A stretch of DNA of 64,000 nucleotides, from NCBI GenBank assembly GCA_947561395.2, contig OX387194.1, forward strand, positions 9,906,048 through 9,970,047, in the 5' to 3' direction. How positions within the stretch are numbered: position 1 is the stretch's first letter; every line of letters starts with the position of its first letter. Below the pieces are notes generated by a model. The model saw only the letters and a list, made by a program, of their open reading frames with translations. It did not search any database and was not told the DNA's origin. The position numbers were made by a program, and so were the translations under genes. The stretch comes from Buxus sempervirens (Eukaryota > Streptophyta > Magnoliopsida > Buxales > Buxaceae). Positions 1 to 64,000 of the stretch are shown here, in pieces.

Positions 1-387
1 AAAAGTGAACTTTCCAGTTCCAGGCTAAATTTCGGTTTTTCAGGTCTGGTAAAAAGATTCAACATGTTGATACAAAGGTATTTATCAAGATTAAAAATCT
101 CAAAAAATTCATTTATGCAATAACATTGCTAAAAACCTAATTACCGGGAAAAATTATCTTCAAATCTTGCTTTAAAAAATATTTCATTTTTTTGGGGTCA
201 AAAGTCAACAAAATTCAACCCGAAAAAGTTTGACTTTGCATAAAAGATTGAATTCGGGCCTTTTCCTTTGCGGCCTTGGATTCAAACGGTTTAAGGATCT
301 CAAACCCAATGCTAAGAATTGAAAATTCAATAAAATATTTCTCTCCTTCAAGATTTATAAAAAATCGTGCAATTTTTGGGTGTCTAC
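1..387 (-). mobile_element. Terminal part of a minus-strand LTR, cut by the window edge
   Basis: Read on the minus strand from 387, the sequence begins TGTAGACACCC, the start shared by the other LTRs here. It continues with blocks (AAGTCAAAC, TTTGACTTTTGACCCC) that resemble the start of the solo LTR at 33769-36154. It ends abruptly against a plus-strand LTR of another family at 388, so it looks like one end of an element inserted into that LTR. The rest lies outside the window. No coding sequence is seen. Family assignment (Ty3/Gypsy) is inferred from the similarity. Confidence 0.5.
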
Positions 388-2714
388 AACTACCCGACAT
401 CATATGTCGGATACACATAGATGCCTGTGTATCCGACCTGATATGTCGGATACATGTTTTTTGCTCAAAATTAGGGTTTTCCGAGAGTTTTCACTTTTTA
501 CCACATATCATTCATTAAATGAATGGAAATCTCGAAAATAGCTTTAGGGTTAAGGTTGGTAGGCTCTAGACATTATGTTGTGTCTACCATCCCACCAAAC
601 CTAACCCTAGCCTTTGCCTATAAATAGGAGGCTCCTCCTTAAGCAAATGACCATTAACTCTTGCCAAGAACTTTTGCCAAGAAGTTGGAGATCAAAGAGC
701 TCCGAGTGAAGAGGGGAACCGCTACAGTCTTGCTTCCAGAAGCCCAGGTAAGCCTCAAACCTCTCTTTATTTTTCTGTTTTTTACATTCTAGATCTAGAT
801 CTCTTCTTCTACCTTTCTGTAGAATAAGGCCTCTTCTATGTGTGTGAAAACCCTTCACCTACTCAAAGTACCTTGAGACTCCCCCTACCGTAAAACGTGA
901 AGGCGGGATCTAGGGGAAACGAGACTGGGGATTGATCCTAGTGCTAGAACCTATTTGAATAAGCCTTTTGAATCTATGAAAACCGTTCCATATTCAAAGT
1001 ACCCCAAGATTATCTTGAAGAACCGTGTTTAATGGAGAGAGAGAACTAAGGGAAATGATAGCAACAGAACCCTAGGTTGTGCTAGAACCCCTTTGATTGA
1101 TATGAATGCATGCTATATGTCGTTATATTGTTCTTGAATGGATTTTTATACACATACACACATAGCACTTGTCTTGTCGGATTTGGCTTGTATTTTGGAT
1201 CTATTGCCATCATTGTGGTAGATCTGGAATAAATAGCCCCAAACAATTCTGGAATATTGCCTATTGATTTTCAAATTGATTTCAAGCAAGTTTTGTTGAG
1301 TATTGAAGGCCTCTAGGTCCAACCTCTTGGTTTTTGGGCACTTTTGCTCAATATTGGGTCTTTTTGGCATATTTTCTCCAATTGGAGAGCATGGTGAGCC
1401 AAGTTTGTGCCCTATTAGTTCTAGAGGTTTTTCAACACTTTTTCAAGTGATTTTGATTTGTCTTGCACGGATCACACACCTCTTATCATTGTTTTGAGTT
1501 GATTTTCTTCAAAAAGGGCTTAACTTGACAGCAACTGTACCCCAACTTCAGACACTCGTAACTTCATCGTCCGGATGAATTTTGGAGTGATTCCAGAGCC
1601 ATGGGAAAGGTGAGGCTGTCTAGTTTATGCCTGTAAAATTTCATTAATTTCGATCAAGCGGATTTTTGACACCTCTCTGTCGAAGTTGATAGGTCAGTTC
1701 AGGTCTGAATACGGAACCTGTCACTTCGACTGAGCGCCATGTGTTCTTTTTAAGTCCGATTCAAGTGGTTCTTATTTCTGAGTTTTCCTTTGGAAGTCTA
1801 GTTTCAAATCCAGTTGGTTTCATAATTTTTTGACTCCATTTGTGTCATGGATAACAGATTTACTCAGAACTGCTCAGCAGTGTTTTCTGGGTAAATCTGT
1901 GATCTTCGCAGCCTGTTCGGGAGATCACCCAGGGTACATCCGAATGAATTTTTGTATGAGGCTAGTTTCATTTGAAAGATGGCCATACAGACTTCATTCA
2001 CACCAAATTTCATGAATTTATATGGAGCTGATTTTTCTAGATACTGTTCCAAACTTGCCCACTTGTCACTTTTAATTATCCCCAGCAGCAGATTTCAAAG
2101 GAGAATAACTCCTAGGATTTTAACCAGAATGGATTGAAATTTTGCATGAGTCTTCTATCTATCATAATCTTCCAAATGAATTTGGTTTGATTCAATTTAA
2201 ATTGGATTTGAATGATTTCAAGACAAATGGTTCTTGCTTTTACCGAATTTTCCGGATTTAACTCAACTTGGTTTTGTGCAACTTTTGCTTTGATTTCCAT
2301 CTTTTGGTGATATTTTAGAAGTGATATTGACATAAAAGAGGATCTGGAATTCATTTGGATTTTCATGTGAAGATATCATACATTTGTCCTTTTTCAAGGT
2401 TTTTAATGGTTTTAGCAAGCTTTCTTATTTTTTAGCATGAACAACACTTGGCAACCATTTTGTGTGGGTAAATGGGGGTGCCTAACACCTTCCCCCGTTC
2501 ATAATCTAATCCCCTTACCCATCTCTGGATTTAATTTTCAAGTAGAGTTATTTTTACTCTAGAATTTGCCTTTTAGCTATTTTTGATTATTTTTTAATCT
2601 TTTGTTGTCCATTCACACCCAAAAATTGAATGGTGGCGACTCTCCCACTTTTTAAGTTGAGCCCATGTGTTGACAGAGGGGGAATCATCCTGGTGATTTT
2701 TCCCATGTCTCACA
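388..2714 (+). mobile_element. Tat/Ogre-type LTR, 5' truncated (copy 1)
   Basis: The sequence matches the LTRs at 43469-45753 and 46730-49030 over most of its length but is visibly more diverged. It has a TATAAATA box at 619-626, a splice-donor-like CAG|GTAAGC at 747/748, U5 with TGGCGACTCT at 2634-2643, and the terminal CATGTCTCACA at 2714. Its first part is missing because another LTR abuts at 387. No primer-binding site follows 2714, so it is a solo LTR or a 3' LTR. Its upstream dyads use TATGTCGGATA-type motifs where the other copies use TATCCGG. Divergence suggests it is older than the other two. Confidence 0.8.
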
Positions 2715-3312
2715 AGGGGATGACGTGTCCCTTCTAGTGTTGAATCATGAATAGTTACTAAAACAAAAAAAATTACTTTATTTTTTCTTTTTTATTGTAC
2801 TTTTGGAATGAATTCTTTTGATACAGTTTTTTATTAGCACATCATTGTGTAGACATAGAAAATAATATAAGTTTAATTTATTTGAACTTCCAAAAAAGGT
2901 AAAATGGTTTGGTTCGGTTACGGTTTTATGAATACAAAATTTAAACGTTTTTTTGTTTTAAAATTAGTAAACCGTAGCGGTTACAGTTCGGTTATGGTTT
3001 TCATTGTAAACATGTCGGTTTGGTTTTGGTTTTCTGTAAAACTGAACCAAAATTGAACTGTTGCCATCCCTATTGTGAACAGACTCATTCTCAATTATTT
3101 CGAAAAAGTGTCATTACTTTCCGATTATCAAGAATTAGATTATTGAATTTTGATTATCTTTAAAAACTATGAGTAACAACCCCCACCTTTTTTTCCTTTT
3201 GCTTTTTTTTCTTTTTTTTGCTTTTCAAATAATAAAAAAATTAAGAATTATTTTTTCTATATACTGTCAAAAGCGTTTGCAATTATTTCCTGAATTGTAG
3301 ACTACATGGACA
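2715..3312. other. AT-rich intergenic DNA, no gene seen
   Basis: Poly-T runs and a GGTTCGGTT/GGTTTGGTT-rich stretch near 2910-3060 are present, but no coding frame or recognisable repeat family. Confidence 0.5.
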
Positions 3313-3416
3313 CTTCCACATGGAGCATCCCACAACTAATGTTTATCCAAATGGGCGCTACACAAAACACTTATAAAAGGTGAAAAGCACTTGTTGTGGG
3401 ATGCTCCATGTGGAAG
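3313..3416. repeat. Perfect 24-bp inverted repeat (hairpin)
   Basis: The arms at 3313-3336 and 3393-3416 are exact reverse complements (CTTCCACATGG...CCCACAAC) and enclose a 56-base loop. A second small stem (CTGCAATTC / GAATTGCAG) lies at about 3438-3460. It may be a foldback MITE or a hairpin RNA source. No TSD was found. Confidence 0.7.
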
Positions 3417-3503
3417 CATCCCACTTAAATAAGAGTCTGCAATTCAAGCAAGAATTGCAGATGATTTCATTCCTGAAAAGGTATACATAAAACACCAAAT
3501 AAT

Positions 3504-3714
3504 GGGAAGATATCGTCTATTGCCGCTTATTACTGCTATTCATGCAGCGACTATGAGATGCTACCATGTATAGCATCTCATGGTTGGATTTTTTCATCAA
3601 AAAGTTTGCTTTATATATTTTCAAAAAGGAAAAAGCTGCAACCATTTGATGTTACATGTGTCAACATCTGAATCAAGTAGCAGTGACCACTGCAATCAAA
3701 GATGATTTCAAACC
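3504..3714. mobile_element. Mutator-type MITE, copy 1
   Basis: The element is 211 bp with diverged terminal inverted repeats (GGGAAGATATCGTCTATTGCC on the left against the complement of GCAATCAAAGATGATTTC...ACC on the right). It is flanked by the 9-bp direct repeat CCAAATAAT at 3495-3503 and 3715-3723. A 9-bp target duplication is typical of Mutator-like elements. It contains internal hairpins (GAGATGCTA...TAGCATCTC) and no coding capacity. The same family recurs at 8.2, 10.7 and 14.5 kb. Confidence 0.75.
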
Positions 3715-3723
3715 CCAAATAAT

Positions 3724-4162
3724 GGTTCTCAATGGTACCATTGTAAAGAACCATGGCTTGGTTTTGGTTGATGTCAACTCAAACCAAACAAATTATTTTA
3801 TGATACCCATCCCTTTATAAACTTATACAAACTTAAAGGATGGCGTCAACGAGGTTCTGAGGTTACAATTTCAAGAAGATTCTTAAAATTAACCCTGCTT
3901 TTTTCTTGTGAGACTACAGAAGGAAGCAATTTAGAGACTTGCCAAAACATGAAGAAATACGACTCTTACCACCCAAAAAAAAAATTATTAATAATAATAA
4001 ATACAACTGAAACAACCACACTTAATTTTTCTTTTACCTTTTTATAGTAGTCATTTGTAAAAAATCATAACCTCTAAGGTAGCATAAAGAGAGATGGGTA
4101 TTTAGTTGTCTATTTTTTATTGCAAACTAAATATGAAAGGGTAAATCACAAGACTAACATTT
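3724..4162. other. 3' flank of the receptor-like gene
   Basis: AT-rich DNA between the MITE and the stop codon of the minus-strand gene. It probably holds that gene's 3' UTR. No clear polyadenylation signal could be assigned. Confidence 0.4.
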
Positions 4163-7100
4163 TTAATTAACATGGATTGAAAACTTACACATAATATATT
4201 CAACATAATGGTAGCAGATGGTTATAGCCACATCAATAAGATTGAACCAAACCTCCCTCCAAAAGGGATTGACAAGGAGGACCAAAATCAGCCCTAAGAA
4301 GATCATCACATATGCTATTGAAAAGGTCAAGAAAAAGCTTGATCTGTCAATGTAACCATTATCTTCTCTTCCTTCGTCGGAAATTATCAGGATTGTCGGT
4401 GAAGGCGCCCCAGTTTTGTCACACTTGTTCTCCAATGGCAGTCCACAAAGAAATGGGTTGCCCTCATAGTTGCTTCGTTCAAATGTTGCAAATTGTGCTC
4501 TTCTATCAGGCGTCTTACCCGATAAGTTATTATAGGCAACAGTGAAGACTGCCAAAGAGTTTAGATCAATCAATTGTGAAGGGATTGTACCATTCAAGTT
4601 ATTGTAGGAAAGATCCAAGCTCTCTAGCTGCTTTAGGTTCGAAAAGGTCTGAGGGATGGGTCCATGTAAACAATTGTGGGAGAGGTTAATCGAATGAATC
4701 TGACTCGGGTTGCCAATTTCATGAGGGATTTCTCCCGCTAATCGGTTTGAGGAAAGATCAATTGTTGACACAAAGTTAAGACGCTGACCCTCAAAAGAGT
4801 GAGACCTCCTCTTTATTGTAAACTCTGCTTGCACTTGCTTGCCGAATGTGATATGGAAGTAATCATCAGATCGAAGTACATCATGATTGTGAAACCACAT
4901 TTTTGAACCTTGATGAAGATATCGTGAGGCCAAATCTGAGTAAGTCCGGAAATATGCAGTACCCAAGGCAAATATGGGATTTCCATCATCCCTTGTTTCA
5001 AAGCTTATGTTAAATAAGCAAAAAGGAACAGGACCAGAAAGATTATTGGAAGAAAGATCCATTATGCTCAAATTGGTTAATTGGCATACTTGGATAGGAA
5101 TATTGCCCTCGAGATGATTTTTTCTCAATAGAAGAATGCGTAAACTTGGAAATTTACCAATCCAATTCGGAATTCTACCTATTAAATAGTTATTGCTAAC
5201 ATCTAATGTTACCAAGTTAGAGCTTTTCGAAAGAGCATGCATTAGTGGTCCTGTGAGACCATTTCCTTGCAATTGAACATGCTTGAGAGTTAGTGAATTC
5301 AAGCAAGAAGGCAAGGATCCGGAGATATTGTTCTTAGAAAGGTCAAGATATTTTAGGGATCTAAGTTTGCAGAACTCCACAGGAATGGTTCCTTCAAGAT
5401 GATTGTTGGCCATGACAAGTGTCATCAAATCTGACATATTTCCTATCCATTTGGGTAGCCTGCCTGATATGTGATTCTCACTGATATCTAGTACCCATAA
5501 GCGGGAGCTATTAGACAAGCTATCTGGAATAGTTCCCGTGAATTGATTGTTATCCAAATAAAGAGAAAACAAACTTGTCATGTTAGATATTGGTGGGAAC
5601 ATTCGGCCTTTCAAGTTGTTGTTTGAGAGTCTAAAGAAAGCCAAAGAGGAACCAACCTTGGCCAATTGAATGGGTATTTCTCCAGATAAGTGATTATGAG
5701 CCAAGTCTAGAAACCATAGCTGTATCATATCACTCAGAGTAGAAGGAATGCTACCTTCTAAAGCATTTCTAGACATGTTTAAGAACTTCAAATTTGGAAA
5801 AGAAACACTAATATTTAATGGAATTTGACCATAGATGAGATTTTCAGAGAGATCAAGTTTGGATGTGCGTAGGTTAGGCCGGGATGGAAGTCTAAAAGGC
5901 CCGGTGAAAGAGTTATTCTTCAAAATAAGTACATCCAACCTTGTATTGTTCTCTAATAACCAAGTTGGAAGCCTTCCCTTCATATTGTTGTTGGAGAGAT
6001 CAACTATTCTTAAGTCAAACTGGTAGAGAAGGAAGGTTTGAATGGCTCCACCAACTTTGCCCATAGCACAATTTGATAACCGAAGGATATTTAATTGAAA
6101 TTTTGGAGGAGAAAGATTTGTTTTAGTTTCTTCCATAAATGCATTATTATCAAGCTTTAGTACCTTCAGTTTTGAAAAATTTGCAAAAGAGTTAAAGACG
6201 GAGACATGGATATGGAAGTGATTAGAAGACAACGAAAGGTATTCGAGTGAGGAAAGACTGGTGAGGGGAGAAGAAGCAATATTTCCAAATAAATGATTGT
6301 TAGAGAGATCCAAAACTCTCAGGGTTGTCAAGTTTCCCAAGCATGATGGTAAGTTCCCTTCAAAGTTATTTCCATTGAGGAATAACTCTTGGAGGTTCTT
6401 CAGTTTGCACAAACCTGAAAAAATATTCATGTACTAAACACTTTGAGAGGATTATTTAAGTTGAGGAATGGCAACAATGGTCTATAATTCAGAGAGACTA
6501 CTTACCTTGTACAGGTAGGGTGCCATTGACTCCATTGTAGCCCATGGATAAGACCCTAAGAGAAGGCATGACCCCTATGTCTTGAAGAAATCTATTATTG
6601 AGGGAATTACCGTATAGATCCAAAACCTCCAAGTTGCTCAAGTTACCGAGCCCTACAAAAATGAAATATTGATAAAGAAAAAAAATTTCAAAACCAGAAG
6701 CATGTCTTGTCAAATCAACTTAATTTCTAACAAGCATTTAAATATATATATATATATATAGCACCAAATTCAGCTTACTTAATCGCGCCCCACAAAATAT
6801 ATATAGGAAAAAGAGTAGAATTACAAGAAATCTGATACATCTTTTTATATATTTTCCTTTCTACCTTGTGTTGTTAGGAGGTTTTCCAGCTGGTTATCAC
6901 TTAAATCTAGTACCTCCAAGTTCCTCAAGGCAGCCATTTCTGTTTCATTGAGATAGTAAAAAGAGGAAGCAAGGAAAACATTCAGGTGTTGTTTCAAATT
7001 CGATTAATATTTGAGGGAGAGTGAGTTCAGGGTAGAAAGGATGCTTTTGTTCAAGTAATTATCATTCAAATTCAGGACCTCTAGCTTCCTCAATCTCCAT

Positions 7101-7606
7101 AATCTTTCAAAACCTGCACTTCTTTTTATAAAAGTTTACAACAGAGCAAATTTATATAGAAATAAACAAGGGGTATTGGTTGGGTACTTGGGGAGATGCA
7201 GACCTTGGTTCTCGACACAACCGGCTATTGAATTCGAAGACAAATCAAGGTTTCTGAGTTCTTGAAATGGAAGAAACAAAGAGGCATTCAAATACCACTT
7301 TCCGAACTCTTGCTTCCACCAAGCTCTTGCACCATTGAGGGTGAGATGGGTCACTCGCCTTGGGATATTGCCACCACAAATGATGCGTTTCCATGCACAA
7401 CAATCACTTTCTATTCCATCACCCCATGATGGAAGAGAAGAGCCATTTGGGTAATTAAATGAAGCCTTTAGCTCCAACAAAGCGATTCTTTCTTCATCTA
7501 AGCACCCAACACAACTGTAAACATGAACCTGAACCAACAACACCAACAAGACCCACACCCATGGATGACGCCACTCCATAAACTTCAGCTTCAAGATTTC
7601 TTCCAC
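4163..7606 (-). CDS. LRR receptor-like protein (RLP), exon 2 damaged
   Basis: This is a plant cell-surface receptor-like protein with extracellular leucine-rich repeats and no kinase. The family acts in defence or developmental perception with a co-receptor kinase. Exons on the minus strand are about 7606-7204, 7113-~7004, 6939-6865, 6652-6506 and 6414-4163, with clear AG acceptors and GT donors except where noted. Exon 1 gives a signal peptide and an LRRNT cap with a CC pair (SDCCAWK). The last exon encodes about 20 LRRs, the cap NPFLCGLPLENKC, an acidic stretch, a membrane segment near SFFLTFSIAYVMIFLGLILV and a short tail. Length is near 1,000 residues. Compared with the paralogue at 24.8 kb, exon 2 has lost its 3' end and most of intron 2, which leaves an in-frame TAA at 7006-7004 and no usable donor. 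A start at 7579 (MEWRH) is also possible. The locus is probably disabled, or makes an N-truncated product. Confidence 0.85.
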
Positions 7607-7645
7607 CTTGATCTACTTTTTTTTTGTAAGATTCAGTAGTTTTAT

Positions 7646-7664
7646 GTCATATATAAAGCCTCCT
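7646..7664 (-). promoter_or_regulatory. Putative TATA box of the RLP gene
   Basis: On the minus strand the motif GGCTTTATATATGAC lies about 45-55 bases upstream of the first ATG at 7606, the usual distance for a short leader. The same motif is kept in the duplicated upstream copy at about 10118-10135. Confidence 0.4.
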
Positions 7665-8182
7665 GATTCAAATTAAAATCAAGTCTTCTCGTATTTCTTT
7701 ATATTTTTTTGTACAGCAAGTCTTCCGGTCACCAATATCTAATGATCTAGACTTTGTGCAATATAGATCTAGACTTTGTGCAATATACACCATGTGCAGA
7801 CGAAAAAAGCCTTTGGCGTGGACTTTGATTTTGTGCAAGAGATGCTAGTGATGATTTCTTTTACTTTAATCAAGGGGACTTTGACTTTCTCGTTATGAGC
7901 CGTAATTATATTAATAGCAACCAATGGCATCCTCCGGCCGGCTGCTACGTCCGGGGACATTGGCAGTGATTGTTAACGATTGCTCGGCGCAGACCTAGCC
8001 ACCCAAGGCGGGCTCTCATTGATAAGATCAAAGAATCTACTTGGGATTTGGGATTGATTATGAGGCAAATTTTCGTAACATGGAATATAATCAAACTAAA
8101 ATAGTAAGGCAAGGGAAAATATATAATGTCATCTTGTCCTGTCATTAATTTGTTTGTAACCCCTCAATTACGACAAGTGAAG

Positions 8183-8413
8183 GAATGAAATCGTTTGCCG
8201 CTCGCATGCTGTGATAGACCCTGCAGCCACCTTGTGATGCTATCACGTGCAGCATCCAACGGTCGCTGCATTTTACAAAGTGAAATGTCATTGAAGTGAC
8301 ATTTTACTTTGAAAACTATGAAATAGCAATCACCATTGGATGTTACACATGACAACATCCCATGGTGGCTATAAGGTTTGCTACAACATGTGCGTGGCAG
8401 ACGATTTCATCGG
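8183..8413. mobile_element. Mutator-type MITE, copy 2
   Basis: The left end GGAATGAAATCGTTTGCCGC and the right end GTGGCAGACGATTTCATC are inverted repeats of the same family as 3504-3714 and 14515-14704. It contains internal dyads (GATGCTATCACG...GCAGCATC; ATGTCATTGAAGTGACAT). No target duplication could be fixed because the ends have drifted. Confidence 0.6.
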
Positions 8414-10015
8414 GTCAGTCACCAAACACTTAATATTATTATCCTAAACGGCAATTTCTTACCTAAATGAGTTTTTATAAGTATTGGGGCTTTTGAAAAA
8501 ACAATTAGGCTTTATGAAGGGAACGACGTGACTTATAAGCAAGATTAAAATGCATTAGTATTTTGTATAAGCATGGTGCTAAGTCATTAAATACTTATAG
8601 ATGTATTAAGCCACCAAGAGGAAAAGGGCTACCATCGGGTTATTGTTGATAGATTGGGTTATCGTGGACATTTGCTAAGGAATTATGTTGGAATGTTACC
8701 TAAATGTTAAGTGCTTCACCAAGTAACTCTCAATAAGTCTCGAGGCTTTTAATGTATGTATGTTATAATTACAAACCTAAAATTCAAGTATGGTTTAGAT
8801 AACGTTACTTGCTAAAACAAAACACCTTAGATAAAATAATTATCTATTCATTATATTTCAAAAATAATTTTATTATATTTCAGAAAATGAAATATAATTA
8901 AAAATAGGTTAAGAGTGCGAAGAAAATAATTATCTAGACATAACGTAAAATACGTTTATCTCTACATAATAATTATCTCTTCACAGAATCCCAATATATT
9001 GGATCGATATTGAGGAATTTAATTTGCTATACAAAATTAAATGGACGAAGAGATAATCATAACGTATAAGAATTTTATTTATAGTAGGAACTAATAGCAG
9101 GATAAAATTTTATTGGTGTCGGAAGCTAATAGGATTCAAAATAGATATATTTGAATCAAAATAACTTAGGATTAAATAAGCTTCAAACTACCTAATAGTG
9201 TGGACTAGTAATAGGGGAGTGCTATAACTACCTAATCGAGAAAAAAGTTGAGGTGGTAACGTGTAACAACTCAGGAAAGTAAATGATTAAAACTTCTAGT
9301 AGAAAGGCACGTAAACAATTGTAAGTAATTATAGTGGATATGTTGGTAATTATAAATGATTAAATTAATTTCCATATCCTATTAAAACACTTTCGCATTA
9401 ATTCATATACACATCCATATCCTATATGATTTTTGCCTAATAAAACACTCTTTGCGAAGATACAAAACACATATACCGTCCATGATTATATTAAAATAGA
9501 TATAAACATCCATGTCTGATTAAAACACTATCATATTAAAAGGCCATCCTAATCAAGTAGACATCCATATCCAATTCTGAATGTGAGATAGGAATTCGTA
9601 AGCGAAGAAGTAAAAGCTTTAGTATATGGAAACAGAAAATTGAAGAGAATATATTTTTTTTAAAAAAGAAAAAAGAAAAAAAAATTCACAGCTGAATAAA
9701 TAAAATAATTTTGTTTAAAAAAAAAAAAAAAGAGGCTCGTGGGATGAATTGATAATCGTATAGTTTTTAGAATTTATATTAAAAGGAAATAACAAAACGA
9801 AGATAATTTGAAGAAGAAAAATATTCCTTATTATCTGATAAGTAAAATATTTTGCTTTGCTTGGAATAAGTTTATTTTTATTTGGCTTATAGAGTTTCTT
9901 TAAAATCCTCCCTCATTAAACAGTAAAATCTTGTACGTGTTCCCTTGGCCCGAATCTCTCCAATTATCTTTATATTTGTACTAGGGGACTGCATGTGCTA
10001 CAGGGCATAGCCAAT

Positions 10016-10080
10016 TCCAACAAGACCCACACCAATGGATGACTCCACCCTATAAACTTCAGTTTGAAGATTTCTTCCAC
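10016..10080 (-). pseudogene. 5' tip of an RLP gene, left by the duplication
   Basis: On the minus strand this matches the leader and the first codons of the RLP gene (around 7545-7612: the GTGGAAGAAATCTTGAAGC and GACCCACACC blocks). The rest of the gene is absent, because the sequence to the left is copy A of the duplication. It is the remnant of a second receptor-like gene or of a promoter-only duplication. Confidence 0.65.
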
Positions 10081-10654
10081 CTTGATCTACTTTTTTTTTT
10101 GTAAGATTTAGTAGTTTTATGTCATATATAAACCTCCTGATTTAGATTAAAGTCAAGTCTTCTCTATCTTTTTTTTATCTTTTCTGTGCACCAAGTCTTC
10201 CAGTCGCCACCATCTAATGATCTAGTCTTTGTGCAAGATATTCGAGGTGCAAACGCCTTTGGCGTGGACTTTGATTTTGTTCAAGAGATTCTACTGATGA
10301 TTTCTTTTTGTGCAAGAGATGCTAGTGATGATTTCTTTAACTTTAATCAAGGGGACTTTGACTTTTTAGTTTCGAGCCGTAATTGTATTAATAGCAACCA
10401 ATGGCATCCTCCGGCCGGCTGCTACGTCCAGGGACATTGGCAGTGACTGTTAACGATTGCTCGGCGCAGACCTAGCCACCCAAGGCGGGCTCTCATTGAT
10501 AAGATCAAAGAATCTACTTGGGATTTGGGATTGATTATGAGACAAATTTTCGTAACATGGCATATAATCAAACTAAAATAGTAAAGCAAGGGAAAATGTA
10601 TAATGTCATCTTGTACTGTCATTAATTTGTTTGTAACCGTTTAATTACGACAAG

Positions 10655-10885
10655 TGCAGGAATGAAATCGTTTCCGCTCGCATGCTATAGTAGACCCTAC
10701 AGCTACCTTGTGATGCTGTCACGTGCAACATCCAACAGTGCCTGCATTTTACAGAATGAAATGTCATTGAAGTGACATTTTACTTTGAAAAATGTGAAAT
10801 AGCAGTCACCATTGGATGCTGCACGTGGCAACATCCCATGGTGGCTGCAGGGTTTGCTACAACATGTGGGCGGCAGGCGATTTCA
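10655..10885. mobile_element. Mutator-type MITE, copy 3 (in duplication B)
   Basis: The counterpart of 8183-8413. It is bounded by GGAATGAAATCG and GGCAGGCGATTTCATT, with the same internal dyads. It sits at the same relative position in copy B, so the insertion predates the duplication. Confidence 0.6.
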
Positions 10886-11259
10886 TTGGATCAATCACCA
10901 AACACTTAATATTATTATTCTAAATGTCAAGTGCTTACCTAAATGAGTTTTTATATGTATTGGGGCTTTTGAAACAACAGTTAGGCTTTATGAAGGGAAC
11001 GACTTATAAGCAGGATTAAAATGCATTAGTATTTTGTATAAGCATGGCGCTAAGTCATTAAATACTTATATATGTATTAAGCTGCCTAGAAGAAAAGGGC
11101 TACCATCAAGTTATTATTGATAGATTGGGTTATCGTGGACATTTGCCAAGGAATTATATTGGAATGTTACCTAAATTTTAAGTGCTTCGCCAAGTAACTC
11201 TCAACAAGTCCGGGGGCTTTTATTGTATGTATGTTATAATTAACTACAAACCTAAAATT

Positions 11260-11515
11260 CAGGTATGGTTTAGATAACATTACTTGCTAATCAAAACACC
11301 TTAGATATAAATTACTCCTTCATGACAGCAGATCTGTCTTTAATTAATAAAGAAGAATCACCAAAAAGAAATAACAGCCTCATCCATTCGCCGTTCCCAA
11401 ACTGTCAATTAATTAAAAAAATAATAACGCGTGTTGAAATGGAAAAGAAAAATGTCCTTATTTATTTTTATTTTTTTAGATAATGTTACTTGCTAAAACA
11501 AAACACCATAGATAA
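11260..11515. repeat. Local duplication with extra DNA inside copy B
   Basis: The block TTTAGATAA..TTACTTGCTAA..CAAAACACC..TAGATA occurs twice (about 11267-11312 and 11476-11515) and encloses about 150 bases absent from copy A. It looks like an insertion with a long duplicated flank or a repair-mediated duplication. Confidence 0.5.
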
Positions 11516-12419
11516 AATAATTATCTATTCGTTATATTCCAAAAAATAATTTTATTATATTTCAGATGACGAAATATAATTAAAAATAGATTAAGAGTGC
11601 AAAGAAAATAATTATCTATACATAATGTAAAATATGTATATCTCTACATAATAATTATCTCTTCACATAATCTCAATATAATGGATTGATATTAAGGAAT
11701 TTAATTTGCTATAGAAAATTAAATAGATGAATAGATAATCATAATGTATAAGAATTTTATTTATAGTAGGAACTAATAACATAGGGTTAAATAAGTTTCA
11801 AACTTCCTAATAGCGTGGAGAAGTATTAGGTATCTACCTAATCGGCAAAAAAGTTGAGATGATAATGTGTAACAACTTAGGAAAGTAAATGATTAAAACT
11901 TCTTGTGGAAAGGCACGTAAACAATTGTAAGTAATTATAGTGGATATGTTGGTAGTTATAAATGATTCAATTAGTGTCCATATCCTATTAAAACAATTTC
12001 ACATTAATTCCTATACGTATCCATATCGTATACGATTTTTGCCTAATAAAACACTCTTTGCGCAGATGCAAAACACATATGCCGTCCAAATTCTATTAAA
12101 ATAGGTATAAATATCCATGTTTGATTAAAACACTATCATATTAAAAGGCCATCCTAATCGATTAGACATCCACATCCAATTCTGAAGGTGAGATAGGAAT
12201 TTGTAGGCGAAGAAGTAAGAGCGTTAGTTATTATATATGACACAAGTCCCGTAATATGTGAAAACAGAAAACTGAGGAGAATGTATTTTTCTTTTTTTAA
12301 AGAAAAAAAAATTCATGGTTGAACAAATAAAATAATTTTGTTTGAAAAAAAAGGAGGCTCGTGGGATGAATTGATAAGCGTATAGTTTTTAGAATTTGTA
12401 GTAAAAATTATATGATGAA

Positions 12420-12600
12420 TCCTTATCTTTTAAGAGTCCTAGAAACCCATAGCTATCTTTAACTAAATTAATAATCAAATAAACAAAGATATATTTATCT
12501 ATTTTCCAAAAAATTTATGTGTTATTTTAAATTATATACAAAATAACATATTTAAAAAAAATAGATATGTTCCTGTGCTTAGCACAGGTAAAACAACTAG
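12420..12600 (+). mobile_element. Small non-autonomous Helitron
   Basis: The 181-bp insert is absent from the matching place in copy A (near 9770). It begins with TC. It ends with the perfect hairpin CCTGTGC-TTA-GCACAGG, eleven bases and then CTAG followed by T, which is the Helitron 3' signature. An imperfect 12-base direct repeat (TTTGTAGTAAAA / TTTGCAGTAAAA) lies around the insert. Helitrons do not make target duplications, so this may be older sequence. There is no coding capacity. Confidence 0.65.
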
Positions 12601-12782
12601 TTTGCAGTAAAAGGAAATAACAAAACGGAGGTAATTAGGAAGAAGAAAAATATTCCTTATTATCTTAAGTAAAATATTTTGCTTTGCTTGGAATATGTTT
12701 ATTTTTATTTGGCTTATCTAAAAGTGTTTCTTTAAAATCCTTGCACGGAGCCCATGCTCTCCCCACTTCTCTTTATATTAGT

Positions 12783-13897
12783 AGAGATAGATATATATAT
12801 TAGATTAGAATTAGATCTCAATCCGTTTTCAGCTATATCTACATATCTATTCTCTGCTTTCGGCTTTGTGTGTTGCTGTTCTTCTTTCCGCTTAGTTTTT
12901 GTGGTATTGCAAAAGACTATGTACACTTTCCCGTTCCTCTCTCTTCCCCTCCTCTCACTCTCTCTATCGATATTCATCGCTTTCTGGGTTGCTGCAAACA
13001 AACAAACGAGACAGTGGTATGTATTCTCTCCCCATCGTTGCTCTCTCTTACTCCTCCTCCTCTGTTTCTATGTCGTTCTTCCTCCTAAACGAATGGTCTC
13101 CTGTTTTCTTTTTCCATCAACCTCTTTCTGCTTGTCCTCTTCTTCATGGTGCTTTCGTTGTTCTTTCGTCTTGATTCTTCAAGTAGAATTATTTTCAAAT
13201 CTAATTAACATTTTATGTTACAATTCATGTAATGCAAAACCCATCTAAAAAGGAAAGACTCATCCTCAAACCCTAGAAAAGTTCAGCGTTTTGTGCAGTG
13301 GACAATGGAGTATTTTTTGTTTTTTGTTTTCCTCCAAGGCCTGAGCTGGGCCATATTGGGCCAAGTCAAAGCAAGCCCATGTACTCAAATGGGGGTAATG
13401 AATTGAACTTGGATTAATACGAGCCCAGCCCAAAGAACAATTGGGCTGCAAGCTGGGTCTAATTCAAAGTTTATAGATGTAGTTGGCAAACTCCAGATAA
13501 TTAATTTGAAACTCAGGATCTTTTCTTTTCTTTTTCCTTTTATAAGTAATTGTATTTAATTTTTATTGATATATTCAATGTCTTTCCATGTATATATTGA
13601 AAAGAAAAAAATTACAAATTGAATTTTTTAAGATAGAAAAAATGAGTGGAAAAGAGAAGATTAAAAAATTTTTAAGAAAAAAAAAAAAAGGAAAGAAAGG
13701 ATAAGATTAAAAAAAAAAAATCATTAAAAGGGAGACCATGCAATGACTGAGCTAGCCCATAACATTTTTTTTTTGGGTAATGCAGCTAGCCCATAACATG
13801 AACAGACAGGCCCAGAAGTGATGGCATTATTACGTTGTCCATTGTATCAGACAGTTCACGTGGACTTCTATGGTTGCTTTTATTATTCCTTTCTTTT
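12783..13897. other. CT-rich leader-like DNA and intergenic sequence
   Basis: The stretch 12750-13190 is strongly pyrimidine-rich on the plus strand with a TATATATAT near 12790 and a possible donor (CAGTG|GTATGT) near 13016. It resembles a plant 5' UTR, but no gene body follows. 13260-13480 carries several GGGCC/GGCCC motifs. No coding region is supported. Confidence 0.35.
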
Positions 13898-13936
13898 ATT
13901 TGTGTTTGAAAGTGAAATTCACTTTCAAACACAAAT
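13898..13936. repeat. Perfect 39-bp palindrome
   Basis: Two 19-base arms (ATTTGTGTTTGAAAGTGAA and its exact complement) are separated by a single A at 13917. No flanking target duplication was noticed. Confidence 0.85.
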
Positions 13937-14514
13937 GCACCAAATCATCACCTCAGAATATTTCTCCAAAGAGGGATCTGAAAGTGAAATCTTTGTCTAC
14001 TCTATGCTTGCAAACTCCGCAAATCCCATTATTACGAGCACGTAAACTATCGCACAAACACTCATTCACATCCATGGCAATGAAATGTTTGGGTAAGCTG
14101 CATCATGATCTCAGTTCTTTCAAGTTATAATGGGTCCCATTGAGTAGAGGAAACATCCGAACCAGACAAAATTTTCGGTTTGATTAATTTGGTTTTTGGC
14201 TTGGATCAAACTAATTGACCCAGGTTGTACTATAGAATGTAAGAATATAAATTTTTAAAATAGGATATATAAATGAATAATATATTTATTCATAAAACAT
14301 GTATTTTTCTATGTTAATATATAAAAAATAATATTTAATTAAATTGAAATAAGGTTCGCAGTGGGTTGATCTAAGCCTAAGCCGCTCAATCCTAACCCAA
14401 TTTACATAATATATACCAAACCGTAACCATTAGCGGCCGGGTGAGTTACCCATTTAACCTGCCCCATTGTCATCCCAAGGATTCAAAGATGCCCATGAGA
14501 TGCTTGTTTAGAGT
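13937..14514. other. Intergenic, no gene seen
   Basis: AT-rich with short related motifs (CTGAAAGTGAAAT near 13980 echoes the palindrome). No coding frame of substance. Confidence 0.4.
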
Positions 14515-14704
14515 GGGAAGAAATCGCCTGCTGCAATACTGGTGGTAGACATTTGCAGCGGCTGTGTGTAACATCTCATAGCTTGTGTCTTTTCACATTT
14601 TTTAATATGAAAAGGCATTTTCATATTGAAAAACACAGGTCGTGAGACATCTCACACCACTACAAATGTTAGCCGCACAGTCTTGTGGCAGACGATTTCA
14701 ACCC
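14515..14704. mobile_element. Mutator-type MITE, copy 4
   Basis: The element is 190 bp with terminal inverted repeats (GGGAAGAAATCGCC... and ...GGCAGACGATTTCAACCC) and a 9-bp target duplication GTTTAGAGT at 14506-14514 and 14705-14713. Internal stems include AAAGGCATTTTCATATTG-type repeats. This copy best defines the family ends. Confidence 0.8.
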
Positions 14705-15583
14705 GTTTAGAGTGAGCTAAGCAATGATGCATGCCAATATTTAACGACAACAAATGAATCCAAGTAAAATCCCTAAGTTCCCCACAACAATTGGATTGCC
14801 TGATAAAGTGGATTCTCAGCTAGCGGGGCAAATATTTCGTATATATTTTTGAAAGGAATGATCGTAATTAAGTTATAACAATTACAAAGCTCCTTATGAA
14901 CCATCACTCTAAATGCACTCAAATGGGCCCTAGCCCCTGTGGGAATTATTCACAAGATCTAAGCAGACAAATCCATGATTTTGACTATGAAAATGATTGG
15001 TTGAGTAGGTTAAAAGTAGAAAGAATTTTCACTAGATCAGAAGGTTGGAATTGTATCTGACTGGTACAAAAGGCAACAAGTTAAGTTCCCGTGAAACTTG
15101 TCATTTATCACTTAAAGAGTAAGTAATGGATAGATGAGGTTGCTTTTAGAATAAACAATTCCTGATTATTCTTGTAAAGCAAGAGTTAAAGTTTGAAATC
15201 TTAATGCCAGGATCCATTTTTTACTCAAAAAAACACCAAACTCTACTAATAGTTTTCCCCAGTACATGTTTCTTTTTCCAAGCCATAATCTATAATCTAT
15301 TAGAGGAATCCTTAGGTCTCACTCTTGAGAGTGTGATCACATGAGCATAATTTTGGAGGGAAATGACACGATGAAGGCCCCACAAACTTATCTTTTCCCT
15401 TTTGTCACCCTCAAGCGTCAACTACCATACAATTTCTAAAAGAGGGGAAAGCAAAGGAAAAAAACTAATTGACCCCAACAACTCCATCATCACCACCTCT
15501 AGCTCCTGAGCGTTCATCTTCCCTGCAACTTTATATATCTCAAAGCCATCACACACACACACACCCCCATATCACAGGCAGGC
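14705..15583. other. Upstream region of the SAM-domain gene
   Basis: Non-coding. A TATA-like TTATATATC at 15531-15539 lies about 45-50 bases before the ATG at 15584, and a short CACACACACA tract lies between them. No other element was recognised. Confidence 0.4.
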
Positions 15584-16144
15584 ATGGACTGGTTCACCTG
15601 GTTGTCAAAAACCAACCTCGAGCCATCGCTTGTTTACGAGTATGGCCTAGCTTTTGCTCATAATGAGCTTGAACAGGAGGATATAGCTTACTTCGACCAT
15701 GAGTTCCTACAAAGCATGGGAATCTCCATAGCCAAACACAGGCTTGAAATCCTCAAGCTTGCAAAGAAGGAGAAAGGAGGGAGTCGACATCCCATGTCAA
15801 GGCTTATTGTTGCAATCAAGAAGACTAAGAGGTGTCTTTCTAAGTATATACGCAATTGGATTCGTCGCGAGGACTCGGCGCTTGTAGTTGTGCCAAGGCC
15901 CTCCTCTGGTGCCCGATGGAGGGGAGCCATGTTGAAGAGGAATAAGAGATTGATGATGGTCAAGCAAGGGAGACTGTTGCTCACAAATGGCAGTCCAAAG
16001 GGTTCTGGACCTATCCTTGGAAGCTTAGCTAGTCCGATGGCACCTTATGATCAGAAAAAGCCAAAGATCAGGGACGAATATTGGCCGACGGCGGTCGAAG
16101 AGATCCGGTGGGATTCATTGTTTCAGGATTTGAAGCCTACATGA
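15584..16144 (+). CDS. SAM (sterile alpha motif) domain protein
   Basis: A single-exon gene of 186 residues. The N-terminus (MDWFTWLSKTNLEPSLVYEY) and the helix pattern through FLQSMGISIAKHRLEILKLA (about residues 5-62) form a SAM domain. This is a five-helix protein- or RNA-interaction module, here ending in the typical GI..xGHRxxIL-like helix as GISIAKHRLEIL. The middle is basic (residues ~75-135, KKTKRCLSKYIRNWIRR and KRNKRLMMVKQGRLLL), which suggests nucleic-acid or nuclear contacts. The tail is EEIRWDSLFQDLKPT. The family is conserved in angiosperms as intronless genes of this size, and its role is poorly known. The start is fixed by the conserved MDWF opening. The frame is clean, so it is probably functional. 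It stands alone with no operon-like context. Confidence 0.9.
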   Translation: MDWFTWLSKTNLEPSLVYEYGLAFAHNELEQEDIAYFDHEFLQSMGISIAKHRLEILKLAKKEKGGSRHPMSRLIVAIKKTKRCLSKYIRNWIRREDSALVVVPRPSSGARWRGAMLKRNKRLMMVKQGRLLLTNGSPKGSGPILGSLASPMAPYDQKKPKIRDEYWPTAVEEIRWDSLFQDLKPT

Positions 16145-18398
16145 AGCCTTGATCCTTTTCTTCTTTCCTTTTGAATGGTGAGAGATGATTTTTTTGGTTC
16201 TTCCACCAGAGTTAATTTTTTTGGGTTTGCTTTTGCTTTGCTAGAAGCCTTTGTTTGCTTTTTTCTTTTTTCTTTTTTCCAGTGGTGGGTCAGGCAACAA
16301 TTCACTTTAGCACCATTTTGTTCCTGCTTTGATCATGAGATTATTCACCCATCTTTTGTATTGTAGTATAAAAGAAGGCACCAATATGATAAGAATGATT
16401 ATGTCAGATATGTATGAATATATTTATAGAAGTAACTGTAATCCTCCTTTAATTTTTGGGGAAATCTGAGCTGTTCCCAAGTCTTGTGTTGGCTTTGGAC
16501 CTGTTTTCTGTTAGTACAATCTGGTTTCTATATGGTGTAGTTCTTAAACGGATTTGAGCATGGCATATCAGAGAAGCAAGGGACAGCCAACACAAGCTCA
16601 TGGATCAATGTTTATAAGTCAATTGTGTACCTACCCATCTGCCAAAATCTGCACTTCATAATTCCAACCAATCCCATTGAAATCCGGCTCTTTTATGTTC
16701 TTGGTGGTCAGGTCAGAAATTGCTGGATCTTGATTAGTGTCTTGATAGTTTGGGACCTGCTTGATCAAGTTATTTCAATCAGAGCATCTCTCATCCTATG
16801 AATGAATAGTACATGTACCCTGTTAAGGGGCTTGTGTGACTCTGAGAATTACTAAAGTAATAATCAGGCTTAGAGTAATTAGGAAACAAGGGGAGATGCT
16901 TGAATTGATCACAGAAATTAACTAAACCCATGTTGCTTTGTTAGCTCTTCATTGTGTACAGACCCCACAAGCAGATCTGCGAAGAAGATCAGTGGACCAA
17001 GAGCACTAATTACAAACATGACACCGTTTAGTTATACCCAAAAGTGAAAGAGTTGTGGGACCAATGGAACAATCACAAATGGTTGGTGCATGCACTGGTG
17101 CACGATAAATTTGGTGCAGACGATTCTCGTTCTAGATGCGACAATGTGTCGGCATCGCATTGCGCATCACCTACCGGGAAGACCATGTACCCTGGTCGGC
17201 TCACCAGGTTTAGTTACGTGTGCAGACACGATACTTCGGCCATGTTGACAAATGTTAGATTTTAATGGGCGTACATCTACAATGAGGATTGTGAAACCAC
17301 GCATACGGGAGGCCTGTGATTGGCTCGTTCTATATTAAAAATAAATTAAATAAGTCTTTTTATTTTTATTTTTAATTCAAGAGACCAATCAAAAATCCGT
17401 TGTATAGGATTTCTTTTGTTTTTTTGGTAGAACCGTTGTATAGGATTTCAATCCATTTTTTTTTCTATGGCGTGTAACTAGTCAAACACATCGAAGCGGT
17501 TAGTACTTTGCAGAGCCTTTTTGCCATGTGGCAAATACCTTTTAGGGCTGAAACTTAGAATTCCAGAGTGTGGTTGCCCAAAAGTAGGCGTGCATGGAAA
17601 CCAAGCCTAAAAGGATTAGGCCATCAAACAACTTGGTCTAGGAAACCCAAAAACTAGTTAAGCTCTGACCTGTTTCATTTTCATTGTTAAAGAAAGAATA
17701 GGCCTAAAATTGCAAAACCAAAACCAAACAACCTATGATGCCCAACCTAACCTACAAGGTGGGGAGGGGGGCGCGGCGCGAGGCCCGGCGGCGACAAAGG
17801 GGCCAAACACCTACAGGCTAAAATGATCTGTCTAACCTACGAAGGGGCCAATACCTATATTTCATTTTTTATTTTTGGTTTTTCTTAACCAGATCAAATT
17901 TATTGTTATTTCAAAAATATTATTAGAGTTTAAAAGAAAAAAATGATATAATTCGAGCCATTTTGAAAATTTCTTAAACTTAGTGGTAATCTACGTAATT
18001 TATTTACTTTTTAAAAACTTGACATACGAGGGCCGACTGTGACGCCTCTTTCGTGCCCGGAGGAAGAGAATAGAAGAAACGCCGGCCGGAGTAGCATAGG
18101 TAGCCCTCCTTCCATGTCTCTTTCTCTTTTTCACTTCCCTTGTTCTTTTATGCACTACGTCTATGTCGTGTGAAAAATGTTGCCGTTTCGACCGGGAAAA
18201 AGCGACATACCGCTTATTCCGGTCTAGACAAGGGGGTTTTCATACCCTGGAACCGAAATCTCGCTGGAACGACAATGAGTATATGAGATAATGAGATGTT
18301 GCTGATATCTGTTGTTACTCTTCACGATTTTGCATTTGTTGATGCATGTTCATATGGTATTTTTTCTAAATGTTTTGTGTCTGTTTTTCAGGGAGAAG
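16145..18398. other. 3' flank of the SAM gene, then intergenic and APC11 leader
   Basis: The 3' UTR of the SAM gene probably ends in the AT-rich stretch around 16360-16450. A 73-codon open frame at 17044-17265 has no recognisable domain and sits in a stretch with short palindromes (GGTGCATGCACTGGTGCAC). The GC-rich stretch near 17760-17800 and the block 18030-18170 (CCGGAGGAAGAGAATAG, then CT-rich) probably include the APC11 5' UTR exon. TTTTTCAG at 18383-18390 looks like a 5' UTR intron acceptor. Confidence 0.4.
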
Positions 18399-21300
18399 AT
18401 GAAGGTTAAGATCCTGAGTATCCTTCTAAGAAATAAGCTCTATTTCTGAATATATTGATTAATATTCTGGTTTGGATGTGATTAACATCCTTCAATTCAA
18501 TTGAGCAGCCTTACCACAGTGATATTGAGATTGACATGAATGACATGTATTAATTACCATAAAAAAGTAATAGTGTCACATCATTTTATCATAGAACATT
18601 TCATGCCCATCTAATTCGCTTTGTTAGGATCCCAAAATATTAAGCTCTTGTTCTGTGATCGAATGGAAGAAATTAAATGGTGTCTTACTAACTGTGAATT
18701 GTAGTTGGCAGATATTTCTCGAGAACTTATTTAAACTTAAAAATACTATAGTATTGACTATTGAATACGAATTTAAGGTGATTGGTGCCAATTCAAGGTT
18801 TTATGTTGGTATGACATGATGCATTGTGTGACTAAATTTCTGTGAACCTTGATATTGTACTTATTAATGTCAATGCACATCAAATGATTGTTGTTTTAAT
18901 AATATGTATGAACATATACATGTTATATATTTAGGTGAAATTCATCATTTAATACATGCAGATCATGGTAGATGCAGCAACCAGACAATGGGTAATATTG
19001 TTCCCTTGTTGCTGAGCTTACTTGTGCGACTAGTAGAAGTAGCGCATTTTATTGTCGTTGCTTAAGTGTTGCCTATATGGGATTAGACTATTGAATTGAT
19101 CAAGTTTTTTAAGGTTAGATATCTTACAAAGAACGAAAGATTATACTATATATACACATGGTCTCTTGAATGGGATCTGTTGATGGATTATGTTAAAGGG
19201 GTTACATCATAAATGTGTCCTGCTTTCTGCTAATAGTGCCATATATTTGAAATTGGTGCATGTGGGTATCCGAGTACTCAGATGCCAGACCTCCTTTATT
19301 CGAGTTTGAACTTTTACTTCTTCTATTTCCTTTGTAGGTATTATTGATAAGGGTGAAAAATTGAGCTTTTCCATTTTTTACATGATATTCTTTGGAATTC
19401 ACAAAATTTTTTTCTGTCTCCTGATGGTTGGTGGTTATTTGCATCATCCATCTTTGGCCTGCATTGGTAAAGATTATTGATTTTGGATATTATATTTTCA
19501 TAAGAATTATTTTGTTGTGTTTTATGATTGTAGTCTGGTGGTTTTAGCTTTATCTTTCGTTAATTTTCTATTATGTTTGTATTAAAATTCTTATGCGTCA
19601 TATATTCTTACTTAAATTTGAGGAATTCTCAGTCTATATGTTGTCAGCTTTTACAATTGAAATCAATTAGTTGCTCAACAAAAACAAGAAAAAGAAAATG
19701 TAATTTATTCAATCATTTTTCCAATTTCCGTGCATTGTTAAGATTTTCTATGAAATTTGGTTGTATGCTTTGAATGTCTTCATCCCAAAGACGGATGTCG
19801 AAACCCTAAACCTTGGATTTTTCCCCCATTGGTGAGCTTCTAGAACCATTTATCCTCAAATCCATTTCCTTATAAATTGAGCATCAAGGCATTTAGTCAT
19901 ATGTATCTGGATCCATCCATTGGTCTGTTATCTGCATTCTAGTAGATTTTATGTAGCTATACTGTTCTTGTACTTATGCATGCTAGTAAACTGCCTTTCT
20001 CAAGAAATAGACCAGTTCTTATACTTCTGAAAAATGTAGATTCAGATGGTGTTTGACTCCTTAAAAGTTCAGGTCTTTCTATTCATTGTGAAGGTTCTAT
20101 CCTAGTATTTTCAAATGACTGTTGATTCATCTATTTTAGCCTTCCATTGTACACTGACAGTTCATCCTAAAATTTCTCCTTAACCTGTTCATTTGTGGAA
20201 ATTGCTGCACTTTGAAACAGAGTATGTACCTCTTCTCTCTTAAAGCACTTCACTTTTATTCCAAAATTTGAACCAGGTTTTATGGACATTTTCTTTTATG
20301 TTTAAACAATCTTATGAATTTTGGGTGCAAAGTTAATATTCTTCTTTAAAGTTGTCATTATTTTCATTTTACATGTTTTATCGTTGTTGCTGATGTGATA
20401 GAATGATATATCTTCTTCTCTGATATGAAAAATAGGTGGCATGCTGTTGCCTCATGGACATGGGATGCCCAAGATGAAACATGTGGCATCTGTAGGATGG
20501 CCTTTGATGGTTGTTGCCCAGATTGTAAACTCCCTGGGGATGATTGCCCGCTAAGTAAGTTGCTACCTATGTAATTTTCCTGTCATCTTACTGTATATCC
20601 CTACTTCTATAAAATTTCAGAGGCCTTATATGCATACTCACATAGATAGACTCATATGTGCACATTTATGTATGGATAGATAGATGAATGCATGCACACA
20701 CACACATGTATATTGTTAGTTTATGCGCAATGTACAATGATATCTTGACCTTGTGGCATTTTGGGGTAATATATAATGTTAGGATTGTAGAAAGCCAAAA
20801 GTGGGAACTGGAATTGGCAGGTGTGAATTTCATTTCTTGTGCTTGGTTGACCAATTCCCATAAGAATTGAAATTAGTGTGAGAAACATAGGGCACCCAAT
20901 TCACATGATTCGTGTGAATTATAAGGGGTTGTTTCTTACAATTCCTGTTCAACATAAGAATTTTGTTATGACTTGATTGCAAGAGGCTCCGTTTCTATTT
21001 ATTCCATAAAGTGGGAACTGAAGACCACTGAAGTTTAATTTAATGTTTTATTCTTTTCAATTGAAAAATCTTATTTTTTTCTATTAGCGTGTGCTTGATT
21101 TTTATATGACATATTACGCAGGCTATTTTTTTCATTATTCACATCATTATTGTATCTATATTAGATTTTTTTTTTTTTTTTTATGGTTGCAAAAGAATCA
21201 TAACTTAGATTAAATGAATAATAGAAAATAAAAAAATATATGAATATGGAAATTGAATAAGTTAAGAAATGTGTGAGAAGCTGATCTAACCTGCAAACAT

Positions 21301-23095
21301 GCCTTGTTTTTTGGTAGGTTTGGGCCAATTTGATGTAGGGATTAATGCTTTTAGGTCAATTCAATGGCTACCTGGATAATAGTTAGGATTGGATTTCTCT
21401 TATTTGGGTAGGGTCTATACTGAAAAATGAGTGAGTCAACCTAACTAACACATTAACACCTCTTTTTAACATAGGGTGTTTATGATTTTAGATAAATTTG
21501 AATGACATAAATTCGATTAACTTGTCACCTGCCAAATGTGCATGTTAATGGAATGGTCATTTATAGACTATCACATTTATATGACTATAGAAAACCAGCG
21601 CCATGTTAGCTTTAATTAGGGATCTTTTGATATAAATGGCTAGCATAGTGCATGAGGCTCCTGCCACTGCAAGGTCTGGGGAGGGTTTGATGAACGCACC
21701 CTTACCACTGCAAGCAGAAAGAAACCATTACAATTTAATACATGTAAATTTAAAATCACCTGACTTGTAATTCATCTACATTACAATTCTCATGAATATT
21801 TGAATTTTGGCATAGCCTTAGCTTTTGTTGTTTTATATTCCATATTTATGTAATTTATTTATGAGATTTCAAGTTTGGCTTTTATATTGTTATGGATTAT
21901 GGATTTCAGTACTGCTTGGCATTCACTTTCAGAATAAGTTGCAAGCAGTGGAACTCATTCTATTTATAGACCATTGCTTATTTAGTGAAGGGAGAATGAT
22001 TTCTCCTAGATTGTGATTGAGAAAAAGCCTCATTTCATGGAATTTTCCCCGTAAGTTGTTTTTTGATTTTAGGAATGACTACATAATACAATATTTTCAT
22101 TTTTTGTACTGGCAAAATTGTAAATAAAATAATCTCTCTCTTTTTTTTCCCATGTGTATTTCCACATGCCTCAAACCTCAGAGAAATTTACCACATGGCA
22201 GAAAAATAATCCCTATTTCTATTGTTTTTTTTACAGAATTTTGCAATATAATAAAAAAATTTGAAGACTTTCATTACAAATGACAATATCTGATGGTCAT
22301 TTCTCATTGTGCTTTTGTTTTGTTTGTTTGTTTGTTTTTTTTTTTTGTTTTGGTTCATGCGTTATCCATGTGGCCAATCTATAGAAGACCCTACTATCTG
22401 GACAGTCTTGAATGGTCATATCACGAACCCATGTCTTATCAGTCAAAGCAAACAAATAAACTAAAAGGCAGAAGAGAATGGAAGAGAAAAGATATGGAAA
22501 ACCATCTCAGCTGGTTGCAGATTGTCTCAGCACTTATGAAACCCATTTATGTTGTTCTTTCTTATGAATGATATGTATTTGTAATTTCATCGGGAAACCA
22601 TTTACAATGTTTTCCTAATAACTACTCACACATGAACTCTTCTCTGATGAAGCCAGATTCCTATGTCTGCTGGCATCCAGACCTCGTTTTGGCACTTTTA
22701 CTATTGGCAAGTTTATATGTGCATACATATGTTTTGTGCATGAATATGAGAGAAATAGGAGAAATAGAATTAGGGGGTTGGTGTGGGGGGAATGTTTTGG
22801 GGAGAGATATGCCATTGTAAACTATGATGTGATACTGATGCTTCTTTCTTTACGCGCGTGCACACACACACATACATGCATATATATCTAAACATGAACA
22901 TCATAAGAATTATGTATTAATTGGTAAAGATATGCCACTGTAACCTTTGCTCTTGCTTAATAATCTTTTTGGTTTGCAGTTTGGGGTGCATGCAACCATG
23001 CATTTCATCTTCATTGCATCTTGAAATGGGTGAACTCACAGATTCCTCAAGCGCAATGCCCCATGTGCCGGAGGGATTGGCAATTCAAAGGATGA
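18399..23095 (+). CDS. APC11: Anaphase-promoting complex subunit 11 (RING-H2)
   Basis: APC11 is the catalytic RING-H2 subunit that, with the cullin-like APC2, recruits the E2 and drives ubiquitination of cyclins and securin in the nucleus. Three coding exons are seen: 18399-~18417 (MKVKIL), ~20435-20554 ([20 protein letters not shown]...GDDCPL) and 22980-23095 ([21 protein letters not shown]...WQFKG, stop 23093-23095). This gives 84 residues, the normal length. All zinc ligands of the RING-H2 are present ([22 protein letters not shown]). Intron 2 is ordinary GT-AG. Intron 1 begins GTATCCTT, a U12-type donor, and a TTCTCTGAT branch-like motif lies 12 bases before the TAG. However, keeping the frame (CTG AGG TGG) leaves one base unaccounted for at the junction. 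No frame damage occurs inside the exons. It is probably expressed, with an upstream UTR exon. Confidence 0.93.
21640..21725. mobile_element. Possible SINE-like fragment in APC11 intron 2
   Basis: The sequence GAGGCTCCTGCCACTGCAAGG..TCTGGGGAGGG followed by an ..ACGCA.CCTTACC.. block resembles a widespread plant short-repeat motif. Only a fragment is present, without tail or target duplication. The assignment is from memory of the motif only. Confidence 0.3.
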
Positions 23096-24770
23096 AATCC
23101 TCATACAGTCATTTTACTTTTAGTCTCTAGTCTAATTTCAGAAATTCTTGCTTGATGAGAAACTAGGTAATAACTTTTTTGCCAAATCTGTTATTACTAT
23201 TGCTTCTTCTGGTTACTCTATGCCATTGAAGTTTAAGGGTGTTTCCTATTCAGATTTTGTAAATGATTGGCCTGCCCCATTTTTTTTTCCTTTTTTTTTA
23301 ATTGTTTTTTTAGCCGGGTTTAGAGACAGGTCATGGGCATTAGTCTGTGTTGTTGTCCTCTATGTTAATCCCCTTATAGAGGAAACTCATTTCTTCTCTT
23401 CTTTCCCTTTTCCCTGAACACAAACCTGAAACTGAATGGAAAATAAGGGCAAATTTGGATTAAATAATGGGCAGCTGGCCCTAAAGACACAATGTCTGAG
23501 AAGATGTGGAGGTGTGATCAGTTGTCCTATCTATAATTTTCACCTTTTTATTTCCTTTTCTATGCTTTGGAGGAGGGGATCATACAGGTCTCATAACCTA
23601 TTGCTTCATTTACTGGTTTCTGATTTGTTGCAAGTAGGCATTGCTGTCATCAAACTGGGGGATCATGATTTCACGCTTCAGCTAGCAAGTCATTTGGGCA
23701 CAATATTAGAAATAAAGCTTGGTTGTTTTTTTGATTGAGTAGTCATAACGATGACAATAAGATTTTCTTGTCCAAACGAGACAGAAAAAAGTAGATTTAA
23801 AGCCAACTAAATCATATCTAAACGCAATTTAGTTCTTTGGGCCCTTGTCCTTAAGGACGGAAATCACTCCTTGATGCATGTGAAAGCATGACAAAAAATG
23901 CAATTAACAAAACCCCTCTCATGATGGAAAGGATGCTGCCAAAATCCTACAACCCCACCTGTTGATTGGTCTATTTAAATTAAAATTTTCAACAATCTCC
24001 AGTATTAGATTTTTATTGAATTTTTTAACATCCGTGGACCAATCACAACCCTGCAAGAATTTCACTGTAGAGAATGAGGGGCGCCTCATGATCCTCCAAA
24101 TTCTAGCTATTAATGAAAACAATGCTGATAGCAAGTCAAAGTCTCCCCCATTCAATGAATGTAAGGAGACGCTAACATCTCTTCGACTTATTCCTTCATT
24201 TTTTCAAATAGGTCCAACCAAATCCCCTTTTTTTTTGGGTGACCTCTCAACATATAGTCTACGTCCAAATCAATGTAAGAAAATAAAAAGAAACAATTGA
24301 CTAATGTATGAAAACTGGGTGCAGTTCCCTTCTTTTTCCGGAGTTATTTTAAATGATTCCAAATCTACAATAGTTTTGAATTGACAAGCAATCGAGATCG
24401 TCTACGCTTGAATTAACAAAGGAGGAGTGAATGCAAGCTAAACCCAATCCAAGAAAAGAAAAGACAGACTTTTAAGAAAATTGGGGATGCATCATCTCTG
24501 TTTTTCTCGGAATAAAAAGGTAAAACAGACGAGTCAAAAGTCCTCTAATTACAAGGGAACTTTCTTGTTTGGAGGCTAGAGGAGGCATTCCCACAGAAAT
24601 GCAGTGAAGCTGATGCCTTTAGGATAAGTTTTCCTCACTTTAATATATATATATATATATTTACCAATGACAATGATTGATATGGTATTTAAATGACCCC
24701 TTCAAAGGTGTCTATCATCCTCTCCAATTGTAAGTGTGCAGTTGGGGATTAGAACAAGATACACGGAACC
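23096..24770. other. APC11 3' flank and upstream region of the second RLP gene
   Basis: Non-coding. It probably includes the APC11 3' UTR near 23100-23180. A (TA)n microsatellite lies at 24642-24660, about 110 bases before the ATG of the next gene, where it could also serve as a TATA region. No other feature was recognised. Confidence 0.4.
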
Positions 24771-26516
24771 ATGGCTTGGAAGAAGTTGTGCATTGTGTTG
24801 GTGTTATTAGTTCAGTTTCAGGTTTATGGGTGCTTTGGCTGCTTGGAGGAAGAGCACATCGCTCTTTTAAAACTCAAAGCTTCCTTTAATTATTCTATGA
24901 AATATGGTTCCCTTCCATTATGGAACGATAGCAACTGTTGTGCTTGGAAGGGAGTGGAGTGCCACAACACCATAAGAAGAGTGATTCATCCGTCATTTCA
25001 TGGTGTGTGGGCCTATCATTATGTGAATGCCTCCTTGTTTCTTCCTTTCAAAGAGCTAAGGAGCCTTGACTTAATCTTCAATAAGCTACTTGGTTGCGTT
25101 TGGAACGGAGGTTTGTTATCTTGATCTAGTCTTACAAATTTTTACTAACACTAAGCTTGGTTCATATGTTCCTAATTTGACTATGGCATACAATTTTAGA
25201 AACCATATATACACATTTCTTTCATTTTTAAATAAAGTTGAATGAAACTTTGTAGGTTTTGAAAGACTATCAAGGTTGAGGCAATTGGAGATCCTAGAAT
25301 TGGGTTATAATAACTTCAACAATAGCGTTCTCCCATCTTTGAGCACAATCTCAACTCTCAAGAATCTTTCTCTACATGAAAATAGATTAGAAGGATCAAC
25401 ACATATTCAAGGTAACTATATATGTTCTTCTTCCATACCTCAAATGAAAACACAAATTATCATTTATGAAATTAAATTATATATTTCTTTTGTTGTATTT
25501 TCCCTTTTCTCTGTTTTATGTAGAATTAGCTGCCTTGACCAACTTAGAGATGTTAGATTTAAGATGTAATGCTATTAACATCTTCATAACCGCTCAAGGT
25601 ATTTTTGGATAGGAAAAAATCATTAGAATAAACTTTATCCTATGTTTTAATTTCATAGCTATCAATTGATTATTCCTAGAACATCAATTCTTCATGTTTT
25701 GGATATTTATCCTTAGGCCTCCAAAGAATGAGAAAGCTAAGATATCTAGACCTTAGCTCCAACGGTATCAATCATCTGGATGGCGCAAACGCTGTTAAAG
25801 ATATGTGATGCTTAAAGAATTGCTATTATTTTTTTAGGGCTTTTTGCATCCATATCCTTACATTATTTAATATTTGAATCTATGTCCTCTTGTTTTTAAT
25901 ATTATATCTTTACCCTCCATTTTACTTTATTGATGCAGTATATATAATAATGTAAGGGTATGTCTGCAAAACACCCTTCTTTTTAGGTCGAGTTTCATTA
26001 TTTGAGCTATGTGGAATAATTGTTTTCTTTTTTTTTATTTTTGTATAGCTAGTGTTTCGATTGTATAGTTGCTTCATTTTGGAGGAACTATGTTTAACAA
26101 GTACATCAAACAGCAAAATTGACCTTCAAATTATAGGGAGTTTGAATTCTCTTCAATTCTTGTATTTATGCGATAATGAGTTAAATGGAACCTTGACAAG
26201 TCTCGGTAAAATTTCATCCCTCCATATACCAAATATGATTGACAATTTTAAGGAAAGTTTCTTTAATTTTCCTTGTCTTTTTTATCTCAAGTTTTTTTTT
26301 ATTGCGGTAATTAACCTTGCTTAAATAATGTCTTTTAGTGAAAAATTTCAAGTTGAACATGGCTTGAATCAAATGTTTTGCAGGCTTGTGAAAATTGCGG
26401 AACCTCCAAGAGTTGGATATCAGTCATAATAATTTGAATGGGATCCTACCATCATGTCTGACAAACCTGACTTCCCTTTGTGTTTCTTATCTCTCATCCA
26501 ATCAGTTTGTTGGAAG
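24771..26516 (+). pseudogene. LRR receptor-like protein, 5' part (broken by a hAT insertion)
   Basis: A paralogue of the minus-strand RLP. Exon 1 (24771-25110) encodes a signal peptide and LRRNT cap (CLEEEHIALLKLKASFNYS, NCCAWKGVEC). Further exons at 25256-25411, 25524-25598 and 25717-~25800 encode single LRRs. An exon ending at 26205 (LEELCLTSTSN...LNGTLTSLG) and one from 26384 follow. Acceptors and donors fit the family's one-LRR-per-exon pattern. Damage: the exon near 25800 runs into TGA, and the conserved GLCKL at 26384 reads GL-stop-KL. The last exon is interrupted at 26516 within NQFVGS by a hAT transposon. The gene continues at 32233. It would have been a defence-type membrane receptor without kinase. 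Confidence 0.88.
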
Positions 26517-26660
26517 CAAGGTTTTGAATTTTGGTTGACCTGGGCATGCCGCCCAGCTCACCGAACGGCATTTCGTCGGCGTGCCGACGAAATGCCGCCG
26601 ATTCGCCGGAAAACGAGATTTTCGTCGGTTTCTGGCGAATCGGTCGGCGTGCCGACGAAA
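26517..26660. repeat. Left TIR and subterminal palindromes of the hAT
   Basis: The TIR is followed by a near-perfect palindrome at 26566-26597, with 15-base arms CGGCATTTCGTCGGC around GT. A related copy (GTCGGCGTGCCGACGAAATT) lies at 26643-26663. ATTCGCC...GGCGAAT forms another inverted pair. hAT transposases bind subterminal repeats, so these are candidate binding sites. Confidence 0.75.
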
Positions 26661-26946
26661 TTTCAAAAAAACATAAAAGTTTGCTTTTTTCCCCAAAAAA
26701 ATCAAAAATTTTACAACAATTCAACAAGCATAAGTTATATACTTCAAAACTGCACTTAAATTACCATGAAAACACAATGTGGCATGTAAATCAGTAAATG
26801 TAATGATCGGGCCTATCGGGGTGATGCCTGTGTTTGCTATGTTTAAACTTTAAACTTTAAATAAAAAATAACAAAGAGGATCCAAATTTTAAATTAAACT
26901 AAAACAACAATATATAAAGTAAAAAATATATAATCATACCGTCAAA

Positions 26947-29900
26947 TCAGACATGAAATGAATGACGTGGTGGCTCAAACCCTGATCTCTCGCCAATAAA
27001 ATGACAGTAGCGCTTCCATCCCATCCGAAATCTGTAATCTCTCTTATATGCACGGACATGTTGCTCATACTCCTCCTGTGTCATATGAGCCATGATACCA
27101 ACTGGAGGGAAATCATCATAATAGTAGCACGTCTCTTGCTCTGGTGGCGACGGAGGAGACGGCGCAGGATAACCGGGATGCGCGTATGGAGGGGCTACTG
27201 GTGCAACTCCAATACCAATAGGTACAACAGGCATAGGATAATATCCGGGCGGATATGGATTCACTGGAAAGATCCCAAATGGATCGGATGTCTGCATGTG
27301 TGCTCCAGGATATCCGTATGATGTACTATAACTACTAGTATCTGATGAATCTGCTGGCCCAAGCTGCTGAGGATAATAGGCTGGATAGTGTCCCTGGGTC
27401 AGCTGTGGTAGATAGTGAGGATACTGCTCTCCATAAGAACTCGATGATCCTCCAAGATCTAAAGATCCGAAACTCTGTGCCACGGAGGACGAGTCATCGT
27501 GCATCCCTGTATGCTGTCTCTCCTTGCCTTTCCTCCTCTGAAAGGAATATCCCCCACTCTCATCAGGATCTCTATCTCCGTGGTCAGTATCCTGTGTGGT
27601 ATGATGGAAAGCCGCCTCTCCAGTAAATGGGCTCAACCCCGGGCCACTGGTGCCAACACCATCATAACCACCATAATCATCATAACCACGACTAGCACCA
27701 CCATCTCCATTATCATCATCTGAAGATCCAGACTCATCCTCATCATCTGTCTCCCCCTCAATGTCCTCATCAGTCTCCTCCTCATCTGTCTCCTCCCCCT
27801 CCTCCTCCTCCTCCTCTGACAATGAAACATGCCTACGGGCTGGGACTGGGGCTGGGATTGGGGCTGGTGTCGTCGCAGTAGTGGAGGAAGGAACAACTCT
27901 GATGAGGTTATCCAATGAGTCTCCGCGAACCTCCCCCCTCTCCTCCTCCATAGCTGCGTCTACATCGATGCCCAAGTCTGCTGCAGCCTGGGATATGATT
28001 GGGCTAGGACTACGATCAGGCTGATCCATCTCAACACATCTAACCCACTCTGCAAATGGATCCTCGTCATCAACTTGATTACTGAATAACATATCCAAAG
28101 GATCATTCACAGTCCCGACGGCGGTGCCGCGCTCTATCTCTAACTGTTTCGTCCTCAGCCTCATGTTATAATGGCAGAAGACCAACTTCTGTAACCTCTG
28201 ATAAGCTAGCCGGTTCCTCTGCTTCGTGTGTATGATTGCGAACGTACTCCAATTGCGCTCACAAGCAGAAGAGGATGCTGTCTGAGCCAATATTCGACAT
28301 GCTAACTTCCTCAGTGTAGGGGCACTTGTGCCATACATCGCCCACCATTCACCTGCATTTACAAATAGAAAATATTAAAAATTATTTAGAAATTAGAAAT
28401 TTAAAATATTAATATTCATAATCCCTTGTCACTTACACGGCATCATCTTGTCCCTTGACGCAATCGCTGTAGTCAACCCGAATGAGCCCATCGCATCTCT
28501 AAATTGTATGATCTGGTATTGGAATAATTTGAAATGGTCAATACTTAATAATTAATATAACTATTAAGAAAAAGTGATATCCATAACATAAGTGAAGTTA
28601 AATGCTACGGCCCCTACCTCGTTTCCAAAATCCCCAACTGATTCTGAATGGGGGTCCAACTTCATGAAAACCTCGTGGACACGAGCGCAGAGATCGTGCT
28701 GTGCGCCAAGATTATCCTTATAATGATATTTAGGATTCAAATAATACGCTACATTGACGATTACCAGAAAAAACATCAGTACAATAATTAAAATATAAGT
28801 ATAAACATGATTCAACATAAAATGATTTAAATAAAATTGTAATTATACCTGCTGCATGCAAAGGATGACCTAGCGACTTCATCCATCTGTCTTTAACAAT
28901 CTTCAGTATCCACTGATGTGATTTGGGTGCTGCGGCCTTAATCTGAGCTTTCATCACTGCCATACACTTAAAAATGGATCCTACGGTAGGATAGGAATCT
29001 GTGTCAAGCAGCCGCAGTATACGATATATGGGGTGCAGTACAACAATCAACTCTCGCACATGCTCCCAAAAAGTATTGGACAAAACAATCTCTTCTACTC
29101 TCCTCCCGGTCTCTTTGCGACTCTGAGCACAACTCGTCCATTCGTCACTGGTAAATAGAGCTCTCAATCCCTGCCTGTTGCTCAGAATACTATCCAATGC
29201 AATATAGTTCGTACCGAATCTGGTAATCCCTGGCCGAACTAAGTCCCCACCACATTTCTCTCTCATCTTCGCTAGTACGAAATTATGGTTGTACACAAAT
29301 GTGGTGAGTGCTCGTGCATCCTTCAATGTCGTCAGCACATGGCTTCTCTTGCCAATCTCCTCTAGTATCAAGTCAATGGCATGTGCAGCACAGGGCGCCC
29401 AATACAGGTTATACCGCTGCTGTAATGTCTTACCGGCTTTCATGAACGCACTGGCACTGTCTGTCACAATCTGAACGACGTTCTCAACGCCAACCTCCTG
29501 TATCACGCTCTCTAATAAGCCGGTAATATAGGGCGCATCCTTGATATTGTGTGATGCGTCAACAGATCTCACGAACACTGCCCTGCCTCTACAATACACC
29601 ATAAAATTGATGATGGACAGTTTAGTAGGACCTGTCCATCCATCACACATGATCGTAACTCCAAACTGCTCCCAGTGGGGTCGTAGCGATGTAATAAACT
29701 CTCTCATCTCTGCCTCCTCCTGATCCAAGTACGTACCCATAATCTCCCGTGGCGTAGGAGGCAAGACTCCCTGACCCGACTCCTGGATAACATCGACCAT
29801 GTTCTTGAAATGGGGGCTCGCTGCTCCATTCGCTGGAATGTGATTGAAGATAAAAAATTTTGATATAAACTTCCCCATTTTCTCCCTGACAGTGCCCTTG

Positions 29901-30574
29901 CTCCACACATCCTTCAATTTCTTCTGCTTGGCACCAGATGAACGCCACATACTCGGCTCCATAGGATAATCAGGCATCCTGGTGCTAGGTCCAGCCCCAG
30001 CCCCATGTCTAGAACTAGGAGTAGGAGCATCAACATCTGCATCTCCTCTAGACGTACCACCCCTGTGAAATCCATGCCTCGCAGCCTCTGCTCTATCAAA
30101 CTCAGACTGCAAAGATGCTTGCACTGAGGCTCTGAATGCTGCCCTCTCTCCCTCTGTCACATACTCGGGTGGGTACACCATATCATCGTCCTCATCAATA
30201 TCAGGAGCCACAGAGGGTCCGATAGGCTCTGCCAATCTACGTCTAACCTCCTCCCGTGCATGCCTCTTCCCCTCCCTAGCTGCACTCCCTGATGCCAAGT
30301 GTTGTTGCATCAGCTTCTTAACCTCTGGAGGGACTTGACGACAGTTGGCCACGTTATTGTAGCCATGTGCCAAATGCTGCTTCAATCGTGATACTCCACC
30401 ACCCTTTATGACTTGGTGGTAATAGTTGCAGACTGTCTTATTTCTGTCTCCCTCAAATCTCGTGCAATGGGCCCAACCAATATCCAGCCTCCTACCAGCA
30501 TCTCTGCCCTCTCCACTACCACTGCCAGATGCCATACTGTCTATCCGTCTGACTGTCTCTAACAGACTAACCAA
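26947..30574 (-). CDS. hAT-family transposase (BED zinc finger, hATC dimerisation)
   Basis: Four exons on the minus strand: 30574-28849, 28748-28618, 28512-28437 and 28352-26947. All junctions are GT-AG and all join in frame, giving about 1,112 residues. Domains in order: a BED-type zinc finger near residues 30-90 (WAHCTRF...CNYYHQV.., RLKQHL); the DUF659/RNase H-like core with CDGWTGPTKLSIINFMVY and VVQIVTDSASAFMKAG (acidic positions) and WAPCAAHAIDLILEEIG; HAAAYYLNPKYHY across the second junction; and the hATC dimerisation motif CEWWAMYGTSAPTLRKLACRI..ERNWS. It then carries a tail of roughly 300 residues: a Glu/Asp run, then Ser/Gly/Tyr-rich and Pro/Tyr-rich sequence. The reading frame is unbroken, so it may be active. 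MASGSGSGEG, 13 codons downstream, is an alternative start. Confidence 0.92.
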
Positions 30575-30696
30575 AAAGTACTACACTGGAATCTGAACAC
30601 CTGCACAAACGCACAGACGCACAATAAGTCAATAACAGAGCACAATAACAAATTATAAATATTAATCCACATTAGACAATACTAACATTACCAACT

Positions 30697-31490
30697 AATT
30701 AATAACTAATTAATTTTCGGATTAATTAATTCCAAAAAATAAAAAATATAAAAAAAAATTATATAAACTCCAATTATTTAACATAAATCATTCTACAATA
30801 ACTAAATCAATTTAATGAATTTAATTTGCGTATTTATCTTTTTTTATTAATTTTATTAATAACTAATTAATTTTCGGATTAATTAATTCCAAAAAATCAA
30901 AAATATATAAAAAAACTATATAAACTCCAATTATTTAACATAAATCATTCCACAATAACTAAATCAATGTAATGAATTTAATTTGAGTATTTATCTTTTT
31001 TTATTAATTTTATTAATAACTAATTAATTTTCGGATTAATTAATTCCAAAAAATCAAAAATATATAAAAAAACTATATAAACTCCAATTATTTAACATAA
31101 ATCATTCTACAATAACTAAATCAATGTAATGAATTTAATTTGAGTATTTATCTTTTTTTATTAATTTTATTAATAACTAATTAATTTTCGGATTAATTAA
31201 TTCCAAAAAATCAAAAATATATAAAAAAACTATATAAACTCCAATTATTTAACATAAATCATTCCACAATAACTAAATCAATTTTATGAATTGAATTTGA
31301 GTATTTATCTTTTTTATTAATTTTATTAATAATTAATTAATTTTCGGATTAATTAATTCCAAAAAAATCAAAAATACATAAAAAATTATATAAACTCAAA
31401 ATTTTTAACATAAATAATTCTATAATAAATAAATCAATTTTATGTATTAAATTTGGCAACTTATCTATTTTTCTTCATTTTATAAATTAA
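30697..31490. repeat. Tandem array of about five 156-bp units inside the hAT
   Basis: The units start at about 30707, 30862, 31018, 31174 and 31332. Each has TAATTAATTTTCGGATTAAT, an AT-rich centre and TTATTTAACATAAATCATTC. The fifth is more diverged and a sixth is vestigial. The array lies between the transposase start and the right TIR, so it is promoter-side non-coding DNA of the element. Two small stems with GTAGATC loops follow at 31551-31577 and 31708-31736. Confidence 0.85.
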
Positions 31491-32000
31491 ATATCAATTT
31501 TCGGATTTAAAAATTAATAAAAAAATTAATTTTCTAAAAAATTAATCCGAGGGCACCCATTTGTAGATCGGGTGCCCCCATCTAACATATATAATTATCA
31601 AAGTCAACAACAATATTTATCTAATTTTAATGAATTAAAAAGAAATTATATGCATTTTCGACACAAATAATTGCAAAAAATATTTTTTTTGTGCAAAAAA
31701 TAAAACGCCGACACCCATCTGTAGATCGGGTGTCGGGCTTCAACATATATTAAATTCAACACATTCCACAAGCATTTCATCAAAAAATTTTGAAAAAAAG
31801 ATCTTACCCCAACGTGTGCAATGAACCAAGCTTGATTCTCCACAAAATCCACAAATTCCTCTTTCAAACCAATGTAAACTTGCTAGATGTTGAAAAACGA
31901 CCATTATAAAGCCTAATCCACGCAAAAATCGAGCCAAAATACCCCCCCCCCAAAGCATACGGCTATACCCCCTTCGTCCTCCCCTTTTTTTTGATGTTCA

Positions 32001-32206
32001 GGTCGATTTGGGCGAAATTTCGCCCAAATCGACCGGCGCCTCGTCATTTTCCGCGCGCACGTGTGCGAAACGCACACGTGCGCGCGATTCGTTTTTAAAA
32101 AAAAATGCCGACGCACGCCGAGCGAAATTTCGCTCGGCACAGTCGGCATTTCGATGCGTTTCGCCAGGGGCACAACCCCACCGATTTCCCCCGGCGAAAC
32201 GCATCG
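32001..32206. repeat. Right subterminal palindrome cluster of the hAT
   Basis: Four inverted pairs occur in 206 bases: a perfect 34-bp palindrome at 32001-32034 (centre GCGAAATTTCGC); 16-base arms CGCGCGCACGTGTGCG with a 3-base loop at 32052-32086; a perfect 22-bp palindrome at 32117-32138 nested in arms 32103-32112 / 32142-32151; and arms CGATGCGTTTCGCC at 32152-32165 / 32193-32206. They are candidate transposase binding or replication-sensitive sites. Confidence 0.85.
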
Positions 32207-32232
32207 CCGGGGGCCGGAAATTGTAAACCTTG

Positions 32233-33768
32233 GTTGGAAGCATTGCCCTGTCTCCCATTATTAATCTCACATCTCTTGAGTTTCTCTCTCTTTCAGCTGA
32301 AAATTTGAAATCCTAATTCCATTATGTGGTTTTGCCAATCTTTCCAAGCTTGAGGCCTTTTTCCTTGACTGTGCTCATGAAGGTATGGTCGTTGAAACCA
32401 AATATCCGACCTTTTTTTTTTTTTTTTTTTTTTTGGAACTCAGGGTATCCGGGCCCGCTTACGCTCAACCGACTAATCCCTGAGGGCCCATGCAAGACCC
32501 GACAACCCACATGGCCCAGTTAAGTCTAAAGCCCATAGACCTTATGTAGGTAGCCCCAAAGGATTGGTAACACCTAAGAGGTTTTGAACTTGAGACCTTG
32601 GAGGGAGCAAACCCCCAAGCCCCAAGCCTTGACCACTAATTAGCTGCATTTGGTGATGGGTTGTTCCTCATTGTCTTTCTTTAAATTGTCAAATAATAAT
32701 ATTCATGGAGAAATGTCCCTCAAATTTTCTAACCTAACAAATTTGATGTTTTTATATTTCGATGGAAACAAATTCACAAGAAAAATTCCAAATAGCTTGT
32801 CTAATTGCTCCAATCTAACATTATTAGTTATTAATAATAACCTGTTATTAGGTTCGTTGCCTCAATGGATGGGAAACATGTCTGATTTTGCAGGCATTAA
32901 CATGGCAAAAAATAATCTTGGAGGGCCCATTTCACATGAATTTTTCAAATTAGTTAAACTTAGGTTTCTAAACTTAGTTGAAAACGATCTATTTGACTCC
33001 ATCCCATCCTGTTTTAGCCCACAAGAGATTGAATACGTCAATTTTCAAGGAGATATGCTCACAGGAGCAATGACACATGCCTTTTCTAAAAGCCTAAACT
33101 TAGTGACATTAAATGTTAGAGACAATTACTTGATTGGAAGTATCCCTGATTGGATTGGTAAGCTTCCAAGATTGAGCATTCTTCTCTTGAAAGGAAATCG
33201 TTTTGAAGGGAGCATTCCAAATGATTTGTGCAACTTGTCAAATTTCAGTATAATGGACCTTTCAAACAATTATCTTTCTAGTCCTATACCTTCTTGCTTA
33301 AATAACATAACATTTACGATAGCCCATGACAAGAATGTTGTATATGGGTTCTTTAATAGCAGATCTTTGATTTTGTATTTTCGGGGTTATGGACACAAAC
33401 TTTTTGTGGAAGATGTTTCTTGCTATGAACTTCTAGATAAGCAAGTACAAGTGGAGTTCACAAAGAAAAAGAGGTCCGACAATTACAAGGGTGACATTCT
33501 GAATTTCATGTTTGGAATTGATCTCTTCTGCAACCAATTGACAGGTCACATTCCACATGAAATTGGAAACCTCAGCCAAATCCATGCATTGAACTTGTCC
33601 CACAATCATTTAAGTGGAAAAATCCTAGTCATCTTCTCAAACCTTTGGCAAGTAGAAGGCCTAGACCTTTCTTATAATACTTGGTAAGAAAGATCCTTTC
33701 TCAACAGACTAAGCTCAACTTTCTAGCGGTCTTCAGCGTGGCTTATAATAACTTATCTGGGAGAACAC
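32233..33768 (+). pseudogene. LRR receptor-like protein, middle part (interrupted by SINE and solo LTR)
   Basis: It resumes the RLP exon right after the hAT target duplication (SIALSPIINLTSLEFLSLSAENL). It then shows a frame change and LRR remnants up to 32411, where a SINE lies. From 32646 LRRs continue (CSSLSFFKLSNNNIHGE... to LSHNHLSGK, GLDLSYN). Compared with the minus-strand paralogue, about 170 residues between ETKYP and SSLSFF are missing around the SINE. A one-base shift follows GLDLSYN near 33680, after which VFSVAYNNLSGRT reads on to the solo LTR at 33769. It is clearly non-functional. Confidence 0.85.
32412..32645 (-). mobile_element. tRNA-derived SINE
   Basis: Read on the minus strand it starts near 32645 with a tRNA-like head: an A-box-like TAGTGGTCAAGGCTTGG and a B-box-like GGTCTCAAGTTCAAAACC. 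It has a unique body ending GGATACCCTGAGTTCC and a poly(A) tail (T run 32412-32434 on the plus strand). Length is about 235 bp. No clear target duplication remains, because the host sequence on one side is deleted. Confidence 0.75.
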
Positions 33769-36154
33769 TGTGCGCACCTAAACCTGGCCTAGATCGCACA
33801 CCGGGCGCACCTTCAGTGCGTGCCACGGGACTTACGGAGTCGCCACTGCCTGAGAGGTGCAGGCAGACACGGTTTTGCCCTAACCGAGTCTAAGTCTAGT
33901 CTGCAGCTTATTAGAGATCTAGCTAAGTCCTCGGTTACGGTTCGGGGAAGTCTTAAAGACACCCCGGTCCGCCCCGTCGGTCTGACGGGTCCCTCGGGTC
34001 TCCCTGGTTTTTGAGTTAATTTCACCCTTTTCCTAGACCAGCATGCTGTTTTGTTAGGTCTGGCGGGGTCCTCTGGAGGTGTGGGTCCCCTTTAGCTTGA
34101 TTTTATCTTTTTATTTATCTAAGTGAAGTGGGTCGGACCCGGGTCCCGTTGGAAGACCCGTGGGTTGCCATGGTTGGGTCTTGGGCCCAATTGGGTTATT
34201 GGGTAACCCATTTGGTTATTTTATTAAGTTTTATGTACTTACAATTTTTAGTTTGGGCTTAGTGGGCTTGGAAAGGGCCCATTAGCCAAAGTCCAGTGGC
34301 CTGGGCCTGTTTATTGAAAACAGGCCTGGTATAGGCCAGTCTAAGGTGGGCCCCTCAAGTGAGCCCAGGGGAATCTTGGTGGGCCCATCTAGGCCCATAG
34401 TCTTTTATTGGGCTCAAAATAGCCCAAATTGTCTAAAAGACCGGTTCAAGCCGGTTTGGGTTGAATCAGGTTCAACCGGATCGAATACATCAGTTTTTAA
34501 GTCATTTTTCTGATCTGACCGCACTTATTGTGCGGTTTGGTCAGAACCGTTCTGTGTGTGCGGTTGCTGCCCAGTTTCACTTGTTTGCACCGATTTCAAT
34601 CTGGATCACTTTGGTGACTTTTCTGGGACTTCTGGCAACCTCCGCCGGGCTTCAGCTTTCCTTCCAGGTCTTACATTTTCTCTACTTGGCTCATAAAGCC
34701 ATTTCTTCCCTTTCCATGTTCTTTGTAGTCTTGGGCTCACTCCTTTTTTGCTTGGTCAATCACAGTCATTTTTCAAGAGGGAAAAGGGGAAATTACAGGG
34801 GTAGAATATGTTCATTAAGATTGGTTAGTCAAATAAACTTAATTGTTGGTAAAAGATGTCTTTTTTCTTTAAGACACATTCTTCTCTTCTTTTCATGGAA
34901 TCATCAACCTGACTTGAGATCATTGTGGCTTTAAACAACTAATAAGAGGGTTAGAACAAAATGCATAAAAACTTAAAAAGAAGGGAATATAATCTCATTG
35001 TATTAAAAAATACTTATAGTAGGAATGCTTGTTAGTCTTGATAGGTTATGGTTCTTCCAAGCAATTTTGGCAGCGCTTCCGCGTCCCGTTGGTTTTCACA
35101 AGATGATTTGAATAGGGTTTTGCTGGGTTCTTCAGTCAAATGGGTGAAAGGAGAGGGTTTTAGGCAAGGTTTAGGCTTACCAAGGGTATTTTGGGCATTT
35201 GGGGTTTGATTTTTGAGAGGGAGAGAGTTTGGACAGAGTTTCGGACAGGTAGAATACAGGGGGGAGAGGGTGTGGGGACTGAGGGACCAGCTTGTTTCAA
35301 ATGGGGGGGTGGCCCTCTATTTATAGGCAAAAAAGTGCCGGAACCGTACTTGAAGTGCGGTTTGGTCACAACCGTACTTAAAGTGCGGTTGTGACAAAAT
35401 TGCACTAAAAAAACAAAAACCGTACTTTAAGTGCGGTTGACATTCAACACGTGCAAATCTACGCGAATCTGCCAGCTGTCGCCGTACAGGACACGCGTCC
35501 ACCTTCTAGAAGATCGAACCGTATCTGAAGTGCGGTTCGAACCAAACCGTACTTCAAGTGCGGTTTCGCACGTTTTTTACATGCCGGATCCGAAATCTTT
35601 TATTCAATTTGATTTAATTAAAGATTCTTGCCCGATTTTCTTAATATTTTATTAAAAAATCTAAGATTATTTTATTAAAATATTAAGATACTTTTTATTT
35701 AAATGTTAAAATATTAAGATATGTTTTATTAAATGTTTTTTATTGATTTTGTTAATTTATTTTGCTTTTTTGCTGCTATTCTGCCAAACGGGCAGTTTTC
35801 TTGAAACTTCAACTGCTCATAACTTCTTCGTCCGGTGTCCGATTTTACCAAACTTAGTGTCGTTGGAACCGGCTCGGAACCACCTATCCATTGGGATCAA
35901 GTTTGGCAGTTGAATTGGGGTCGAGCAAAAAGTCAACTTTTCGCTCCCCAAAAGTTTGACCAACTCATATCTTTTTTATCTGGACTCTGATTCCAGCAAA
36001 CTCAGTTGCGTTAGAACCGTGTCGAAGTGCTTTTTTAATGATATAAAGTTTGATGGCCAAATTTACTTGAATCAAAAAGTCAATTTTTGACCCCCTCAGG
36101 GTTTGACTTTTCATTTTTCTTCATTTTGGGGGGTGCAAAAATCAGGTGTCTACA
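33769..36154 (-). mobile_element. Solo LTR of a Ty3/Gypsy element with 5-bp TSD
   Basis: 2,386 bp, beginning TGTAGACACC at 36154 on the minus strand and ending GGTGCGCACA at 33769. It is flanked by AACAC at 33764-33768 and 36155-36159. It has a TATAAATA box at 35318-35325 (minus strand) and no internal region. U5 carries a TGGCGACTCC like the primer-binding site at 49033, which puts it in the same broad group as the LTRs on the right. It arose by recombination between the two LTRs of an insertion in the RLP gene. Confidence 0.93.
35342..35565. repeat. Five-copy dyad motif array upstream of the solo-LTR TATA box
   Basis: Five 21-base units (35342-35362, 35370-35390, 35418-35438, 35517-35537, 35545-35565) have arms AACCGTACTT and AAGTGCGGTT around one variable base, so each is a near-perfect dyad. 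On the minus strand the array sits about 17-250 bases upstream of the TATA box. A looser copy is near 34519. It looks like an array of transcription-factor sites. Confidence 0.85.
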
Positions 36155-36475
36155 AACACCTAACTTGATAAGGCAATGTGGAAAATTTGGAGAAAGTAGC
36201 TATGATGGCAATCCTCTTCTTTGTGGGCCACTGTTGCTGAAAAACTGCTTCACAAATTTTGCTGTCACTGGAGAGATACAGATGAAAGAAACCGAAGGCC
36301 CCATTAACATAACTTTCTATGGAAGCTTCACAGCAACTTACATAACTATTCTTTTGGGAATCTTTCTGGTTTTGTACATTAATCTATATTGGTGCTAGTG
36401 GTGGTTTTATCTCATTGAGGTGTGCATCACATCTTGTTACTACTTTATCATAGACAATCTTCTACAGATTGTCTT
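36155..36475 (+). pseudogene. LRR receptor-like protein, C-terminal end
   Basis: The continuation of the RLP beyond the solo LTR: GESSYDGNPLLCGPLLLKNC (C-terminal LRR cap), an acidic linker (MKETEGP), a membrane segment TATYITILLGIFLVLYINLYW, then a TAG where relatives read on into WFYLIEVCITSCYYF. It completes the outline of one receptor-like gene spread over about 11.7 kb. Confidence 0.85.
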
Positions 36476-37431
36476 TTATGATAAACCGTGTTAGCTTCAC
36501 TTTGGAGTTTTAAATAAATTTTTCTTTTATCATGTTATGTAAATACTTGTAATAGACTATATACCTTCTTTTCTAATATGATTTTACAAAGTTGTTTTTG
36601 CAGTTGTTGTTCCATAAAACATTTATCAATTGAGACAAATCCTCGGTTGTTAACAAAAATTTGTGGGTAATCATTGAATCTCACACACTTACATACACTT
36701 ATGCCATATGCATTCAATGCCATGTTAGAGTTGATATTTCCTTTCCAAAATGTTCCTGTCACGCATACTCTATATAGCACTAATTACCTTTTTGAAATAT
36801 TACCAAAATCACCTTTTTCAACATTTCTTTTAATAAACATAATAACTATTTATTACTTATTGCACATTAATATAGGATATTTTAGAAATATTCTTTACTA
36901 ATTAAGGTAGATCCTAAATCTAACAATCTTCACAACTATTAAGTTGAGATAATATTTGAGCAAGAAGTCTTTAAAAAATCAATCTTGATAAACTTCATAC
37001 CTTCTTCTATAACCTTACACCCTCTTTACAATTCACATTTTATATCAGTACTTGATTGAACTTCTGCATTATTGCGAAGTTAACTTTACTATTCAGAAAT
37101 AAAACTTGTAAATGCAGTCATTTTATAGTTCCATTTAAAGAAATCAAGCAGTCTTGTTATTGGTTGAAGATCAACATTATCATTTTTTTACATATAAATA
37201 AAAAGATGTAAATGCTATATGGACATGTAGAAATTAAAACATTACAAAGTATGTTTTTGGCCCACTTCTATTATAGAGTCTTTGTTGGTTCATCTGGAAA
37301 GAGATAACAAGAGAGGTTTCCAAAGAGACTAGATAAAGCTCATGAGATCTCCTGCATATCTTTAAGAAAAAAAAGTACACATACATAAGCATTGGAAGAC
37401 ACAATAACATTTGGATGCAAGCTTAGCAAAT

Positions 37432-37852
37432 TTGTTAATTAGCCCCCCATAATTTTTCTTAAGAAATCCCATATAAAACACCTAATCCAACTTTATGAAT
37501 AAAAAAGGGGTTTTTATTATTAGGTCAAATAACATTTTAACTATGTATAACATGCATAGATGACAATAGTAATTAAAAGAAACGCAAGAAAATTAAAAAT
37601 AATAATTTTGAAATTTTGATCATTTGATGTGATGATTAGCAAATTTGTTAATTAGCCCCCAAATTTTTTTTAAAAAAAAAAAAAATCCCATATCAACACC
37701 TGATCCAACTTTACGAATAAAAAAAGGGTTTTTATCACTACATAAAAAAAAATCTAAATTATGTAGAGTGTGCATAGATGATAAAATTAATTAAAAGAAA
37801 TGTGAAAATTATAAAATAATAATTTTGAATTTTAATCATTCGAAAAAATATA
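37432..37852. repeat. Tandem duplication, about 200 bp, two copies
   Basis: Copies at 37432-37624 and 37634-37852 share AGCAAATTTGTTAATTAGCCCC, ATCCAACTTTA.GAATAAAAAA and ATAATAATTTTGAA in order. They are moderately diverged. Confidence 0.7.
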
Positions 37853-38883
37853 GTTCAAAAACTTAAAGTTCTTCCTATTTCTATCTATATTGACCTCATT
37901 AGTTTTGAATAAACATGACTATGGAGTGGTATCATCAGTTAGAATATTAATGTCTAATACTCCATTATAATATATAAATCTACTAAGAGACACCATCGAC
38001 ATGCATCTTTCTAATTTGCCTTGGACTAGCGTAATTTCTTTTGAAACTTTCAAACAAATATTGCCAAGAAGCAAAGTCTGCTATTTTTTTTTCTTTATAT
38101 TTCATTTTCATTTTCATTATTTATATTTGATGTAGTATCTTTTATTCAATGGTTATGTTTGTTATTATTGTTATTGTTATATTATAATACACAACTAATT
38201 AATAAAGATTATGATATAATTATAATTTAATACATTTAATAAAATAATATCATATTATATATTGTATATAATATATTTTAAAATAAGACAATTCTTTTAT
38301 CATTGTAATATTATAAGACTATATTTATTATTTTATCATGACTTAAAATGCTATATTATTTCTTATTATGATATTATATTATACTATTACTATAATATGA
38401 AAGTGATAAATGTTATAATATTCTCTTTGCATTATATATACTAGGAACCGTTTTGCAGCTGATCATATAGTTTCTTAAAGATTTAGGCAGTTTTGATTGA
38501 CTATTGTATCTTTTTATTAATGAATCTTCACAATGATGTCTAAGGACTATTTTTGAAAGCTGCACATTTTTATTGGTGCAATTTCCAAGGAATTAGTTTA
38601 ATTTTTTCCTATCAATTGACCTCTAGAGTCTTTTCAGGATTTTTGGTTTTTTTATTTTTATATCAAGCTTAGGAATAATCTTTGCTTGACAAAAGAGCTT
38701 TGTGAAATTCTGTTCTTTGTTAGTGATGCTCTTCATGATATTCGTCCGTGTTGTTGCTTAGGCTTTTAAGTCGAGCTAGAGACCTAAATCACGAGTTTCT
38801 GTGTTTGCTTGCTCTATTCTCTCTTCGCTTATTTTTGTATCTCATTCCTGACATCTACAACACCAAGTAAAAGAATATAAAAA

Positions 38884-39222
38884 GTGACTAACTCTATCAT
38901 GCATACATCCATGGACTCATCATGAAAGTATATCATAATTTATGTCAGGGAAAATTAAGGAAAAATGTGACTTTTCTTGAGTATTGCTAAAAACATGCCA
39001 AGAAAGTTCTTATTGGCAAAAAGAAATTACTTTTTAAGAGTATTTGCAAAAATGAGAGGAGCATATCATATCTGGTTGTTTTCTCCCCATTCTACCCTCC
39101 ATATCATCACATCAAAACATGTCACATTTTTCTCTCCACTTATATCCCTTGATATAAAAGCGACTAACTCTGTCATGCACATGTCCACTGGACTCATCAT
39201 GAAAGTATATCATAATATATGC
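38884..39222. repeat. Direct repeats flanking about 215 bp
   Basis: A block of about 62 bases (GACTAACTCT.TCATGCA...GGACTCATCATGAAAG) is present on both sides of unrelated sequence. It could be a long flanking duplication or an old tandem repeat. Confidence 0.6.
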
Positions 39223-40309
39223 TAATGGATCCCCTTATCTAAGTAATGAAACCATGTTAGGCACAATTTTTTTAATTCCACTAAGGTACTGACCCAACAG
39301 TCTATTAGTTTTCTAATAAGATACAAACAAAGAAATTTATCTTTGAAACACAAACAAAGGAATTAATCTTTAAAACAAAACTACCAAAACTCTGAAAACC
39401 TCGTGAATTTTATTTGGAGGCTCTGCCTTTACGTCAACAATAAAGCCCAAGCCCATTTTTGTTGTTCTATTTATATAAATTAAAATATTAAATTTGTTAT
39501 TTTGAAAAAATAAAAATAAAGGAAAAAAGGGGATTCTCGAATTGAACCAGGAAGTTATCTTGTGTTGGGGCCAATTGCAAAGTAAAGATCTATACATAAT
39601 TTTGATGTTTCCTTCAGTGGAGAGGATTATATTAGTGGACGCATAATTAAGTAGCAGAAAGAAACCAATTGAGAACGGTATGAAGAAAGAGTAAGAGAAA
39701 TCTCTCATCGCTGGAATACCTTTGAGTTGACAACATTGCCAGCTCATCCACACAACGACAGCCAGGGCAAAGGGCCAGTAGTCCCGGTTCATCCTTATAA
39801 GTAATACACGCGTTACATGCGTAGCAAATCACGTGGGGTCACTTAGTAAAAATCCCAACAAAAAAAATAAATAGCATGTGGTTCGGTACAACAGATAGAA
39901 GCAGAAGGATGATTTTGGCATAGATTGTGAGGATGTGGCATAAGCAATATCAGTCCATCTCTTTCTCCGTATAATTGGTTTGGTTACATCGGACGCTAGC
40001 CCAGACACACCCACCGGTCTTCAATTTGCTTTCCTGTTATAAATGGATAGGGCCTCTGATAGCCCAAAACACACCCCATGTTGTATGGACCACTCAGTTG
40101 CAGTTCTTGGGCTTTTCTCCTCGAGTATTTCATCCCGTGATTGGTCCATTTAAATTAAAAAAGAAAAAGAAAAAGAAAATTCAAATGAATTGCTTTTATA
40201 TGATTTTTATTAGATATTGTAATACTTGTGGACTATATACAGTCTTTCTATATGATAATAATGCAGACTTTGAAGTCAAAGTCTCCCTGAAAGGAGACAA
40301 TAAGAAAAC

Positions 40310-40515
40310 TTGACCTGCGGGTTTACAACTTTACATATAAGAGAAAACAAAATGGAAAAATCCGCTAATGCATGGATGTTTGAGGTGCTAGCTTTAAAAT
40401 GACTTGACCTGCAAGTTGGCATGGTCCAACAAAATGGAAAAATCCGCTAATGCATGGATGATTGAGGTGCTAGCTTTTGCCAAAATGACTTGACCTGCAG
40501 GTTGGCATGGTCCCT
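40310..40515. repeat. Tandem repeat of about 95 bp
   Basis: ACTTGACCTGC..GTTGGCATGG and AAAATGGAAAAATCCGCTAA, then GCATGGATG and TGAGGTGCTAGCTTT, recur about every 95 bases, with roughly two copies and a part copy. No coding role is seen. Confidence 0.7.
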
Positions 40516-41237
40516 CTCTTAATAGCTTTGACCTTATACGGGACAGTTTTCCTTCTTTTATTTTCTTTTTTCCAATAATAGTGATTGAGGTGCCAGTCGA
40601 TTGACCCCATTCAAAGACTTGTATCATCCTCAATCCCCCCATTGAAGAAAGAAATTTGTGTTCCGATGTGAGTACATGCGTAATCTCAGTGCCGGGTGTT
40701 TTACGTTTCTTGTTTGCAATGTTGACACAAGTCAATTCTTCTCAAATTTATTAGGGAAAATTTTAGAAAAGTGCTACTTTACAGGCAATATTCGAAAAAT
40801 ATGCCATAAAGATGCGTAATTTCAGAAACATGCCACTTTTGAGATTTAATTTCAGAAAGGGGTCATTGCACGTTTGGCATATTTGCAATGCCCAAATTAC
40901 CCCTAAATAAAAGGGGAAAAGGAGCTTCTCTCCTCCGCTATTCATTTCCAAAAAACGCAGAGGGCGATTTCTCTCCAATGAAGGCGACCCCTTTTCCTCT
41001 CCTTTTTCCCGTTCCTTCGTTTTTTAGAGATTCTCTTTCTCTTTTTAACGTTTCTTTCTCTTTGTAGCTTGATCTCTCTAATTCTGTCTGTAGCCGAAAT
41101 CTGTGGGCTATTTCGATAGATTGAGGGGAAGAATGAACCTTGGAGGTCTTGGATCGGGCAGCCAGGTTGTTTTCTCAAGTGGATTATGGTAAAATTTGAG
41201 TTTTTTTGTTTGAATCGGTTGATAATCGTTGGAAATC

Positions 41238-41649
41238 ATGTTTCTTCTTGATTGGTTATACGGTGTTCTAGCGTCCCTGGGTCTATGGCAGAAAGAGGCC
41301 AAGATCTTGTTTCTAGGGCTTGATAATGCTGGAAAGACAACGTTGCTTCACATGTTGAAAGATTAGATTACTTTTCTTTTTGTTCTCTTTTATTGCTATT
41401 TTATTACGGATTTTTTACTGTAGTAATGATTTCATAGGGAAAATATGATTTATGAAGATTTCTTAGTTTTTTTTTTTGGTTTTTTTTTTCTAAGATGTCT
41501 TGTTCGATTGATTTCAGAGATTAGTTCAGCATCAGCCAACACAATATCCGACATCGGAAGAATTGAGTATTGGAAAAATCAAGTTCAAGGCCTTCGATTT
41601 GGGAGGGCATCAGATCGCTCGCAGAGTCTGGAAGGACTACTACGCCAAG
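41238..41649 (+). pseudogene. SAR1: SAR1 GTPase fragment (first two exons)
   Basis: SAR1 is the small GTPase that starts COPII coat assembly at the ER. Exon 1 from 41238 encodes [20 protein letters not shown] and the P-loop GLDNAGKTT, then LLHMLKD, and stops at TAG 41364 where relatives have a splice donor after DE. Exon 2 (41518-41649) encodes [20 protein letters not shown], the switch [12 protein letters not shown] and VWKDYYAK, with an intact acceptor and donor. The remaining two thirds of SAR1 are absent. Introns are kept, so this is a DNA-level copy, not a retrocopy. It is non-functional as a GTPase. Confidence 0.9.
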
Positions 41650-42455
41650 GTACTATTGAATTGCAAAATCAAGATTAGATTTGTTGCTATGTCACGTTTA
41701 TTTAGTGAGTTGATTCTCCTTAAACATATTTTTATGTGTCAAGGCACTGTAGTTTGCTTCTTTCTTAATTTTATTGTTTATGGCCGAAGTACCTTCAATA
41801 CATAGATTTTCAATTGTTTTTGTCATTTATGAGCAATGTTAATGTTCTGGAGCTTGTTCGTGGCCCTTTTACATGATTTCTGAAGCTCTTTTTCCATTTT
41901 CAGACTTTTGCAATCAAATTGATATTTGTGAAGTTTTATTAGTTTGATTGGAGATACATAACATGTGGATTAGAAGTTAGGCTCAGTTTGGATTTGCTGT
42001 TAGAAAGCTACTGTCAAAAGTGTGAAAGCAAGGGTTCTTCTAGATGAGATGTTAAATGGGACTTGAATGATTGTTGAGTTTATTTTCTAGGTTTCTTCCC
42101 TTTTATAACTCTTCTTTCTTTTATAAAGTAGATTCCTCATTAAAGAAAAAAATTTATTGCATCTTAAGAGAAAATTTATCACATCTTGAGAGTCTTGTAA
42201 ACTTTTATCTATCTGGATATTTTTCATCATCATTTTATCTTTTATATTGAATCCATTTTTTTCTCATCTTGAAAATTTATTACATTTTTTTCTCTCCTTT
42301 GGGCTTGGTGATGCCTTTTTGGAAATTGAAAAGAAATGAAAATCTCTTCCAAATTTTAGTGGTTCCAAACACATTGTTATAATTATATGCCGTGCAAACT
42401 CGTCTTTGTTGGCTCCTCGCACTAGTAATTTTGACGAACTTTTTATCCTTTGCAG

Positions 42456-42877
42456 GTGGCTTACACTTTTGATGCAAGTCCTGATGCAGTTCTTATTGCA
42501 TGAAATATAAAAATTGCTACCCTTTTGCGTAAAAGGCTTCTCTTCTACTTTCCTCACACATCTGGATACTAATCTGAATAGGTATTGTGTTTTCTGTTAT
42601 AGGTATGTTGCGACAAATACTTTGACGCATCATTACTCTTTTTCTTTTCCCCGGTTATGTATTTGGAGATAAATCGATGCTTAAAGATGCTGGTTGCTAG
42701 TTGATGAGGGATGTGGAAGCTTTGCAGCCTTCTCCAGAAATTAAGGATAACAATCAAACTCAGAAGTATAAAGGCAATGTTAGTTATTTCATATGCACAA
42801 GACCCGGGACAAGTCCGGTTTTGCTTGCCGACGAAGGTCAAGCTCTTCTGAATCCTAAGACTGGGCTTCCCAACTAA
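42456..42877 (+). pseudogene. MVD: Mevalonate diphosphate decarboxylase fragment (last exons)
   Basis: The C-terminal part of the enzyme that makes isopentenyl diphosphate in the mevalonate pathway. After an AG acceptor at 42455 the sequence reads VAYTFDASPDAVLIA, then (after a TGA) KIATLLRKRLLFYFP. After an intron-like gap it reads GDKSMLKDAG, and after an in-frame stop [31 protein letters not shown] and [10 protein letters not shown] with the stop at 42875-42877. Order and spacing match the family's final exons. It has at least three stops and no N-terminal part. It lies 0.8 kb downstream of the SAR1 fragment in the same orientation. Confidence 0.88.
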
Positions 42878-43463
42878 GCAGCTTCAAGGAGATGCATTTC
42901 TTGTATTCGAGTTCTTCTTCTGAATTCGCTCCTTGACTTTTGGTGTTTCTTAAAAAAATTTGAAGATTTCATGACCTGTCATGTTTGCAAGTTGCTTGAT
43001 TTTTGGTTGACATAATTGGGGTTTTGAAGTATTGTTGATCCTCCTAGAAGCATAGAGTTCATGCTTTTAGCTTACTTTGCAATTTCAGATTCTCAGATAG
43101 GTAGTTCTCCTTTTTTTTCCTAAATTACAAATCTTAGGACATGAGGTTTGCAGTGTCTGGGTCCAGTGGGACATTCTATATGCACGTCCAGATGCCATTT
43201 TGCTTCAATGTAAGGCAAAGCTTATTCTGTTTGTGGCTGTTTGTGGGGCAACAGACTTGGTTGTTTGTTGCTAAAGTCCAGAATATGTAATGTGAAATGG
43301 TGCTCTGGCTAACCCAGGCTGTTCCATCTGGTAAGACGTCCCTCCAATTAGCAACACTAAGCTTATCTATACCTACTGTATGTACAATAAAAAAGGCCCC
43401 TTTGGAAATTGTGCCAAGCATTTTTTTGACCTTTTAATGTTGTTTTATCCTTTATATTTGCAT
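42878..43463. other. Flank between the MVD fragment and the LTR
   Basis: It is possibly the captured MVD 3' UTR followed by intergenic DNA. No terminal inverted repeat or Helitron end was found. Confidence 0.35.
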
Positions 43464-43468
43464 GGTTA

Positions 43469-45753
43469 TGTGAGACATGGGAAAAAAATCACCGGCGTGA
43501 TCATCCCTCCGTCAACACACGGGCTCAACGCAAAAGTGGGAGAGTCGCCACCATTCATGATTTTGGGGTGAGAATGGACACCAAAAGATAAAAAATAAGC
43601 AAAAATAGCCAAAAGACAAATTCTAAGGTAAAAATAACCATACTTGAAAATAAAATCCAGAGATGGGTAAGGGGATTAGATTATGAACGGGGGAAGGTGT
43701 TAGGCACCCCCATTCATCCACACGAAGTGGTTGCCAAGTGTATGCTCATGCAAAAAATGAAGTAAGAAAGCTTGCTAAAAATCATGAGAAACCTTGAAAA
43801 ATGTCAAATGTATGATATCTTCACATGAGAATCCAAATGAATTTTGGATTCTCCTCTTATGTCAATATCATTTCTGGAACATTAAAAAGGTGGAAATCAA
43901 AGCACAAGTTACTCAAAACCAAGTTAAATCAAATCCGGGAAGTTTGGTAAAAAGTATGCCATTTGCCTTGAAATCATTCAAATCCAATTCTGAATTGAAC
44001 CAAACCAAATCCATTTGAAAGATTAGGGTAAATAAGAGTCTCATGCAAAATTTCACTTCATTCCGACGAAAAATCTAGGAGTTATGCTCCTTTGAAGTTG
44101 CTGCTGGGGATTTTTAAAAGTGGTAAGTGGGCAACTTTGGAAAATTGTCTAGAAAAATCCACTACATAGAAATCCACGAAATTTGGTGTGATTGAAGTCT
44201 GTATGGCCATCTTTCCAGAGAAACTAGCCTCATACAAAAATCCCTTCGGATGTGCCTTGGGTGGTCTCCCGAACAGGCCCCGAAGATCACAGATTTACCC
44301 AGAAAAGTGCAAATGAGCAGTTCTGAGTAAATCGGCTACCAATAATTCAAATGGAATCCAAAAATTATGAAACCAACTGGATTTGAAAATAGACTCAAAA
44401 AGGAGTACTCAGAAATAAAAATCACTCGAATCGGACTTAAAACGAACACATGGCGGTCCGTCGAAGTGACAAGTTCTGTACTTGAACCTGAACTGTCCAC
44501 TCAACTTCGATAGAGAGGTGTCAAAAATCCGCTAAATGCAAATTCATGAAATTTGGTGGACATAAACTAGACAGCCTCACCTTTCCTATGGTTCTGGAAT
44601 CACCCCAAAATTCATCCGGATGATGAAGTTATGGGCGTCCGAAGTAAGGGTACAGGTGCTGTCAAGCTAAGCCACTTTTGAGTAAAACCAAATCCGAAAT
44701 GTGACAAAAAGTGTGTGGTTCGTGCAAAATGAATATAAAACCTTTGAAAAACATTTAAAAACACTCCAGAATTTGATTGAGGCCATTTATTTGAGATTTA
44801 TCACAATGAATGTAATAAATCCCCAAATGTAAGCCTATTCCGCCAAAATAGTGATATGTGTGCAAGAGTGAAAAACCAAGCAAGATCAGTACAACCACAT
44901 ATCATGCATATAGATTTAACAAAATAGGTTCTAGCATAGCCTAGGGTTCCGTTCCATTATCGTTTCCCTTTGTTCTCTTTAAGATAATCAAGGGTACTTT
45001 GAATATGGAACGGTTTACAGTCAATCAAAAAGGCCTTATGCTACATAGGTTCTAGCACTAGGGTCAATCCCTAGTCTCGTTTCTCCTAGATCCGCCTTCA
45101 CGTTTTACGGCTAGGGGAGTCTTGAGATACTTTGAGCCGGGGAAGGATTTCCACACATACAAACAAGGCTTTACACTACAGAAAGGTAGAAGGAGAGATC
45201 TAGATCTAGGAATGTAAAGACAGAAAATAAAAAGAAAAGTTGAGGCTTACCTGAGTTCTGGAGGCGATTCCACAGCGGTTTTCTTCTTCTCTTGGAGTTC
45301 TTCTTTGCGAGAATTCAAAACAAGAGTTAATGGCCATTTGCTCAAGGAGGAGGCTCCTATTTATAGGCAAGGGCTAAGGTCATTGGTAGACACAAATTAA
45401 TGTCTAGAACCCCTCCAACCTAAACCCTAAGGTTATTTCCGCGATTTCCCCTCATTTAATGAGGGACATAATGGTAAAAGTGAAAAGCTCTCAGAAAACC
45501 CTAATTTTGAGCAAACTTAAGGTATCCGGTATGTCAGACTGGATAAAAAAGGGCCTTAAGGTATCCGGTACACGGTACCGGATACGCTAAGGCTCACATG
45601 TATCCGGTATGAGTATCCGGATACAGGAAGGAGTACTTGTATCCGGACTCAGTATCCGGATACAGGTAAAAGTTTATTTTCTTCAATTTCTGTGCTGGCT
45701 TTCCAGGAGATAATGATTTTTGATGATTATTTGTGTAATTTGGGGTGTCTACA
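43469..45753 (-). mobile_element. Tat/Ogre-type LTR in minus orientation (copy 2; a 3' LTR)
   Basis: 2,285 bp, from TGTAGACACC at 45753 to CTCACA at 43469 (minus strand). It has a TATAAATA box at 45358-45365, a CAG|GTAAGC donor at 45251/45250, dyads of TATCCGG type at 45521-45665, and TGGCGACTCT in U5 at 43541-43550. The left flank is GGTTA (43464-43468). The purine-rich AAAGAGGGGCAG just outside its start marks it as the 3' LTR of an element reaching to the right. It is closely similar to 46730-49030. Confidence 0.92.
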
Positions 45754-45771
45754 ACTGCCCCTCTTTGTGGG
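45754..45771 (-). promoter_or_regulatory. Polypurine tract
   Basis: On the minus strand CCCACAAAGAGGGGCAGT immediately precedes the LTR start, the expected place for plus-strand DNA priming in reverse transcription. Confidence 0.65.
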
Positions 45772-46729
45772 AGCTGCGAAGCAGTGAGCTGCAAAGAGTA
45801 GACAAGCCCAAATTGCACTCCCTTGAGCATGATTTGCTCGGTTTAATTCAATTTCTGTAGAAAACCATTTTTGAGTGGAGATTTGCCAAAAAAAACCCTC
45901 ACTTTAAGGGGGCATCTCTCCAAGAGTTCTTAAATTCCACCGAGCTCTCGTGGCTATGAAGTGGATTTTAAGCCCAAAAATAGGATTTTTTGAAAAACTG
46001 ATTTTTTATCAAACCAAGTTGAAAATTGAGTGGATATCATCCTTTTGACCAGGCACATTTCCCAAAGTTGTCTTAAATTCCACAGAGCTCTCGTGGCTGT
46101 GAGGTGGACTTCAAGACAAAAATAGGATTTTGAGAAAATAGTAAGAATTATAGCACAAGTTTGCTTTTTCTTTTTTTTTTCTTTTTTCCTCTTTTTTTTC
46201 TTTTCTTTTCTTTTTTTTTCTTTTTTTTTTCTTCTTTTTCTTTTCTTCTTTTTCTCTATTTTTCCCTGTTTTTTTCTCTATTTTTCTGTTTTTTTTCTAT
46301 TTTTTTTCTTTTTTTTTCTTTGGTATCCGGTAGGTATATCCGGATAATCCAGGGTCTGCGGGTATCCGGCCTGAGTATCCGGATCCCGCAGGTTTACTTA
46401 AGTCGCGCGCGACCGCGACTTTTCGTTTCTTTTCTTCTTGCTCCGATTACTCAGACCGGCCATAGACCTTCGTCCTCGACTCCGACGATTCGTCCTGCTT
46501 CTCCGGCGATCTCCAGCAACTCCGGCGACGCCTATTGCTGCCGGCGACAACCTGTAGCTCCGGCGACTTCCATCGTTGCCCCTTCTTGGCCGTGGTCGAG
46601 CCCTAGCTCGATTTTTTCATTTTCTTGTGATTTCTCAGCTTGGCATTAGGGGGTTCGGTTCTGGATACTTGTCTCTTGTCTTCCACTTGCAATTAGGCAC
46701 TTGATTTCTCCATTGTTCGTCCAGGTTAG
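45772..46729 (-). mobile_element. Internal DNA next to the 3' LTR
   Basis: Non-coding. It holds two related blocks (TTAAATTCCACCGAGCTCTCGTGGC and a second copy near 46075), a long T-rich tract 46160-46320, a TATCCGG dyad group at 46323-46384, and a GC-richer part (46400-46600) with TCCGGCGA repeats. The long open frame in the T-rich tract is a composition artefact. Confidence 0.6.
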
Positions 46730-49030
46730 TGTAGACACCCCAAATTGCACAAACAATCATCAAAAATCATTATCTCCTGGAAAGCCAGCACAGAATTTGC
46801 AGAAAATAAACTTTTACCTGTATCCGGATTGAGTATCCGGATACAAGTACTCTTTCCCGTATCCGGATACTCATACCGGATACATGTGAGCCTTAGCGTA
46901 TCCGGTACCATGTACCGGATACCTTAAGGCCCTTTGTTATCCGGTCTGACATACCGGATACCTTAAGTTTGCTCAAAATTAGGGTTTTCCGAGAGCTTTT
47001 CACCTTTACCATCATGTCCCTCATTAAATGAGGGGAAATCGCGGAAATAACCTTAGGGTTTAGGTTGGAGGGGTTCTAGACATTAATTTGTGTCTACCAA
47101 TGACCTTAGCCCTTGCCTATAAATAGGAGCCTCCTCTTTGAGCAAAAGAATTAACTCTTGTTTTGAATTCTCGCAAAGAAGAACTCCAAAAGAAGAAGAA
47201 AACCGCTGTGGAATCACCTCCAGAACTCAGGTAAGCCTCAACTTTTCTTTTTATTTTCTGTCTTTACATTCCTAGATCTAGATCTCTTCTTCTACCTTTC
47301 TGTAGTGTAAAGCCTTGTTTGTGTGTGTGGAAATCCTTCCCCGGCTCAAAGTATCTCAAGACTCCCCTAGCCGTAAAACGTGAAGGCGGATCTAGGAGAA
47401 ACGAGACTGGGGATTGACCCTAGTGCTAGAACCCATGTAGCATAAGGCCTTTTTGATTGATTGAAAACCGTTCTATAATCAAAGTACCCTTGATTATTTC
47501 GAAGATCCGTGTTTAACGGGGAGAGAGAACAGAGGGAAACGATAATGGAACGGAACCCTAGGCTATGCTAGAACCTATCTCGTTGAATCTATATGCATGT
47601 TGTATTGATCTTGCTGGGTTTTTCACTCTTGCACACATATCACTATTTTTGCGGGATAGGCTCATACTTGGGGTTTATTGCATTTATTGTGATAAATCTC
47701 AAATAAATGGCCTCAATCGAATTCTGGAGTATCTTAAAATGTTTTTCAAAAGGTTTTGGATTCATCTCACACAGATCACACACATTTTATTAATTTTCGG
47801 ATTTGAATTTCTTCAAAAGTGGCCTAACTTGACAGCACCTGTACCCTTACTTCGGACGCCCATAACTTCATCATCCGGATGAATTTTGGGGTGATTCCAG
47901 AACCATGGGAAAGGTGAGGCTGTCTAGTTTATGTCCACCAAATTTCATGAATTTTCATCTAGTGGATTTTTGACACCTCTCTGTCGAAGTTAAGTGGACA
48001 GTTCAGGTTCAAGTACAGAACTTGTCACTTCGACGGACCGCCATGTGTTCGTTTTAAGTCCGATTCGAGTGATTTTTGTTTCTGAGTACTCCTTCATGAG
48101 TCTATTTTCAAATCCAGTTGGTTTCATAATTTTTGGATTCCATTTGAATTATTGGTAGCCGATTTACTCAGAACTGCTCATTTGCACTTTTCTGGGTAAA
48201 TCTGTGATCTTCGGGGCCTGTTCGGGAGACCACCCAAGGCACATCGGAAGGGATTTTTGTATGAGGCTAGTTTCTGTTGAAAGATGGCCATACAGACTTC
48301 AATCACACCAAATTTCGTGGATTTCTATGTAGTGGATTTTTCTACACAATTTTCCAAAGTTGCCCACTTACCACTTTTAAAAATCCCCAACAGCAACTTC
48401 AAAGGAGCATAACTCCTAGATTTTTCATCGGAATGAAGTGAAATTTTGCATGAAACTCTTATTTACCCTAATCTTTCAAATGGATTTGGTTGGGTTCAAT
48501 TTAATATTGGATTTGAATGATTTTAAGGCAAATGGCATGCTTTTTAACCAAACTTCCCGGATTTGATTTAACTTGGGTTTAAGCAACTTGAGATTTGGAT
48601 TTCTATCTTTTGAGATATTCCAGAAATGATATTGACATAAGAGAGGATCTAAAATCCATTTAGATCTTCATGTGAATATATCATACATTTGTTCCTTTTT
48701 CAAGGCTTTTTCATGATTTTTTAGCAAGCTTCTTATTTTCTTTTTAGCATGAACATACACTTGGCAACCACTTCGTGTGGATGAATGGGGGTGCCTAACA
48801 CCTTCCCCCGTTCATAATCTAATCCCCTTACCCATCTCTGGATTTGATTTTCAAGTAGGATTATTTTTATCCTAGAATTTGTCTTTTAGCTATTTTTGCT
48901 ACTTTTGAACTCTTTGGTGTCCATTCTCACCCCAAAATCATGAATGGTGGCGACTCTCCCACTTTTGCGTTGAGCCCGTGTGTTGACGGAGGGATGATCA
49001 TCTTCCGGTGATTTTTTCCCATGTCTCACA
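46730..49030 (+). mobile_element. Tat/Ogre-type LTR in plus orientation with PBS (copy 3)
   Basis: 2,301 bp, TGTAGACACCCC...CATGTCTCACA. It has dyads at 46820-46962, TATAAATA at 47118-47125, a CAG|GTAAGC donor at 47230/47231 and TGGCGACTCT at 48948-48957. It is preceded by GTTAG (46725-46729). It lies head to head with copy 2, about 1 kb apart. The primer-binding site follows, so this is a 5' LTR of a plus-strand element or a nested piece of one. Confidence 0.92.
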
Positions 49031-49032
49031 AC

Positions 49033-49050
49033 TGGCGACTCTGCTGGGGA
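49033..49050 (+). promoter_or_regulatory. Primer-binding site
   Basis: TGGCGACTCTGCTGGGGA lies two bases after the LTR end. Its TGG start fits the CCA end of a tRNA. From memory this resembles the arginine-tRNA-type site of Ogre/Tat elements. Confidence 0.8.
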
Positions 49051-50400
49051 CTTGTGGATTTAAGCCAATTTTGGGTGTTTTGTTCATGCTTTCTTTACTT
49101 GTGAATGCTTGCTATTTTGTTTACTTTATTGGTGTATTCTAAATCTGATTGAGATGTTTTTAAATTTTACATGGATAAAGGCATGCGTATATGGTTGTAT
49201 TATGCTTAGGATCATGTTTATGGCCTTATCTTGTTGTGCATGCCTACTTGTTTTTTTGTACCTTGTTTTAGGAGGTTTTTAGTGCCATGTTTTGAGCATG
49301 AAAATAATGAGCAAAAATCTGTAAATACAGTAGCCATTAGGATGGTTTTCAAGCATGTTTTCCCTCATTAAAACACCAATATACCATGTCAAGTAGTTGC
49401 TAAACTTTTAGGCATTAATTTGGGGTATAAAGGATGCACTTGTGGGCATGAGAAATCTGAAAATTTTAGTGCATATTTCTGGAGATTTTAAAGCATTTTT
49501 TACCTCATTGAAACACTTTTGAACCATGCCAAGTAAGTGCTAAAAATTTAGGCTTCAATTTGGGGTAAATGGTACACTTTGAGCATGAAAAAGAGCATGA
49601 AATCTGGAATTTTAGGAATGCTTTTGGGGTTTCAAGCATGCTTACATGAGTTAATTGTTGTTTGTACAAATAACATGTTTTGTATACCACTTTTTGGGCA
49701 TGTAATATTTTTGTGCATATTTGGTGCTTGCTTGCTTATATTTAGTTTCATTATTTTGTCATATATGCCTTGGCTTGAAAATGAATGCATGGCTACGAAA
49801 AAGAGTGACAAGGGGCTGGGACGTTGTGAATGTTACCACAATTTTAAATTGCACTTGAGCACTTGAAACAATTTGCACAGCCTACCCATTACCTATTAGG
49901 AAGTTGAACCATGAATGTGTGTAGCTTGGCGCACCGAGGTCGTGACTTCGGAAAGCGAAAGTGAAAACATTTACCTTAGAATTTGGGTCAATGATGTGAT
50001 GACAATGGGATCTGTGATTCGATTCCGGGCATCACTAGACTTGAGTTCTAAGTTGCCAATTAAGCCAAAACCCAAAAACCATACGCTTGAAGGTGGAGAA
50101 ACACGTTTTCGGCTAAAAGCACACAATTGCGTTTGGGGAATTGGGTGTAAATGTGGGAAGGCCGTTTGCATGTTTTACAGGCCAAGGTATAATGTGAATA
50201 CCATATTGAATGAAGGTAATACAAGGTGGCAAGGTAAAGCCATGTTCTCTTCCTAAATTTGGGGAATTTTGCAAGTATGATGTCCAAGCCCAATTTGGGG
50301 CAAGTTTTGAAGGTCAAATTAAGGTGAACATCAATTGGGAATGAAAAAAAACTAATCGGGTGAAAAAATGAGTCAAAAAGGGCCATTTTGGGAGGTGCCA
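49051..50400 (+). mobile_element. Leader region after the PBS
   Basis: AT-rich, with two loosely repeated blocks near 49340-49460 and 49500-49620 (CATTAAAACAC / CATTGAAACAC, then AAATTTTAGGC). No long coding frame is convincing. Confidence 0.55.
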
Positions 50401-50409
50401 CCTGAATCA

Positions 50410-52540
50410 TTTTCTTAGTATCCCATCCTTCAGAGCTGATCGTCCGCTCATCTTCGCCATGATGGAGAGGTATTTCCCAGAGACTCAGTCGTTCCATCTG
50501 CCGGACGTGGAGCTGGGGATCCGCCCCTCCGATTTTGTGATGATTACTGGCATTCCTCTGACTGGGCGGACCATTGTCCTGGAGCGGCCTTCTGCGGAGG
50601 ACATCGGCCTCCTTCTGGGATATCAGGCCCTGCCACCTACTGCTTGGGATGGGCGGAGTGGCCGGCTCTCCATTAGTTGGCTACGGGAGAGTCTGGCTCG
50701 ACATTTTGAGGGGAGACACAGGACTGTGGCTGTGGAGGATGCAGCCTTTGCGCCGATCTTCCGGCATGTATTCCTGCTGATGTTGGGGAGCTGCTTCTTC
50801 CCGGAGGATACGACTGGCGTCAGTCCGCTCTTTTTGGACGCCTTGAGATATTTCCATCAGACCCGCCAGCTAGCATGGGGTCGGCTGATCTATGGGACCA
50901 TCTTGGCCGGGCTGTGCCGAGCGGTTCGAGGCTTAGCATCTCCGAGAGGTGATGGAGTCAGCAGCCGGTTCTTCTGGCAGATTTTACAGGTATTGAACTT
51001 CCCTTCTCTGGTTTAATTTTTTTTTAGGTTTTATCTTTTCCTGACTGGTTTTTCTTTTGCTAGGTGTTCATGTACACCTACATGACTTTCTTCCGCCCCT
51101 CCCCGGTACCTGAGGTTGCAGATTTTCCAGTGGCTTTGCGATGGTCGGCCCAGGTCCGGGATGCTGATAGGAGTCAGCCTCGTACTGCCCGGGTGCACTT
51201 AGACCGTGCCCGCCGATCTGATGTAAGTCCTTTATTTTTTTTCTTTTATTTCCTTTCCTGTCTCTTGACTGTATCTGACCACTTTGCTTCTTTGCAGCTC
51301 ATTCTATCCCGTCCAGATGACGTGGATGTCGGAGTTGCCCGTGAGATGGCAGTACAGGATGCTTTTGAGAGAGATCTCCGACGTCAGCCCTACCAGTGCT
51401 TCCTTGGGAGGCTTGGTAGGGTGATGTACTTGGGAGAGCGCCTGTACTTCCAGCACACTGGTGCACTTCGCATCCCCATCCCTCCTCCTGCTGTGGGTCC
51501 CGATACTCTCCTTCCTGGCTTCGACGTGGATCAGTTCGATCATTTCCTGGATGCAGAGGGGCTCACAGTAATCGGAGATTATGACGAGTGGTTCCAGGGA
51601 GTATCTATCGGATGCTTGATGGATCGACCCACTCGTGCCGGGGTGACAGAGATTGGCGGGATCCGTATCCGGATCCACGAGGACACGGTAAGCCTTGTAC
51701 TCTTCCCCTTTTTATCCACTTTTCCTTCCTTATGCATTTCTGACCACGCTTCTGTTCTTGTTGGCAGGTACACGAGCTGAACTCCATTCGGGACCGGTTT
51801 AAGAGTCAGCGGGCCGCGATCGATGATATGATCGCTGAGCACGATGCGGTCGTGGCCCAGCGGGATGCCCGGATCAGGGAGCTGGAGTCCCTAGTTGCTG
51901 AGCTTAAGGCTGGACAGGTATCTGGCCTTCTCATATTTTTATTTCTTTCATTTTCCTGTTTCTGCTATTCTGATGTGCTTGTTTGACTTGTGCAGGGCCC
52001 AGCCCATGATCAGGATGCTGCTTTCGAGCCTGACTTTCTTGCCCCTGATCCATCCCCCATTTGGGCTACTGCTCCTGTGGATGTCCCAGCTGCTGATCCT
52101 GGTGATGCTCCAGTGACGGTTCCTGAGCCCGAGGAGGTCCCTGCTGCCGACCCAGTGGATCCTGATCCCATAGTGCCTGCTGGTATGTTTTCCTTAGTTT
52201 CTTCTCTTTTATTCATTTTAGTATCCCAACTCTTGATATCTTCCCATTTGGTACAGATATTTCTGATCCTGGCCCTTCTTCTGATGCCGGGCCTTCTGGA
52301 GCTGCGGGAGCAGAGCCTGCTATGGCTGAGGGTCCAGTTGAGCCCGTACCTGCTGGGCCAGAGGTTTCCTCCCCAGATTCTGCTTCTGCTCTACCCCCGG
52401 ACATCGAGGAGTATTGCCTGGAGTATCAGCTTCAGCAGGTGGTGGGTCGGCATCCTCGTCATGCAGCCGAGCGTATTCTTGCCTACTCTAGGGGTAGAGC
52501 GCTCCGAGGGAGAGGTCGTAGGGATGATCCTGCACAGTAG
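50410..52540 (+). mobile_element. Plant-mobile-domain-like gene carried by the element (gene 1)
   Basis: An extra gene in Tat-type retrotransposon DNA. About six exon-like blocks are separated by short introns of roughly 70-110 bases with GT-AG ends. Blocks lie near 50.4-50.99, 51.06-51.22, 51.30-51.69, 51.77-51.92, 52.00-52.18 and 52.26-52.54 kb. The first encodes the plant mobile domain type opening (RADRPLI.., RYFPETQSFHLPDVELGI, DFVMITGIPLTG). Then come a middle domain, a coiled coil (VVAQRDARIRELESLVAEL) and a Pro/Asp/Ala-rich linker ending in an Arg-rich RGRALRGRGRR tail. The start is uncertain: the domain frame is open upstream of the ATG at 50459. It lies antisense to gag-pol. The domain family is shared with host genes. 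Function is unknown. Confidence 0.7.
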
Positions 52541-52753
52541 CAGTAGATTAGGATTTTTCCTTTTCATGTATTGATCTTATCATTCCTTGTACAAAAACTT
52601 GAATATATATATGAAAAAAAATTTTTATTCATTCTATCTTGTCTTGCACATCTTTTGTTCTCAATTTTATGCAATTATGGCATGTAAGCAGGTGAAACAG
52701 GTAAAAAATTCGGATTTTTTTCATCCTTAGCTCTTTTTTGCATTTTTTCTCGG

Positions 52754-52895
52754 TATCCGGTCTGACATACCGGATACATTGATTGGTCTTTGTATCCGGT
52801 ATGACATACCGGATACTCGTGCCATCTTTTGTATCCGGTATACTTATCCGGATATGCACAAAGCCTTTTGTATCCGGTCTGAGTTACCAGATACG
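52754..52895. repeat. TATCCGG/CCGGATA dyad array between the two extra genes
   Basis: Four hairpin-like units (TATCCGGT...ACCGGATA with 7-base centres such as CTGACAT) lie here. The first is identical over more than 20 bases to a unit in the LTR at about 46939-46961. The array lies upstream of gene 2. Confidence 0.85.
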
Positions 52896-53023
52896 TTAAA
52901 AGATGATATAAATGCAACCAGCCTCGGGATTTGAGCATTTTTTACGAGTTTTTGAGTTTAGAAACCCCCTTTTTCGCCTTTTTCTTCCTCCTCTTGAGTT
53001 CTAGCTTGCTCCCGTCACATCCA

Positions 53024-54717
53024 ATGGAATCCGGATCATCTTCTGCCCCATTATTGTCTGTCCACACTGCCTCCCCTGCAAAACAGCCTTTTAGATCAAA
53101 ACCCCCAAATCTCACTAGGTACAACCCTGTGGATTCATTTTACACAAGGTGGGTTAACTCTATGACTCTAGATGAGGAGAGGAGATGGGGTTCTACTAAT
53201 CTAGGCCATACCCTGCTCATTCCCAAGGTTCCCTTCAGGTGGGAGATTATAGAGGCCATGATTGGTCATTGGGTTCCTGACCTCAACTTGTTCCGTTTTG
53301 GGAACCATGAGATGACCCCAACCATTGAGGAGGTGGAAACCATCCTGGGCCTGAGGTTTGATGAGAAGGTGATGAATCCACCTCTAAGGCTCAGTTACAA
53401 GAAGGAAGCTTCTACTTTTTTGGGCATAGGGAAGAAGGACTTGGGGGATTCTGACACCCTTTTGACCCTATCTAAGGCTTTTTTGACTGAGAAGCTTTTG
53501 AGGGGAGAAGATAAGGAGGCCCGATTCAATGCGTTGACCCTGATAGTGGTCAACCAGTTGCTTTTCCCACGGGAGGATGACGAGGTGGACTTGGCCTTGA
53601 TTTCCGTGATATGCCAGGTTAGGGAGCGGGAGAGGTTGGCCCCTATGATTTTAGCTGGGATATATCAGGCCTTAACCGACTGCTACAACAGGAAGTCAAA
53701 ACGCTTCCTAGCATGTGCCCAGATCTTGCAGGTAAAAAATTTCTTTTCTTTTTTTTTTTTCCTTGCTTTTTGGCTTTCTTTTTGCCCTTTTTTTTTTTTT
53801 TTTTTACAATGTGCTGACATATCTCCCTTCCTTTGCAGCTTTGGCTACTTGATCATTTGAGCCAGATTGAAGAGATCAATCGACACTTCTTCACGAGTCT
53901 AAAAGTCCCTTTGTTGATGAGCAACAGGGGGTGCCCCGATATTCCAGGGGGCAAACAGGGCTGGTTCACTTTCTTGGGCTTGCTTCAGGATGACCAGGTG
54001 AGATGGCCTGGTATTTATCAGCCTAATGCGGAGACAGTGATTAGCTTCCGAGACCGCAACTTTCTGATTCTGGCTGGCCTGAGGCATGCAGTGCTTTATC
54101 TTCCTCTGCGGGTCCTTCGTCAGTTCCGTGCGACCCAGGGGATTATCATCCCATTTGGATATGAGGATCGTCTTGGGCCCCTTTCTATGAAGCTGAATGC
54201 CTGGTTGATGAAGGAGTGGTCCTATGTCCGCTTCATGCATGGTCCAGTCTTCTCGGAAGCCCATGTGAAGGATTATCTCTTCTGGATCTTGGAACAGATA
54301 CAGACCCAGGCTCCGGTACCCGAAGATCCTCCTGTAGTCTTGGCTCCCACCTATGAGGACATTCTAGAGTCTGAGCGGGCTTCTCATAAGCGGCTTCAGC
54401 AGATATGGGTCCGGGAGGCCCAGGAGCTCAGGATACAAGGCGCTTATCTGGAGAGGCAGCTTGAGGAGCAGATCTCACGTCGTATTGCCGTGGAAGAGAA
54501 GCTGGAGGAGCAGAGGCAGGCCTGTTGCTTCGAGGTCCGTATGATTCGGCAGAAGTACCAGGCTACTTTGGCCAGCCTTAGGAGTATGAGGATCAAGCAG
54601 GCCCTTTCAGATGAGGTCATTTCCTTCCTGAGTGATCCCGCTGCAGAGGGGGCTTCAGGAGTTATTGCAGCTCAGGCAGCTCGGATTCGAGAGCTTGAGG
54701 AGCGGCTAGGAGACTAG
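53024..54717 (+). mobile_element. Plant-mobile-domain/DUF7745-like gene carried by the element (gene 2)
   Basis: Two exon-like blocks (53024-53730 and 53839-54717) are joined by one GT-AG intron. The first begins MESGSSSAPLLS. It carries the family's ..FYTRWVNSMT.., HWVPDLNLFRFGNHEMTPTI and EEVETILGL signature, seen in plant proteins with DUF7745 or mobile-domain folds. The second continues with LWLLDHLSQI, QVRWPGIYQP and a long C-terminal coiled coil (ERQLEEQISRRIAVEEKLEE.., ending RIRELEERLGD). The frame looks whole. It is tail to tail with gag-pol. Function is unknown; both extra genes end in coiled coils, which suggests they may pair. Confidence 0.7.
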
Positions 54718-55649
54718 CTTTATTTCCTGCACATTTTTCATACCTTTGTACAAAATTGAACTCCAATAGTGGAAATACAAAGAATTTAATTCAAAATAAA
54801 GTTTTTATATTATTGGCCTCAGAACGCTCAGATGCTTGTAAAAACAAAGGTTTTATGAAGAGTATTTGATTTATCATCACTGACCAAAGTATAATTTTTC
54901 CTTTTTATATTTTTTTTGTATTTTTTTGAAATTTGGTCCATGCACTTAATCACCTATAATTAAAGGAATTAGAACCAGGTTAAATGATGAAAAGGGTAGT
55001 CCACAAAATACTGAGGGATCAGAACCGTCCATCTTAGGACCTTTAGAGTCATCCCCAACTGCCACAACTGCCCCATTCTGCTCATGCCAACTTTGCTTAA
55101 GGCTCAGATCCCCATGATCAACTTAACCTCTGATTTTCTTTCATTTTTTTTTCTTTTTGCCTTTTTGCCAATATTGCCCCTAGCGCCAGTTACGGTTTTC
55201 ACTAGGCCCGGCTTCTGAATTCCGTCATCACCCATCTTACTTTGATATTTGAATGAACAAGCTAAGATCACTGAGGGCTTAAAAATAGGACGAAATAAAG
55301 GCTAGGCTCAGTTTATGAAAGAAAGGGTATTAAAGGCCCAAAATTTTTCAAGTGCGGAGATAGGTCAACCGGATTTACAGTCTTGATAAATTTACCCATT
55401 TTTCCCCAAATTGCATTTTTCTGCATCTTTTTTTTTTCACACTTGGCTTTCATTTGCCATTTCCATTGCTTTTCCTCTCTTTTTCTTTTTCTTTCCTTAC
55501 TTTTGCCCCAATTGATTTTGCCCCAATTTGACTGTAAATCCGGTTTGGGTTGATCAAAGAAACGAACCGGCTCAACTTGGCTAGACTAGGGATTGAAATT
55601 TTGAAGGAAGTAAAGAAAAATGGCCTCGGATCATTTCCTAGAAATATTC
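54718..55649. other. Junction between the extra genes and pol
   Basis: Non-coding. On the minus strand a purine-rich run (AAGGAAAGAAAAAGAAAAAG, about 55470-55500) resembles a second polypurine tract. The text TTTGCCCCAATT is repeated nearby. No LTR is present here, so the two coding units share one internal region. Confidence 0.5.
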
Positions 55650-58600
55650 ACTCAAGGAAAATACCTTTTTACTGCATCAGAGTTAATGGGCTCAGGAAAA
55701 TCTGACCCATCTATTTCTGCTAAGATGAGTGCTCCCCCTGATAGGACTTTCTTGACGACATATGGGCCTTCCCAATTGGGCTTGAACTTACCACGATGGT
55801 CTTCCAAAAATGGTAGAATTTTCTTTAGCACTAAGTTTCCTTCTTGGAAAGTTCTGGGCCTCACTTTCTTATTGTAAGCCCGGGCCATTCTCTTCTGGTA
55901 CAACTGTCCATGGCAAAGCGCTTTCAACCGCTTTTCTTCTATCAGGTTGAGTTGATCATGTCTCGACTGGACCCATTCGGCTTCTTCTAGTTCTGCTTCC
56001 ATGAGCACTCGGAGTGAGGGGATCTCTACTTCCACGGGCAAGACTGCCTCCATCCCATAGACTAGGGAGTACGGGGTTGCCCCAGTTGAAGTCCGGATCG
56101 AGGTTCTGTAGGCATGTAGAGCAAGTGGTAGCATTTCATGCCAATCTTTATAACTCACTACCATCTTCTGAATGATTTTCTTTATATTCTTGTTTGCTGC
56201 TTCCACTGCCCCATTCATCTTTGGCCTGTACGGAGCTGACTTATGGTGGGTGATCTGAAATTGCTCACACATTTTCTTCATGTCCTTGCTCTTAATATTC
56301 GAAGCATTGTCTGATACTATGGCACTTGGCAGTCCATAGCGACAAATGATGTTGTGCTTCAAAAATTTCATAACATGGTTGCTTGTGATATTTGCATATG
56401 ATACTGCTTCCACCCACTTAGTGAAATAATCAATTGCCACCAAGATGAATCTGTGCCCGTTTGATGCCTTAGGGGAGATCATGCCGATGACATCTATGCC
56501 CCACATAGAGAAGGGCCAGGGTGATGTCATGTTGTGCAGCTCACCTGGGGGTGCATGCTTATTATCTGCATATACCTGACATTGGTGGCACCTCCTGACA
56601 TGTACACAGCAATCATGCTCCATAGTCGTCCAGTAGTATCCCAGCCTCAGGATCTTCTTAGCCAGCATGTGCCCACTCATATGGGGCCCACAGACTCCTC
56701 CATGTACGGTCTCGATCAGCCTTTCTGATTCAGCCTTGACAACACATCTGAGCAGAATGTCGTTATGTGACCTCTTGTACACATGTCCACCACTTAGAAG
56801 AAATTGACCAGCCAATCTCTGTATTGTCCTCTTCTCAGTAGCAGTGGCATTTTCTGGCAAACTCCGATTATTCAAGAAATTCTTGATATCTTGGAACCAT
56901 GGTGCTTCTTCTTCTGGTGCTCCCTCTAGAACGAGACAGTAAGCCGGTTCATCTCTAACCTCAATTTCCAGCGGTCTGATGTCTACTCCTTCTGGTATGC
57001 TGACCATTGAAGCCAAGGTTGCTAGAGCATCCGCAAACTGATTCTTGGCCCTTGGCATATAGTTGAAGGAAATTCGAGTGAAATTTGTGCTTATTTCTTC
57101 CAAATACTGGTGATAGGGGATCAATTTGTGATCCTTAGTTTTTCACTCACCAGTTGTTTGGAAGATGATAAGTCTCGAATCCCCGTATACGTCCAGTTCC
57201 TCTACTCCATGATCCATGGCTGCTTGCAATCCAATTATGCATGCTTCATATTCTGCTATGTTATTAGTGCACTGGAATCTCAGCTTTACTGCAATTGGGA
57301 TATGTGAACCATCTGGTTTAACCAAGACTGCCCCTATTCCGTTCCCATTCATATTGGCGGCCCCATCAAAGAACATCTGCCAAGAACCCTCACTGTCCTC
57401 CTCTTCAGTGTACAGAATTGCCTCATCTGGGAAGTTGGTCTTCAAGGGTTGATATTCTGGCAAAGGATGTGCAGCCAGGTGATCAGCTATGGCTTGACCC
57501 CTGATCGCCTTCTGGGTGATGTACGTGAGGTCAAATTCGGACAGTAGTAGTTGCCACTTTGCCGTCCTGCCAGTCAGTGCCGGTTTCTCAAATAAATACT
57601 TCAGCGGGTCCATCCGGGATATCAATAGTGTGGAGTGACTAAAGAAATAATGCCTTAGCCTCTGAGTGGCCCACACTAGAGCACAGCAAGTCTTTTCCAA
57701 TGGTGAGTATTTGGCTTCATATTCTGTGAATTTTTTACTCAGATAGTAAATTGCCCTTTCTTTTCTACCAGTCTCATCATGTTGTCCCAAGACACATCCC
57801 ATTGACGTTTCCAACAATGACAAGTACAGGATCAGTGGTCTTCTGGAGTTGGTGGCACTAGTACCGGCGGGTTCAGTAAATACTTCTTTATTGTATCAAA
57901 TGCCTGCTGGCAGTCCTCATTCCAGACCGTCGGGTTATCTTTCCTCAAAAGTTTGAAAATTGGTTCACAGATAGCAGTGAGCTGTGCTATGAACCGGCTT
58001 ATGTATTGAATCCTTCCAAGAAAGCCACGAACCTCCTTCTCAGTTCTGGGTGCTGGCATTTCAATTATGGCCTTGGCTTTTGCCGGGTCAATTTCAATTC
58101 CTCTTCGGCTCACTATAAACCCCAGTAACTTCCCTGATGTAGCCCCAAAGACGCATTTAGCCGGGTTAAGCTGTAGACTGTACTTCCTGAGCCGATCAAA
58201 CACTTTCTTCAGATTGATCAAGTGGTCCTCCTCTTTGCATGATTTGGCGATCATATCGTCCACGTAGACCTCCATTTCCTTATGGATCATGTCATGAAAT
58301 AGTGCAGCCATGGCCCGCTGATATGTCGCCCCGGCATTCTTGAGCCCGAATGGCATGACTGTATAGTGGAATGTGTCCTAAGGTGTGATAAATGCCGTTT
58401 TTTCTTGATCCTCCTTTGCCATCTTGATCTGATTATATCCCGAGAAACCATCCATGAAGGAAAACAGGCTATGTACCGCAGTATTATCGACCAGAATGTC
58501 GATGTGTGGAAGCGGAAAATCGTCCTTTGGGCTTGCCCTGTTCAAGTCTCTATAGTCCACGCACATTCGGACCTTCCCGTCCTTCTTTGGTACCGGCACT

Positions 58601-61600
58601 ATGTTCGCGAGCCACTCTGGGTACGTAGAGACTGCCAAAAATCCAGCTTGGAACTGCTTGACCACTTCGTCCTTGACCTTCAGAGTCCACTCAGGTTTCA
58701 ATCTTCTCAGCTTCTGCTTGATTGGCTTAACCCCTGGCAAAATTGGCAACTTGTGCACCACCATGTCTGTGTCCAACCCCGGCATGTCCCGATATGACCA
58801 AGCAAACACATCCTTGTAATCTGCCAAGAACTGTGACATTTCATTTTTCTGCACATCAGACAAGCATGACCCGATTTTCACAATTTTTGGGTCATCTTCA
58901 GTCCCAAGGTTTATGGATATGGTCTCTTCAATATTAGGTTGGACCCCCTTTTCATGACGTTCCAATTGGTATTCAATTTCTTTTGGAACGTCTTCTTCTT
59001 CGACCTCGGTCTCTTCTTCGACCCCCATGAGGTCAAAGTCGAGCTCAAGGTCGAAGTCATATTCAACCTGGTCCAATTCGGTCTGATTATGTGGTTCATA
59101 AGTGGTGTGGACCTTTTTGAAAAATTTAAATTTGCTAGAAAAAATAGAAAAATCTTTTTGGGTTTTTTGTGGGCCTTCTAAACATAATTCCCCTGAAGAC
59201 GAAGGCCCATTAGAACCTTCAGGGAAATGGCAATCCACTATTGGAGTTTTTTTTTGGAAGCCGCGTCAGTTTGCCGAACTAACGCTGCTTCAAAGGTAAG
59301 GGGAATTTCCTCCCAATTGTTCAGTACAAAATTTTGGGGAGCAGGGGAAATAGGGAAAGCCCGCTCCTCAAGCCCAGCATCCGATGCCATCATCACCGAG
59401 TGGGTACTGCCCTTTTCTGCTGCGGGGCCCAGTTCAGAAATTACCTTGTCTGGAACCTTTACTGCGGCCCAGTCAATAAACGGCAGTTCCATGTCTGCCC
59501 CTGTCTTTTCGCCTTCAGTCATGGCGAAGAAGGCACCCACATCCTCCGAAAAGTCCACCTGCTGCTCGGGCTGTGGCCCAGGCCCATCTGCTGCTCCCAG
59601 TATTGGAGATGGGTTATAGGGTTGTAGGGCTGAAACAATAGGCTTCTGAAATGGGTTGATATTGTAGTAGGGGGGCTTGGACTGGTCCATGGGAGGAGAA
59701 ATTTGGATTATATAGGAGGGTTTTGGAAAGTTCACCCTCAGATGCGGGAGTTTTCCTTTGCTTCTGCTCTCCCCTTCTTCGTGATTCATTCTCCTCCAGC
59801 CTCTGGGCTTGAAGCCCAACCCTACCTTGGGGATCAGTTTCTTAGCCGTGATTGGCTCTACCATCCCCTGCAGATTGATCCTCAGGCCTTTCCCTGGGTG
59901 AAAGTGGTATTTCTCTATCACTTTCTTGACCATTTTTTCTGCAGTGGTCCCTTTTTCCTTCTTTTCCTCACACCCCCCAGGTATGTAATTTACCGCCTCA
60001 AATTGAAATGAGTGGAATGCAATCTTGTCAACAGTCAAGTCCACATTGATTAATGGTACATCAGGTGACACGATGGGCGGCACCAAGTTTTCGGCTAGGA
60101 CTGTTATCACCCTTTGCCCTCTTATGTACTTCACTCTTTGGTGGAGCGTAGATGGTATTGCCCTAGCCGAATGTATCCACGGCCTTCCTAGGAGCAGATT
60201 GAAGGCTGCGGGTATAACCATCACTTCAAATGTGATGTTAAAGATATTCGGCCCAATTGTGACCGGCAGTTCAATCTCCCCTAGGGAGTGGGTCTTGGAG
60301 CTATCAAAAGCCCTCACTATCCGCCCATTTTGTTTGATCCTTGACTGGTCCAGACCCAGCTTGGTAAAAGTGATTAACGGGCAAACGTTTAACGCCGACC
60401 CGTTGTCAATTAAAACCCGTGCAATCATGCAGCCCTTACAAAGCACAGTGATGTGCAAAGGGTCCACATGATAACACCCACCTGGGCTGATCTCACCCTC
60501 TGAGAAACTTATCACGTTGTGTGACAAGATTTGACCAACCATTTTACCAAGCTGGTCTGGATCAATTGTCTGGGATACGTGTGCACTCTGTAGCACCCTT
60601 AACAATGCATCCCTATGCTTTTCAGAATTCAGCAAAAGGCCCAGTATTGAAATCTGGGCCGGGACCTTGTTTAACTGATCCACAAGATTGAATTCACTCT
60701 TTTTTATTATTTTTATGAGGTCGGCTGCCTCATTTTCTGCACCCTGGGGAGTGTCTTCTCCCACTTTATTTTTTCCCTTATGTTTTCTTTTTTCTTCATT
60801 TTCTATTTTTTCTTTTTCTACTTCTGTCTCTTTTTCTTTCTCTTCACCCCCTTCACATCTCCCTGACCTCGTCATGAGGTTCACCTCCTCCTGGTTCGGG
60901 TTTCTAACCGCTGGAACCGTAGCTGTGATTCCCTCGCTGTAATTCCATGGTACAGCGGCCTCAGAATAGGCTAATTTAGGGATGTTAACCACTAATGGCT
61001 GGAGTTTGGACCGGGATGTATGGGCCGGTTTAGGGATAGTATGGGCTGGCTGCACATTTACAACCAAAGGTTGAAGTTTGGAATTTGTGGGGACAGAAGA
61101 AGTGATGGAAGCAGTGGTGGGGTCAAGATTGATGACCAGTGGAGCCTTAGACGGCTTGGATGGGGAGCAAATGGATGGACTGCAATTGAAGACCAATGGG
61201 GGCCTTGCAGTATTCATCTGGGCCATGAGTGAAGAGACCCAGTTTAGAGAGGAACTTATGTCCTCAGCAGCAAGATTATTATTTTTTTGGGAGACCATGT
61301 TGATCTCCTCTTCTTCCTCTTCTGGGAAAAATCGGACCTGGACTGTAGTCCCCACAGGTGCTATAAGCTGAGATGGGTCAAAGGCCCTTCTCGTGGTGGA
61401 TATGGCAGTGATGGAGTTGGATGGGCCTGCCCCATTGTGGTAAAGCAGAGGGTTCTGCCCAATATCATTCCCGGACGGGGCCGGTGCAGCAGTGTTGAAC
61501 ACCAAGGCCTTCTGGTCCAACAGGTCCTGGACTGCATGCTTCAATACCCAACAGTTATCTGTAGAGTGCCCTGGTGCACCCATGTGGAAGTCACAGGTGA

Positions 61601-63041
61601 CGGATGTGTCAAAATTTCTTCCCTTAGTGGCATTTGGGTTAGGCTCCTTCAGAGTCAAGTATTCCCCTTTCAGCAGGTTTGGCAGTAGTTGGGACAGCGA
61701 TATGGGTAGAGGGGTGAAAACCCGGTTCTTCCTTGCTGCGAACCAGGCATCCCGCTCCTCCTTAGTAAAGGTCCTCCTTGTGTTAGCTGGCACAGAGGGA
61801 GAGAAGTTGACATTCAGCGGGGTCTGGTACGACTGCTGGGCCTGCTGGGCCTGTTGGGGTGCCGAGATGTTGACGTGAAGCGGCTTCTTGGCTGGAGGAG
61901 CCTGGACTAGGTTCACTTCCCCTTCTTTTCGGGCCCCTGTTTTCTTGAACCCAGTTCCCTTCTTTTGGGCCATGGAGGCCGAGGAATCAGACTGTCCAGT
62001 CAAAGTAGAGTAGTCTATCAGCCTTCCTGACCTGACCCCTTCCTCAATCCGGTCCGCCACTTGTACTAGGGCTGCAAAGTTGGTGGTGATCTGGCCCACC
62101 AGATGGTTGTAAAAAGGCTGCCCCAGTGTGCCCATGAATGTGGAGATCATCTCCGGCTCTTGCATAGGTGGCCTGACCTGGGAGGCGGCCTCTCTCCATC
62201 TCTTGGCGTACTGCCGTACCGGTTCATCTTTCCCCTTGGTCATCCTCATCATGTCGTACCGGTCCGGCACGATCTCCGAGTTGAACTTGTACTGGTCCAA
62301 GAAAGCATCGGCCAAGTCCTTCCACCTTCTAATCCTTCCATGGTCCACTGTAGTGAACCACCGAAGGGCTGACCCGGTCAGACTCCTTTGGAAGAGCTGG
62401 ATCAGTATGCCATCATCCCGGCCAAATTGGCATAGGGCCCCACAGTATAATTTGAGATGGCTCAATGGGCAACCCGTGCCATCAAATTTATCGAAGTCTG
62501 GGCACCTGAACTTAGCCGGTAGACAGACGTCCGGGTACATGCATAGGTCCTCGAAGGTGGTGCCTGCATGGCTGCCTCCCCCCTTCACTTCCTTCAGCTC
62601 TGCCTGGATCCTCTCTATCCTGAGCAGCATTTTCTTTTCCATCTCATCTCGGGCCTTTTCTTTTTCCAGCTCTTTCTCAGACTCCACTGTATTTTCCCTG
62701 ATCAGAATGGGCTCAGGGACTGGTTCAGAAATGGGCTCAGGCATGGGCTGAGCTGGAGGCGGTATGTAGGCCTGAGGTGGCGGTGCCGGATGAGAAGTCG
62801 ACGCCTGATTTTGGGCTTGGGCCTGCTGGGCCTGAGCCGCCAGTAAGTCTCCCAGCATTTTGGCCAGACCGGCCACTTGCTCCTGCAGTTGAGTAAAGTC
62901 CTGAGCGGCGACAGTAGCTTGGGCTTGGTTCTCTTCAGTATTCATGGCTCTTGCTTTGGATCTGGTCACGGGAGCAATGACTGCAAATAAGTGTACCTGG
63001 GTTGAAAGTAAATGTACCTGAGATAAAAAAAACAAAGACAC
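55650..63041 (-). mobile_element. gag-pol of a Tat-type Ty3/Gypsy retrotransposon
   Basis: Minus strand, in order: gag (about 61-63 kb; capsid motifs such as FDKFDGTGCPLSHLKLYC and ALRWFTTVD); aspartic protease (about 60.4 kb, LIDNGSALNVCP); reverse transcriptase (about 57.9-58.9 kb, with YVDDMI); a canonical RNase H with a second RNase H after it (about 57.2-57.8 kb, FFDGAANMNGNGIGAVL and YGDSRLI); and integrase (about 55.7-57.1 kb, HHCC finger, DNASN, and ending in a chromatin-type tail). Two RNase H modules are a Tat hallmark. The coding is in several blocks and looks broken, about three or four times. Some block changes may be the family's known splicing or read-through. The long gag-protease block is still open, so it is not ancient. 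Confidence 0.92.
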
Positions 63042-63119
63042 AAGTCAGCTTCCATTTAATTTGAACCACACCCCTATAAATGTAGACAGATAGGTCAGGC
63101 GAACACCAGTCCAATTTTT

Positions 63120-64000
63120 TTGTTTTTTTTTTTTTTTTTTGTTTTTTGTTGTTTTGATTTTGTGTTGGAATATTCTAGGGCTTCCAAGGGTCCCAAATTT
63201 TTTGATTTGATTGATAAAAATAACCAAACAAGGTTTTCATGGAATATTCTAGGGCTTCCAAGGGTCCCAATTTTTTTTGATTTGATTGATAAAAATAACC
63301 AACCAAGGTTTTCATGGAATATTCTAGGGCTTCCAAGGGTCCCAAAATTTTTTTTTTTTTGATTTGATTTGATTGATAAAAATAACCAACCAAAGGTGTC
63401 TTGGAATATTCTAGGGCTTCCAAGTATCCCACAAATGTTTTGATTTGATTGATAAAAATAACCAACCAAAGGTGTCTTGGAATATTCTAGGGCTTCTAAG
63501 TATCCCACAAATGTTTTGATTTGATTGATAAAAATAACCAACCAAAGGTGTCTTGGAATATTCTAGGGCTTCCAAGTGTCCCACTTTTTTTGATTTGATT
63601 GATAAAAATAACCAACCAAGGTTTTCATTTTTTTTTATTTGATTGATAAAAATAACCAACCAAGGTTTTCATGGAATATTCTAGGGCTTCCAAGTGTCCC
63701 ACCTTTTTTGATTTGATTGATAAAAATAACCAACCAAGGTTTTCATTTTTTTTTATTTGATTTGATTGATAAAAATAACCAACCAAGGTTTTCATGGAAT
63801 ATTCTAGGGCTTCCAAGTGTCCCACTTTTTTTGATTTGATTGATAAAAATAACCAACCAAGGTTTTCATTTTTTTTTTTGATTTGATTGATAAAAATAAC
63901 CAACCAAGGTTTTCATGGAATATTCTAGGGCTTCCAAGTGTCCCACTTTTTTTGATTTGATTGATAAAAATAACCAACCAAGGTTTTCATTTTTTTTTTT
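63120..64000 (-). repeat. Minisatellite in the leader upstream of gag
   Basis: About twelve units share GATTTGATTGATAAAAATAACC. Long units (about 75 bp) add ..GGTTTTCATGGAATATTCTAG and GGCTTCCAAGTGTCCCAC. Short units (about 45 bp) lack that part. Poly-T length varies between units. The array continues past the window edge. Because the unit has few stops, it gives repeated open frames on the minus strand that are not separate genes. Confidence 0.9.

Follow-up and report, generated by a model that had tools for sequence, protein, structure and literature searches.

How can a retrotransposon, whose replication passes through RNA, keep genes that contain introns? The question is raised by a window of 64,000 nucleotides (the whole stretch of Buxus sempervirens DNA analysed; positions are counted from its first letter), in which two intron-bearing genes, here termed A and B, lie on the strand opposite to gag-pol. 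A sequence-only reading had taken them for genes with a plant mobile domain (PMD) and at least six short GT-AG introns, preserved because splicing of the genomic RNA does not see them. The antisense-intron layout is confirmed as real and as general across copies, and the intron argument stands to the extent that sequence can tell; the interpretation as a whole is partly supported.

Organization of the element and its antisense genes

The locus is best read as a Ty3/gypsy element of the Tat lineage, ~23 kb long, in which two sets of genes point towards each other. gag-pol occupies the minus strand from 63041 to 55652, with reverse transcriptase (RT), RNase H, RVT_3 and integrase recognized by Pfam.

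43469-45753, minus strand: 3′ LTR of the window element (target-site duplication and LTR pair)
55652-57124, minus strand: integrase (Pfam)
57143-57823, minus strand: RNase H and a second RNase H-like domain, RVT_3 (Pfam)
57832-59238, minus strand: reverse transcriptase, in two frames in the window copy (Pfam and open frames)
59238-63041, minus strand: long frame at the position expected for gag and protease (assigned by position)
63122-63998, minus strand: tandem repeats of the 5′ leader (sequence)
L015:1714 and L015:1735-4019, both outside the window: primer-binding site (PBS) and 5′ LTR, respectively

A 5-bp target-site duplication (TSD), GGTTA, is found at 43464-43468 and again after the 5′ LTR at L015:4020, and the LTR pair is 99.5% identical (11 differences in 2285). 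TSDs were present in all three elements with both outer LTR ends paired, with LTR pairs of 97.4-99.5% identity. In Tat/Ogre-like elements the PBS is complementary to tRNA-Arg; the PBS here, TGGCGACTCTGCTGGGGAC, starts two bases past the LTR, and the PBS search sequence, TGGCGACTCYRCTGGGGAC, was found at 3557 sites genome-wide.

Genes A and B occupy the plus strand of the interval from integrase to the 3′ LTR.

50387-50989, plus strand: gene A exon 2, 5′-truncated, with the initial part of the plant mobile domain (Pfam, alignment)
50990-51063, plus strand: gene A intron 2, GT-AG (alignment)
51064-51222, plus strand: gene A exon 3 (dN/dS 0.04)
51223-51297, plus strand: gene A intron 3, GT-AG (alignment)
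51298-51687, plus strand: gene A exon 4 (dN/dS 0.11)
51688-51767, plus strand: gene A intron 4, GT-AG (counted genome-wide, below)
51768-51917, plus strand: gene A exon 5 (dN/dS 0.25)
51918-51995, plus strand: gene A intron 5, GT-AG (alignment)
51996-52182, plus strand: gene A exon 6, highly variable (length 145-244)
52183-52256, plus strand: gene A intron 6, GT-AG, phase 1 (alignment)
52257-52541, plus strand: gene A last exon, which has an RG-rich end and the stop codon (dN/dS 0.35)
53024-53731, plus strand: gene B exon 1, DUF7745/PMD (Pfam; dN/dS 0.11)
53732-53838, plus strand: gene B intron, GT-AG (counted genome-wide, below)
53839-54717, plus strand: gene B exon 2 (dN/dS 0.15)

The proposed domain content was borne out by Pfam in the window copy, with a PMD match above cut-off in gene A (5.2e-10) and both DUF7745 (7.5e-18) and PMD (8.6e-13) in gene B. 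PF10536 scores were 39.5-48.1 bits for gene A and 45.5-48.6 bits for gene B (curated cut-off 34.9), over the first half of the profile; the remainder, past the intron, gave no match. Gene A would encode a PMD protein whose N-terminus is RG-rich, and gene B a DUF7745/PMD protein. Comparison of gene A exon 2 with gene B exon 1 by profile returned an hhalign probability of 7%, so that what supports kinship of the two genes is their common Pfam family. Weak coiled-coil matches in gene A exon 5 were all under the curated cut-offs.

The six introns are five in gene A and one in gene B, all at conserved sites; complete copies of gene A carry six, giving seven coding introns for the two genes together. 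The difference arises from a 5′ truncation of gene A in the window copy: all 15 other aligned copies have an extra 5′ part (exon 1, a further intron and the first portion of exon 2). The start of the cassette had been placed at 50410, which is almost a breakpoint, gene A being cut at 50387.

45754-46549, plus strand: remnant of the gene A antisense promoter region, adjoining the 3′ LTR (half-sites at 46324-46382)
46730-50386, plus strand: inverted foreign LTR (46730-49030), PBS (49033-49051) and then leader, in place of the gene A 5′ end (sequence)

The foreign LTR shares 93% identity with the LTRs of the element itself and, among the copies read, replaces the gene A 5′ end in the window copy only. 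The window copy has therefore been rearranged, despite its 99.5% identical outer LTRs and its GGTTA duplication.

Conservation and retention of the antisense introns

Many other copies with the same opposition of gag-pol and antisense genes were found, as the sequence-only reading had suggested looking for. Among 87 integrase matches, 20 had gene B exon 1 among the matches listed within 8 kb; all 20 were on the opposite strand, on the 3′ side of integrase and at 1.89-1.98 kb. On C1, 39 of 100 integrase sites had an A or B donor among the matches listed (39 opposite, 0 on the same strand), and the remaining 61 had none among them. For 8 of 10 gene B donors and 14 of 20 gene A donors, an exact PBS was located downstream and on the other strand; none was on the same strand as the donor, and the other donors had no exact PBS in range. 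Coordinates gave the same gene order in five further C1 elements. Two nested, separate transposons are thereby ruled out, as order and strand agree between the window element and these five, and strands are opposite wherever integrase and cassette were both listed. Integrase sites (2064) exceed cassette donors, hence some elements seem to be without A and B genes; a seven-unit, 15.3-kb tandem on C1 had no cassette donors among the matches listed.

Intron positions are likewise conserved rather than random: over the 15 aligned copies, introns begin with GT in 104 of 104 cases and end with AG in 99 of 104, each of the five acceptor losses being confined to a single copy. Exon lengths keep the frame between copies (in 15 of 16 rows the length of gene A exon 6, for example, is 1 modulo 3), whereas intron lengths fall into two or three classes modulo 3. 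For all nine A and B exons the dN/dS of the coding frame is <0.5 (0.04-0.46, and 0.04-0.15 in six of them), while the two non-coding frames of each exon range from 0.55 to 10.5 and exceed 1 in 16 of 18 cases. That the gene models arose by over-reading of GT-AG pairs in T-rich DNA, to which the short and T-rich introns would lend themselves, is refuted by the frame-specific dN/dS, the sites conserved in 15 copies and the free intron lengths, and retains a negligible probability.

The low dN/dS and the in-frame exon lengths argue that the protein itself is under selection. Constraint on the A and B proteins is within the range of gag-pol, with dN/dS of 0.01-0.12 in five tested A/B exons versus 0.05-0.18 in six gag-pol pieces (four or five copies). 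A siRNA role is among the possibilities proposed for antisense ORFs (Vicient and Casacuberta 2020, PMC7264820), and here plus-strand RNA could pair with genomic RNA and give siRNAs that limit transposition, the proteins being secondary; selection on the protein, as seen in the six most constrained exons and in the exon lengths, makes this improbable. Of 16 copies, 13 have one or more in-frame stops in their A or B exons, and the three stop-free ones include the truncated window copy; such stops are to be expected of decaying insertions and are no proof of function.

Genome-wide, 740 unspliced donors and 0 spliced junctions were counted for gene B, and 586 unspliced and 0 spliced for gene A (intron 4), with 0 for the reversed-pattern controls of either gene. 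Together with the TSDs of the three elements, these counts strongly support the proposal that antisense introns outlast retrotransposition, since they would be unspliceable in genomic RNA. In the mechanism envisaged, gag-pol would be transcribed from the 5′ LTR, and A and B would be read from the opposite strand, each by its own promoter. The genomic RNA would then hold the A and B introns as their complement, in which the spliceosome finds no splice sites, and reverse transcription would copy them whole, so that the seven coding introns are kept over repeated cycles. Plus-strand transcription, splicing of the resulting mRNA and nuclear action of the A and B proteins are presumed. The account as a whole (Tat-lineage element, facing gene sets, introns retained by antisense placement and accessory genes with own promoters) is considered probable. 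A 622-aa open frame at C12:28158893 had raised the suspicion of a processed copy, which was dropped when the whole-genome junction search found 0.

The same 740:0 is predicted if capture in reverse happened by chance, from a PMD gene of the host or from an ancient PMD transposon, so that the introns were simply not removed and the orientation is a by-product. In gene B the exon end coincides with position 180 of the PMD profile, where the match stops, and 24 of 117 genomic PMD matches end at 177-191; an intron near that place may therefore predate the element. Passive tolerance of this kind has nearly, but not quite, an even chance; alone, it leaves unexplained both the pol-strength constraint on the two genes and the LTR motif arrays upstream of them. 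It is compatible with the retention mechanism above and differs from it on the reason for the antisense placement. Half of the genomic DUF7745 matches (59 of 118) also end near the intron place, and uninterrupted PMD/DUF7745 relatives were also seen in the genome.

Dyad arrays and candidate promoters

An inverted dyad, TATCCGG-N9-CCGGATA, occurs at 28,399 places genome-wide (control, 5), and its arrays are located in the LTR, in the leader and upstream of both antisense genes.

45523-45662, unstranded: dyad array (TATCCGG / CCGGATA) within the LTR (motif search)
52754-52877, unstranded: dyad array upstream of gene B (all 16 copies with 7-9 half-sites)
52907-52912, plus strand: TATAAA upstream of gene B, 3′ of the dyad array (in 16 of 16 copies)

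Half-sites upstream of gene B are strongly conserved, differing by 0.9-1.5% between copies versus 11-13% for the linkers. Upstream of gene A, a TATA-like box was seen in two of five copies read and the dyad, as an exact pair, in three of five elements traced on C1; the 5′ UTR and the leader intron in this region were not alignable.

Sharing of the dyad by the LTR, the leader and both antisense promoters suggests a common factor, which would link the antisense promoters to that of the LTR. The A and B proteins, or their complex, might themselves recognize the arrays, switching on gag-pol and their own genes or shielding them from silencing, while antisense placement lets the genes stay ordinary intron-bearing genes; this LTR-element counterpart of the VANC system is offered as a tentative and rather doubtful model. 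That the arrays are instead sites of a host transcription factor exploited by the element stands at an even chance. TATCC/GGATA is a core of some plant MYB sites, and arrays also occur at C1:142047 and C1:5920009, seemingly in other elements; the 28,399 places, however, far above the cassette copies, fit an element-driven spread, which does not specify the binder. For the function of PMD proteins, whether in elements or in the host, where their relatives MAIN and MAIL1 act in silencing, the arrays provide a tangible point of attack.

Relation to known systems

VANC proteins are anti-silencing proteins of VANDAL DNA transposons, in which an element protein binds a motif present in arrays and methylation is lost (PMC5735166). 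As in VANDAL, short-motif arrays lie here in non-coding tandem repeats, partly upstream of element genes, which by analogy suggests that a single factor may govern all promoters of the element; by contrast, the present case is an LTR element with PMD proteins and an inverted dyad, whereas VANC21 motifs share one orientation (PMC5735166). By Pfam, A and B are PMD/DUF7745 proteins with weak coiled-coil matches, so the parallel is one of working alike only. In Arabidopsis, the PMD proteins MAIN, MAIL1 and PP7L are described as required by promoters bearing the 'DOWN' motif for their expression (PMC7156037); these are host genes, for which binding is unproven too.

Tat/Ogre-like elements have a second RNase H before integrase (PMC6317226), as does the window element, where RVT_3 lies between RT_RNaseH and integrase, and a PMD extra ORF, reported in 57% of Ogre elements (REXdb, PMC6317226), is present by Pfam. 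Ogre has two gag-pol ORFs separated by an intron-like gap of ~274 bp. Here, integrase lies in an open frame of 1198-1222 aa, with pol apart from gag, in 58 of 87 matches and in a frame of >2400 aa in 3 of 87; the integrase frame of the window copy is one base off that of the gag side, and the listed frames join at 59238 with no gap of that kind. PMD genes in Gypsy elements (PMD-A1 and PMD-A2; Ikeda 2017, PMC5418596) and the Ogre PMD ORFs share with this element the PMD domain in a Gypsy setting.

Tat elements are already known to carry PMD genes and additional antisense ORFs, the latter as had been anticipated (PMC7264820, PMC6317226). The antisense ORFs (aORF-3R, or eORF-3′R) of maize Grande (gene23), Silene Retand and rice RIRE2 lie, as A and B do in many copies, between pol and the 3′ LTR on the opposite strand, and gene23 has its own promoter (PMC7264820); A and B differ in forming a pair, in containing seven coding introns between them and in sharing dyad arrays with the LTR. 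The word intron is absent from the accessible text of that review, which urges a search for antisense and spliced transcripts, and retention of introns through antisense placement was not found in the accessible parts of PMC5418596 and PMC6317226. In the literature searched, neither antisense intron retention at such scale nor a dyad common to LTR and antisense promoters was found. The Ogre gag-pol intron also belongs to a Tat element, but it is sense and is spliced out of part of the transcripts (PMC6317226), whereas the introns here are antisense. Their large numbers show that complex genes with introns can be carried by a retroelement provided that they are antisense, an idea relevant to why the accessory genes of Tat elements are often found in that orientation.

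Layout and orientation of the antisense cassette

The genome searched comprises 676 Mb in 247 contigs, with the window on C21. A large − strand LTR retrotransposon occupies the end of the window; Pfam places its domains in the order RT, RNase H, a second RNase H-like domain and integrase. Between integrase and the 3′ LTR, on the strand opposite to the pol domains, lies a cassette of two intron-bearing genes, gene A (plant mobile domain, PMD) and gene B (DUF7745/PMD). GGTTA flanks both outer LTRs, the 5′ one being located in L015 (a fetched stretch that continues beyond the window) and followed by the primer binding site (PBS). Two pieces of the element were annotated:

43469–45753, 3′ LTR of the − strand element, with 11 differences from the 5′ LTR in L015 over 2285 positions
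46730–50386, inverted LTR, PBS and leader from another copy, 93% identical to the element's own LTRs

The latter piece starts exactly at an LTR end and abuts exon 2 of gene A directly; what the 15 other aligned copies have further 5′ (exon 1, the first intron and the beginning of exon 2) is missing from the window. This piece, lying within an element of recent insertion, would be either a chimera formed during reverse transcription or a nested insertion with a later deletion. The leader before gag (63122–63998) harbours tandem repeats of two unit sizes (~75 and ~121 bases).

The same layout was found genome-wide. Of 87 scored integrase matches (12311 candidates), 20 have a scored gene B match (150 scored, 5673 candidates) within 8 kb, in all 20 cases on the opposite strand and at the 3′ side. 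On C1–C3, a listed A or B donor (the 5′ splice site word of an intron) was found near 14 of 26 scored integrase matches, always in opposite orientation, and near the remaining 12 none was listed. Among the first 100 exact integrase words on C1, 39 have a listed donor at the 3′ side, all opposite, and 61 do not, the donor lists holding exact matches only. Within C1:3.4–21.4 Mb, an exact PBS was located downstream on the opposite strand for 8 of 10 B donors and 14 of 20 A donors, and no donor had one on its own strand. With 2064 integrase words genome-wide, a considerable share of the elements may be without the cassette. At C1:8468435–8560370, seven tandem units spaced at ~15.32 kb share a common integrase word and have no listed A or B donor; this is possibly a derivative without the cassette, its unit being ~4.9 kb shorter than in the 20-kb tandems found elsewhere.

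Antisense ORFs, in some cases with a promoter of their own, are described for plant LTR elements in PMC7264820, and PMDs within Gypsy elements in PMC5418596, PMC6317226 and PMC9289625. No mention of antisense genes as a way for a retrotransposon to retain introns was found in the literature searched.

Intron retention through retrotransposition

The sequence-only reading had proposed that introns antisense to gag-pol survive replication, a mechanism that rests on established knowledge of splicing and LTR replication. The genomic RNA follows the − strand and so holds genes A and B in complementary form; their GT–AG signals are read as CT–AC and left unspliced, so that the cDNA retains the introns. 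The A and B mRNAs, if made, would originate from the + strand without PBS and LTR ends, and their spliced copies could therefore not return to the genome. Counts for two introns agree with this prediction: the unspliced 24-letter donor word of gene B occurs 740 times genome-wide (≤2 mismatches) and its spliced junction 0 times, while intron 4 of gene A was found 586 times unspliced and 0 times spliced (controls with the reversed pattern gave 0 in all four counts). Of the genome-wide PMD matches, 24 of 117 stop near the intron place and 93 continue past it, several of the latter in pairs ~3.4 kb apart; for DUF7745, 59 of 118 stop there and 59 continue.

A DNA search yielded 4048 candidates, of which 35 were scored; 27 of these matches are near full-length (89–100% identity), and complete elements on C6 and C12 span 23,084 and 23,057 bases. 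Three elements carry their own 5-bp duplications (GGTTA, CCCGT and CTCTC), with LTR pairs that are 99.5, 97.4 and 99.1% identical, respectively, versus ~94% between different elements. Thus, these are independent retrotransposition events, with introns retained in each. The remaining fetched elements are in tandem or without outer LTR ends that could be matched. Head-to-tail tandems with a unit of ~20 kb were seen on C10 (two; 13980031, 14000241) and C19 (three; 24848431, 24868379, 24888254). The C6 element (CCCGT) sits in pol of a diverged relative (L021:8096–10000, L022:1–516 and L024:3599–8777, all fetched stretches) that is 80–84% identical in the RT and integrase regions; no A or B exon matches were found in the 8 kb left of this relative's integrase.

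Gene structure and coding constraint

The antisense region was aligned across 16 copies (the window, L002–L008 and L029–L036); the dN/dS, splice-site and motif counts omit L005, which lies in tandem with L004 and is nearly identical to it. A complete copy has seven gene A exons (A1, A2 and A4–A8) separated by six introns, and two gene B exons; the label A3 denotes the part of A2 present in the window, where A1 has no letters. Across 15 copies, all 104 introns start with GT and 99 end with AG, and intron lengths fall into two or three classes modulo 3. By comparison of rows, exon length is divisible by 3 in 14–16 of 16 for each of A1, A2, A4, A5, A6, B1 and B2 and in 14 of 16 for A8, and that of A7 is 1 modulo 3 in 15 of 16 despite a range of 145–244.

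In-frame dN/dS is 0.10 (A1), 0.07 (A2), 0.04 (A4), 0.11 (A5), 0.25 (A6), 0.46 (A7), 0.35 (A8), 0.11 (B1) and 0.15 (B2), and it exceeds 1 in 16 of 18 values from the two other frames of each exon. A comparison of four or five copies gave 0.01–0.12 for the cassette exons tested (A4, A5, B1, B2 and part of A2) and 0.05–0.18 for six gag-pol pieces. However, one or more in-frame stops interrupt A or B exons in 13 of the 16 copies, which counts against constraint.

Immediately 5′ of the gene A start codon, an acceptor-like TGTAG is conserved while most of the preceding kb cannot be aligned, which suggests a leader intron. In five further fetched stretches (L009, L017, L019, L022 and L026), the gene A 5′ UTR and putative leader intron are unalignable between copies, with exons ~90% identical; either ancient recombining alleles or very fast turnover may underlie this region.

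Dyad motif arrays and protein function

Of 35 exact half-sites (TATCCGG or CCGGATA) in the window, 32 are in clusters of the element, positioned in the LTR, ahead of gene A and ahead of gene B, and 3 are single; a C10 copy has an extra cluster in its leader, ~1.5 kb past the PBS. Half-sites are most often spaced at 16 (inverted) and 39 (direct). The dyad TATCCGG-N9-CCGGATA, its own complement so that each place is counted on both strands, was found at 28,399 places genome-wide, the reversed pattern at 5. When 284 distinct half-site contexts were compared, information in the partner arm amounted to 0.8–1.2 bits per position, and the mean was 0.16 over the positions with no more than 0.35 bits.

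Ahead of gene B, 7–9 half-sites are followed by TATAAA in 16 of 16 copies. Divergence between copies there is 0.9–1.5% in half-sites and 11–13% in linkers, half-sites being defined in one copy and compared among the others (the range holds for each of 15 defining copies). In five further C1 elements, taken by coordinates alone, dyads are located on either side of the PBS, ahead of gene B and within the 3′ LTR (5 of 5), and in 3 of 5 also ahead of gene A; the integrase word lies 9.1–9.8 kb past the PBS on the same strand, with exact opposite-strand donors of A in 5 of 5 and of B in 4 of 5.

Both proteins contain a PMD, and A also has an RG-rich stretch where exon 2 begins; their function is something we infer (compare PMC9899485). 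In a review, element PMDs are suggested to act against silencing (PMC8616336). In VANDAL21, the anti-silencing protein VANC21 binds a motif that forms arrays within tandem repeats of non-coding regions (PMC5735166). Since the dyad arrays resemble those of the VANC21 motif, one factor probably acts on all promoters of the element; that the element itself encodes it is possible, though less likely than not. Literature searches with terms other than its letters did not find the dyad. Dyad arrays with other spacers at C1:142047–142186 and C1:5920009–5921196 apparently belong to other elements, and the motif seems to predate this element family or to extend beyond it.
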